In this document: in pieces, positions 1 to 64,000 of the stretch
How positions within the stretch are numbered: the stretch's first letter is position 1
Layout of the letters: every line of letters starts with the position of its first letter
NCBI RefSeq assembly: GCF_032854445.1
Contig: NC_088296.1
Coordinates: 5,791,246 to 5,855,245, forward strand
Length of the DNA stretch: 64,000 nt
Origin: Liolophura sinensis
Lineage: Eukaryota; Mollusca; Polyplacophora; Chitonida; Chitonidae
Reading direction: 5' to 3'
Program-made: the position numbers and the translations under genes
Notes under the pieces: model-generated
The model's input: only the letters and a program-made list of their open reading frames with translations
What the model was told of the DNA's origin: nothing
Databases searched by the model: none

Positions 1-63
1 GAACCTTAATTGATGAATTAAATACTGATTTCACATTGATCAGATGCACTGAAGGATTTAGTA

Positions 64-3000
64 AAGCCACACAGTGCTATCATCACTCACATCAGGATCC
101 CATTCATTCTGTCACCCATGTGATTACCCTGTACACTAGCCACACAGTGTTATCATCACTCACATCAGGATCCCATTCATTTTGTCATCCATGTGATTAC
201 CCTGTACACTAGCCACACAGTGTTATCATCACTCACATCAGGATCCCATTCATTCTGTCATCCATGTGATAACCCTGTACACTAGCCACACAGTATTATC
301 ATCACCCACATCAGGATCCCATTCATTTTGTCATCCATGTGATTACCCTGTACACTAGCCACACAGTAATATCATCACTCACATCAGGATCCCATTCATT
401 TTGTCATCCATGTGATTACCATGTACACTAGCCACACAATGATATCATCACTCACATCAGGATCCCATTCATTTTGTCATCCATGTAATTACCCTGTACA
501 CTAGCCACACAATGCTATCATCACTCACATCAGGATCCCATTCATTCTGTCATCCATGTGATTACCCTGTACACTAGCCACACAGTATTATCATCACTCA
601 CATCAGGATCCCATTCATTCTGTCATCCATGTGATTACCATGTACACTAGCCACAAAATGCTATCATTAATCACATCAGGATTCCATTCATTCTGTCATC
701 CATGTGATTACCCTGTACACTAGCCACACAATGCTATCATCACTCACATCAGGATCCCATTCATTCTGTCATCCATGTGATTACCCTGTACACTAGCCAC
801 ACAGTGTTATCATCACCCACATCAGGATCCCATTCATTCTGTCATCCATGTGATTACCCTGTACACTAGCCACACAATGCTATCATCACTCACACCGGGA
901 TCCCATTCATTCAGACATCCATGTGATTACCCTGTACACTAGCCACACAGTATTATCATCAGTCACATCAGGATCCCATTCATTCTGTCATCCATGTGAT
1001 TACCATGTACACTAGTCACACAGTATTATCATCACCCACATCAGGATCCCATTCATTCTGTCATCCATGTGATTACCCTGTACACTAGACACACAGTATT
1101 ATCATCACCCACATCAGGATCCCATTCATTCTGTCATCCATGTGATTACCCTGTACACTAGCCACACAGTGTTATCATCACCCACATCAGGATCCCATTC
1201 ATTCTGTCATCCATGTGATTACCCTGTACACTAGCCACACAATGCTATCATCACTCACACCGGGATCCCATTCATTCAGACATCCATGTGATTACCCTGT
1301 ACACTAGCCACACAGTATTATCATCAGTCACATCAGGATCCCATTCATTCTGTCATCCATGTGATTACCATGTACACTAGTCACACAATGCTATCATCAC
1401 CCACATCAGGATCCCATTCATTCTGCCATCCATGTGATTACCCTGTACACTAGCCACACAGTATTATCATCACTCACATCAGGATCCCATTCATTCTGTC
1501 ATCCATGTGATTACCATGTACACTAGCCACACAATGCTATCATCACCCACATCAGGATCCCATTCATTCTGTCATCCATGTGATTACCCTGTACACAAGC
1601 CACACAATGCTATCATCACATACATCAGGATCCCATTCATTCTGTCATCCATGTGATTACCCTGTACACTAGCCACACAATGCTATCATCACTCACATCA
1701 GGATCCCATTCATTCTGTCATCCATGTGATTACCCTGTACACTAGTCACACAGTATTATCATCACTCACATCAGGACCCTATTCATTTTGTCATCCATGT
1801 GATTACCATGTACACTAGCCACACAGTATTATCATCACTCACATCAGGATCCTATTCATTTTGTCATCCATGTAATTACCATGTACACTAGCCGCACAAT
1901 GCTATCATCACCAACATCAGGATCCCATTCATTCTGTCATCCATGTGATTACCCTGTACACTAGCCACACAATGCTATCATTACTCACAACAGGATCCCA
2001 TTCATTCTGTCATCCATGTGATTACCATGTACACTAGCCACAAAATGCTATCATTACTCACGTCAGGATCCCATTCTTTGTGTTATCCATATGAATACCC
2101 TGTACACTAGCCACACAGTATTATCATCACCCACACCGGGATCCCATTCATTCTGTCATCCATGTGATTACCATGTACACTAGCCACACAGTGTTATCAT
2201 CACTCACATCAGGATCCCATTCATTCTATCATCCATGTGATTACCATGTACACAAGCCACACAATGCTATCATCACTCACATCAGGATCCCATCCATTCT
2301 GTCATCCATGTGATTACCCTGTACACTAGCCACACAATGCTATCATCACTCACATCAGGATCCCATTCATTTTGTCATCCATGTGATTACCATGTACACT
2401 AGCCACACAATGCTATCATCACTCATATCAGGATCCCATTCATTCTGTCATCCATGTGATTACCATGTACACTAGCCACACAATGCTATCATCACTCACA
2501 TCAGGATCCCATTCATTTTGTCATCCATGTGATTACCCTGTACACTAGCCACACAATGCTATCATCACTCATATCAGGATCCCATTCATTCTGTCATCCA
2601 TGTGATTACCCTGTACACTAGCCACAAAATGCTATCATTACTCACGTCAGGATTCCATTCGTTGTGTTATCCATGTGATTACCCTGTACACTAGCCACAC
2701 AGTGTTATCATCACTCACATCAGGATCCCATTCATTCTGTCATCCATGTGATTACCATGTACACTAGCCACACAGTGTTATCGTCACTCACACCAGGATC
2801 CCATTCATTCTGTCATCCATGTGATTACCCTGTACACTAGCCACACAGTATTATCATCACTCACATCAGGATCCCATTCATTCTGTCATCCATGTGATTA
2901 CCATGTACACTAGCCACACAGTGTTATCATCACTCACATCAGGATCCCATTCATTCTATCATCCATGTGATTACCATGTACACAAGCCACACAATGCTAT

Positions 3001-6000
3001 CATCACTCACATCAGGATCCCATCCATTCTGTCATCCATGTGATTACCATGTACACTAGCCACACAATGCTATCACCACCCACATCAGGATCCTATTCAT
3101 TCTGTCATCCATGTGATTACCCTGTACACTAGCCACACAATGCTATCATCACTCACATCAGGATCCCATTCATTTTGTCATCCATGTGATTACCCTGTAC
3201 TCTAGCCACACAATGCTATCATCACTCATATCAGGATCCCATTCATTCTGTCATCCATGTGATTACCCTGTACACTAGCCACACAATGCTATCATCACTC
3301 ACATCAGGATCCCATTCATTTTGTCATCCATGTGATTACCCTGTACACTAGCCACACAATGCTATCATCACTCATATCAGGATCCCATTCATTCTGTCAT
3401 CCATGTGATTACCCTGTACACTAGCCACACAATGCTGTCATTACTCACGTCAGGATTCCATTCGTTGTGTTATCCATGTGATTACCCTGTACACTAGTCT
3501 CACAGTGTTATCATCACTCACACGAGGATCCCATTCATTCTGTCATCCATGTGATTACCATGTACACTAGCCACACAGTGTTATCATCACTCACACCAGG
3601 ATCCCATTCATTCTGTCATCCATGTGATTACCATGTACACTAGCCACACAATGCTATCATCACCCACATCAGGATCCCATTTATTCTGTCATCCATGTGA
3701 TTACCCTGCACACTAGCCACACAGTATTATCATCACTCACATGAGGATCCCATTCATTTTGTCATCCATGTGATTACCCTGCACACAAGCCACACAATGC
3801 TATCATCACTCACTTCAGGATCCCATTCATTCTGTCATCCATGTGATTACCATGTACACTAGCCACACAATGCTATCATCACCCACATCAGGATCCCATT
3901 TATTCTGTCATCCATGTGATTACCCGGTACACTAGCCACACAGTATTATCATCACTCACATCAGGATACCATTCATTTTGTCATCCATGTGATTACCCTG
4001 TACACTAGCCACACAGTGTTATCATCACTCACACCAGGATCCCATTCATTCTGTCATCCATGTGATTACCCTGTACACTAGCCACACAGTATTATCATCA
4101 CTCACATCAGGATCCCATTCATTTTGTCATCCATGTGATTACCCTGTACACTAGCCACAAAATGCTATCATTACTCACGTCAGGATCCCATTCGTTGTGT
4201 TATCCATGTGATTACCCTGTACACTAGCCACACAGTGTTATCATCACTCACACGAGGATCCCATTCATTCTGTCATCCATATGATTACCATGTACACTAG
4301 CCACACAGTGTTATCATCACTCACACCAGGATCCCATTCATTCTGTCATCCATGTGATTACCCTTTACACCAGCCACAAAATGCTATCATCACCCACATC
4401 AGGATCCCATTCATTCTGTCATCCATGTGATTACCCTGCACACTAGCCACACAGTATTATCATCACTCACATCAGGATCCCATTCATTTTGTCATCCATG
4501 TGATTACCCTGCACACAAGCCACACAATGCTATCATCACTCACATCAGGATCCCATTCATTCTGTCATCAATTTGATTACCATGTACACTAGCCACACAA
4601 TGCTATCATCACCCACATCAGGATCCCATTTATTCTGTCATCCATGTGATTACCCGGTACACTAGCCACACAGTATTATCATCACTCACATCAGGATACC
4701 ATTCATTTTGTCATCCATGTGATTACCCTGTACACTAGCCACACAGTGTTATCATCACTCACACCAGGATCCCATTCATTCTGTCATCCATGTGATTACC
4801 CTGTACACTAGCCACACAGTATTATCATCACTCACATCAGGATCCCATTCATTTTGTCATCCATGTGATTACCCTGTACACTAGCCACAAAATGCTATCA
4901 TTACTCACGTCAGGATCCCATTCGTTGTGTTATCCATGTGATTACCCTGTACACTAGCCACACAGTGTTATCATCACTCACACGAGGATCCCATTCATTC
5001 TGTCATCCATATGATTACCATGTACACTAGCCACACAGTGTTATCATCACTCACACCAGGATCCCATTCATTCTGTCATCCATGTGATTACCCTTTACAC
5101 CAGCCACAAAATGCTATCATCACCCACATCAGGATCCCATTCATTCTGTCATCCATGTGATTACCCTGCACACTAGCCACACAGTATTATCATCACTCAC
5201 ATCAGGATCCCATTCATTTTGTCATCCATGTGATTACCCTGCACACAAGCCACACAATGCTATCATCACTCACATCAGGATCCCATTCATTCTGTCATCA
5301 ATTTGATTACCATGTACACTAGCCACACAATGCTATCATCACCCACATCAGGATCCCATTTATTCTGTCATCCATGTGATTACCCGGTACACTAGCCACA
5401 CAGTATTATCATCACTCACATCAGGATACCATTCATTTTGTCATCCATGTGATTACCCTGTACACTAGCCACACAGTGTTATCATCACTCACACCAGGAT
5501 CCCATTCATTCTGTCATCCATGTGATTACCCTGTACACTAGCCACACAGTATTATCATCACTCACATCAGGATCCCATTCATTTTGTCATCCATGTGATT
5601 ACCCTGTACACTAGCCACAAAATGCTATCATTACTCACGTCAGGATCCCATTCGTTGTGTTATCCATGTGATTACCCTGTACACTAGCCACACAGTGTTA
5701 TCATCACTCACACGAGGATCCCATTCATTCTGTCATCCATATGATTACCATGTACACTAGCCACACAGTGTTATCATCACTCACACGAGGATCCCATTCA
5801 TTCTGTCATCCATATGATTACCATGTACACTAGCCACACAGTATTATCATCACTCACACCAGGATCCCATTCATTCTGTCATCCATGTGATTACCCTTTA
5901 CACAAGCCACACAATGCTATCATCACCCACATCAGGATCCCATTCATTCTGTCATCCATGTGATTACCCTGCACACTAGCCACACAGTATTATCATCACT

Positions 6001-9000
6001 CACATCAGGATCCCATTCATTTTGTCATCCATGTGATTACCCTGCACACAAGCCACACAATGCTATCATCACTCACATCAGGATCCCATTCATTCTGTCA
6101 TCAATTTGATTACCATGTACACTAGCCACACAATGCTATCATCACCCACATCAGGATCCCATTTATTCTGTCATCCATGTGATTACCCGGTACACTAGCC
6201 ACACAGTATTATCATCACTCACATCAGGATCCCATTCATTTTGTCATCCATGTGATTACCCTGTACACTAGCCACACAATGCTATCATCACTCACATCAA
6301 GATCCCATTCATTCTGTCATCCATGTGATTACCATGTACACTAGCCACACAATGCTATCATCACCCACATCAGGATCCCATTCATTCTGTCATCCATGTG
6401 ATTACCCTGTACACAAGCCACACAATGCTATCATCACCCACATGAGGATCCCATTCATTCTGTCATCCATGTGATTACCCTGTACACTAGCCACACAATG
6501 CTATCATCACTCACATCAGGATCCCATTCATTCTGTCATCCATGTGATTACCCTGTACACTAGTCACACAGTATTATCATCACTCACATCAGGATCCTAT
6601 TCATTTTGTCATCCATGTGATAACCATGTACACTAGCCACACAGTATTATCATCACTCACATCAGGATCCTATTCATTTTGTCATCCATGTAATTACCAT
6701 GTACACTAGCCGCACAATGCTATCATCACCCACATCAGGATCCCATTCATTCTGTCATCCATGTGATTACCCTGTACACTAGCCACACAATGCTATCATT
6801 ACTCACAACAGGATCCCATTCATTCTGTCATCCATGTAATTACCATGTACACTAGCCAGAAAATGCTATCATTACTCACGTCAGGATCCCATTCTTTGTG
6901 TTATCCATATGATTACCCTGTACACTAGCCACACAGTATTATCATCACCCACACCGGGATCCCATTCATTCTGTCATCCATGTGATTACCATGTACACTA
7001 GCCACACAGTGTTATCATCACTCACATCAGGATCCCATTCATTCTATCATCCATGTGATTACCATGTACACAAGCCACACAATGCTATCATCACTCACAT
7101 CAGGATCCCATCCATTCTGTCATCCATGTGATTACCATGTACACTAGCCACACAATGCTATCATCACCCACATCAGGATCCCATTCATTCTGTCATCCAT
7201 GTCATTACCCTGTACACTAGCCACACAATGCTATCATCACTCACATTAGGATCCCATTCATTTTGTCATCCATGTGATTACCCTGTACACTAGCCACACA
7301 ATGCTATCATCACTCATATCAGGATCCCATTCATTCTGTCATCCATGTGATTACCCTGTACACTAGCCACACAATGCTATCATCACTCACATCAGGATCC
7401 CATTCATTTTGTCATCCATGTGATTACCCTGTACACTAGCCACACAATGCTATCATCACTCATATCAGGATGCCATTCATTCTGTCATCCATGTGATTAC
7501 CCTGTACACTAGCCACAAAATGCTATCATTACTCACGTCAGGATTCCATTCGTTGTGTTATCCATGTGATTACCCTGTACACTAGCCACACAGTGTTATC
7601 ATCACTCACATCAGGATCCCATTCATTCTGTCATCCATGTGATTACCCTGTACACTAGCCACACAGTATTATCATCACTCACATCAGGATCCCATTTATT
7701 TTGTCATCCATGTGATTACCCTGTACACTAGCCACAAAATGCTATCATTACTCACGTCAGGATCCCATTCGTTGTGTTATCCATGTGATTACCCTGTACA
7801 CTAGCCACACAGTGTTATCATCACTCACACGAGGATCCCATTCATTCTGTCATCCATGTGATTACCCTGTACACTAGCCACACAGTGTTATCATCACTCT
7901 CACCAGGATCCCATTCATTCTGTCATCCATGTGATTACCCTTTACACTAGCCACACAATGCTATCATCACCCACATCAGGATCCCATTCATTCTGTCATC
8001 CATGTGATTACCCTGCACACTAGCCACACAGTATTATCATCACTCACATGAGGATCCCATTCATTTTGTCATCCATGTGATTACCCTGCACACAAGCCAC
8101 ACAATGCTATCATCACTCACTTCAGGATCCCATTCATTCTGTCATCCATGTGATTACCATGTACACTAGCCACACAATGCTATCATCACCCACATCAGGA
8201 TCCCATTTATTCTGTCATCCATGTGATTACCCGGTACACTAGCCACACAGTATTATCATCACTCACATCAGGATACCATTCATTTTGTCATCCATGTGAT
8301 TACCCTGTACACTAGCCACACAGTGTTATCATCACTCACACCAGGATCCCATTCATTCTGTCATCCATGTGATTACCCTGTACACTAGCCACACAGTATT
8401 ATCATCACTCACATCAGGATCCCATTCATTTTGTCATCCATGTGATTACCCTGTACACTAGCCACAAAATGCTATCATTACTCACGTCAGGATCCCATTC
8501 GTTGTGTTATCCATGTGATTACCCTGTACACTAGCCACACAGTGTTATCATCACTCACACGAGGATCCCATTCATTCTGTCATCCATGTGATTACCCTGT
8601 ACACTAGCCACACAGTGTTATCATCACTCTCACCAGGATCCCATTCATTCTGTCATCCATGTGATTACCCTTTACACTAGCAACACAATGCTATCATCAC
8701 CCACATCAGGATCCCATTCATTCTGTCATCCATGTGATTACCCTGCACACTAGCCACACAGTATTATCATCACTCACATGAGGATCCCATTCATTTTGTC
8801 ATCCATGTGATTACCCTGCACACAAGCCACACAATGCTATCATCACTCACATCAGGATCCCATTCATTCTGTCATCCATGTGATTACCATGTACACTAGC
8901 CACACAATGCTATCATCACCCACATCAGGATCCCATTTATTCTGTCATCCATGTGATTACCCGGTACACTAGCCACACAGTATTATCATCACTCACATCA

Positions 9001-9840
9001 GGATACCATTCATTTTGTCATCCATGTGATTACCCTGTACACTAGCCACACAATGCTATCATCACTCACATCAGGATCCCATTCATTTTGTCATCCATGT
9101 GATTACCCTGTACACTAGCCACACAATGCTATCATCACTCACATCAGGATCCCATTCATTCTGTCATCCATGTGATTACCCTGTACACTAGCCACACAAG
9201 GCTATCATCACTCACATCAGGATCCCATTCATTCTGTCATCCATATGATTACCCTGCACACTAGCCACACAATGCTATCATTACTCACATCAGGATCCCA
9301 TTCATTTTGTCATCCATGTGATTACCCTGTACACTAGCCACACAATGCTATCATCACCCACATCAGGATCCCATTCATTCTGTCATCCATGTGATTACCC
9401 TGTACACTAGCCACACAATGCTATCATCACCCACATCAGGATCCCATTCATTCTGTCATCCATGTGATTACCCTGTACACTAGCCACACAATGCTATCAT
9501 CACTCACGTCAGGATCCCGTTCACATTGTCATTCAAGTGATCACAATGTACACTAGCCACACAATGCTGTCATTACTCACGTCAGGATCCCGTTCATAAT
9601 CTCATTCAAGTGATCACAATGTACACTAGCCACACAATGCTATCATTACTCACGTCAGGATCCCGTTCATAATCTCATTCAAGTGATCACAATGTACACT
9701 AGCCACACAATGCTATCATTACTCACGTCAGGATCCCGTTCATAATCTCATTCAAGTGATCACAATGTACATCAACCGCAGGCAGGTTCATCACACATAT
9801 CAGGACCCTATTCAAGTGATTACCCTGTAAACTAGCCACA
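64..9840. repeat. 73-bp satellite/minisatellite array (about 133 units)
   Basis: Head-to-tail units of 73 bp; the TAGCCACACA landmark recurs at 137, 210 and so on. Each unit reads roughly CACACAATGCTATCATCACT, CACATCAGGATCCCATTCAT, then TCTGTCATCCATGTGATTAC and CCTGTACACTAGC. Almost every unit keeps a GGATCC (BamHI) site. Bases 1-63 are non-repetitive, so the left edge is inside the window. The last units (9490-9840) are divergent and decay before the P450 gene. Variants recur at 730-bp spacing (10 units). No long ORF crosses it on either strand, because 73 is not a multiple of 3 and stops occur. Confidence 0.97.
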
Positions 9841-9988
9841 GGTGAAGGCAGGTGAATATTCTACGACGTGAAACAGCAATCAAATAAATCAATAAATAAA
9901 TTTATTTATCCCTTAATTGTTTCAAAGGCTAGCACCACAATGCTCTAACATTATTTCATTTGTACTTAACGTCAGTCTTCAGACTTTT

Positions 9989-10092
9989 TCACCCGTTAGC
10001 CTCTCACCAATGCGGTCGCTGTGAGTTCAAGTCCATCTCATGCTGGCTTCCTCTCCGGTCGTGCTTGGGAAGATCTGCCAGCAAGCTGGGGA
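9989..10092 (+). repeat. SINE-A fragment (tRNA-derived SINE, 5' part)
   Basis: Matches the box-B region and body of the SINE-A family seen intact at 38021: CTCACCAATGCGGTCGCTG, GTGAGTTCAAGTCC, then CTGGCTTCCTCTCCGG. Head and 3' tail are missing. It lies 116 bp upstream of the P450 start codon, so it may fall in the promoter or 5' UTR. Confidence 0.75.
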
Positions 10093-10207
10093 TATGAAAA
10101 ATGTCTTTCGCGTGTGTGAAGATGATTATGGTGTCCTTTGATGATTTTATTTAATGAGTGGAATTTTTTTCAGAGGTCTGTTACTTAAGGTGTGACAGAT
10201 ATCCACC

Positions 10208-10753
10208 ATGGAGCTAATAACGTGGGTGGCGTTGTGTCTGCTTATGGTAGTCTCGGTAACATACCTCATTAACAGAGGTTCTTCTCGCTATCGGCTACCC
10301 CCGGGACCCCAGGGTTTACCCTTTATCGGCTGCCCGTGGGCGCTGTTCAGCGAGTTCCATGTCCTCTGCACCAGTATGGCCGAGACCTGGGGTGATGTGG
10401 TTAGCATTAACATCATGGGGAAGACGATCGTCGCTCTTAACTCCGCCAGTGTCGTCAGAGAAGCTTTCAATTCTCAGGCCTTTGCAGAGACATTTGCTGG
10501 TCGAGAACCGATGCCTAACTATAACAAGTACGTTTCCCACATGACTAGCTTCCTGCAGCCTGGTCCTGTCTGGTATAAGCTTCGGAAGATTGTCCACAAA
10601 ACCTTGAACCATTACGGAGAGGGTCTGCATGAGAGTGAGAGGACGATCCAAGAGGAGTTAACTCATGTGATAGAAACTTTGGAGAAAGCTGGAAAGTCGG
10701 TGAACATGGACGAAGTTCTCTACCCTTCTCTGATTAATATCATGACAATACTG
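10208..10753 (+). CDS. P450 exon 1 (residues 1-182)
   Basis: Starts at ATG in context CCACCATGG and ends CTG|GTGAGT, phase 0. Encodes the membrane anchor, proline-rich hinge, beta-1 sheet region (WGDVVSINIMGKTIVAL) and helix C with the haem-propionate contacts W122 and R126. The open frame runs five codons into the intron before a stop, which confirms that splicing is needed. Confidence 0.93.
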
Positions 10754-13700
10754 GTGAGTCTGTCGGCTTAGGTCTAATCTATGACCAGATCGTTAGCTGT
10801 TGAGAGGGAAATTTTGACACGAAGAGATGTCCAAATATTCTCGTCCTTCTGTACGGGCGTGTACCTTTGTGCCCTCGTCTGTTCGAACATAAAAGGGCGT
10901 GCACCTATATCACAATGTTCACGTCTGTCTCGTGACACTACATGTGTATACACCTATATCAAAGTATTCTCCTCTGTCAACCACCCTGAATAAGGGCAAT
11001 ATTCTTTATTTCCACAGGATGTCACAATATTCTCCACTGTTACGTTGAAATATATGCACCAGTGTCATGTTTCAGTGTATGCCAGTACATCTATGCCACA
11101 GTGCTGTCTTCTGTCATGTGCTGATATATGGGCATGCACCTATGTCAGAGTTTTCTCCCCTATCAAAATACAACATATGGCCTTGCACCTACTGTAAATC
11201 GAATATAAAACCCATGTGAGTAATTTATTAATGCAGTATGCGTTACATGCATAAATTCGTTAACAAGCACTACAGTTCTAATACTTTTTCAAAATTTTCT
11301 TAATTAGAAATACCTAACTAGCATGCATTCCGGCTTTCACAAATCCAGCTTAATTGATCGTCTGTTAATCTTGCTTTCTTTTAAGCAGGCTTAGCCCCGC
11401 CTAAGTATCGTCACATTGCGACGTTGTTGTTGATTTATTACGGCGATGAAAGACATACAAATGGATAATTTGTACTGGGCGTATGTACGTGATACGATAT
11501 ACGTACGATGAGAGAGGGTATTTCTTATCGACTGTACTTGTCTTCAAATCAGATCACCTTTCCGACATCGCTCGGGGGTTTCCGCCCTTCAAACTTCCTT
11601 TTCATAATGATGATTTCTGAGAAATTTACTCAAATCTGTCACAGTTCACTCAAAGTCTCACTCACACTGCTTATGCATGAGGATTAAACAGTGGGATTTA
11701 TTTATATCACATTTAATCCTTTGTTGTCTCCCAGAGTGAGTGACAGGAATATTTGCTCACACAGCAGGTAAGGGCTTCGTCTATAAAGATCGACAGTCTT
11801 CAAAAGATTAAAAGCTTACGAGGATTAACTTCCTTTGTCTGATCAAGTTACTGTATTGCATAGAATTTTTGCCACATCTTACAGGTGCAAACAAGTCTAA
11901 ATTATGACATTGTTACTTTAATGCTTGAGTTATTTTATTACTTGACGTTTCTGTATTGAAGTTTGATTTTTGTTTATCAGTTCTCCAAACATTCTGTTAA
12001 GATCCGCGAAAGTTGATTCTCGTGAATGTATCTTCTTACCAAATCCGTGAAAGTTTATACCCGCGAATAAAAAGGCATTTACCGCATGTCAGAGTATTCT
12101 GTTCTGTCACCTATCATATGGGCGTGCACCTATGTCAGAGTTTTCTACCATATCAAGATGCAATATATGGGTGTGCATCTATGCCCTAGAGTTCTCCCCA
12201 ATGTCGTTGTAATATATGGGCTTGCACCTATGTCAGGGATTTTCCTCTATCACAGAGGAAACCTCTATTTACACCCCTTGGCCACATAACCAAACCAGGC
12301 TAAATTCCTGCTAAAACAGGATGGTAAAAATAATTATCTATGGTTAGAGACCAAACCCACTTAATTTCAGGGGTGTTTACTAACAGGTTTCAAGATTAGC
12401 AAAAAGTTTTATGTGGGGAGTGTGCAATAACCATGACTGGGTTCATTTAGATGCAAGTGACGCAATCAACTAATGAGTAGCCAAAAATGACTGTGATGCG
12501 TAACGACCAAGTGGAGATCACACTAAAACAGTGCGATAATTGGAATGGAGCAAGTTTTCAAACCACACAATATATTATCTTCAAAGACTGTACAGTCAGA
12601 ACCCATAGTTCCTTTGACTACTTTTAGTAATAATTTCTACAAACTCACTCAAAATAGTCACTAGGGGATCGAATATTACGCCGAGCCTAACTTTGAGGTC
12701 AACTAGTGCAGTACTTTGGCCCCCTACTCGCCGATTAAGTACTCCAATAAGGATTGCTTTACACAGATCATTAAAGCTACCGAAATAAGTTAATTAACAG
12801 TAGTTTATACCAGAATAGATATAAGAAATAACAGCAAAATAGCATCATAACATATGTAAACAGGTCTGATGCAGACATTGCGCCAACAACATGGCCGACA
12901 CGAGTGAGGGAAGTTGAGAATGTGAGCTAAAAAAACATTGAGGCATACCCTGATTAAAATAGCGCCAAAGGCATGAAAAATAGACAATTTAGGTATTTAT
13001 CACTTATTTTCTCCTGTTTTTCAAGTTTAGAATTTTTTTTTATTTAGAACTCTATGAATGTATTTTTGGTCCAAGCAATCATATAAACAAATCTATACGT
13101 CAGCAAGTGGGCATACTGCTTAAGTGAAAGAGCCGACGAGGCAAACTGTTCATCTGTTCCGTCTGTCATTTTTTGTCAGTTGAAAGGCAGACGCTACGAC
13201 TACGATTCGATTGTTCTGGAAAACGCCCGCTTTCTGGATGAGGTCGTCGCTCAGGTTTCTTCACCCGCCAATAACTTCTTCCTCAAACTCTTTCCATTCC
13301 TCATAAAACTGAACATTGGCCCGGGCAGACTTGTGCAGATGGAACTGAGGGCAGAACGACAGTTTCTAACTGACTATTATGAAGAGTCCAAGGTGAGAAC
13401 GTTGATGGTGAACCTAAGCCCAGCGTTGACGGGCAACATTTGCTATCAAAAATAGGATTTTTAGATCGCCATTTTAAGTGATATTGAATATCGGTCACCC
13501 GGTCAGGAGCAGATTCCAGCAGCTAACGACAGTCACATGATACTTTCAAGGTCATGTCACAAAATAGCACACCTTAAAATATGTTCGCATGACATTTCCA
13601 TCCGCGCCGGTTGGTTGATGGAGAGAAAATGGAATGTCACCAAATCCTGACCACCCGGCAAACGGACAAACGGGTGATAGGGTTATTTGTTTCTGGATTT

Positions 13701-16700
13701 GTTGCCGAAAATTCAATAAGCTGATTCTCTAGATGAGGCTTTTCAGAGTCAGGAAATCTTGTTGTGGTCAACCGTACACAAGAAGATTTTGACGAATTTT
13801 TTGTTGCTGGCATTAAGGAATTTCCATTTTCGAACACAAATCAAGTCGTGTGTGTTTAGCTTTAACGTATGCTTCTAACTCTCCATTCGTGCTTAGTGAT
13901 TTTGAAAGTCAGCATGGCCCATAGTCCACAGCAAGGGAAGTGTCCAAAGTTAAGGCCGCTTACCTCTAGTATGATATCCAAATTCAAATTTCCGATAAAA
14001 ATTAGCGTTACAACCTTTTGAAAACATACACATGTAGTTCTATAGCTTATTTTTGGGAGTTAGAAATTAATTTTTGTCCACCTCATCAACCTTATCTTAA
14101 GACAAAGTTTTAAAATTTAAACTGTCCGTATCAATAACAAACCATCGTAAAGAGTTCTATATTTTGACTTACGTCCCAGCCGCTTTGTGGAACCGGCCCT
14201 ATATCTATACATACGTATTTCTATACATAAGGAATGGCACAGCCTAAATATTTCACATCAAATGAGTTTAACTATAAATGTCGTAAATGGGTGGAAACAC
14301 ACATGCTCATTCACTGCCCTTATTCTGTGCAGAAGTTCTGTGGGGTTTTTCTTCAGGCCACGTACAGTCGTGAAGTCACCAGAGGTATGATCGATGTCCT
14401 TCTCCGACACCAGGAAGAGGCCGGAAGTAGTTGGATGACCGACGACAACGTTAAGGGCACAATACAGGAAATGATCACAGCTGGTAAATATGCTCATTAC
14501 TGACAATGGAGAGTAAGACGAGAGCGGCTACAATGTGACAGTTGGCAGCTGGTCACACATAACCGGTGAAACAAGGTCTCTTGTCAATTTACCTCAGATA
14601 GGATTTTATTCTAACTTTTTATGTTAATGCTTTAAAAAGTAGGTAGTTAGGAAAATCTAACGTATAATGGCTTAAGAAGAATTAGGTTAAAAGTTTAGTC
14701 GTCACGTCCCTTACAGGGATACCGGGCTACTTCCCGTCTCCTTGAAGCCAGTTGCGGTTTGATTAAATATTTATCAAGGCATTGGGATACAGAGAGGTAT
14801 TCCTCCCATGTCATTAGTGTCATCTGCACCAGTCAGATACCGTCAATTCCGGCTTTGAAGATGTCATTTTAATGTAGCTAAATTTGCTTTTGCCACTTAG
14901 CTCGCTGAGCCTTTGCTTTGTTGATTCGATCCCACGTTGGAATTACTTGCAATTTGCGATCGACCCTACAAAGGCCCAGCTATACTGGATGTCGATGTTG
15001 GACTGACATTGAAAGAATAGACCTACAAAGGCCCAGCTATAATAGATGTCTTTGTTGGACTGATATTGAATGAGTACACCTACACCTTACAATGCTTGCG
15101 ACGAAACAGACATTCGTATACCAGCCGTCAACCACTAAGGACTTTCCGTATCAATAATTACGAGGCCAATTCCCAAAACGACATATAGCACAAACCACCA
15201 AAGAACTAAGAAAGTGTTTAAGTACTAAAATAGGACCGGAATCATGCAAAGGTCATCAGTCAACAGTTTTCCAGTATGTTGGACAGGCGCAAGGTACATG
15301 TATGTTCTAGGTGATTGAGAGAAATCAGTATTTAAATCGTGCACCATGCTAGAATATTAGCTGTTAATAACAGGATATGTCCCTCAGTTGCGATTTGGTT
15401 GCTCGTCTAAATGCTCATATCTTCAACTTGGCGACATAATTCGACACGCTGATTGTACAGTCTCTAGGCCCCGGATGAGCGTAATTAGACACAGGCATGA
15501 AGCAGAGCGCCAGAGATTCTTATGGCTCTGGTCATATTTACTTACAAGAGACTATTCCTTGCGGTAAAAGTGTGACAAAATTGCCGGTAAAAAGTACAGG
15601 GATATTTGAACTTTATCGTTACGATAGTTACAGAAAAACAGAACATAACTTGTCACTTGGCCTATTAAACCTTTCCTGAGAATCCTAATGAACATAGCAA
15701 TGAAAATGAAAATAAACAAAAGTTTTAGAGACGGTCGTAGATAGCACACAGGCACTATATTGAAGTGGTTAGATTAGTCGTTTTGGAGATGATATTTGGC
15801 AGATGCTAAGGTGAGTGAGTGAGTGAGTGAGTGCTCGGGGTTGAACGCCGTATATAACAATTTTTCAGTCATATGACGTCGAAGGAGTCCTTAGAGTGCA
15901 TGTAATGTGCTTCCTTGATGCAGGACGGATTTGCGCCGCTCGTTTATCGAGTGCTGCTTCATTGAGACGGCTTACTGAAGGCAAGTAAGCCGCACCGCCC
16001 GAGCCATTATACTGATAAGGGTCAACTAGTTGTTGCCTTTTATCTAGTGCTGGACAACTTCCTCTTTTAGGGTCTTAGGTGTGACCCGGCGCAGGATTTG
16101 ACTAAATGTGCTGTAGGGGGGCCGGTCAGATGCTAAGGTACATAATGAGCCTGTTGCAAATTGTGTACCTATGCGGTTTTACACCGTGCGGCGACGTCAG
16201 TGTGAACAACGACAATTTTTGTTAACGTATTTTGCAAGAGAACACTAGGTGGATCTATAATTCGGAACATTCCTATACTAGCTCTCAACCAATATGAGCG
16301 TTCCAGGTTTTAATAATCGCAAGGCCAATTTCCAAGACGACGTCTAACACAAAGAACTAAGAAAGCATATAAAGTAAGACATTAGCAGTCAATAGTTTTC
16401 AATGATGCTGGAAACGCACAAGGTATGTTCTAGGCGAATGAGTGAAACAAATAATAAGAGAGTGCCAATGTGATTTGAACAGTGGTTTAATATTTACTTC
16501 CGCAATTGTTTGATCTACAGGAGTGATGACTACAAGAGGAGCCCTGTATTCTTTCTTCCTTATCATCCTTCATCACCCCGTGGTGATGGCAGCCATTCAG
16601 AACGAGGTTCAGGCTGTGGTAGGCGAGAGTCGCTTTCCAAAACTAGAGGACAGTTCCCAAATGCCGTACACCAATGCCGCTATATTAGAATTGCTGAGGT

Positions 16701-18795
16701 ATATCTCGCACGTTCCGGTCGGGCTTCCGCACCAGACGACAGCCGACGTCACTTTTCACGGTTACGTCATACCAAAACACACAATGGTAAGAGAAACCCT
16801 GGCATGCACCATTACTAGAGAAGAGCATTGATAAATACCCCATGATGCTCCCAAATACCCACCATACAAAACTATTTTCAAATACCCTTTTGTCCTGAAA
16901 GGAAAAATGGGAAAATATTAAATACCATAGTTGCAAATACGTTTTTATCCCCTTTCATCTGGTTTGGGTATAATTTTTATGTTTTTTTCTCCCTTAAAAG
17001 GTTGTTTGTTGGATATTTAGTCTACACTAGAAAATTTGAATTAAAACTACAACATTCCAGGAAAAGCATAGCAGACCAGCATACTCAACACTAAAACACA
17101 GCATTACTTCAAACACCAAGAGAACAATAATTAAAGGGAAAAAAGATGAACGGTTCACAATTGAAAGAAAAAGACTACGTGCAAGTCTACAGGCCTATAC
17201 CGTATGCTGCGAGAGCTACATATACTTGTTTGCATCAACATAAACGTTAAAGCCTACACACATAAAATATATGTTTTCGGTGATCCATTCAGCTTTACAC
17301 ATGAAATATTCATTAACAACATTTATGTTATTCCCACAAATGAGGTAGGCTTCGGTGGTCTTATGGTTAGACCTTCCACCCCGAAGTCGGGAGATCCCGG
17401 GATCAAACTCGGGTCAGGTCACACCAAAGACTATGAAAAAGTTACTTGCTGCTGCCTCGTTCGCCGCTGAGAGGTTAGAGCAAGGAAAGAGGACCGGTTG
17501 GCTCCTTGTCATTGTAATGTGACTAGATGAGGTGTCATGCCTGGTGTCTTCGGAATGATATCTTGGCAGCATGGACTCGCATGTCCACAAGAAGACAAAT
17601 CTAATGACTCGTCGTTGTCATATGACTGAAAAATTGTTTAGTACCACGTTAAACCCCAAGCATACATCCCTACCTACATGACGATGCATTAAAGCGGTCC
17701 AGGTTTCCTTTTCGTTCTAACACTCTATACACCTCTTGGATAAAATGTATAAGTGAAATATTCTTGAGTACGGCGTAAAGCACCAATCCTAACTTAATAA
17801 ATAAATAAATTTCAAACTAACCGTGCCAACTATTTAAAGTAGTACATACTGTGCCGGGCTTAGAAAAGGTTTTCTGCTCTTATTCATTATTGTCAGTTAA
17901 ACAGAAACAGTTCCTTGTTCTCGGGAAAGGTCATTTATGTTCTTGCAGGTAATGTACAACGCGTGGTGTTTTCACCACGACAGCCGCAATTGGGACGATC
18001 CCTGGGAGTTTAAACCTCAGAGATTTCTGGACACGGACGGACATTTGGTTTCTGCTGATCATCCTTTAAGGAAAAAGTAAGTTTTAATCAAAATCCAATG
18101 CCACATCCTAATTTTTTAGCATAATTCTCCAGTCACGTCACCACTAACTGCTAGCTGTGTACTTAGTTTTCATAATTATTTGCCGCATTTCTACATACTG
18201 GTTTTTTAAACGGCTAGGCTGGAATTGAACATAGAGTAGAAGAGACAAACGTGAATACCCTTTTTTGTTTGTGAACAGAAAGTTGTGTTTAGTTATATCT
18301 AATTCTGCTTACGTCATGATGTTAGCGGATGTGTAATTTGTTACTATCTAAGCTTTGACAAGAAGAGTGAAAATTCTAACTCTAAAAACCGTCTTTGCAC
18401 GGTGAGGTTTACCAGCTTGCCAGTCGTCACACGTTCTTCAGTACTCTGGTTTTCATCCGTTATATCCCATTCTTTCCCTTAGAAAACCTAAATATCGACA
18501 TAAGTGGTCAAAACATTGTAATTTAATATCAGTTTGTACTCTCAGGGTTCCCCCATTTACAGCTTTCAATTTTCCCATTTACAGCTTAATGCCTTTTGGA
18601 TTAGGACGGAGATCATGCCCAGGAGAAGCTTTCGCCAAGTCCCGGATATTTCTCTACATCACAACCTTACTCCAGAGGTTCCACTTTACGCGAGATCCAA
18701 CGAGACCTCCACGATCATGTGACCCCAGGACTTATAGACAGGGTATTGTCATGTCTCCGTACGAGTACTGGGTTAAAATTACACCTAGGAGCTGA
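10208..18795 (+). CDS. Cytochrome P450, CYP2 clan; complete six-exon gene, 496 aa
   Basis: Haem-thiolate monooxygenase, expected in the ER membrane with NADPH-P450 reductase. Coding exons 10208-10753, 13180-13392, 14357-14483, 16521-16786, 17949-18076 and 18585-18795 join in phase with GT-AG introns. The start sits in a strong context (CCACCATGG). Signatures in order: N-terminal membrane anchor (about 4-21), proline hinge PPGPQGLP (31-38), helix C WYKLR (W122, R126), I-helix AGVMTT (295-300), K-helix ELLR (352-355), meander FKPQRF (405-410) and haem loop PFGLGRRSCPG with Cys438. Motif spacing and total length are those of microsomal CYP2-clan enzymes. All catalytic residues are present, so it looks functional. 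Family and substrate cannot be assigned by eye; some resemblance to CYP1/CYP17-like members is only an impression. No clear AATAAA was found in the 500 bp after the stop. Confidence 0.93.
11192..12083. mobile_element. Putative insertion element (weak TIR), inside a minisatellite
   Basis: Interrupts the degenerate 55-bp minisatellite of intron 1. Left end begins CTGTAAAT and right end finishes ATTTACCG, a short inverted match. The right end, read on the minus strand, begins CGGTAAATGCCTTTTTATTC, which resembles invertebrate DNA-transposon or MITE ends I have seen. No ORF, and no target-site duplication could be fixed. Confidence 0.4.
12612..13073 (+). repeat. Dispersed repeat R1, copy 1
   Basis: About 460 bp closely matching 21106-21527, from AACTCACTCAAAATAGTCAC through AGCATCATAACATAT to TTTTTGGTCCAAG, with indels. 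Non-coding; class not recognised. Confidence 0.75.
13180..13392 (+). CDS. P450 exon 2 (residues 183-253)
   Basis: Acceptor TTTTTGTCAG, then TTG AAA GGC AGA, phase 0; donor AAG|GTGAGA, phase 0. Encodes GRRYDYDS and the helix F-G segment (FFLKLFPFLIKLNIGPGR) usual after the first exon of CYP2-clan genes. The frame matches exon 1 without adjustment. Confidence 0.9.
13393..14356 (+). other. P450 intron 2, unique sequence
   Basis: 964-bp AT-rich intron ending TTTTTCTTCAG. No repeat family, RNA gene or supported ORF was seen in it. Confidence 0.8.
14357..14483 (+). CDS. P450 exon 3 (residues 254-295 plus first base of 296)
   Basis: Acceptor TTCTTCAG|GCC; donor GCT G|GTAAAT, phase 1. Encodes the segment before helix I (REVTRGMIDVLLRHQEEAG) and ends in MITAG, so the intron splits the glycine of the I-helix oxygen-binding motif. 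The split is restored exactly by exon 4. Confidence 0.9.
14525..14700 (+). repeat. Dispersed repeat R3, copy 1
   Basis: Shares CTGGTCACACATAACCGGTG, TTTACCTCAGATAGG and a distal GGCTTAAGAAGAATTAGGT with copies at 27838-28015, 30656-30755 and 61505-61715; short inverted pieces lie at 34110-34200 and 52168-52262. Probably a non-autonomous element; class unknown. Confidence 0.65.
15100..15320 (+). repeat. Dispersed repeat R2, copy 1
   Basis: Core CGTATACCAGCCGTCAACCA followed by AATTCCCAAAACGACAT and CACCAAAGAACTAAGAAAG. Shared with 16262-16445, 30198-30318 and 33722-33845. Non-coding. Confidence 0.65.
15490..15799 (+). repeat. Dispersed repeat R4, copy 1
   Basis: Matches 21668-21990 at high identity over about 300 bp, including CAGAGCGCCAGAGATTCTTA and TTATCGTTACGATAGTTAC. 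A 60-codon frame is open in both copies, but most differences change the amino acid, so it is a repeat, not a gene. Both copies abut a SINE-B tail at the same point. Confidence 0.75.
15813..16126 (-). repeat. SINE-B, full length, with 13-bp target-site duplication
   Basis: Minus-strand SINE: the tRNA-like head is at the right end and the tail (TTAAACCCCAAGCACTCAC type) at the left. Flanked by the direct repeat CAGATGCTAAGGT at 15800-15812 and 16127-16139, a retrotransposition scar. Confidence 0.85.
16262..16445 (+). repeat. Dispersed repeat R2, copy 2
   Basis: AATAATCGCAAGGCCAATTT, then AACACAAAGAACTAAGAAAG; lacks the distal half of copy 1. Confidence 0.55.
16521..16786 (+). CDS. P450 exon 4 (residues 296-384)
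   Basis: Acceptor GATCTACAG|GA; donor ACA ATG|GTAAGA, phase 0. Completes the I-helix AGVMTT with the conserved Thr pair T299/T300. Also carries HHPVVMAAIQNEV (helix J), MPYTNAAILELLRY (helix K, E352 and R355) and GYVIPKHTM (beta strand before the meander). Confidence 0.92.
17343..17666 (+). repeat. SINE-C (tRNA-like head, tail shared with SINE-B)
   Basis: tRNA-like head GGTGGTCTTATGGTTAGACC with a box-B-like GGGATCAAACTCGG. The body has GCATGGACTCGCATGTCCAC and the tail CATATGACTGAAAAATTGTT ending GTTAAACCCCAAGCA, the same 3' tail as SINE-B. Confidence 0.8.
17745..17811 (+). repeat. SINE-A 3' remnant
   Basis: ATAAGTGAAATATTCTTGAG, TACGGCGTAAAGCACCAATC and an AATAAATAAAT tail: the 3' end of SINE-A only. 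Confidence 0.75.
17949..18076 (+). CDS. P450 exon 5 (residues 385-426 plus two bases)
   Basis: Acceptor TTCTTGCAG|GTA; donor AAA AA|GTAAGT, phase 2. Encodes the meander region (NAWCFHHDSRNWDDPWEF, then KPQRFLDTDG), with P407 and R409 of the PxRF motif that locks the ExxR pair. Confidence 0.92.
18077..18584 (+). other. P450 intron 5, unique, with duplicated acceptor
   Basis: 508-bp intron without recognised repeats. Its last 33 bases contain a tandem duplication of the 3' splice site (14-bp identical blocks CCCATTTACAGCTT at 18552 and 18574). Confidence 0.85.
18585..18795 (+). CDS. P450 exon 6 (residues 427-496, haem loop)
   Basis: Acceptor CCCATTTACAG|C completes Asn427 (AA|C), then LMPFGLGRRSCPGEAFA with axial ligand Cys438, helix L and the C-terminal beta sheet; stop TGA at 18793. 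The upstream acceptor copy, 22 nt earlier, would shift frame and give a protein with no haem loop ending at 18722. Confidence 0.93.
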
Positions 18796-19477
18796 ACGGG
18801 AACAGATTTCGGATAGATTGTGTGATGACCCAGAGGAGGCAATTTAGCAAACAACTTTATATTCATCTACACCCTAATTAACCTGTAATTTTACTTAGCT
18901 AAAACTGGCAATCGACCTAACAATCACACTAAAACCTTTTCCAACACGGACTTTGCGTCTGTAGGAACTTCCTCTGCTATTATACTCACGATAATTGTAT
19001 AATTTGATCCCGTTTTGGGAGGTGGGGTAGGTAGAGAACGCCCTAGGGAAATAACGCTGACGGCAGATAAGCCTGTCTGTGACGTCTTGGAGTCGGGGAT
19101 ATTAGCTGCATGTATAGTGTGTTAAACTCGTTAACGAATAGGTAAAACCATTTGCAAAGGGAGAACACCGTGCCATTACTCATTTAAATAGATTCCCGGG
19201 TCGGCGTAAACTGCCTAGCCAGGTACCACAGAGATTAGCTCATCGCCGGAGGTTGGGATGCCGTCGTCACCAGAGAAGAACGATACTTGCCCAGTCAACA
19301 GACCCTAGACTCAGGGACGAGACCAGGCCTTCCCGATCAGGCATTGCGTTTCATCCGGAACGATAGGGCGTGGCCAGCCCTGAAGATATCGTCTAACTGT
19401 TTGTAAATGTTTATATTTTTAGATATTGATTTGTTGTATATGACTCCTTTCATTCTAGTAAACTTTTGAATTTACCG
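18796..19477. other. P450 3' flank, no recognised feature
   Basis: About 680 bp. Presumed 3' UTR and flank; no AATAAA close to the stop, no repeat family and no ORF I can support. Confidence 0.6.
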
Positions 19478-19570
19478 TAGGAGGAAACCAACCGAGGCAA
19501 TCCGCAGGTTGCTACCACATCTTCCCACGTTGGACCGAAGAGGAGGCCAGCATTAGCTGGACTTGAACCT
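19478..19570 (-). repeat. SINE-A fragment
   Basis: Reverse orientation: GGAGGAAACCAACCGAGGCA, TCCGCAGGTTGCTACCAC, GCCAGCATTAGCTGGACTTG; the middle of SINE-A, both ends lost. Confidence 0.65.
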
Positions 19571-19598
19571 GCATATATTTTTTCAGGTATTTCGCCAG

Positions 19599-19932
19599 CT
19601 ATCACACTGTCGTCGCTGCTCTGTTTGGCTCTCTGTGCTGTAGGTCTATCACACTGTCATCGCTTTTCTGGATTTACTCTTTATGCTGTACGTCTATCAC
19701 ACTCTCGTCACTTTTCTGGATTTACTCTCTATGCTGTGCGCCTATCACACTGTCGTCGCTGCTCTGTTTAGCTCTGAATGTTGTACGCCTATCACACTAT
19801 CATCTGTTCTGGTTTGGCTCTCTATGCTTTACGTATATCACACTGTCGTCGCCGCTCTGGTTCGGCTCGCTGTGCTGTACGTCTATCACACTGTTGTCCC
19901 CGCTATGGTTTGGCTTTCTGTGCCGTACAGCG
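19599..19932. repeat. 47-bp minisatellite (about 7 units)
   Basis: CTATCACACTGTCGTCGCTG recurs at about 19599, 19646, 19693, 19742 and 19789 and continues to about 19932. The same motif ends the dispersed R3-type pieces at 52217 and, inverted, 61543 (AGTGTGAAAGCTGGCAAATG), so the array grew from the end of a dispersed element. Confidence 0.85.
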
Positions 19933-20138
19933 TTAATTATATTACATTCTAACATACCTCAAAAAGTTCCAAACTAAATGTAATGATGAGCGAAGTGTGT
20001 TCAAATTGACAGTCTATACACAGTTGCCTTATAAGGATGGCATCAAACAACAAGCATCTACATATTACATCTGGGTATAAGCTCAACATGGGAAACGATA
20101 CGTTTTTCAACGTTCTCTTACTTCTAACCCCTCCAAAA

Positions 20139-20420
20139 ACTGCGGATTGCTGGTATTGCTAGCAAACGATGGGAGTGAACAGCTTGTACTCCATGATGGC
20201 AGACATTTTCCGTGATACAGGACTCAACCGGTACACAAACCACTGTCTTCGCGCCACTGCACCCACTGTTCTGAGAGACGCGGGTCTTGGAATACATTGC
20301 ATAATGTCCGCAACTGGCCACCAGAACGAGTCCAGCCCGAGGTGTTCCATACATCTAGAGGTCGTTGTTTTATTCCAGTCGTCAGATACCTCTGTGACTT
20401 GTGTCAGCGCGCCTGATTCC
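20139..20420 (+). pseudogene. Tyrosine recombinase-like fragment (DUF3504/Crypton type), inactivated
   Basis: Reading frame from 20139: DCWYC, TAG stop (20160), QTMGVNSLYSMMADIF, YTNHCLRATAPTVLRDAG, CIMSATGHQNESS. This is the order of the C-terminal catalytic half of DUF3504/Crypton-like tyrosine recombinases, widespread in molluscs: the HxLR-type Arg (NHCLRA) and the later GH. The Tyr expected shortly after ESS is absent (ESSPRCSIH). An in-frame TAG, a missing N-terminal half and loss of homology after about 20420 make it a relic, although the frame stays open to 20633. Confidence 0.65.
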
Positions 20421-20899
20421 ATAGCTACCGTCACCAAGACACAGAGTGTGACCCGAGTTGAAAAAGTTGTAGGCCTGAGTCTGCCGAAATGGGCTCCACA
20501 TGATTATCAAATTGTCGACAACGCTACCATCTTAGAAAGCACCTTTCAACTCAGCTTCAACAGAATCTACAAGTTTCTCCACGAAATAAATCGTTTACTT
20601 CTGACGGTATTTTTTATTAATTATTTGACTTAAAATCATCATTCATCTGTCGTGGCCAAAGTGTTATGTTCAAATTTTAGAGTTCGAACTGACATGTAGA
20701 GGTGCCGGCAGAAAATGTGCATTTATTGGTCACGTGCCTCGTTCTGATTGGATGATATATTTTCCATCCATTGCATTGGCATGGACTTCATAACAACGCA
20801 ACGAAGACTTTCACATATTAACAAAAAGGAGATTGGTTGTTTTCTGTGTTATCCCCCCCCCTGTCCCCTATTGGCTCCATTATTTTATAATGGTATGTC

Positions 20900-21062
20900 T
20901 GCAGCATCCTGCGGATGGTCGTGGGTTTCCCCTGGCTCTGTCCAGTTTCCTCCCACCATAATGCTGGCCGCAGTCGTATAAGTGAAGTATTCTTGAATAC
21001 AGCGTAAAACACCAATCAAATAAATAAATAAATAACCAATCAAATAAATAAATAAATAAATC
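20900..21062 (+). repeat. SINE-A 3' half
   Basis: CATCCTGCGGATGGTCGTGG through CCACCATAATGCTGGCCGC and TAAAACACCAATCAAATAAA to (AAATA)n; the tail unit is duplicated (ACCAATCAAATAAATA twice). Confidence 0.85.
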
Positions 21063-21105
21063 ATAATGTTATGCTAAAATAAAACGTAGTTATTCTCACT
21101 ACTAA

Positions 21106-21527
21106 AGTAATAATTTCTATAAAACTCACTCAAAATAGTCACTAGCGGTCGAATATCGACTTTTGGAGTCAATTTTTGAGATGAACCAGTGCAGTACTTT
21201 GGCTCCTACTCTCCGATAAAGTAATCCAGTAAGGGCTGCTTTACACAGATTATTACAGTTACCAAAATTAGTTAACAGTAGTTAAAACCAGAATAGATAT
21301 AGGAAAAAACAGTAAAATAGCATCATAACATATATAAACAGGTCTAATGCAGACATGACCAAAGGAAGTAGTGCACATAATGTGAACACTGTGCCAACAA
21401 CATGGTCGTCACGAGTGCGGGAAGTTGGGAAGCATGAAAAACAGGCAATTTAGGTATTTATCACTTATTTTCTTCTGTTTTTCAAGTGCATTTTATTTAG
21501 AATTCTATGAGAGTCTTTTTGGTCCAA
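21106..21527 (+). repeat. Dispersed repeat R1, copy 2
   Basis: Counterpart of 12612-13073; shares AACTCACTCAAAATAGTCAC, TAAACAGGTCTAATGCAGAC and CAACAACATGGTCGTCACGA with substitutions and one 20-bp insertion. Confidence 0.75.
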
Positions 21528-21667
21528 GACGGAGTGTCCATGCTACACACAAGCACGGTTCATGCAATACGTAGTACATGGGTATCACAATATAGTGTTA
21601 CATTACCACATTTACTAATCATTGTTTAAATCCACCACTGCCAGTATGCTGGACTTAACATCATTGG

Positions 21668-21990
21668 TTCAAAACACAGGCATGGAACAGAGCGCCAGAG
21701 ATTCTTATGGCTCTGTTCATATTTACTTAGAAGAAACTTTTACTTGCGGTAAAAGTGTGACAAAAGTGCCGGTAAAAAGTACAGGCATGTTTGAACTTTA
21801 TCGTTACGATAGTTACAGAAAAACAGAACATAACTTGTCACTTGGCCTATTAAACCTTTCTAGAGAATCCTAATGAGCATAGCAATGAAAATGAAAATGA
21901 ACAAAAGTTTTAGAGGAGGTCGTGGATAGCAACTAGGCACTATTTTAAAGTCGTTAGATTAGTCGTTTTGGAAAAGATGTTCTCAGATGC
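21668..21990 (+). repeat. Dispersed repeat R4, copy 2
   Basis: Counterpart of 15490-15799, joined at the same base to a SINE-B tail. The shared junction shows that the SINE inserted before R4 was duplicated. Confidence 0.75.
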
Positions 21991-21995
21991 CCAGG

Positions 21996-22345
21996 GGAGT
22001 GAGTGAGTGCTCGGGGTTGAACGTCGTATATAGCAATTTTTCAATCACATGACGTCGAGTCCTTAGAGTGCCCAGATAGCACATTTGGCAGAGTGTCCGC
22101 AGAGTAGATCCAGGGTCATTCCTGGGACGGATCACTCCTAAGACATTAAAGGAGGAAGTTGTACCTTCTTCTTTTGGCGTTCAGCACTAAATAAAAGTGC
22201 AATGACTGGCTGACCCGTATCAGTGTAACGGCTTGCTTGCCTTCGTTAAGTCGTCTCAGAGAAGCAGCACTAGATAAAAGAAGGGTGAAAATCCCTCCTG
22301 CAACAAGTAGGCATGTTACACGTACATACACTATAAGGATTGCTT
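21996..22345. repeat. SINE-B with inverted 5' segment
   Basis: 21996-22070 is a minus-strand SINE-B tail (GTGAGTGAGTGCTCGGGGTT to CCTTAGAGTG). At 22071 it switches to a plus-strand SINE-B head (CAGATAGCACATTTGGCAGA, box A-like) that runs through the body to about 22345. Head and body are thus inverted relative to the tail. Confidence 0.75.
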
Positions 22346-23727
22346 CTCATTGCATGGTCTCGTCCTAATTTCGTATTTAACATACTTTCTTGTTGTTGTT
22401 TTTTGTTGGTTTATTTTTTGGTCTGTGTTATTCGTCGTTTTGGGAATTGATTGATTATTCAAATGGAACTGGTATATTGGTTGAGGACTGGTGAACGAAT
22501 GTCTGTTTGCATATGCACAGAAGCATACACTGAAGTGAGTTTCTATCCTTGTTAGCAGTGTGGAAGTCAAATGATGGATAAAGGGTAGGTTACCTCAGTG
22601 AAACTGAAATATATTTATCTTCATAAGACAACCAAATAAATAAATATGTGACAAATATGTCTATTAGACTTTTATTTTCGCTCCATATTACACATAGCAG
22701 GACAAGTTAATGACAGACCACCAAGTGTGCTCGACAGCAAAATTCACGTACGATGTCCGCGTGGTTGCCATGTTTGGTATTAGCATATCTTGTCAATTAT
22801 TGACTGAAATTCATGTTTTTTCAACATTTTTAATACAAGTTCGCCAAGTTCTTGACTCTCCCAAAATAATATTTCCAAGAAAAATAAAAAGGACTTCTTG
22901 GATCAGAAGTGCCTGAAATTTTCCACCTATACTCTACCGTGAATTTATTAAGTCACGGTACTTCGGCCTTACTGAATAAAAATCCGATCTTAAGCTTGCC
23001 AATAAACGACAGAACAGATTTACACATTGTAAGGTTTATGTGTTATACATCAAGACCACCGTTCAGCAAACTAAACCTTTAACAGCACAGCCAAATAAGT
23101 TTGAGTAAAAATATTTTTCTGGTTACCGTCGATCTTCAAACAGCAGGTTCAAAACTCTTGCCCTTTTTAATCGAGAATGCCTTTTTGGTAGGATATCACA
23201 ATTAAATCAGCCATCTTTTCTGTGACCGTGTAGCGTTTAGGGGTACATAACCGTTATATACCTCTGATTCAGAGATCGACAGAATTGTGGTGGGATTTTG
23301 CAATTCACACGTCATCTACGTGACGATCAACCCGAGAACATTGCCACTTGTGATACAAGTAGTATGGGAGACAGACAACATGTCTCAAGTACACTGCTTT
23401 TGAGATCACAGCGCTTATCAGAACAACAATCAACTGTGATATATATAATCCAGTTGTGTTTCAGATTTTGACTTTGAAATGCGACTCCAGGTTTGCTACT
23501 GGAGTATACAGTTCTCCCTGCGATGACCGGAAGCCGTCGACTCCTTCTTCATTTCACCATATTCGAGCTAGCACGTTACTACAGAGATACATTTAAGTAT
23601 CGATAATGGTGCGGAATCATATGTATGCCTGCTATATAAGAGATGAATGTGCTATAGCGCAGTATTTGTTATTTGAATAACGAATCTTAAGCCAGCGCGG
23701 ATTTCGTTGTTTTAACAACGAAAAAAT
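22346..23727. other. Intergenic, nothing recognised
   Basis: About 1.4 kb of AT-rich sequence without repeat family, RNA gene or supportable ORF. Confidence 0.6.
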
Positions 23728-23998
23728 GGGCCTCGTGGCTCAGTTGGTTATTGCGCTAGCGCAGCGTAATGACCCGCGAGCCTCTCATCAATGCGGTCGT
23801 TGTGAGTTCAAGTCCAAGCTCATGCTGGCTTCCCCTCCGATCGCACGTGGGGAGGTCTGCCAGCAACCTGCGGATGGTAGTAGGTTTCCCCCCAGGCTCT
23901 GCTGGGTTTTCTCCGTGGCCGCCGTCGTATAAGAGAAATATTCTTGAGTACGGGCAAAAACACCAGTCAAATAAAATAAATAAATAAATAAATAAATG
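23728..23998 (+). repeat. SINE-A, near full length
   Basis: tRNA-derived head GGCCTCGTGGCTCAGTTGG (box A), box B GTGAGTTCAAGTCC, body with TCTGCCAGCAACCTGCGGAT, a deletion around the CCACCATAATG block, and an (AAATA)n tail. Short frames on both strands here are SINE shadows. Confidence 0.9.
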
Positions 23999-25138
23999 TA
24001 AGCCTATTTGGGGGAATTCCCCGCGACATGTATCTTGATAAGCTGCTTCCAGCAATGAAACACAGGTGCACATCGGCTGTTGCATAAAGAACCTTTACCC
24101 ACACAGTGCATCCATGACAAAATTCTTCATCACCCTGGAAACCCATTGGCAGTAAGTTTGTCTAAACTTGCATGCTGATAAGGCATACTAGTAGGAATAA
24201 GGCTAGTTTAATGTGCATTTCAGCAGTTTAGGCGAGACAAGGCGAGGAGTGTCAAAAACTAGCGTCGGTAAAAGGCGTGGTTTTGCAGTGCTTACTACAC
24301 TGAATATACAACTGTCTGTCGCCTCAACGAATTCAAATTTTGTGACACCCCCTACTAGTCTCGCGAGAACTCCCGAGACTCCTCCAATACTATAACAATT
24401 GTATAGCTCTCTAACATGAAACGAAATGATTAATCGCCTGTTGTCTTGACCTCGAGTCTCTCAACTTTCTATTGGCAGTCGGCACCCATACAAGCCAATC
24501 TTTTGTCAAAATCGCCGTATTTGACGGACTGGCTTTTCGAATAGCTGACTTTCAGTTTCACTATTTAAATGTTGAAATTTATCAGTTTCCTTCAGTTCTC
24601 TTGTCCGAATCTCACGTGTTGTTAGATCACATGACGTAAACTGTCCTATAATATTTTGTGTGCCGGTATGGATTTTCCCTGTCTTCCTGGCATTTGATTG
24701 ACTCTCCGATAAATGGGTCACGCAGCTTTTTTTCACAGAGAATCAAGTTTTACTTATGAGCGGGTGACTCGGACTCGGTATGAATAATAGGCAGCTGATA
24801 CAGTATCAGATACATGCTTATCTTAAGTATTTTGTAGAATCATACTCTTCTGTTACGTCATTAAAGTTCACCTTATTAGTGAAGAAGACAAGATTTTGGT
24901 ATCATTTACATATTCAGTTCATACCATTTCAAGGGCGTAGGCAGCAAAGGGGGCGGGGGAACAGTAGGGGTTACTATCCTAGCTAACCAGGCGACAGCCC
25001 TGGGCTCTGGGATGACGGAGCAGCCTTAGATTTAAGACAAAATTTTAATTATTTAATTTTGTATGTTTCTTTCCGTCTTATTTTTCTGAAATTTGTTGTA
25101 CAATAATTTACCCAAAATTTCTCATAAATTACGTTGCC
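23999..25138. other. Intergenic, nothing recognised
   Basis: 1.1 kb of ordinary AT-rich sequence; no motif or gene I can support. Confidence 0.6.
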
Positions 25139-25459
25139 TTGTGGCGTAAACTTTTTGTGAAAGTTGCCCTACCATTAATGCAACAGAAATGTCGACATGA
25201 CGTCATTGACGGCATGCAAGAGAAATGTCGGTTTGACATCATTGGTGGCATGCAAGAGAAATGTCGGTTTGACATCATTGGTGGCATGCAAAAGAAATGT
25301 CGGTTTGACGTCACTGGTGGTATGCAAGAGAAATGTCGGTATGACGTAACTGGTGGCGTGCAAGAGAAATGTCTGTATGATGTCACTGACAGCATGCTGT
25401 GCATAATAAATGTAATCAATAAAGACAACGTTAAAATTACAACACTACAAGGCACGTAA
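25139..25459 (+). CDS. Hypothetical 106-aa ORF with six 12-residue repeats (doubtful)
   Basis: A 36-bp repeat (25177-25394, about 6 copies) keeps one frame and encodes MQEKCRFDIIGG-like units. Copies differ mainly by F/Y, I/V and I/T changes, and the Cys-Arg-x-Asp core is kept except in the last copy. The ATG at 25139 (alternate start, codon TTG) is weak, there is no upstream exon evidence, and the opposite strand is open as well (108 codons, 25129-25455). It may be non-coding minisatellite whose unit length happens to be a multiple of 3. Confidence 0.2.
   Translation: MWRKLFVKVALPLMQQKCRHDVIDGMQEKCRFDIIGGMQEKCRFDIIGGMQKKCRFDVTGGMQEKCRYDVTGGVQEKCLYDVTDSMLCIINVINKDNVKITTLQGT
25177..25394. repeat. 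36-bp minisatellite (about 6 units)
   Basis: Unit core ATGCAAGAGAAATGTCGGTT then TGACATCATTGGTGGC. Open in one frame on each strand because 36 is divisible by 3. Confidence 0.9.
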
Positions 25460-25767
25460 CTCAGTGAAAAAAGTCTGGATAACTATAAGTGAAGATGTTT
25501 TAGATACAGCTTTAATGCATTCATAAGGCGTTCACCAATCAGTTAAATGGATCACATTTTAATTCTGATTGATTGGCTTGCCACGTCCCGCATACCTTCC
25601 ATAATGTTGTTAGCAAGTGAAAGTAAAACCAAAATGTTAACTATTACACATGCAGTGGTGCAAACAACGGCAAAACAATAATATAATTTTGGTTACATCT
25701 TCACTGGCTTGAAAAGAATTCTAGAATGAACGTGGAAACGTCACAAAACAAAAAATTAGAAGTTGTC

Positions 25768-26762
25768 CTCCATATATGTGTATGATGTCCTCCATATATG
25801 TGTATGACGTCCTCTATACATGTTTATGACGTCCTCTATATATGTGTATGATGCCTTCCATATATGTGTATGACGTCCTCCATATATGCGTATGAAGTCC
25901 TCCATATATGTGTATGATGTCCTCCATATATATGCATGATTTCCTCATACATGTGTATGACGTTCTCTATATATGTGTATAATGCCTTCCATATATGTGT
26001 ATGACGTCCTCCATATATGTGTATGGCATCCTCCATATATGTGTATAATGTCCTCCATATATGTGTATGATGTTCTCCATATATGTGTATGACTTCCTCC
26101 ATAGATGTGTATAATGTCCTCCATATATGTGTATGATGTTCTCCATATATGTGTATGACTTCCTCCATATATATGTATGATGTCCTCCATATATATGTAT
26201 GACGTCCTCTATATATGTGTATGACGTCCTCCATATATATGCATGACGTCCTCCATATGTGTATGGCGTCCTCCATACATATGTATGACGTCCTCCATAT
26301 CTGTATTTTATGTCCTCCATATATATGTATGACGTTCTCCATATATGTGTATGACGTCCTCTATATATGTGTATGACGTCCTGCATATATATGCATGATG
26401 TCTTCCATATATGTGTATGGCGTCCTCCATACATATGTATGACGTCCTCCATATCTGTATGTTATATCCTCCATATATATGTATGATGACCTCCATATAT
26501 GTGTATGATGTTCTCCATATATGTGTATGACGTATTCCATATATGTGTATAATGTCCTCCATATATGTGTATGATGTTCTCCATATATGTGTATGACGTC
26601 CTCCATAGATGTGTATGATGTCCTGCATATATGTGTATGATGACCTTTATATATGTGTATGATGTCCTCAATATATGTGTATGGGGTCCTCCATATATGC
26701 GTATAATGTCCTGCATATATGTGTATGATGTTCTCCATATATGTGTATAACGTCCTCCATAG

Positions 26763-26856
<94 letters not shown>

Positions 26857-27392
26857 GTGATGTGCTCCATATATATGTGTGAAGTCCTCCATATGTATGT
26901 ATGACGTGCTGCATATATGTGTATGACGTCCTCCATATATGTGGATGACGTCCTACATATATGTGTATGACGTCCTCCATATATGTGTATGATGTCCTCC
27001 ACATCTTTTTGTTATGTCCTCCATATATATGTGTATGATGTCCTCCATATATATGTGTGATGTTCTCCATATATGCATATGATGTCCTCCATATAAATAT
27101 GTGTGATGTCCTCCATATATGTCTATGGTGTCCTCCATATGTGTATATGACGTCCTCCATAGATGTGTATGATGTCCTCCATATATGTGTATGATGCCCT
27201 CCATATATGTGTATGATGTCCTCCATATATATGTGTATGATGTCCTCTATATATATGTGTATGATGTCCTCCATATATGTGTATGATGCCCTTCATATAT
27301 GTGTATGATGTCCTCTTTACATATGTGTATGCTGTCCTCCGTATATGTGTATGATGTCCTTTATATATGTGTATGATGTTCTCCATATGCAT
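25768..27392. repeat. 22-bp minisatellite (about 75 units)
   Basis: Unit CCTCCATATATGTGTATGA plus three bases (GTC), with 20-24-bp variants. On the minus strand it lacks stops in all three frames, giving meaningless open frames of up to 270 codons ([10 protein letters not shown]-like). It ends about 180 bp beyond the aminopeptidase stop codon, just past the likely poly(A) signal. Confidence 0.95.
26768..26855. repeat. (AT)n microsatellite inside the 22-bp array
   Basis: About 88 bp of uninterrupted TA dinucleotides, probably expanded from the ATATAT core of the surrounding unit. Confidence 0.97.
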
Positions 27393-27426
27393 GTAAGTTT
27401 TTTGTGGTCTTTTTACTGATGCCTAC

Positions 27427-27432
27427 TTTATT
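27427..27432 (-). terminator. Candidate poly(A) signal of the aminopeptidase gene
   Basis: TTTATT on the plus strand is AATAAA on the minus strand, 139 bp downstream of the stop codon at 27571-27573. It is the first canonical hexamer after the gene and lies at the edge of the 22-bp array. Confidence 0.55.
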
Positions 27433-27570
27433 TTCGTTTTCTTTTCGTTTAAACTTATACTCTAGAGTCTCATTTTATCAAACTATAATTATTATAGTAT
27501 TGTCATATTACATTTAAATTGCAATCGCTTACACAGCCAAACACAGAAAAAAAAGAGCAAAGGACAAGTG

Positions 27571-27711
27571 TCAAGCGCCATATCCATGCTCATCAAACCA
27601 TCTTCCTATTGCCTCAAAGTTGTTCTTCATCCACTCTATGTTACTTTGTGTCGTTACGATAGAGTCCTCGAGATCTTTCGCACCCGTGTAGTCGCCAATA
27701 AACCTTTTAAG
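27571..27711 (-). CDS. Aminopeptidase exon w18 (C-terminus, stop)
   Basis: Acceptor TGTATATTCAG|CTT, phase 0. Encodes [18 protein letters not shown] then [20 protein letters not shown] and stop TGA (27571-27573). Matches the M1 C-terminal pattern NI-W plus terminal WF/WL. Confidence 0.92.
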   Translation of the reverse strand, partial: LKRFIGDYTGAKDLEDSIVTTQSNIEWMKNNFEAIGRWFDEHGYGA

Positions 27712-30700
27712 CTGAATATACAAGAATTGAAAGGGAAAAAAGTAGTCAGGATTTATTGACAAAGATGGTGTTAATGAACATTCATGGTGAGTTTAAAAGG
27801 AATGAAATGTAATATAGTTAAAACCGTACAGGATAGAGAGTGAAACCAGGGCAACGACGACAGTGTGATAGCTGGCAAATTGTCACATGTAATTGGTGAA
27901 ACATGGCCTCTTGTCAGTTTACCTCAGTTAGGATTTCGTTTTAACTGTTCACGTAACTAGCAGCAATTTATACCCCACCAAGCCCTATGGCTTAAGCAGA
28001 AATAGGTAAAACAAAATGCTGTGATGTTAATTGCAATTTATAGACCTCACTTGTCTAAAATTACCGAAAGTATTGTGTTGTAGAGACAATTTTTTTTCAC
28101 GATTTAGTGCCAGTGAGATGCGTATACCTCAGTTTCAAAACTTATGACACATTGTACTTTGAAACTGGTAGACTCAGTATAAAAGTCAGTATAAAAGTAA
28201 CAGGGAACTCATAAATTTTCCCGCCTTTCACAAAATGGCGCAAATATAAGTACCAGTCTCGTTCTTGCGTGTATTGCGTGTATGTTTTCATACACACTTA
28301 AGCATGTTCACGGTTAGTTCTTCAGCGTTACAGAAAAAAAACTATGTGATTTACTTCGACTTAAACCTCTTCGTGCGTCCTAGCCCGATAGTGTCTCCCA
28401 CTGAAATGTATTCTACAGAATTCCCACTATTTCAGTGATTCTCTGCCAAATGGCATACTTGTTTTATTTATTCATTTGTCCATTCCTTAGAGAAACGATC
28501 AATACACTGAGTCTCAAGGCTCACTGGCAGTGTCAGACGATTTCTCGGTTGCACGATTCTGGACAGACTGTTTCTGTACGTACACGATTACGTAAATGCA
28601 CCGCGGTTCCTCTGGGATCTTCAGATATCCCTAGTTTTTTTTGGATTAGTGACATAAGTGGCCCCATTAACCAAGGGCAAGAGAGCGTTCAGGTGACTGG
28701 ATGAGTGAGTTAAGTGACCTCTGTATGAAGGTCATACGAAGGGGTATGAAGGGACCGCCCAGGCGTGATGAGAGTTACGTAACGTCGCTAAAAGCCGTTT
28801 GTCGCGTTAGTCCAGGAGTATGGGAGAGCAATGACCTCAGAACATTTACTTGACTGGAAATATTTTTTTCTTTGGAAAATTTATGTTTCAAATCCACTTA
28901 CGTTTCGAAGGTCAAAGTCTGTGTTGAAAGCTGTCTGAAACGTGTGTTTGAACAGCATGTATTTCGTACCTCCTCTGAAATACATAAAAGAACAAAACAA
29001 TAAAAAAAGGTATCTCAAGTAAAACATCACAGTACACGGTAATCGTGGACATGTGTGTTCTCAGACATGAAGGTAAAACAGCACAGTACACGGTAATCGT
29101 GGACATGTGTGTACCCAGACATGAATGTAAAACATCACAGTACACGGTAATCGTGGACATGTCTGTACAAAATATCACATTACACAGTAATTGTGGACGT
29201 ATGTGTGCGCCCAGGTGTGGGGGCGAAACATCACAGTACACGGCAATCGTGGACGTGTGTCTGCGCCCCGGTGTGTGGGCTAAGTATCACTCTACACGGT
29301 AGCCGTGGACGCGTGTGTACGCCCAGGAGTGAGGGCAAAACATCACTGTATACGGTAGTCGTGAATGTGTGTGCGTTCCCAGGTGTGAGGGCAAAGCATC
29401 ACAGTACACGGTATTCGTGGACGTGTTTGTACCCAGGTTTAAATGTAAATTATCAAAATACAATATTATTATTGTCTACATACTTGTATACACTCAGATA
29501 AAAAGGCGAATGATCCCAACATCACAACATACGGTAATGTTGCACCTGCATTTGTGCCTCCAGATTTCGAGGCGAACGCTTTAAGCATTAGTCAATAGAA
29601 GCGGTGGGACTGTTTACGGACAACCATGTCAACGAACAGAGGGATGACCGGACGGATGGAGGGACGGAGAGATGTCTAACAATTCCCCTGGACAAAATTG
29701 TGCCAAGTTGTTGAACAGGAAACCGAACAAAGTACTTACGACAACTTTTCCCAGTGTTCTTGAATATAACGCCAGAGAAGCGGTTTGTTTTCCGTCGAGC
29801 ACCGCTTCGCCATGGAGCGTACTATGATTCGCTGAAGCACCGAGTCATCCCTCAAGCTCCATGATAAATATCTAAAACAGCAAGCACACACGTAACTTTC
29901 AAGGAATTTACATATTTTTCCACTCTCAGTTTGTTGGGCAGGAGAGGAAAAGGAGTTTATGACGCTCACTTAGCCGTTTGCTTAAATTTAATTTTTGTTT
30001 ACACCAATATGTATGTGGGAATGCTCGTTTAGCTTACCAAAGGTCAGGTGCTTTAGCACGGACACTCCGGTATCCTCCACATAGATCAAAACATCGCTAT
30101 TGGCATGTGTAATTTTCGTAATATTATCTCCACATTTCGGACGAATACTTCCTTAAACCTGTACACTTAGAGCACTATTGAGACACATCTAACAAATCTA
30201 TGCGTCGAAACAGACATTCGTATACCAGCCGTCAACCAATAACGTTCCAGGTCAATACTCGAAATGCCAATCCCCAAAACGACGTGTAGCACAAACCACC
30301 AAAGATAATTTATCGATACGTACATACGTTCAGTTTGGTGTCTTGTGCTGGAAATATTGACCTTTACTGCAAAATATTTGTGAGACCTATTCTCTTAATA
30401 ACTAACAATAGAATCCTTAATTTTAAACCGTTCGACCAGTCAGAAAACGTTTTCATGTAACCTTTAGTCGATGTGAGACCATTATCACTGTTGCCAGAGG
30501 CGGTGCGTTTAAACCGCAACGGAGATAGTGTCTGAATGTCCTTGAAAAAGTATAAAAGGTCAATCCAAAAAAAGAGTTTTACATAAAAATAGGGAGATCT
30601 CGTACCAGTTTGATGAAATTGCACAAAACTATCAGGAACAAAATCAGACCAGATGAATTTACCTCAGTTAGGCTTTTATTCGAACTCTTGACGTAAATGC

Positions 30701-33700
30701 ATGCAGCCCACACGATCATTAGCACCAAGACTTAGGAAGAATTAGGTACAAAGAATGCATTGGATAAGATAAAAAAAATGTATTGATGTTAACTGCTTAC
30801 TTGAGGATAATCCAAGGCTGTGTAGTACAGCCTAAAGCCGATATGATCCTTTCTTGCTCGTCGCTCTCGTTGGACTTCTGGTACATCTGGACTGCGAAGT
30901 CCCATTCCTGCAGGTCACCGTGAGCTATAGCGGTACAGTACACCACATCTCTATAGTTCATCGGTACTCTGTCAACAAGATGAAACAGAAGTGGAATCTT
31001 TACACAGTTATAGCGGTACAGTACACCACATCTCTATAGTTCACCGGTACTCTGTCAACACGGTAAAAACAAAGGAACAGAATTATCACACAGTTATAGT
31101 GGTACAGTACACTACATCTCTATAGTCCAATGATTCACTGTTAACACGGTAAAACAGAGGCACAGATTTACTACACAGTTATAGCGGTACCGTACAACAC
31201 ATCTCTATAGTTCAACGGTTGACTGTTAACACTGTAAAAACAGAGGCATATAGTTATTACACAGTTATAGCGGTACAGTACACCACATCTTTGTAGTTCA
31301 ACGGTTGACTGTTAACACGGTAAAAACAGAGGCATAGATTTACTACACAGTTATAACGGTACAAAACACCACATCTCTATAGTTCACCGGTACACTGTCA
31401 ACACGGTAAAAACAGAGGCATAGAATTATTCCACCGTTATAGCGGTACAGTACACCACATCTCTATAGTTCAACGATTCACTGTTAACACGGTAAAACAG
31501 AGGCATAGATTTACTACACAGTTATAGCGGTACAGTACACCACATCTCTGTAGTTCGCCTGTTCATTGTCAAAACGGTAATGCAGATATGCAAAATTAGT
31601 ACACAGTTACAGTGGTACAGTTCAGGCCTCTCCAGCTTGTATCATGTCTAACTCGTACTTCAATCAAGTACAGAGTGATCCAGATTTTCAAAGAGAACAG
31701 ACAAAGTACAATATTCCACTACACGGGAGATAAACCCACCCAACGTGCTCTGGTACACTTCACACCTCACAACACTCGAATAACAACTAAAAAATCAAAA
31801 TGGGAGTCAAATGGTCAAAAGTGAGTGTCATGTCTTCACTATAATCTCTTCCACTACGCAAATCTCAAATCAAATATCAAATCAAATCTCAGATTAAAAT
31901 GGTTTCTAAGTATGACAGACAAACAACCAAACCCATTTATACATCTACATTATTAAAAGTCAGGAAGAATAGCCTGTGCCAGAACGTTCTTCTGCAGGCT
32001 AGTCAAACTGTTGTGTGCTGAAGTGAACAAGCTTTACAAAAGCATGCAACTCCACAAAAGCCCAATTACAAAAGCCACAACCAAGGCCCTAGAAGTCAAG
32101 GTACCCCTGTGTAACAATTACTCAGTATTAATGCATCAAAACCAAGCCAATTAATACACAGATGGATAGCGGTACAGTACACAACATCCCTTATGTACCC
32201 ACTACATTAGGTAGAAACACTTGTATGCTGGACATACGATTCTCTATTAGGCTTGTTCATATGTTCATGAAAACAGAAGGCATGATCACAGTGCTGATTT
32301 AATGTTGTATCGACTTTGACGACAAGTATGTGAATGCTTCTGTATTGCAACAACTCGTCAGACCGGGGCCTCACAACTCGTCAGATTAGGGCCTCACAAC
32401 TCGTCAGATTGGGGCCTCACAACTCGCCAGATTGGGGCCTCACCACTGGTCAGACTGGGGCCTCACAACCCGTCAGGTTGGGGTCTCACAAATCGTCAGA
32501 TTGGGGCCTCACAGCTCGCCAGATTGGGGCCTCACAACTCTTCAGAATAGGGTCTCACAACTCGCCAGATTGGGGCCTCAGAACTTGACAGATTGGGGCC
32601 TCACAACTCGACAGATTGGGGCCTCACAACTCGACAGATTGGAGCCTCACAACTCGACAGATTGGGGCCTCACAACTAGTCAGATTGTGGCCTCACAGCT
32701 CGCCAGATTGGGGTCTCACAACTCCTCAGAATGGGGTCTCACAACTCGCCAGATTGGGGCCTCACAACTCGACAGATTGGGGCCTCACAACTCGACAGAT
32801 TGGGGTATCACAACTCCTCAGAATGTGGTCTCACAACTCGACAGATTGGGGCCTCAGAACTCGACAGATTGGGGCCTCAGAACTCGACAGATTGGGGCCT
32901 CACAACTCGACAGATTGGGGCCTCACAACTCGACAGATTGGGGCATCAGAATAAGCAGAACATTTTAACTTATATCATGTATATGGCGGCCTGTGTTATG
33001 GGTTTATTAAGTCGGTGTATCCTTGACTAAGATAATTTATGAAGAACTTGCCAAACATGATATAGGAAGTTTTGCAGTGATGTCATAGCTGCTCTGAGCC
33101 AATCATCAACACAGCCTTTGGTCACATAATCAGCATACTGAACGTCATAAAACACCAATCAGATGAATAAATAGAATACGCAATGGAGCAATTTCAACTA
33201 AGGAGTGATGACCTATAATAAAGTGCTAATTGCTTTTTTAATACAAAATGAAAACTTTAGCCTTAAGGTAAGATGTATTTTCCGGAATGGGTAATCTGAA
33301 TGTGTATAGCCTTCAAGTATGACAGTTTCATTTGTCCATGTGTACCTGAGCATTAAGAAATGGGCAATATTCAAAAATGGGCAATAGTAAGAAATTCAGA
33401 GAATTTCGCGCATTTTGCCCCATTTTATTTATCACTACGTTCTCCTTGTGAAGATGCTCGAAGCTACGAATACTGACAAACAACTCACGGGTTAACTGTG
33501 TCATCTTTCATCCAGGCGGAGAAAAGCTTTTTCGCCTTCGTCACACATTCTGGTATGCCATAGTGACACGCCTGCGTCAATATCAGGTTCTGAAACAAAC
33601 TATAATCCATACTCCTTACAGCGCATGCGCCGCACTCTACCTTCGCTTGCATCACTGTCACCACCAGTAAATTTTGCATATAAGTCTTGGGCAAAGCCGA

Positions 33701-36700
33701 GGGCACTCGGATAACGGTAAGATATTTGTATACCAGCCGTCAACCAATAATCGCAAGGCCAATTCCCAAAGTGACGTTTAACACAAGCAACCAAAGAGCT
33801 AAGAAAGTATATGACGTTCAAAGTTAGGACGAAATCATGCAAAAATAAGAGTTTAACCGGTGTCAATGACGAAACCAGGAACAGATGACAAACACGAATG
33901 TAAGTGATCCTTTGTCTGGTGGTATAAGCATACCCATGTATATATTTATTAACTGTGATCAGAACACATCATTTGGAGTAATTCTAGACAAGTGACATCT
34001 ACTAAATTAACATTAATACCACTAATTCTGCTAGAGGTGCTAGAGGCCTGGAAAGTTGATTCTGTTTAAGCGTTTACATAAATAGTTAAGGTAAACATAA
34101 CTGAGGTTTTACGGTGTCCGAATAGGCTGGTTTCATCGCTTACGTGGGACTATTCATCAACTAGCACATTGTCGCCTCTGCACTATATCTTTTTGTTTTA
34201 CTCCCCATGCTGTGGTTTTATGCATCCTATTAATACTTAATATATGTGCAGTCTTCTAAGCTAAGGTGAGCACTACTGACATCTAAAGCAATTAATATCG
34301 ATGAATGCAGACTGCAGGTCTTCGTGAGGATATAAATGACGGGGCTACGTAATCGCGCTATAAATGCAAACGTCAAACTTGTCTTGTGGTGGCAGTGATG
34401 TAGAGCTAGCGTAGTTAGCTTTAAAAGAAACGATAACAAATAATATAACTTCAGTTATTTCAAAAGAGACGTAGAAACAGGCCGAAAAGGCCATGGACAT
34501 TATTTTCTGACGTGCTTAGTAACTCTATTCATCAACTTTTAATGACGAATTTTTAAGAGGCAATAAGATTAGCCATGTTAGAGCAACGGGAAACACGATG
34601 TCGCGTCCCGCGGTATCCCACCATCATAGAAGTAAAAAGTAAAACAGAGCCCGGATGAAGTTAGCGGAAACAGCAGCGTTCTTGGGCTATAGAAATAACT
34701 CTCGCCTGATTGGTTACAACTGATAACATGGCGTGGCTGTCGATTGCCTCAATGTAGGGTAAAAGATTTTGTTTTCTTTCAACTGCGAAATCACGGTTGT
34801 GCTACGGGCACAAAAACAAAAGGTTATGCTTTTTACATATAATTTATAATTTATCGATGCATATATATAGATTTGGTCTAGTGTTGACCCAATCACCACT
34901 TCCGTTTTATTCTGTGAATAATATTGTCTAAAGAATTCTATGCCCGCCATTTTTCATGTTTCTGGTGTACATGTCCGTGTTTTATATGAAAATAATTCCG
35001 ACTGTCTAACGTTTGAGCAGGTACGAGTTATACTGAAAAGTTTGAAAGTCTTGTCAAGCGGATACAAGGTATCACGTAGTGATAAGAGTGCGAGTGATGT
35101 CCCCTTGATATTACTAAGTACCGATCCCAACTGATGACATTGAAAGATCCCTATTTTGATCGAAAACATACGTCAAAATTTTGATGACTACTTTCTCACA
35201 AGGCGGGCAAGGTAAAAATTTTAGATTGATAGCTTGGAACTCTTGCGCGGAAGCTAAACCTTGTGGTGGGTCAAAGCCAAATTAGATGGTTACATATTTA
35301 AGATTATCCCACAAACAGGCATCTACGAGTGTGAAAACATATACGAACTATTTAATTTGTAACACTGTTTGTCATTGAATTCTGTCATACTATAGTTGTT
35401 ACGGGCAAAAGAAGAAAAAAAATTATGACATTTCATCTCAGGACAAGTTGATATTCTCCAGGTTACATACAGCGTTGGCGGCCAATGTATTTGTGTCATC
35501 GGTACAACGTGAAACACGTATAAAATAATTAAACAAACATTTGTGTCATTGTAATTCAAGGCCTTTGTCCAGCACTTTCCGCTGCTACTGCCAGTTCTAG
35601 GGGAGGATGCTACTTTTGTTATTCCTGCTGTTTTTGTTGTTGTTGGACTTGGTGTTTTTCGAGTTCCTGATTGCTGGGTGTATTTTTGAAATGCGCATAT
35701 GCAGTTGCATTCGAGGGAGCACGTATTGGTATAAGTTGTAAATATGTGCAGTACAGACGCTCGATTGCTACTCACGAGTCTAAATGATTTTGTTTGTTTC
35801 CCCAGCCAGTTTTGAAATACTGTCTTCGAAGGAGTGACCTCATAAACATCTGCAAAAAGAAACTAGTTTGTCACAACAGAAAGTATTAAAATTACAATTG
35901 CTGTCATTTTTTTGTTCTCACGCGCCAAAGGAAAAGGCACAAATCCATCAAGAAGTCACCAATAACACAACAAATTTATCTAAAAGAACGTTATATGCCA
36001 AAATAATTTGATTATATAATGTCATAATAACATAATACAAGACAATAAAATTCATATTTAATTCCATTTAGAGAAAAAGATTAACTAAGATTTCAAACAA
36101 ATTAAACCTACAACACAGAACGCAGTCAGAAACCAAGCAGGGATCCGGGGTAAACCCACGGCAATCTGCAGGTGGCTGTCAGACCTTCCCACGTACAAAA
36201 CAACTCGAAAATAAAAAACAAAACAAAAAAAACAAGGTACACGAGAAATATGTCGATTTGGATAAGTATCTGTATTTGTAGTGAAGTGCCAGATACAAAC
36301 AACCGACCTTTGGCAAGCTACTGACGAATTTACCCCATGTAATGTACAGATATACACACCATGGTACTGACGAATTTCCCCCGGTGTGGTGTACAGATAT
36401 GCACACCAAGCTACTGACGAATTTCCCCCGATGTAACGTACAGATATACACACCATGCTACTGACGAATTTTCCCCCATGCAATGTACAGACACACACAC
36501 CATGCTACTGACGAATTTACCCCCATGTAATGTACAGATATACACACCATGCTACTGACGAATTTTCCCCATTTAATGTACAGATATACATTCCATGCTA
36601 CTGACGAATTTACCCCCATGTAGTGTACAGATATACACTCCATGCTACTGACGAATTTCCCCCATGTGATGTACAGATATACACACCATATCGCTGGAAG

Positions 36701-39700
36701 ACAAGGGGAATTCATTGAATGTTAGACAGAGCAAACGATCACAAGAGTTAATTGTCACCAAGATCCCAAAAGCCGCGAATTGACAGATGACCTGTCCAAG
36801 GTCGGATTTGAACCCGCACCTGGTGTATCCTGATGATTGAATGACAAGCACCTTAATTTCTTGACCACGGCCCGCTCCTTCCTAGCTAGATAGTACTTGG
36901 ATTGTCTGAAGGGGCAACTATGCTAAATAGTTAAAAACCATGATCACCCTTACCTGGAAAGAAGGATACAGAGTTGTTTGAGACAGCATGTGGCACGCAT
37001 ACTGAAACTCCGAGACAACTGCTCGCCAGGGGATGTAACTCTCTTCGGCCTGCAGATATTGTGAAGCATTCAAAGCAGTCTCGGCGTCAAGTAATCCAGA
37101 CCTTGCAATAAGACACACAAGCATTCTACAGCATGGCAAAAAGTAACACAAGCCAGCTAATCAAATATTAGCCATATCAAAATATCATATCGTACTGTAT
37201 GGACGAAGTGAAGTTTCAGTTGGGCCGCACCAAGTTACCCCCTGGAGATCATTCTCTCGTTTGATAGGTGCGTTTTTAAGATTAAGCTGTGGTTAGGTGG
37301 GGCGCCAGAAAACGGGTAATGACAAGTTTCAGTGTTAAAGAGGCAGAAGGTAGTTGACGATCTAGAGCACGTTAATCCAGTTGGAGGTAATTTAAAAATC
37401 TTGGCTCTAATCCAATACAAAAGACAGGTTCCGTCAAATATATATATTCTACCTAAACTGAAAATCCTCAAGTTTTAAGATCATTTAAGATCTCTTGACA
37501 TTTCTGAGACTCTCAAACGCTGGTATCTTGTTTTTTCACATTCTGTTGCCTAGAAAATATTTTTCGCTGTCGTGACATAACCTACATACGGCATGATTTA
37601 ATAGGCGAGGTCCCAATTCTCGTAGTTTCATGAATCTAAAACTAATTTTGCGTTACGTGATAGTCACTGTTGTATTCAAAGGGAAGTAATTCAAAGCCCG
37701 CCCATTCAGAATATTTAGCTGTGTTAAAAGGGGGGAAAGTGTCACAAGACGAAAACGACCCCCCCTCCAAAAAAAAAGGTGCAAAACGGAAATAATTTTG
37801 TTGAAAATATATCAAAAGGACTGGAAGAAAATTTATTCTATAACTTGAAATGGTACCAAGTTATAAATATATACGATGGATGGTACACATTAAATTAGAT
37901 GACAACAAGTAATTTGATGAGCTGATTTTAAGTACAAAGATGGTGGGAATAAAGCCCAATGGACTTGTTCTGTCCCGCTGAAACACTGGTATATCAATGA
38001 ACAATATTATAATAATGGCGGGGCCTCCGTGGCTCAGTTGGTTAGCGCGCTAGCGCAGCGTAATGACCCAGGAGTCTCTCACCAATGCGGTCGCTGTGAG
38101 TTCAAGTCCAGCTCATGGTGGCTTCCTCTCCGGCCGTATGTGGGAAGGTCTGACAGCAACCTGCGGATGGTCGTGGGTTTCCTCTGGGCTGTGCTCGGTT
38201 TCCGCCCACCATAATGCTGGCCGCCGTCGTATAAGTGAAATATTCTTGAGTACGGCGTAAAACACTAATCAAATAAATAAATAAAATAAATACAATAATG
38301 GTGAATAATGTAGTATACATTTCCTAGAGTGAGCAGTAAATTGGCTTAATTGCCAGTACATATTAACAATGTGTTTCAGATCGTTTGGTTGAGAAGATAT
38401 TCCCTTGAATGTGACTGGATAATTTGGAATGAATGATGCAGTCTATTCCATTCGCCAGGACCAGAGAACCTTTAGACATTATTTCCCAGAACAATCAAAC
38501 TATATGATCGATGCAAATTTAAATGCCGGATCCTTGTAGATAAGTGGTGGGTATCAGACCGTTTGCGGAACAACTGACGTAGTAATAAAAGAAGGAAGTC
38601 GTTATTGTACATGAACTTGGGACAAAGGACAAGGCATGAGAAGAGGTTGATATTGGCAAGATAAAGTATTTTGTAAGACTTGAAAATAGGGGCTTTACCG
38701 CCAAGTCGGTGTGATGCGGATATAACACTGAGAGCACGCTCAATTCGGTTTTATGCGGATATAACACCGAGAGCACGCTCATTTCGGTGTGATGCGGATA
38801 CAACACCGAGAGCACGCTCAATTCGGTGTGATGGGGATATAACACCGAGAGCACGCTCAATTCGGTGTGATGGGGATATATGACCGAAGCACGCTTTTGA
38901 AGAAGCAATAGCCGTTTCAGGTGTGTGGTGTACGCATTTACCCACAGGGGATTAGTATACGACAAATAAAGGTATATGAGAGAATAGTGGGGAATAAGCA
39001 ATGTTTTCTTATTTACTGAGTCTCCGTGGCTCATTTGGGTAGTGCGCTAGCGGAGTGTATGACCGAGGAGCCCGTCACCAATGCGGTCGCTGTGAGTTCA
39101 TCTTATGCTAGCTTCCTCACCGACCGTAAGTCGGAAGGCCTTGCAGCAACCTGTAGATGGTCGTGAGTTTCCCCATAATGCTGGCCGCCGTCGTATAAGT
39201 GAAATATTCTTGAATACGGCATAAAACACCAATCTAATAAATAAATGAACAAATATTTATATGAAACAAGACAAGGCTTGCGTCGTCAGTAAATAAGATA
39301 AACTTCAGTAATTCGGGTTACGCTGTGATACCATTTATATAAAATCAAGAAAAGAACAGGTCCATGTACAGGACCATGTACACTAGGGATCTAGTACAAG
39401 ACCGAATACCCTCATAGTTTACAACCTCGGTGCGGGCTGAAATGTATCTCACAAACCACTTATTTATTTATTTATTGATTTAGTTATTGATTGATTTATT
39501 TATTTGATTGGTGTTTTAAACCGTACTCAAGAATATTTCATTAAACCACTTATTAGTCAAAAGGGAATAACTTGAAGGCAAAAAAATCCACACAAAAAAT
39601 GAAGTATACACCAGATGAAAGACCAATAAAAACAGTCCAGGGAAAAAGATGGATATAGTTTTTCTTGGAATTTTTCTAATCGAGTAAAATTGTGTTAATA

Positions 39701-42700
39701 GAACAGGTTCTACGGTTGTCTGTTGTGACCCAGAAGTTATCAATTACGTCATATTTATACTTTTTGCCTGAAATAATTCGTTTTGTTTCACAGTCAAATC
39801 GGCGGATGCATTCATAGATCTATATGTATATTCATTTTGAATGATTAAACATAGCAGTTTAGTGTGTTTTAAGTAGCAAAAAACCTTATGTGACGTCACT
39901 GGCCCCATTGTGATCAGAAAAGATTTTTTTTTTTTTTTGATTGGTGTTTTACGCCGTACTTAAGAATATTTCACTTATACGACGGCGGCCAGCATTATGG
40001 TGGGTGGAAACCGGGCAGAGCCGGGGGGAAACCTAAGACCATTCGCAGGTTGCTGGCAGACCTTCCCACGTACGGCCGTAGAGGAAGGCAGCTTGAGCTG
40101 GTCTTGAACTCACAGCGACCGCATTGGTGAGAGGCTTCTGGGTCATTACGCTGCGCTAGCGCGCTAACCGACTGAGCCACGGAGGTCCCCGATCAGAAAA
40201 TACCACCATAGAATACAATACCCAAATGCTTTAACAAACTGTACAAAAAAAATAAGTCCAACTATTTTCCTGGACAGATTTTAATGATCTTTCATCTGAT
40301 AATGCTTCATTTTAGTTTTTTCTTTGCATTGAATGCGCAGTTCAGGATGTGGCATGATATATAAAACTACAACAATACCTCATCAGCTTCTTTCTTAGTG
40401 CTTAAAAATGGCTTTAAACTACAGTTTTCCTAAGTCAGTGGTCAGTACAGTCAGACCGGGAATTAAGTAGCATACCGCGGTGATGTCAACAGTAATAGTT
40501 GGCAAAAAAAGCTTTGTTGAGGGGAGAGCCCGAATTCGGGAGACTAAGTTGGTTCCACGTTCCCAGTATGTTTATCAATGACGTCATTTCCGCACATTTC
40601 CCACCAGTGACGGAAAATATGTATAGTAAGAGATTGGTTGCTAAGAAACACAAATATCCCTAAAAATGAAGAAAAATCTCCTTTTTGGCATATCTTTCCT
40701 CATTTTCGTTAAAGTCATGTTCTTTGTTTTGTAGTACATTTCATGTATCTTTTAAAAATAAATGCTACAGCTAATATAACTACTATTTCTGTATTAGAAT
40801 TTTCCCAACGGAGTATAGTATTTTAAAATATCAGAAACGTAGTTTGTGGGTGAGTGAGTGCTTGGGGTTTAACGTCGTACTCAACAATTTTTCAGTCATA
40901 TGACGAGAAAGTAATCCTTAGGGTGCATGTACCTCTTTGCTGCAGAACGGATTTCCACCGCTCTTTTATTTTGTGCAGCTTACCGAAGGCAAGTAAGCCG
41001 CCCCACCCGAGCCATTATACTGATACGGGTCAACCAGTCGTTGGTCTATCTATCTTCATGCTGAACGCTAAGCCAGGAAGTTACAACTTCCTCTATTAAA
41101 ATCTTAGGTGTGACTCGATCAAGGATTGTTCCTGGATCTACCGCTCTCGAAGTGGACGCTCTACCAACTGTGCTATCCGGGCCAGTTTAACACTTGTTGT
41201 TTGTTGGGAATCAGAAGGCATCATTGGCGTCATATACATGTACGTATATTTTCCCTTAAAATTAAGGCCCATTCCCCGAATGCATTCATAGCTCTATATA
41301 AACGTGCTTTTATAATGCAGTAGTCTAACACATCGTGAGAGATAATGGCCTGGTTAGAAGTCACCAGTCGAAATATAGCCAAGAAGAAATCGATGGTCGA
41401 AAATTACGATGTTTAGCCGTTTTCCTTAGCGGAGTTTTATCCTGATCTACATAGATCTTCGCTGATTTTTATGTAGGTCGAAGTCGTTCTAGCCATAGCT
41501 AAAACGGCTTTTAGCGCCAGGGGTAGATGCACAAGAGGCAATCAAAAGGCGGAGCCCGTTCCGTCCCCCTGGCGGGTCCCCTCCCCCAACCATGTTCAGT
41601 CTTCACGTAAACACTTACATAAACTTGGGGCAATGTACGCCGAAGCGTGTCTGCCTACATAAACAATCATGTACGCCGGACGGCGTACATGGATGCACGT
41701 GGAATAACCCCACAGCTTGTCCTATAACTGCACAGAGATCAGCGTATATAATATTCACTGTTGTAAGCTTGTGTTAGCTTAGGCCACCAAGTGCACAAGT
41801 CTATCTATATACCGGGATGTTTACACAGTCGCAGGCATACGCACACCCTCGATTCACCTATATCCGGTATTGCACAACAGACCACAACTTGCTATTTTTA
41901 TTTCGAGGATTACAACTAGCAATTGGGCATGGGCGCCTAGCATAGCCAAGCAGCTACAAACAACAGCCAAGCAAAACCAAGCAAAATCAAGCAGCTAGAA
42001 AGCAAAAATGCGCAGTAGACGAGACTTTTTTGGGTTGGGTACCAGAACGCAACATGGAGCCCCAAGGAAGCGGAAGTTGGCAAAAGCAGCAAAAGAGAGC
42101 CCACTAGCAAGCGGAAACGAGCGAGAACGCCATACAGCCCGCTGTCAGGCACAAGACAGACCCTCGGTCCCAAACTCGAAGCTTTTGGTCGGCTTCTTTA
42201 TAGAGGCAAGCACGCTAGAGAACAGCTCCGAATTGGAGTCAAGCGTGGTGGGTGTATAGCCAGGCACCATGTATCCAGTCCGCAGACGAGGGCAGACCCG
42301 TTCGAGCTGTTCCAAAACCAGGCTTCGTCCTCAAAGCAGGAGTGGACCTCAATCGAAGCCCTTTTGCTTTGTCACAGGCTTCGATAAAAGCCAGGCGGTC
42401 TTTTTTCTTCTGCGGGGTAGTCCGCTCCTCGCCCAGACGGCAGAGTTTGGGAGCACGTTATCGCCACAGCGCCTCGACCCCTCCCAGGGGTCCACCTCTT
42501 TCTCGAGAAAGAAGCCGTGTGTTGGCGTTTTCACGTCCGTTGCTGACTTTTTGCCTTCGTCGGTTGGGACTAGGACGAGGATGGTTCTTATGTATATATA
42601 TTTCGACGCCCTGGTCGAGGCGAAGCGTGTGCAGGTGTATTCCCAAGCGCCAAGTCGGATGCTTTCATTGTGTCCATTTGGCTTCGGTGGTGGGGCATCC

Positions 42701-45700
42701 AGCAGAGCGGTTTGAGTCTCCAAGCGTTGGCGCTTTGGCCTGCTTCGGCCAAGGCTTGTAGGGTGTCCTTTGGGGGACTGGGGCAATGGCGACGAGTCAT
42801 CCAGGCAATTGGTTCCAGGTGATGTGGTAACCCTCCTTTGTATGGAAGAGCCTGTTCAGCTCTACCACGATCTCCAGCCCGGCGCGCCTTCCTGTTACAA
42901 GTGGAGGGAGCCAGAAGAGCGTCTTGTGCCAGCTGGATTTTTCGGCTTCAATGTCTTCGGCGCACCCTTCCAGCACTCGCTCTAGGCCCTTCGTTGCCCA
43001 CGCAGCCTTTGTTGTGGTTTCGTCGCCCTCTGTGCACTGCAAGACAGCCAGGGGGCTTCTGGAGACGTCGCCCGGGCTGTGGTACCTAGGGACGGTCCAT
43101 CTGCGGGCCCCGCCTTTTGGTTGTCCATTGTGCATCTACCTCTGGCGCTAGGAGCCATTCTAGCTGTAGCTAGATGTATGTAGCCGATCGCGCTTTGAAG
43201 TACATAGGATTGGCCCAGGTTGAACACAGGCTTGGAGCCTTCAAGGGGACGGAGGGGCTCCCATTCAATTTATAATGAACAGGGCCTGGGAGCCCCCAGG
43301 GAGGACGGAGGGGCTCCCAGCCTGAGGTGTGCCAGAACCGATAGAACATATACTAACGTTTAAGTTGCTTCTCTTACCTTTATGTCTGGAAAGGGTTCAG
43401 TTGTTTTGAATGAGTGAGGGAGTGCTTGGGGTTTAATGTCGTACTTAACAATTTTTCAGTTATGTGACGACGAAAGAATCCTTAGAGTGTATGTAATGTT
43501 CCTCCTTCTAGCACGCTCTTTTATCTGGTGCTACAGGAGTGAGACGACTTTCTGAAGGCAATTAACCCGCACCCCCAAGTCATTATATTAATACGGGTCA
43601 ACCAGCCGTTGCACTATCCCCTTAATGCTGAACGTCAAGTAAGTTACAGCTTCCTACTATTTTAAGGTATTGGGTGTGACCTGACCTAGGAGTGACCCTG
43701 GATCTACCAACCCAGTTGTTTCGAATAAAATACTTTATTTCGTCTGAAGTACGGTATGTAAAAATGCACTTTCAAAAACACATTCTCCGGCCATAAGTGG
43801 GAAGGTCTGGCAACAACCTGGGGATGGTTTCCCCTGGGCTCTGTCCGGTTTCCTCCCACCATAATGATTGCCGCCGTCGTATAAGTGAAATATTCCTGAG
43901 TACGGCGTATTTGAATAAATAAATCAAAAGCACACAGCTTTTGTTATAACGCATTAATCGAACTTTTCAGAAAATGTTAAGTGGCACTATGTGTAACGTG
44001 GATGAATTAGTGAGTCAAGCGTTGTGTGCGACTGGAAAAATGCTGAACTTTAGGCGAAATACTCTACCTGACAAAATTCCAGACATCATTCACAATCTGA
44101 GCCCGGTTTTCAACGGAGAAGACCTGAAAAACAGTTTTTGTATTAACAGTATTATCGTTAATAGCAATTACAATTTCTAAATATAGCACAGATCCTAGTG
44201 CTAAAATTTGGCTGAGATTACTGCGGGTTTCGAACCAGAGACCTCAGAGTCAGGCACCAAATCGCCAACAATACATGTCAACCATCTAGACCGCTCGACC
44301 AACAGGCCTTCCAAAATAGAAGGTAGTTGACCGGCAGGCTTTACAGCGAATATGCATTACCCTCTGATGATTTTTGTATTATTTAAAGAAAAAAAAACAC
44401 ATGGTAACAAACAAGACAGTACGAAAAGAGTAAACACTTACTAAAGAATATCGCCTGAAATAAAAATAAAAAACTGATAGTCTGGGAAAGCGCCTTCTAA
44501 ACCGAAGATTCGAAAGGCTGCAAATGTGCACTAAGGAATTACAAACTTCCTATTCTGTCAAAAGTGCCTGCCCACGCTGACTTCCGTACGTGGGAAGGTC
44601 TGCCACTTCCTGTGGATGGTTGTGCTTTTCCCCCGGGTACTGCCCGGTTTCCTCGAATCATAATGATGACCACCGTTGTATTAGTGAAATATTCTTGCGT
44701 AAGGCGTAAAACAGCAATCTAATAAAAAAAAATGAATCAAAATTTCCTGTAATCTTGCAGCAAATTTCATTGTAAAACGTAGCATTGCATTCCGGAGTAA
44801 AGTACTGTATAAATTGGTTAGCATGCTTGGGTTGTACTATTACAAAAATAATAATGCATGTTTATAGCTTTGTGTCACAGCAAGGAAAGATGTTCGTAAG
44901 CAAACTGGTTGTTGTTTTTGCTGTATCATAATTTTACCAGTGTATATATAGGTACTGACGTTGGAATATGACGAATCTGATTGTGAAATTCTTATGCTAC
45001 GACACATGCGCCTTGCTACTTTACCACGTGATCCTCTTTAAGCTGACCAATCAGAGCGTCCCAGTTGTCTGCCTCATAGTTGACCCGGTAAAACCCGACT
45101 TGCCGGACATTGCCGATCACCCAACTGTTATTGCTCCAAACAGGTATGAGTTTACTATCACATATTTCAACTGAAAAGAGTAACCGCCAATGTCAGCCAT
45201 AGAAATACTTCACACATCATGTGGATAATAAGCGAATTATAAAAATTGCACTTTTCACAACCGGTGAAACACAATTCAAACGTAAATTCCCAAAGACTGG
45301 CTTCTTTATATAATAAACCTAGCAACACAATTTCTTAAAATTCAGAACGTAGTACACAACACATTTATGTTTAAAACACTCAAAAAGTCAGAATTTTATT
45401 AAAATATCAAGCTATGAAGCAAAGGATCCAATTTGCTCGCTCACTTGACACATTCCATCACTAGTAATAGTAAAATGATTGAAGTGGAGTAACTTACCTT
45501 CTTCTTCATTCCACCATAGAAGTGTAGTTCGGGAGGTGTTGAAATCTTTTACCAGATTTGTGGTAAAGGTAAAGGGAATGTCCCATTTATAGCTAGAACA
45601 ACAGCAACGAGAAAACTATCACCCCTAAGAGATGAAAACACCCAACCACTTTGTACTGGAGGGGAAATGTCAAATTTATAGCTACAACAACAACAACGAG

Positions 45701-48700
45701 AAAACTATCACCGCTAAGAGATGAAGACACCCAACCACTTTGTACTGGAGAGGAAATGTCAAATTTATAGCTACAACAACAACAACGAGAAAACTATCAC
45801 CGCTAAGAGATGATGACACCCAACCACTTTGTGCTGGAAGGGAAATGTCCCATCTATAGCTACAACAACAACAACGAGAAATCTATCACTGCTAAGAGAT
45901 GAAGACACCCAACCACTTTGTGCTGGAAGAGAAATGTCACATCTATTGCTACAACAACAATAAAGAGAAAACTATCACTGCTAAGAGATGAAGACATCCA
46001 ACCATATAGTGCTGGATGGGAAATGTCCCATATTTAGCTACAACAACAATAACGAGAAAACTATCACTGCTAAGAGATGAAGACACCCAACCACTTAGTG
46101 CTGGAAGGGAAATGTCCCATCTATAGCTACAACAACAACGAGAAAACTATCACCGCTAAGAGATGACGACACCCAACCACTTTGTGCTGGAAGGGAAATG
46201 TCCCATCTATTGCTACAACAACAATAACGAGAAAACTATCACTGCTAAGAGATGAAGACATCCAACCATATAGTGCTGGAAGGGAAATGTCCCATCTATT
46301 GCTACAACAACAATAAAGAGAAAACTATCACTGCTAAGAGATGAAGACATCCAACCATATAGTGCTGGATGGGAAATGTCCCATCTTTAGCTACAACATC
46401 AATAACGAGAAAACTATCACTGCTAAGAGATGAAGACACCCAACCACTTAGTGCTGGATGGGAAATGTCCATTCTATAGCTACAAAAACAACAACGAGAA
46501 AACTATCACCCCTAAGAGATGAAGACACCCAACCACTTTGTACTGGGGGGGAAAGGTCCAATTTATAGCTACAACAACAATAACGAAAAAACTATCACCC
46601 CTAAGAGATGAAGACACCCAACAACTTTGTACTGGAGGGGAAGCATCCCATTTATAGCTACAACAACAATAACGAAAAACTATCACCCCTAAGAGCTTAA
46701 GACACCCAACCACTTTGTACTGGAAGGGAAATGTCAAATTTATAGCTACAACCACAACAACGAGAAAACTATCACCCCTAAGAGATGAAGACACCCAACA
46801 ACTTAGTACTGGAAGGGAAATGTCCCATTTATAGCTACAACAACAACAACTAGATAACTATCACAGCTAAGAGATGAAGACATCCAACTATATAATGCTG
46901 GATGGGAGCTGTCCCGTCTATAGCTACAACAACAACAACGAGTAAACTATCACCGCTAAGAGATGAAGACACCTAACCACTTAGTGCTGGAAGGGAAATG
47001 TCAAATTTATAGCTACAACAACAACAACAACAACAACAACAACGAGAACGCTATCATCCCAAGGAGATGAAGATACCCAACCACTTATTACTGGAGGGGA
47101 AATGTCAAATTTATATCTACAACAACAACAACGCAAAAACTATCACCTCTGAGAGATGAAGACACCCAACAACTTAGTACTGGAAGGGAAATGTCAATTT
47201 TATAGCTAAAACAACAACAACGAGAAAACTTTCACCATTAATGGATGAAGACACCCAACCACTTAGTACTGGAGGGGAAATGTCAAATTTATAGCTACAA
47301 CAACAATACCGAGAAACTTTCACCCCTAAGAGATGAAGACACCCCAACCACTTTGTACTGGAGGAGAAATGTCAGATTTATAGCTACAACAACAATAACG
47401 AGAAAACTATCACCTCTAAGAGATGAAGACACCCAACAACTTTGTACTGGAGGAGAAATGTCCCATCTATAGCTACAACAACAACAACGAGAAAACTATC
47501 ACCGCTAAGAGATGACGACACCCAACCACTTTGTGCTGGAAGGGAAATGTCCCATCTATTGCTACAACAACAATAACGAGAAAACTATCACTGCTAAGAG
47601 ATGAAGACATCCAACCATATAGTGCTGGAAGGGAAATGTCCCATCTATTGCTACAACAACAATAAAGAGAAAACTATCACTGCTAAGAGATGAAGACATC
47701 CAACCATATAGTGCTGGATGGGAAATGTCCCATCTTTAGCTACAACAACAATAACGAGAAAACTATCACTGCTAAGAGATGAAGACACCCAACCACTTAG
47801 TGCTGGATGGAAATGTCCATTCTATAGCTACAACAACAACAACGAGAAAACTATCACCCCTAAGAGATGAAGACACCCAACCACTTTGTACTGGGGGGAA
47901 AGGTCCAATTTATAGCTACAAAAACAATAACGAAAAAAACTATCACCCCTAAGAGATGAAGACACCCAACAACTTTGTACTGGAGGGGAAGCATGCCATT
48001 TATAGCTACAACAACAATAACGAAAAACTATCACCCCTAAGAGCTTAAGACACCCAACCACTTTGTACTGGAAGGGAAATGTCAAATTTATAGCTACAAC
48101 CACAACAACGAGAAAACTATCACCCCTAAGAGATGAAGACACCCAACAACTTAGTACTGGAAGGGAAATGTCCCATTTATAGCTACAACAACAACAACTA
48201 GATAACTATCACAGCTAAGAGATGAAGACATCCAACTATATAATGCTGGATGGGAACTGGTCCCGTCTATAGCTACAACAACAACAACGAGAACGCTATC
48301 ATCCCAAGAAGATGAAGATACCCAACCACTTTTTACTGGAGGGGAATGTCAAATTTATATCTACAACAACAACAAACGCAAAAACTATCACCTCTGAGAG
48401 ATGAAGACACCCAACAACTTAGTTCTGGAAGGGAAATGTCAATTTTATAGCTAAAACAAACAACAACGAGAAAACTTTCACCATTAATGGATGAAGACAC
48501 CCAACCACTTAGTACTGGAGGGGAAATGTCAAATTTATAGCTACAACAACAACAACGAGAAACTTTCACCCTAAGAGATGAAAACACCCAACCACTTTGT
48601 ACTGGAGGAGAAATGTCAAATTTATAGCTACAACAACAATAACGAGAAAACTATCACCTCTAAGAGATGAAGACACCCAACAACTTTGTACTGGAGGAGA

Positions 48701-51700
48701 AATGTCCCATCTATAGCTACAACAAACAATAACGAGAAAACTATGACCGCTAAGAGATGAAGACACCCAACCACTTTGTAACGGGGGATGGGGGGGGGCG
48801 GGGGGAAATGTCCAATTTATAGCTACAACAACAATAAGGAGAAAACTATCATCCCTAAGAGATGAAGACACCCAACAACTTTGTACTGGAGGAGAAATAT
48901 CAAATTTATAGCTACAACAACAACAACGAGAAACTATCACCCCTAAGAGATGAAGACCAACCAACCACTTTGTACTGGAGGAGAAATGTCAAATTTATAG
49001 CTACAACAACAACAACGAGAAACTATCACCCCTAAGAGATGAAGACACCCAACCACGTAGTACTGGAGGGGAAATGTCAAAGTTATAGCTACAACAACAA
49101 GAACAACAACGAGAACACTATCAGCGCTAAGACATAAAGACACCCAACACTTAGTACTGGAAAGGAAATGTCAAATTTATAGCTACAACAACAACGAAAA
49201 AACATTCACAATTAAGTGATGAAAACACCCAAGCACTTAGTGCTGCAAGGGAAATGTCAAATTTATAGCTACATCAACAACAACAACAACGAGAACGCTA
49301 TCACCCCAAGGAGATGAAGACACTCAACCACTTAGTGCTGGAGGGGAATGTCAAATTTATATCTACAATAACAACAACGCAAAAACTATCACCGCAGAGA
49401 GATGAAGACACCCAACCACTTAGTACTGGAAGGGAAATGTCAAATTTATAGCTACAACAACAACAACGAGAAAACTTTCACCATTAATGGATGAAGACAC
49501 CCAACCACTTAGTACTGGAGAGGAAATGTCAAATTTATAGCTACAACAATAATACCGAGAAACTATCACCCGTAAGAGATGAAGACACCCAACCACTATG
49601 TACTGGGGGGGAAATGTCCCATTTATAGCTACAACAACAATAACGAAAAAACTATCACCCCTAAGAGATGAAGACACCCAACCACTTAGTACTGGAAGGG
49701 AAATGTCAATTTTATAGCTACAACAACAACAACGAAAAAACTTTCAACATTATTGGATGAAAACACCCAACCACTTAGTACTGGAAGGGAAATGTCAAAT
49801 TTATAGCTACAACAACAGTAACGAGAAAACTATCACTTCTAAGAGATGAAGACACCCAACCACTTTGTACTGAAGGGGAAATGTCAAATTTATAGCTACA
49901 ACAACAATAACGAGAAAACTATCACCCCTAAGAGATGAAGACATTCAAACACTTTGTACTGGATGGGAAATGTTCCATTTATAGCTACAACAACAAAAAC
50001 GAGAAAACTATCACCCCTAAGAGATGAAAACACCCAACCACTTAGTACTAAAAGGGATATGTCAAATTTATAGCTACAACAACAGCAACGAGAAAACTAT
50101 CACCGCTAAGAGATGAAGACACCCAACCACTTTGTACTGGAGGGGAAATGTCCAATTTATAGCTACAACAACAACGAGAAACTATCATTCCTAAGAGATG
50201 AAGACACCCAACCACTTTGTACTGGAAGGGAAATTTCAAACTTATAGCTACAACAACATTAACGAGAAAACTATTACCGCTAAGAGATGAAGACACCCAA
50301 CCACTTAGTTTTGGAGGGGAAATGTCCAATTTATAGCTACAACAACAATAACGAAAAAACTATCACCCCTAAGAGATGAAGACACCCAACCACTTTGTAC
50401 TGGAGGGGAAGTGTCCCATTTATAGCTACAACAACAATAACGAGAAACTATCACCCCTAAGAGATGAAACATCCAACCATATAATGCTGGATGGGAAATG
50501 TCCCATCTATAGCTACAACAACAACGAGAAAACTATCACTCCTAAGAGATGAAGACACCCAACCACTTAGTACTGGAAGGGAAATGTCAAATTTATAGCT
50601 ACAACAACAACAACGAGAAAACTATCACCGCTAAGAGATGACGACACCCAACCACTTTGTGCTGGAAGGGAAATGTCCCGTCTATTGCTACAACAACAAT
50701 AACGAGAAAACTATCACCGCTAAGAGATGAAGACATCCAACCATATAGTGCTGGAAGGGAAATGTCCCATCTATAGCTACAACAACAACAACGAGAGAAC
50801 TATCACTGCTAAGAGATGAAAACACCCAACCACTTAGTGCTGGAAGGGAAATGTCAAATTTATAGCTACAACAACAACAACGAGAAAACTATCACTGCTA
50901 AGAGATGAAGACACCCATCCACTTAGTGCTGGAAGGGAAATGTCCCATCTATTGCTACAACAACAATAACGAGAAAACTATCACTGCTAAGAGATGAAGA
51001 CATCCAACCATATAGTGCTGGATGGGAAATGTCCCATCTATAGCTACAACAACAGCAACGAGAAAACTATCACCCCTAAGAGATGAAGACACCCAACCAC
51101 TTTGTACTGGAGGGGAAATGTCAAATTTATAGCTACAACAACAACAACGAGAAAACTATCACCCCTAAGAGATGAAGACACCCAACCACTTTGCACTGGA
51201 GGGGAAATGTCAAATTTATAGCTACAAGAACAACAACGATAAAACTATCACCGCTAAGTGATGAAGACAGTTAACCACTTTGTACTGGGGGGGAAATGTT
51301 CCATTTATAGCTACAAAAACAATAACGAGAAAACTATCACCCCTAAAAGATGAAGACACCCAACTACTTTGTACTGGAGGGGAAATGTAAAATTTATAGC
51401 TACAACAACAATAACGAGAAAACTATTACCGCTAAGAGATGAAGACACCCAACCACTTAGTACTGGAGGGGAAATGTCAAATTTATAGCCACAACAACAA
51501 CAACGAGAAAACTATCACCGCTAAGAGATGAAGACATCCAACCATATAATGCTGGATGGGAAATGTCCCGTCTATAGCTACAACAACAACAACGAGAAAA
51601 CTATCACTGCTAAGAGATGAAGACGCCCAACCACTTTGTACTGGAGGGGAAATGTCCCATTATACCTACAGCAACAACAACGAGAAAACTATCACCGCTA

Positions 51701-54700
51701 AGAGATGAAGATATTCAACCACTTAGTGCTGGAAGGGAAATGTAAATCTAAATATTTAGTAATTAACTACAACAACAACCAGAAAAGCGGCATTATTCTT
51801 ATACTTGTACATTTAATAGAGTGAACAAATCTAATCACATGTTTTGGGCAATGAGAAATTAATACTACTTAATACTAAGGAAATGAGAAAATATTACCGC
51901 TAATTTTTAAGACAATGGACCACTGTAAACCCTTAGCTTCAAATCGGTCAGAAATAGTATTTTCAGTACATGAACCGCAATGATGTACATATCAGATGGG
52001 AAGACAGCACAGCATTTTTATTTATTATAGACCAATGACACTTAATTAACATCACTGCATACTTGTTTTACCTCATCCTGTCTAAGCCATGACGGTGCTA
52101 GGAGGGCGTCTAAATTGGCACAATTTAAGCATATATACGCACAGTTGGAATAAAACCCTAACTCAGGTATATTACCAAGAGGCCGTATTTCATCGGTTAC
52201 GCGTGACCATTCATCAACTATCACACTGTCGTCGTTGGTCTGGGTTTACTCTCTATGTTCTAAGGCTTTTATATACGACAGTTTTACTACTTGCCCGTAC
52301 GGCGACGAGAAAGTCTCGCTCTCCTCTTCCTTCTCATAGAGAACAAACCGCTTTTGAGAAACAGTGATGGAATGGTTGGCTGATCGTTTTACTGTCACTA
52401 CGGGGTAGTTCATCTGGAAAAGCCACGTGGCCAGGATGTCTCGCACTGGAACCCCGTGATCGGAACTCTGCAATGAATATCTTATAATATATTAACAAAA
52501 GATCCCATGAAGGGAACCTTCTGTGGTATTGTGTATTCATAATAAATTAATAAAAAATGTATGAAAACCCCTTATCCAGACACCTTGTATATGTAAATAT
52601 ATAACTGGTAATTAAAAGAGTTAAAACTCTCAAATGAATACCTATTGCTATGCTGTCCGAAGATGGGTATCTGATTTCTTGGGAAACGATGACCTGATGT
52701 CCTGTAACACGTCCACGTGGTGTAGCATTGCGAAGCCTGAATGATGCATGCCTGTAAATCATTCGACCGACCGACCGACTGACCGACAGACAGACAGACT
52801 CAGCATATCCAAGAGCTTAAGATGGAGTCAATTCACCCCACCTGGTAGATTGGAGTTGGTTCTGAGTGGTTTAGGAAACGACTTTAAGATTTTAATTCCC
52901 AAGCATACTTAAATCGTATACACGAACGCTTACGACTCGTACTAACAGCGGCGTTAATTTATTTATTTACTTGATTGGTTCTTTATGCCGTAGGCTACTC
53001 GTTTTACTTATACGACCTCGGCCAGCATTATGGTGGAAGGAAACCGTGAAAAGCACGAAAGAAACCCACGATAATCCGTAGGTTGCTGTCACGGTCAGGT
53101 TGGGTTGCGTTGGATATTCAGCTCCCGTGTATGTCGAGCTTAAGGCTGAAATATGTATACCTAACGTTCGTTATTTAATTAATTTATTTGATTGGTGTTT
53201 CGCGCTGTACTCAAGAATATTTCACTTATACGACAGCGGCCAGCATTATGGTGGGAGAAACCGGGCATAGCCCGAGCCGATTTGAGTCGCGTAGTTATTT
53301 CGCACATGCGAGTGCTTACGACCTAACACAAACGTCAGATAGAGAACCCGAGCATGAAGAGCTTTGTGAAATGTTATGTAACTGAAAAATCTTGCATAAA
53401 TTCTTATTAGAGACAAAGGTTGAGACGGATTGTGTGTGTTTTCTGGCATCATTTCCTGTCTCATCACCGTGACCCCTGAGACCTCGGCGTTCTTCAAGAT
53501 TTCTGTACAAAATTTGCTAACGGCAAAGATGATGTAAAGTGAAAGGTAGAGAGCGACGCATGTACTGTAAGGAGTATGATGAGGTGAGGGTGATATGAAT
53601 ACCTAAAAAACATTTACCTTGACAAGGGGCCTATTTGTATGACGAAATGAAACGCTGCAGCTCAGTTTGAGGAAGTTACCTCTCAAGTTTGATGAATTAT
53701 TGCCTTACTATTGCAAATCATAATTTTTCTGCTTCCAGTCTTTGACTTGGCCTCTTATGAGGTTCAAAGCCTTATATGGTTAGATCGGTTTTGTGGTTGG
53801 AATCTCCATACGACGAATTAATCCTCAAAAAAGAATTTGTTTTGTAGTTATATCGATTTTGTGGTTTGATCGATTTTGTGGTTAGATTGGTTTTGTGGTT
53901 GGAATTTACATATGACGAATTAATCCCCAAAAGAGATTTTGTTTTGTGGTTAGATCGATTTTGTGGTGAGATCTATTTTATGGTTAGATCGATTTTGTGG
54001 TTGTAATCTTCATATGACGAATTAATCCATAAAAGAGATTTTTTTCAGTTGTTAGATCGATTTTGTGGTTAAATCGGTTTCGGGGTGGAATCTCCATGTA
54101 ACGAATTAATCCACAAAAGAGATTCTATTTTGCAGTTAGATCGATTTTGTGATTTAATCGGTTTTGTGGTTGGAATCTCCATATAACTAATTAATCCACA
54201 AAAGAGACAGGACTGCGCATGACGAGTCAGTAACTTGCTAACTTGTTCTCCCTGTGGACTGGATACGTCGTCTTGCAACTAAGAAATTGACACCACCATA
54301 TAGGCCTAAATGAGCAAGCAGTCAGTCAACCAAGCAGTTGGGATGAGAAACAAGAACATTTTTCCTCTGTTTAAAGAAAAAAACTTACCCCTCGTGCAGC
54401 CTCGAGTGCCTCTGCAAAAACACTGTGTGTTACAGAGCCGTAGACATTGGTCTTCAGATAGGACTGCAACTCAGACAAAACTGTTGGATCAACTGATTAT
54501 AGTTTCAAGTGATGGACCACAGGAGTTAATCGGAAGAAAGTCATTTTGGAAAAGCTATATTTTGATGTACGTTGATGCTACAGTCTGGAAATTATATGCA
54601 AATTCTTAAGCCAAAAATTTGATTTCTGTGCGTATGGCCGAGATTTTACATGATTGCACGTGGCTATATGTTAAAACAATGTCACACTCAACAGTCACGC

Positions 54701-57700
54701 ACAATCGGAAACAACTGTCAGTTAAAGGATAAGAAAACATAAAAACGATGCCAAAAAACTTATTTCCCTTTATGGTAATATTTTTGCCGATTTTTATTTC
54801 AGGAGTAAAGGGTATCTGAAAAATTTTGTATGGTGCATACTTGGGACCACTTTTTCATATTTATCGTCGTTGGACAACAGTGTTGTTGACACGGATGCGA
54901 TGCACGCGTAATAAATTTATTTGAATGTAAATTTGTTGTTTACATCGAAGGGTATCCATTTAATCTGAATTATAATAATAATTATGAATATATTAAAACT
55001 ATATATATATATGATCAAAATCCAGGTTGAACAAATTTATTAGTTGCAAAGACCAAAATCTAGTGCAAATATAATTATTAATCATATGTTCCATTCTCAT
55101 TTATAACATTATTGCACATAGACTACAACTGCCAAAAGGCGGTTCCACGTACCCACCATACAAAAATTATTTCCAAATGTCTTTTTCTCTTAAAAGAAAA
55201 CTGGAATAAACTACTGAAGATCACATTTACGACTACTTTTTTGGCGCTCTTTCATCTGGACTTCACCTTTAACGTTATGGCCCATGACTAAGAAAGGTAT
55301 AACGCTATGGGGGATGTCAAGGGGAGATAATTCAGCATTATAACCCATTACGGAGTGACAGAGCCCACTGAGTTGCACCAAAGAGTTACACTCAGATGGC
55401 GCTAAGCCTGTCTGGGTCATGAGCTAAAACGGAATATTCCTACCGTCCAAAAATGTAGATGTCTCACATGTCCAATGCAGGAAATATTCCTGACGATGGC
55501 ATATATGTGATGTCGAAATATTGAGTTATAGAAATGAAACAACAGCATTCTTCGTAGTTATACTTACACAGAATATATAGGTAAAGAAGTAGAAAGGCTA
55601 ACAAAGATATACACGGCACTACTTTCTCAAAAAAGGAACGCCTAGGTGGCACATTGTGGTGGACACGAGATGTGGATATAACCCTTGACTTGTGACCTAG
55701 TTCCATGGCTCCATTAGCGTATCTTTATTTTATAATTTTTCACTCTCTGCCTCTTTCACATTGTAATTTAGGCTGAACATGACAGCCCATTAGAAGAAAA
55801 CACCACGAATAACATAACATAACCTGTTATTTTGGAAGAGGGATGGAAATAGATCTACATAATGATAACTCTGTAAATCAACATTTAATCGGGAATTCTT
55901 ACGAGGCTGTGGAATGTGTCATGTTAAATCAACCGGAATCGCTCACCCGAATCGCCTGTAAGAACGCATCCTCTCCCAGGAAATGTTGAAACATACGCAG
56001 AATGGAAGCTCCCTGGTAAAACAACAGTGTGGAAAAACTAAGTGAAATTAAATCTGAAATGGTGAAGAATATTTTCTCTTATTTGAAACAGAGTTAGAAT
56101 AAAACAAAAACAATTGGGCCTTTTGTATTCGAAAGATAATAACGTTAATAATACCTAGAGGTAGAATGCCCAATTGCTTTATTCTATTCAATCATATCTC
56201 CATCTTCCATGGTTCCCTTCCGCCATAATGCTGGCCGCCGTCGTATAAGTGAAATATTCTTCAGTACGCCAATCAAATAAATAAATCAATCAATCCCAGG
56301 CCAGTCTCACTGTTTGTAGGGCCTATAGGTAATAACAAGGGCCGGCGACACTCACGTGGTCATTTTGCACTGAATAACGTTAATTGAAGATCACATGTCT
56401 TGTCCATCAATTCAGCTGTGAACATTATACGTGGAAAAGTTAGTCAGAAATTTACCAAAATATCAGTGGTTTTCCACGGGACTACCCACGGTTCTTCACC
56501 GATGAAACTCCATAAGTAAAAACTTCTTGAGCTTGTTGAACAACAATCAAATACATATGGTTGCCCGTCTTCACCGCTATATAGGATTGACCTTAAAAAT
56601 AAGATCTGCAACGAATAGTCTATAATTGCCAATCTGAAAAGGAAAAGAGCAGAAGTATGTTCCAGTAAGCATGGCATTTGCTTTCATTTTACTTGTGCAA
56701 AAAAAAATTTCCTGACATATACAAAAGGTTGGGACATATGTGCAAGTAAAACTGAAGCTATTACACAACCTTGTGTAAATGTATTTCTACACGGCCCCAA
56801 CAGAGCTGGGCATATGTACAAATGAATAGTTACAGAATAAATACCAAACTAATTGGCCGAAGAGTGATTAAAATTCATACTGAAACATACGGCATACCTT
56901 TTTTGGCCGAGCAGAGATTACAAGACATAATAAACAATACAACCTCCATTTTTTGGCCAAGGAGAGATTGCAAGTCATAATGTACCGTACGGCATACCCC
57001 TTTTGGCCGAGGAGTGATAACAAGTCATACTGAACCAGACGGCATACCCTTTTTGGCCGAGGAGAGATTACAAGTCATAATGAATCATACGGCATACCTT
57101 CTTTGGCCGAAGAGCGATTACAAGTCATACAGAACGTGCAGCAAACCCATTTTTGGCCAAAGAGTCATTACAAGTCATACTGAACGTGCGGCAAACCCAT
57201 TTTTTGGCCAAAGAGTCATTACAAGTCATACTGAACCTGTCGGCATCCCTCTCTTGGTCGAGCAGAGATAACAAATCATAATGAGCCATACGGCATACCT
57301 TTTTGGCCGAGGAGAGATTCCAAGACACAGTGAACCGTACGTCATACCTTTACATAGGGCAGAGAGTCGTAGATATTTCGAATCTTGGAGAGTGTATCGA
57401 CAGGAAACTTTAGCGGATGAGATGTCTTTCTGTTATCTTTGTTAAAAGCGTCTTGTAACTGGTTAACTATCGTTAGTTGGTGCTAAAACACAATAGAACA
57501 AGCCAGATTTTTTTATTTATTCATTTTTTAAAAAGTAACTGGTGTTTTATGCTGTACTCAATAGTATTTTACTTATAAGACGGCGGCCAGCATTATGGTG
57601 GGAGGAAAATGGGCAGAGCCCGGGGAAAACCTACGACCATGCGCAGGTTGCTGCAAGACTATTTCACTTATAAGACAGCAGCCAGCATTAAGGTGCATGT

Positions 57701-60700
57701 AGGAGGAAACACGTAAACATGGGAACTTACGACCATCCGTAAGGATGCTGGCCGGATTGGTGTGAGGTTCCTGCGCCATTTCGCTGCAGTAGCACACTAA
57801 CCACTCGGCCACGGAGCACCACTCCCTCTTGCCTTTCGAGTCATCACGTTAGCGCAGAACTGTCCATAAGCGGGATAAAGCCCATGGCATTTTATGCAGC
57901 TGCGTGCTTCAAGGCTTCACATTTAAATTGACAGGCTAGAAACAGATTTGCTTTTTGAGATCTTGTAACTAACAATGTTGAATAGGCAGTGACACCTAGA
58001 TGTGGTTTTTGTGAGACCGTCAGCCGTTTTTAGTTGAGGTATAATTCCTACCATCAGTTGAATTTAAATATGGTTTTGTTTATGTTTTCCACACATTATG
58101 GAACATAATCGAGAGCTAAAAATTTATTTACTTATTTATTTCATTGTTTTTTACGCCGTACTCAAGAATATTTCACTTATACGACGGCGGCCAGCAAAAT
58201 GATGGGAGGAAACCAGGCAGAGACCGGTGGAAACCCACGACCATCCGTATGTTGCTGACAGACCTTCCCACTTACGGCCGAAGAGGAAGCCAGCATGAGC
58301 TAGACTTGAACTCATAGCGACCGCACTGGTGAGAGGCTTCTGGGTCATAACGCTGCGTTAGCGCGCTAACCAAGTGAGTCACGGAGGCCCCTGAGAGCTG
58401 AAACATACATTTGCAATGCCGGACAAAAACGTCAACCAGGTACATGAACCTTCGCTTTTTCGATCAAGGGGAATAACCTACCATTTTCCAATCTGGATGA
58501 AAAGAGTTAACTCCCGTGTTGTGGAAAAAGTCAGCAAAACCTTCATTCAGCCAGATGTCATCCCACCATTCCATCGTGAGTAGATTGCCAAACCACTTGA
58601 AGCAAATGAATAAGCGATAAATTGAATGGTTAAACAGTAGTTCTGAGATCTGTTTTATTTCTTCCAGCTTACTATTAATAAATATAAATAGCCCTCAACA
58701 TGTCAAGCACGTATATGTAGAGTATAAAACGCGTTACTTTTAATCCAAGAGTTTATCTGACTTACTAGTAGATACTAAAGACCATAACATCACAATAAGC
58801 ACAAATGAACACAGAAATGAACAGTAGAAACTCTAAGCAACTACTGTGAAGAAAAAATGATCTTAAATTTGGTAAAAGCAACATTGTCCACCCTGGCAAC
58901 GGAGTCACGTGATTAGATAATGGCGGTTCGCGAAGTCCATATCCTGTCCGATTGTTTTCGAGGGAATGACAGAAACAGCGACAAAGAGGAGTGATAAAGG
59001 TCGATATGAAACACAGAGGTTCACATTACATCAGTCAGATCAAAACGTCGGTGAACACGCAAACCACCTACTTAGTCATCTTTGTGTAAGTGATTTCGCT
59101 CATTTTAAGCGGTTTTGTCTTGCTTGTGAGGATTCGCTGCCACCAAAGGTTAATGTGGGCGGTTAATGGGGAAAACTGATGGCGTCTTGCATTCGAACAA
59201 GTTTTACTTGAAGAATGTGCGTAATATTTCTTCTAAAATCTGAAAGCTGGTGGACCGACTGTTTATTTGTCGCGGGCAATGTAATCTTTACTTCCTGGAA
59301 GTTGTCTATAGGTGGAGCTCTTGAACTCGTGGGGTTACGGCAGTAAAACCCTTCATAGTACCGCATATAGTATCGAGCGGCGTATGTGTATAGCCTATGT
59401 ACACGTTCTGAAAAATAATCTACCACGTGTGACAGTGTAACAGAATGCATTCTGTTATAGCAACAGATTATTCTGTTACAGCAGCCGATTTATTCTGTTA
59501 AGTATAGCACATATATTCTATTTAGTCAACATAAGATTGTATAAGACCAACGGGATATGACACAATGCTGTGTCATAAGAACGGAATACATTCTAACATC
59601 TCTCAGCCAGCTGTCATGTAACAATACATTGTATGTTTATAGTTGTACATTTCTTAGCGCGGCTTGGTCACGTGACGTGTTCATTTCAGTCGTAGCCGGG
59701 AAGTCTAAATATGGAACATTTTGTAAATTTCTAGCCAATCAGTTTCGATTGACAGATGCTTCTGGAAAATGACCGTGTTTATGTTTTTTCTTTGCTCTTT
59801 CTCGAAATCACAATATCGATGACAATATATAAGGCGGCAGATTTGTAGGCTTAGGAAGGTCATTGATAGCTATAAACAGAGATAAACAGTGATACGACAG
59901 TGATAGTTGGAGAGACATAAGCTGCTTTTGACGGAGTTACAGACGATGCATCACAGCTATAGTTAGAAGAAATCGTTTGTACCACTGGAGTGGAAAAGCC
60001 GGTGTAATTTGGATCAGCCGGACCAAGACTAACGGGTGATTGCTGGCTGACATTCTGCTGTTTGTGAACTGAGATTATCGTGTATATATTAACTACTTGC
60101 TGGAGGATTTGTGGTCTCGATACCAGCAGAGTATCAACCTCCCTTCGTAAGACGAGTCGGAGGATTCAACTGTGTTATGGTTGGGGGAGATCAAAAAACT
60201 GTGCCAGTAAAGAGGAAACGGACATCCCGAAACAGGATTGGAATATTCCAGGGCCGATTAGACAACGAAAGAAAGTCAAGTTAAGGACTGTAGCGTAACT
60301 CACGTCTGAAGTATTTGTACATACGAGTAAGCTTCAGTCATTTATTGTAACATATATTATGTATCCTTTGCATTGCTATTTGTAGTTTAACTCATTATGT
60401 TCCTTTTTGATTTATTATCTTGTTAAACCAACCATTTAAGTGTTTGAAAGTGTTACTCTGTTTGACCCATGTTAGGCTCGTTATCGGGAATTGATTTTGG
60501 CTTATTATACCGATACCCTAACACAACAGACCTTCTGCTTAGATATTACATTTTTTGAGTGTGACGAGTGGGTTCTAAAGTTGTTTCATTGACGTTATAG
60601 CTGGGATGCTGTTAATTTAGGATGGTCCCTCACCTGATGTACGATTTCGTGGGAGATAATTGAGGCTCCTAGCTCATGGGCCCGCGTTGAAGTTACGCCT

Positions 60701-62564
60701 GGCTCGACCAAAAACTTTTTCTCGTCATACAAGATCAACCCCCAGTTTTCCATCCCTCCGTACACGAAGTCGGTCAGGGCAACCATATCTGAAACAGAGA
60801 AAGGTACGAGTTAGACCAAAATCGGCCTAATTTATAGGCCTAATGCCTCGCAGGATGTTTGTCTCTCAACTCAACCATGTTTTTTATGAGTCTTAACTTA
60901 ATGACAAGTGGCCGATTCCACAAAGTCATTTCTCACTTAAGTCAAAATTTAAAACCTCTTCACAATGTTTACTTTGTGATAGTGGATGTTGAAATTTGGA
61001 CACAAGATAATATCGATGGGGTGAACAACATTTTAATTTCTAAAGCCACAAAATGAGTTTTAAGCCCTACTACCTTGCTCTAGCTGTCCATGAAGTCCTT
61101 GCCTTCATGGACTCGCCCTGCCACTATAGAAGGCACGGTATATGTACGCTCAGCCAATGACCCCTCGTCGTCACATGACTGAAAAATTTTTAACTACGAC
61201 GTCACGCACACAATGTGTCTACTACGTCACAAACCTAGTTTAGGTAAAGAGTATCTGATTCTGTAAAACTCCTCAAAGTAATCCAGAACGTAAACTGCCA
61301 GTCGTAGAACGTAATCTGTCTTCCCCAGAAGTTCCGGACGGGTCCACACTCTGATCTGAACAATGACAAAAATATCAACAACAACAACAACCTAAGCAAC
61401 ATCAACAGGCCGTACAACAACAACAACAACAAATGCTTTGATTTGACACACTCATTTGGTGATAACGTCACGACACAGACGGACGACACCATGCTATATA
61501 ATTAAAGACTTACAGCACAGAGAGTGAAAAACCAGAGCAGCAATGACAGTGTGAAAGCTGGCAAATGGTTACATATAACCGGTGAAATAAGGCCACAGAA
61601 CAGAGAATAAGGCCAGAGCAGCGATGACAGTGTGATAGCTGGCAAATGGTCACACGTAACCGGTGAAATACGGCCTCTAGTCACTCTTCCTCAGTCAGGG
61701 TTTTATTTTAAGTGTCACATGTCGCTATTCTGTGTTCTCGTGCTTCATCGTGCATAGCAAGTATCGCTCGCTTTTCCCCATGAGAAGATGTGGAGTGGGT
61801 GGCTTCAAGATACGTTATGGAGAAAACCGCAGCCACGGCTGAAAGTGTTGTGTGCTAAATGAATATTTCACGTATACGACAGCAATCATCACTATGGTAG
61901 GAAGAGACCAGGCAGATCGCGAGAAAAAAACACTACCACTGCCACCAACATGTGTGCTTATTATATGATACCCTTCATAAGAGGGGGTATACCGTAGACT
62001 TATGGCAAAAAATCAGTACTGAGTAATTTTATCTATTTACCAAGAAATAGCTAAAATTATTGATATACAATAAATATCACACTGGTACCTGTAATCGTCA
62101 AAGTGTTAAAGAATTCTAAAGTTTGAAAGAGTTATACATGTAGCCTAACCCGGTTTATAAATTTCAGGGCATTTAATATCGATTTTGAGCGGAAACACGA
62201 GCGCCCAAGACGCTGATGTTTTGCGAAAGCTAATTATTTGGGCTTTCCTAAAATAACAGGTTGATTGGAATTAATGCGCCATAAATCTCCTGCATAAATC
62301 CTTTATGAAAGCAGAGGGTAGCACGCGGAATAGTGACGTCATACCTGCAGCCAATATTCCTTACGCGAGGTGATACATCGTGTAAAGCATGATAAGACAA
62401 AAACAATTGTCTATGTTCGTCTACCATACTTTTTTCCCTCACTTACTTTAACCCTGTTCGACGTCATCGCCTCTCTGTTTGCGAACTGTGACACGACAAG
62501 CGCCAGATTATACGTGGACATCTTTGGTGTGGTGTCAAAAGTGTCGGCTGTCATCTGATTCGCT
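27571..62564 (-). CDS. M1 zinc aminopeptidase (aminopeptidase N-like), 18 exons, 5' end beyond the window
   Basis: Removes N-terminal residues from peptides; family members are usually type II membrane ectoenzymes. Eighteen minus-strand exons join in phase to 704 residues. Landmarks in this partial peptide: TPKMSTY (about 17-23), exopeptidase motif GGMEN (90-94), HEIVH (126-130), third zinc ligand E149 in WLNEGF after 18 residues, catalytic Tyr212 in PYVKGAS, GFYRVNY, NRAQI, then the ERAP1-like helical C-terminal domain with an ANPEP-like order ([25 protein letters not shown]). Human aminopeptidase N has 967 residues, so about 270 N-terminal residues, including any anchor, should lie to the right of 64000. 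All catalytic residues are intact. Introns total about 33 kb, mostly repeats. One intron appears to be GC-AG. Confidence 0.93.
27712..28901 (-). other. Aminopeptidase intron w17
   Basis: 1.19 kb; holds an R3 repeat (27838-28015), the rest unrecognised. Confidence 0.75.
27838..28015 (+). repeat. Dispersed repeat R3, copy 2
   Basis: GTGTGATAGCTGGCAAATTG, TTTACCTCAGTTAGG, GGCTTAAGCAGAAATAGGTA, as in 14525-14700. Confidence 0.65.
28902..28974 (-). CDS. Aminopeptidase exon w17
   Basis: Acceptor TTTCAG|A completes Ser634; encodes [20 protein letters not shown] then DLRN; donor AAC|GTAAGT, phase 0. Aligns with the GGG..RFSTEYEL segment of aminopeptidase N. Confidence 0.88.
28975..29739 (-). other. 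Aminopeptidase intron w16 with minisatellite
   Basis: 765 bp; 29023-29450 is a 54-bp minisatellite that starts about 48 bp from the exon w17 acceptor without including it. The rest is unique. Confidence 0.8.
29023..29450. repeat. 54-bp minisatellite (about 8 units)
   Basis: ACATCACAGTACACGGTAAT then CGTGGACATGTGTGTACCCA, spaced about 54 bp. Divergent units on the right. Confidence 0.9.
29740..29871 (-). CDS. Aminopeptidase exon w16
   Basis: Acceptor TGTTTTAG|A completes Lys590; encodes [20 protein letters not shown] and the [16 protein letters not shown] helix; donor TC|GTAAGT, phase 2. Corresponds to RYLSYTL and VWDFVQSNWKKL in aminopeptidase N. Confidence 0.92.
30198..30318 (+). repeat. 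Dispersed repeat R2, copy 3
   Basis: CGTATACCAGCCGTCAACCA, AATCCCCAAAACGACGTGTA, ACCACCAAAGATAA. Confidence 0.6.
30656..30755 (+). repeat. Dispersed repeat R3, copy 3 (partial)
   Basis: AATTTACCTCAGTTAGGCTT and GACTTAGGAAGAATTAGGTA; lacks the left third of the family. Confidence 0.55.
30801..30968 (-). CDS. Aminopeptidase exon w15 (its 5' end seeds a minisatellite)
   Basis: Acceptor TCTTGTTGACAG|A completes Pro534; encodes [36 protein letters not shown] and [10 protein letters not shown]; donor CTCAA|GTAAGC, phase 2. Equivalent to the STVYCNAIAQGG..EWDFA block of aminopeptidase N. About 43 nt at its 5' end, with the splice site, are repeated upstream (30969-31625). Confidence 0.93.
30926..31625. 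repeat. 83-86-bp minisatellite made from a 3' splice site and exon start
   Basis: TATAGCGGTACAGTACACCA is the exon w15 start read on the plus strand (30926). It recurs with TCTCTATAGTTCACCGGTAC and CTGTCAACACGGTAAAAAC at about 31009 and 31095 and about six more times. Each unit carries the splice-acceptor AG (minus strand GTTGACAG or GTTAACAG) plus about 43 nt of exon. The rightmost copies are the most diverged. Confidence 0.93.
30969..33488 (-). other. Aminopeptidase intron w14 with two minisatellites
   Basis: 2.5 kb. Contains the splice-site-derived array (to 31625), unique sequence (31626-32344, with TCAAATCAAATATCAAAT runs near 31866), the 23-bp array (32345-32947) and unique sequence to exon w14. 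Confidence 0.85.
32345..32947. repeat. 23-bp minisatellite (about 26 units)
   Basis: Unit CTCGACAGATTGGGGCCTCA plus three bases (CAA). All three plus-strand frames are open, giving spurious frames of up to 178 codons with a 23-residue period (three units, 69 nt). Confidence 0.95.
33489..33614 (-). CDS. Aminopeptidase exon w14 (5' edge uncertain)
   Basis: Encodes [15 protein letters not shown], then [18 protein letters not shown]; donor CC|GTGAGT, phase 2. The start at 33614 (GTAAG|G) fits the phase of w13 and adds SMDYSLFQ, which resembles the DQYSEVNA stretch of aminopeptidase N. Its pyrimidine tract is poor. The better-looking acceptor TTTGTTTCAG at 33590 breaks phase unless a small exon was missed. 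Confidence 0.8.
33615..35775 (-). other. Aminopeptidase intron w13
   Basis: 2.2 kb. R2 copy at 33722-33845 and an inverted R3 end near 34110-34200; the rest is unique. A small missed exon cannot be excluded. Confidence 0.6.
33722..33845 (+). repeat. Dispersed repeat R2, copy 4
   Basis: GTATACCAGCCGTCAACCAA, AAGGCCAATTCCCAAAGTGA, CCAAAGAGCTAAGAAAGTA. Confidence 0.6.
35776..35849 (-). CDS. Aminopeptidase exon w13
   Basis: Acceptor TTTTTGCAG|ATG; encodes [20 protein letters not shown] and NHLD; donor GACTC|GTGAGT, phase 2. Matches the F..LL.PLY..LGW...HLD helix pair of the M1 C-terminal domain. Confidence 0.85.
36135..36197 (-). repeat. SINE-A scrap
   Basis: AACCCACGGCAATCTGCAGG then CTGTCAGACCTTCCCACGTA, the middle of SINE-A in reverse. 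Confidence 0.6.
36310..36692. repeat. 47-bp minisatellite (about 8 units)
   Basis: GCTACTGACGAATTTACCCC, CATGTAATGTACAGATATAC, ACACCAT. On the minus strand it gives open frames with [16 protein letters not shown]-like periods, not a gene. Confidence 0.93.
36790..36880 (-). repeat. tRNA-derived SINE head (not a functional tRNA)
   Basis: Minus strand reads GCCGTGGTCAAGAAATTAAG (box A-like) and GGTGCGGGTTCAAATCC (consensus box B). No convincing cloverleaf, so I call it a SINE remnant. Confidence 0.5.
36954..37101 (-). CDS. Aminopeptidase exon w12
   Basis: Acceptor TTATTGCAAG|G completes Arg418; encodes [37 protein letters not shown], ending YPSFQ; donor CCAG|GTAAGG, phase 0. The E..Y.PW.A..S pattern is diagnostic of M1. 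Confidence 0.93.
38021..38292 (+). repeat. SINE-A, full length (reference copy)
   Basis: Head GGGCCTCCGTGGCTCAGTTG with box A, box B GTGAGTTCAAGTCC, core CCACCATAATGCTGGCCGCC, end GAAATATTCTTGAGTACGG and (AAATA)n tail. Flanks carry an imperfect AATAATGG duplication. Confidence 0.93.
38706..38890. repeat. 39-bp minisatellite (about 5 units)
   Basis: GGTGTGATGCGGATATAACA then CCGAGAGCACGCTCAATTC. 39 bp is 13 codons, so one frame stays open on each strand; no gene context. Confidence 0.92.
39019..39246 (+). repeat. SINE-A, degenerate
   Basis: TCTCCGTGGCTCATTTGGGT head through AATAATAAATG-type tail, with internal deletions. Confidence 0.85.
39463..39542 (-). repeat. 5'-truncated SINE-A with 10-bp target duplication
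   Basis: (TTTAT)n tail and TTGATTGGTGTTTTAAACCG, then CGTACTCAAGAATATTTCA; AAACCACTTA repeats at 39453-39462 and 39543-39552. Only about 80 bp were copied. Confidence 0.85.
39594..40316. mobile_element. MITE (family M-TIR36), interrupted by a SINE-A
   Basis: Inverted ends of about 36 bp: left AATGAAGTATACACCAGATG plus AAAGACCAATAAAAA, right ATTTTAATGATCTTTCATCT plus GATAATGCTTCATTTT. Interior shared with 63301-63737, including CAATTACGTCATATTTATAC. No ORF. Confidence 0.75.
39922..40190 (-). repeat. Full-length SINE-A nested in the MITE, 10-bp target duplication
   Basis: Flanked by GATCAGAAAA at 39912-39921 and 40191-40200. Complete from tRNA head (minus strand GGGGACCTCCGTGGCTCAGT) to A-rich tail. 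Absent from the sister MITE at 63301. Confidence 0.95.
40847..41184 (-). repeat. SINE-B, full length
   Basis: Minus-strand head GGCCCGGATAGCACAGTTGG with consensus box A, box-B-like GGAACAATCC; tail CATATGACTGAAAAATTGTT to TTAAACCCCAAGCACTCAC. The best-preserved copy here. Confidence 0.92.
41488..43174. mobile_element. 1.69-kb GC-rich element with about 80-bp inverted terminal repeats
   Basis: Left end TCTAGCCATAGCTAAAACGG, TAGCGCCAGGGGTAGATGCA, AATCAAAAGGCGGAGCCCG. The right end, reverse-complemented, gives TCTAGCTACAGCTAGAATGG, TAGCGCCAGAGGTAGATGCA, AACCAAAAGGCGGGGCCCG. About 80 bp pair with scattered mismatches. Clearly more GC-rich than the surrounding intron. Open frames exist on both strands (169 codons at 42252-42761 +, 145 at 42349-42786 -, 112 at 42797-43135 -, which reads to within 40 bp of the right end), but I recognise no transposase. 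A perfect palindrome ATGTACGCCG-GA-CGGCGTACAT lies at about 41670-41692. No target duplication found. Confidence 0.7.
43412..43712 (-). repeat. SINE-B with 13-bp target duplication
   Basis: Flanked by CAGTTGTTTTGAA (43398-43410) and CAGTTGTTTCGAA (43713-43725), one mismatch. Head at the right end is truncated (GATCTACCAACC). Confidence 0.85.
43783..43924 (+). repeat. SINE-A 3' half
   Basis: TTCTCCGGCCATAAGTGGGA to TACGGCGTATTTGAATAAAT. Confidence 0.8.
44068..44123 (-). CDS. Aminopeptidase exon w11 (56 nt)
   Basis: Acceptor CTGTTTTTCAG|GTC; encodes [18 protein letters not shown], the NRAQ(I/L)..DA motif of M1; donor GTCAG|GTAGAG, phase 2, completed by exon w12 as Arg. Confidence 0.9.
44212..44312 (-). 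repeat. tRNA-derived SINE head (Leu/Ser-like)
   Basis: Minus strand GTTGGTCGAGCGGTCTAGAT (box A of class II tRNAs) and TCTGGTTCGAAACCC (perfect box B core). Arm pairing fails, so it is probably a SINE relic rather than a tRNA gene. Confidence 0.5.
44575..44734 (+). repeat. SINE-A 3' half
   Basis: CGTACGTGGGAAGGTCTGCC to AAAACAGCAATCTAATAAAA. Confidence 0.8.
45025..45170 (-). CDS. Aminopeptidase exon w10
   Basis: Acceptor CTCTTTTCAG|TT completes Val351; encodes [19 protein letters not shown], then [17 protein letters not shown] and [11 protein letters not shown]; donor CACGTG|GTAAAG, phase 0. The W(V/I)..N..Q.G(F/Y)YRVNYD block is the hallmark of the M1 beta-sandwich domain. Confidence 0.93.
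45171..45497 (-). other. Aminopeptidase intron w9, unique
   Basis: 327 bp AT-rich intron; nothing recognised. Confidence 0.75.
45498..45592 (-). CDS. Aminopeptidase exon w9 (its 5' end seeds the 89-bp array)
   Basis: Acceptor TTGCTGTTGTTCTAG|C completes Gly319; encodes [18 protein letters not shown] then [13 protein letters not shown]; donor GAAG|GTAAGT, phase 1. Matches the Y.W.(V/I)P.TY block. The first 20 or so exon bases and the acceptor are the repeating unit of the adjoining array. Confidence 0.92.
45571..51775. repeat. 89-bp minisatellite made from a 3' splice site and exon start (about 70 units)
   Basis: The TAGCTACAAC landmark falls at 45681, 45770, 45859 and 45948, so the period is 89 bp, with variation in the (CAA)n part. 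On the gene strand each unit reads TTTTCTCGTTGTTGTTGTAG, CTATAAATGGGACATTTCCC, TTCCAGTACAAAGTGG; the genuine junction is GTTGTTCTAG|CTATAAATGG. The first unit is the real exon edge. A 15-unit block (46140-47489) is repeated with small indels at 47490-48740. Confidence 0.97.
48783..48805 (+). other. G-run inside the 89-bp array
   Basis: Runs of 5, 9 and 6 G separated by AT and C replace the usual GGAGGGG of a unit. Could fold as a G-quadruplex on this strand, or be an assembly error in a homopolymer. Confidence 0.6.
52168..52262 (-). repeat. Dispersed repeat R3 end, inverted
   Basis: TTCATCGGTTACGCGTGACC and CAACTATCACACTGTCGTCG; the latter is also the unit of the 47-bp array at 19599. Confidence 0.55.
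52295..52467 (-). CDS. Aminopeptidase exon w8 (ends in a GC donor)
   Basis: Acceptor TATTCATTGCAG|AGT; encodes [40 protein letters not shown] and [17 protein letters not shown]. Ending at GG|GCAAGT, phase 2, joins to w9 as SSPYG-YKWDIP, the expected M1 junction. The GT choices nearby give either the shorter SSP-YKW (weak GTACGG) or an immediate stop. Confidence 0.88.
52955..53096 (-). repeat. SINE-A 3' half
   Basis: ATTTATTTATTTACTTGATT, CGGCCAGCATTATGGTGGAA, CCGTAGGTTGCTGTCAC. Confidence 0.8.
53165..53278 (-). repeat. SINE-A 3' end
   Basis: TTATTTGATTGGTGTTTCGC, CAAGAATATTTCACTTATAC, GGCCAGCATTATGGTGGGAG. Confidence 0.85.
53775..54205. repeat. 85-102-bp tandem repeat (about 5 units)
   Basis: ACGAATTAATCC recurs near 53813, 53915, 54017, 54101 and 54186, with GATCGATTTTGTGGTTAGAT subrepeats between. 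Ends about 180 bp from exon w7 without copying it. Confidence 0.88.
54389..54463 (-). CDS. Aminopeptidase exon w7
   Basis: Acceptor TGAGTTGCAG|TCC; encodes [20 protein letters not shown] and EAARG; donor GGG|GTAAGT, phase 0. Equivalent to YL....Y.N....DLW.AL. Confidence 0.9.
54464..55946 (-). other. Aminopeptidase intron w6, unique
   Basis: 1.5 kb AT-rich; no repeat family or gene recognised. Confidence 0.7.
55947..56012 (-). CDS. Aminopeptidase exon w6 (66 nt)
   Basis: Acceptor TTGTTTTACCAG|GGA; encodes [20 protein letters not shown] and IR; donor CGG|GTGAGC, phase 0. Continues the conserved YxKGAS.LRML..FLGE block after catalytic Tyr212. Confidence 0.93.
56013..57347 (-). other. Aminopeptidase intron w5
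   Basis: 1.3 kb: SINE-A 3' end (56213-56295), unique sequence, and the donor-derived array (56850-57347) touching exon w5. Confidence 0.8.
56213..56295 (+). repeat. SINE-A 3' end
   Basis: CGCCATAATGCTGGCCGCCG, GAAATATTCTTCAGTACG, then AATCAAATAAATAAATC. Confidence 0.85.
56850..57350. repeat. 50-60-bp minisatellite made from a 5' splice site (about 9 units)
   Basis: Unit: ACGGCATACCTTTTTGGCCG, AGGAGAGATTACAAGTCATA, CTGAACC. The last unit runs into the exon w5 donor (ACCGTACGTCATACCTTT on the plus strand). On the gene strand each unit offers AAAAAGGTATGCCGTA beside the real TAAAG|GTATGACGTA. Confidence 0.9.
57348..57482 (-). CDS. Aminopeptidase exon w5
   Basis: Acceptor TTGTGTTTTAG|CAC; encodes [45 protein letters not shown] with catalytic Tyr212; donor AAAG|GTATGA, phase 0. 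Confidence 0.93.
57515..57822 (-). repeat. SINE-A, rearranged (internal 3' segment duplicated)
   Basis: GGCGGCCAGCATTATGGTGG at 57583 and again TTTCACTTATAAGACAGCAG, CCAGCATTAAGGTGC at 57663-57692: the 3' segment occurs twice, so one SINE landed in, or recombined with, another. Head at the right end. Confidence 0.8.
58121..58392 (-). repeat. SINE-A, full length, about 10-bp target duplication
   Basis: Flanked by GAGAGCTAAAA and GAGAGCTGAAA (one mismatch). Head and box B intact. Confidence 0.9.
58482..58595 (-). CDS. Aminopeptidase exon w4 (third zinc ligand)
   Basis: Acceptor TTGCTTCAAG|TGG; encodes [38 protein letters not shown]; donor AAATG|GTAGGT, phase 0. E149 in WLNEGFA is the third Zn ligand, 18 residues after HEIVH. 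Confidence 0.95.
58596..60633 (-). other. Aminopeptidase intron w3 with possible solo LTR
   Basis: 2.0 kb. 58596-59437 holds no recognised repeat; a 66-codon plus frame at 58966 looks faintly gag-like but is unsupported. 59438-60535 may be an LTR. Confidence 0.6.
59438..60535 (+). mobile_element. Possible solo LTR (low confidence)
   Basis: Starts in TGTGACAGTGTAACAGAATG, has a TATA-type promoter core (ACAATATATAAGGCGG, about 59822) and poly(A)-type AT stretches near 60340-60430, and ends CCCTAACACAACA. No partner LTR, primer site or reverse transcriptase in the window, and no target duplication was verified. Confidence 0.25.
60634..60788 (-). CDS. Aminopeptidase exon w3 (GGMEN and HEIVH)
   Basis: Acceptor TCTCTGTTTCAG|AT completes Asp80; encodes [41 protein letters not shown]; donor CAG|GTGAGG, phase 0. 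Carries the exopeptidase motif (GGMEN instead of the commoner GAMEN) and two zinc ligands, H126 and H130, with catalytic E127. Confidence 0.96.
60789..61234 (-). other. Aminopeptidase intron w2
   Basis: 446 bp; 61080-61212 is the 3' half of a SINE-C-type element. Confidence 0.75.
61080..61212 (+). repeat. SINE-C/B 3' half
   Basis: CCTTCATGGACTCGCCCTGC, CCCCTCGTCGTCACATGACT, GAAAAATTTTTAACTACGAC. Confidence 0.7.
61235..61355 (-). CDS. Aminopeptidase exon w2
   Basis: Acceptor TCATTGTTCAG|ATC; encodes [40 protein letters not shown]; donor CTAG|GTTTGT, phase 1. Matches (I/V)RVWARP...Y.L......DYFE..F...Y.LPKLD. Confidence 0.93.
61505..61715 (+). repeat. Dispersed repeat R3, copy 4 (left part duplicated)
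   Basis: CAGTGTGAAAGCTGGCAAAT and, 82 bp later, CAGTGTGATAGCTGGCAAAT, each followed by TAACCGGTGAAATA; then TTCCTCAGTCAGGGTTTTAT. Confidence 0.65.
61861..61925 (-). repeat. SINE-A scrap
   Basis: GAATATTTCACGTATACGAC, ACTATGGTAGGAAGAGACCA. Confidence 0.6.
62447..62564 (-). CDS. Aminopeptidase exon w1 (first exon in the window)
   Basis: Acceptor TTTTCTGTCTGGCAG|A, entered with two bases from an exon to the right; encodes [39 protein letters not shown]; donor AAA|GTAAGT, phase 0. F..TPKMSTYL.A..VS.F is a strong M1 signature just upstream of the catalytic domain. Confidence 0.93.
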
Positions 62565-62770
62565 CTGCCAGACAGAAAAGGACAGCTATACATGCATGGG
62601 AATTGGTGAAGATAATTCAGTAGTGTCGCCCATTACTGAAGAATATAGCCCATGGAATTACCCCAAATGAGTTATCTTTCCTTAGACAACATCCAGATGG
62701 CGCTAGGCCTATCTTGGTCACGGGCCTTAGCCGATTATTGTTTCCCACTGTCGATCAGCGTCGTACTTGA

Positions 62771-63105
62771 GTCAGTGGGCGCTTAGGGTTTAACGTCATA
62801 TTTAACAATTTGGAGTCCCTAGGGTGCATGTACGTGTGTCCCGTTGTTGCAGGGTGGATTTCCACTTCTCTTTTATCTCGTTCTACTTAACTGAGACGGC
62901 TTACCGAAGGCATGTAAGGCGCCTCACCCGAGCCATTATACTGATACGGGTCAACCATTCGTTGTACTCTCCCCTTAGTGCTGAACGCCAAGCAGGGAAG
63001 CTACAACTTCCTCTTTTAAGGTCTTATGGGTGATCCGACCCAGGATTAACCCTGCCTCTGCCGCCCGAAAGCGGAAGCTCTACCAAGTGAACCATCGGAG
63101 CCGGT
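62771..63105 (-). repeat. SINE-B, near full length
   Basis: GGGCGCTTAGGGTTTAACGT tail side to GAAGCTCTACCAAGTGAACC head side, with a deletion in the CATATGACTG block. Confidence 0.88.
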
Positions 63106-63300
63106 GCTTGTACTAGAGGATATTTCACAAATGCTGGTCTGTGGGTCAGGAATACCTGACAGATGTTTGAGAAAACAAATGTCCTTCACTAGATATCTGA
63201 CCATGGTCCTGATTGAAGCCGGAGTTGATTCTAACTCCCGACCTTGGAGTTCAAGTACTGATCGGCTAACACACAGATAGTTTGAAGGCAAAAGGTCACT

Positions 63301-63737
63301 CTAAAATGAAGTATATATATGATGAAAGACCATTAAAATTATCCATAAAAATAGTTGGATTTATTTTTTTGGAAATTTTTCTAACCGTGTAAAAGTGTGC
63401 TCAATGATCAGATGATCAGATCAGACGGTGGTCTCTTGTGACTCAGAAGGTAACGATTACGTCATATCTATACCTTTTGCCTGAAAGAATTCCTTTCAAG
63501 GTGAATTTGATTCATTTTGGCAGTTTGTGTGTTTCAAAGTTTCAAAGTTTCAAAGTTTCAACAAACCTTATGTTACGTCACTGCTAGCATTGTGGCAGGA
63601 AAACTCCACCACAGAAATAAGATATTTAATTGTTTTTTCTAGGCTAAACAAACTGTAAAAAATGAAGATAAATTCAACTCAGTTTTTAAAATTGGACATT
63701 TTTAAATGGTCTTTTGTCTGATAATACTTCATTTTCG
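63301..63737. mobile_element. MITE (family M-TIR36), uninterrupted copy
   Basis: 437 bp with inverted ends AAAATGAAGTATATATATGA plus TGAAAGACCATTAAAA and TTTAAATGGTCTTTTGTCTG plus ATAATACTTCATTTT. Shares its interior with 39594-40316 but lacks the nested SINE. TTTCAAAG is tandemly repeated near 63531-63560. Confidence 0.75.
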
Positions 63738-64000
63738 TGGTTTCTGTGCAATTTTCAGACACTATAACAAATGTTTAAGAGATGTCTTAGCAACATGGGC
63801 CAGAGCGAGGGTCCCAGAATTGAACCAGAAGTGACGGGTTGAATCACCAACAATAGCATGGCTCAAAGGTTCCCATTCAAGCTTGCATGTTCTCTTCACG
63901 GGTTTGCCTTTATGGAAAAAACAGGCGACATTCTTTCTAATTTGCAAGTATGTTTGGCTGGCAATTGCATTCGATCAGATTATTTGATTTACTGCCCCAG

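Follow-up and report, generated by a model that had tools for sequence, protein, structure and literature searches.

The window (the whole 64,000-nucleotide stretch analyzed here) contains an M1 aminopeptidase gene on the minus strand (27571..62622, exons a to p), identified by Peptidase_M1 and ERAP1_C matches. The gene model was made by hand; the 5′ end of exon a is provisional, and a stretch between exons k and l was not found. Tandem arrays with a period of 9 or more occupy 33.6% of the window. The Liolophura sinensis genome was first published under the name Liolophura japonica (PMC11068029) and the name was later corrected to L. sinensis (PMC12441733).

Exon h (52295..52467, minus strand) ends CGG/GCAAGT, and its intron thus opens with a GC donor at 52294-52293. 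This donor, which was assigned by hand from reading frame and homology, scored 4.8 in our donor matrix, below the mean donor score of 7.8. The paralog donors called at this intron position were GT in 7/7 cases, by a calling procedure that penalized GC and was biased towards GT. Exon i (95 nt, 45498..45592, minus strand; termed w9 in the preliminary description) was placed by protein homology and is followed by a strong donor, AAG/GTAAG (45493..45497, minus strand; 12.1 bits, 67-donor matrix). Exon j (45025..45170, minus strand; profile match and gene model) marks the start of the ERAP1_C match. Exons h, i and j join into an open frame, and the h–i junction is gap-free in alignment to glutamyl aminopeptidase and aminopeptidase N chains. 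This h-i-j alignment bears out the exon start at 45592 given in the preliminary description.

We observed that 92% of the 6,702-bp intron between exons h and i is a single minisatellite of 89-bp units (45574..51750, minus strand). Neither this share nor the GC donor is mentioned in the preliminary description. Wrap-around alignment to a circular consensus resolved 69 units running from 51750 to 45574, followed by the first 19 nt of exon i (TRF call: 45577-51747, period 89, 69.1 copies, 85% matches). The array is where it had been reported (45571..51775), with the ends corrected to 45574 and 51750. Its length is known from one assembly of HiFi reads (mean 8,347 bp, 14x), so the number of copies may not be exact.

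Each unit combines an intron end, an acceptor and ~20 nt of exon-like sequence. Unit 68 (45593..45681, minus strand; unit alignment and acceptor scoring) carries the real acceptor, with the hexamer TTCTAG. The unit type is TTGTAG: the variable position is G in 66/69 units, T in 2 and C solely in the real-site unit, which agrees with the difference noted in the preliminary description. As a mark of the true site this difference would count for little, as it lies at position −4 and has little weight. The array has 7 pairs of identical units, all of them inside one block duplication of ~1.25 kb (46213..48716, minus strand; 47473-48716 against 46213-47472). The boundary unit ranked 43 of 69 in divergence and is not the most divergent, and an age gradient read from unit position was dropped. 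The AG columns of the units were conserved at 0.99 and 1.00 (column mean 0.91), and the exon-like columns were not better conserved than the rest (0.890 vs 0.917). The above-mean AG conservation could hint at constraint, a hint tempered by the presence of about a dozen invariant columns.

The array passes the acceptor and continues collinearly, in register, for 19 nt into exon i. These 19 nt matched the unit consensus at 16/19 positions and the best single unit at 18/19. None of the 115,572 19-mers on either strand of the window outside the array reached 16 matches to the unit (maximum 14), and the best match among the other mapped acceptors (n = 66) was 12/19. Because the match is in register and no control equals it, the likeness between array and exon is real and chance is excluded. 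The claim that the array is made of a 3′ splice site, with the real exon edge as its boundary unit, is thereby upheld. Using a 371-bp query of unit DNA, we searched the assembly (609,464,459 bases, 632 contigs); 20/20 reported matches lay within the array, in a search that skipped very common words and whose counts are lower bounds. A dispersed satellite or mobile element would have copies elsewhere in the genome, and these matches included none.

We compared the exon edge with related genes. The residues at the start of exon i are conserved in solved M1 enzymes by protein alignment. The paralog L017_L018 has an intron at the equal position, followed by an exon start reading YKWDIPFTY, whose YKWDIPF it shares with exon i, and this 602-bp intron has no TRF array. 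On these comparisons, the exon edge predates the array, and the exon is the ancestral part. Columns 9-10 of the unit were TT in 32/69 units, GG in 27/69 and other in 10/69. As the exon has GG, which belongs to a conserved Trp codon (TGG), TT is therefore derived within the array.

The exon i array is not a singular case: the window gene itself has two further junction arrays, M1 paralogs have four, and a myosin gene has one. Ten M1 genes were analyzed, namely the window gene and nine of ten paralog loci, L013_L014 having yielded no junctions; the sample was a deliberate selection and not a random draw. Among 101 arrays in these genes, 7 crossed an exon-intron junction. The second array of the window gene (30923..31624, minus strand) repeats ~86-bp units across the exon m acceptor (exon m: 30968-30801) and includes 46 nt of that exon. 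The third (56853..57351, minus strand) repeats ~50-bp units across the exon e donor (exon e: 57482-57348) and includes 4 nt of exon (both by TRF and unit alignment). In the paralogs, arrays crossed the exon d donor and the exon m acceptor of L011, the exon d donor of L019 and the exon l donor of L021, with exon overlaps of 42, 78, 9 and 20 nt, respectively (unit alignment). In all six M1 junction arrays other than that of exon i, the copies were on the intron side. A 9-kb piece of a myosin gene, picked for its many exons before its repeats were seen, contained two arrays. One, with a 31-bp unit in 6.2 copies, begins in a predicted exon end and repeats the donor GTAAGT.

Tandem paralogs provided a comparison of states with and without an array. 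At the exon d donor, L019 (= L004) carries an array and L027 (= L003) a single copy, and the flanks of the two align at 97.9% and 99.4%. A third copy, L005, also has an array at this donor. Given the near-identical flanks, a junction array can arise or disappear while the exon edge stays as it was.

Junctions were not favored sites for arrays. We counted 7 crossings against 18.2 expected from uniform placement over gene spans, a null that ignores selection against arrays inside exons, and 0.9999 of permutations gave 7 or more. Across 129 junctions, excluding L027_L028, array ends scoring at least 100 fell 6 times within exon nt 1-50, once within nt 51-100 and 1 to 9 times per 50-nt intron bin. 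The near-duplicate L027_L028 (of L019_L020) was likewise kept out of the weight matrices, but is counted among the 101 arrays and contributed to the permutation and to the background rates; junctions under the score cut-offs of gene-model calling are missing. Since crossings were fewer than the uniform expectation and the end densities were as given, the junction arrays look like ordinary minisatellite births that happened to take in an edge. Unit length was not divisible by 3 in 8/8 junction arrays ((2/3)^8 = 0.039, post hoc). A general rule to this effect is countered by the lancelet PGBD5 repeats of 60 and 108 bp (excerpted account, PMC3902484), and we rejected it.

We scored splice signals with weight matrices whose training sites, 60 acceptors and 67 donors, come from a single gene family, the window gene plus its paralogs. 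The preliminary description had spoken of about 70 acceptor look-alikes ahead of the true one; dozens are indeed present, and the count is 68 upstream positions, 67 of which keep the AG. It had also proposed scoring every unit with a splice-site model, and the real site did not come out best: it scored 6.74 against a decoy mean of 7.38, and 51/68 decoys equaled or exceeded it. AGs scoring at least as high as the real acceptor were ten times denser in the array (21.1 per kb) than in background (2.1 per kb). Further AGs within the unit passed the 25th percentile of acceptors, at column 26 in 44/67 cases and at column 57 in 33/59. A 5th-percentile acceptor cut-off did not discriminate (297/333 other intron AGs passed), and the real site's own score was used instead.

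Donor signals gave a different picture. None of the 729 array GTs, which are not independent observations within one array, reached the 25th percentile of real donors, vs 3.5% of background GTs. No decoy (0/68) had an array donor of this strength at 30-300 nt downstream, counting donors inside the array only.

We consider it likely that the array is a 'mirage' minisatellite that arose from a duplicated exon i acceptor junction and whose decoys are passive. The acceptor junction of exon i would have been duplicated in tandem, with copies accumulating on the intron side and the outermost copy remaining the functional exon edge. Later growth may have proceeded by unequal exchange or slippage and probably included the ~1.25 kb block duplication. 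Exon definition would then choose the exon-proximal acceptor, which is the nearest (95 nt) to the strong exon i donor (12.1); the failure of all 729 array GTs to reach the 25th percentile is the reason for this proposal. The decoys would be passengers, and their rare use would yield frame-shifted, prematurely stopped transcripts. Several observations run counter to this account. The true acceptor is not the top-scoring one by matrix, and the AG conservation of the units and the below-average GC donor of the intron weigh on the same side. As for exon definition, 95/729 array GTs passed the 5th percentile of real donors, and the two exon-nearest decoys share the exon i donor, at 184 and 273 nt (unit length plus exon length). 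These gaps in the donor argument lowered our confidence in the explanation slightly.

An alternative that we regard as improbable is a length-tuned leak, in which decoy use or skipping of exon i would lead to a premature stop and decay, so that array length would set aminopeptidase dose. The decoys score on par with the real acceptor, acceptors of its strength are concentrated in the array, no decoy is frame-safe (0/68), and the GC, below-average donor of the intron could favor leaky splicing. A human precedent points the same way: the VNTR in intron 18 of ABCA7 is built of 25-bp units, its first GT serves as the canonical exon 18 donor, and splicing occasionally uses a donor lying one unit further downstream (PMC5954066). 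Retention of that unit leads to a stop, and skipping of exon 19 grows with VNTR length (PMC5954066). According to the same account, however, unit retention as such showed no dependence on VNTR length. The weakness of the array donors also argues against a leak, and the 7 crossings under uniform placement give no sign of selection for arrays. In the chosen M1 sample without L027_L028, junction arrays involve a percent-level share of junctions (7/129). That chitons carry splice-junction minisatellites at such a share, and that some of them, the exon i array included, act as length-tuned decoy banks, seems to us a shade less probable still. If they were, an array with equal acceptors, an intron with a GC donor and no frame-safe decoy would let its length set how much transcript is lost to decay.

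It is very unlikely that the decoys feed new coding sequence into the gene, although an AG acceptor is present in 67/68 upstream units. The preliminary description had suggested that exonization of units could extend a reading frame, and we found no in-frame, stop-free extension from any decoy: 67/68 ran into a stop ahead of the exon, and the other was frame-shifted. The unit length of 89 is also not divisible by 3. An unrelated satellite that happened to end at the exon might be imagined in so minisatellite-rich a locus, but the in-register 19-nt match, the confinement of reported genome matches to the array and the like pattern at other junctions make this the least credible reading, one that we set aside.

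By its sequence anatomy, the chiton array fits the definition of a mirage minisatellite: 69 units of 89 bp, a genuine boundary at the array edge, with 19 nt of a homology-defined exon in register, and AG signals in 67/68 copies. A narrow literature search covering few subscription papers returned no mirage minisatellite from a mollusc. The excerpted report of a 27-bp minisatellite inside an abalone intron gives no boundary position (PMC6905558). As far as the literature searched shows, the phylum is new, as is the finding of several junction arrays in one genome sample. Paralogs that are nearly identical yet differ in the presence of a junction array, together with donor and acceptor arrays in several genes, are natural substrates for direct tests of exon definition. 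They bear on the open question of why the spliceosome takes the last acceptor when dozens upstream are matrix-equal to it.

Two human systems resemble the chiton array in part. Internal tandem repeats at exon-intron boundaries in segmental duplications can alter gene structure (PMC2812944). They share minisatellite growth at a boundary with the chiton array, and the excerpted account describes changes in exon and intron length in primate paralogs, with units averaging 30 bp repeated 4 times. The ABCA7 VNTR is unlike the chiton array in that it lies on the donor side and has a 25-bp unit, its effects on splicing and expression were measured, and the excerpts of the report mention no further exon sequence in it (PMC5954066).

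The closest counterparts are the mirage minisatellites of amphioxus. They were described in Adh3 and in the globins BflGb6 and BflGb9, where the data are said to suggest regular splicing (PMC3087553), and boundary repeats likened to them are those of troponin C and of lancelet PGBD5, the latter from an account that cites Adh and troponin C as well (PMC3902484). As in the chiton, tandem units extend across an intron/exon boundary and many carry AG or GT signals. According to the excerpted accounts, either exon boundary can be affected (PMC3087553, PMC3902484), as is also the case among the chiton arrays. The systems differ in copy number, the chiton array having 69 units over 6.2 kb vs 6 and 3 units in BflGb6 haplotypes (PMC3087553). 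They also differ in host, as mirages were described in amphioxus and the present case is in a mollusc, which suggests that repeats of this kind are not peculiar to lancelets.

We scored the GC donor (window 52293-52294) of the GC-AG intron that holds the 89-bp array in the aminopeptidase gene, using a weight matrix built from 67 donors of this gene and its paralogs. The array-intron donor scored 4.8, against an average of 7.8 for the other donors, none of which is GC (0/67). Arrays also occur at donors in the M1 aminopeptidase paralogs. We observed a 67-bp, 17-copy array at the exon d donor in one of the tandem paralogs L019_L020 and L027_L028, and no array at the same donor in the other; L027 carries a different, 38-bp array further inside the exon d intron. 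These tandem paralogs are young.

In a myosin gene piece (L043), 31-bp units form an array at a predicted exon end (3041-3232). Every unit holds, in order, an AG, CTGTTGTTG or a one-base variant of it, and GTAAGT or GTAAAT. Five of the six array donors scored 9.06 and the remaining one 6.32. Judged from its sequence, a single unit could in principle act as a 9-nt microexon. Two neighbouring exon matches (L043 695-799 and 1791-1886) look like a mutually exclusive pair, as both align to one stretch of myosin, positions 118-152 in one case and 121-152 in the other.

The window also contains a 73-bp tandem array (65-9771; 133 copies, 92% matches), just under 10 kb long. About 400 bp downstream of its end, a + strand cytochrome P450 gene has its first open piece, and PF00067 matches this gene in three pieces, starting at 10196. 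Elsewhere in the assembly, contig C99 looks like concatenated mitochondrial genomes, as its seven COX1 matches are spaced ~15.5 kb apart.

Tandem arrays occupy 33.6% of the window; in the ten M1 paralog loci their share is 22.9%. All of these loci were chosen, not drawn at random. The published Liolophura repeat table (PMC11068029) lists 14.04% as unclassified, which may include the tandem arrays. Its class ‘other (simple repeat, microsatellite, RNA)’, at 0.08%, is below both of our values for these chosen loci (PMC11068029).
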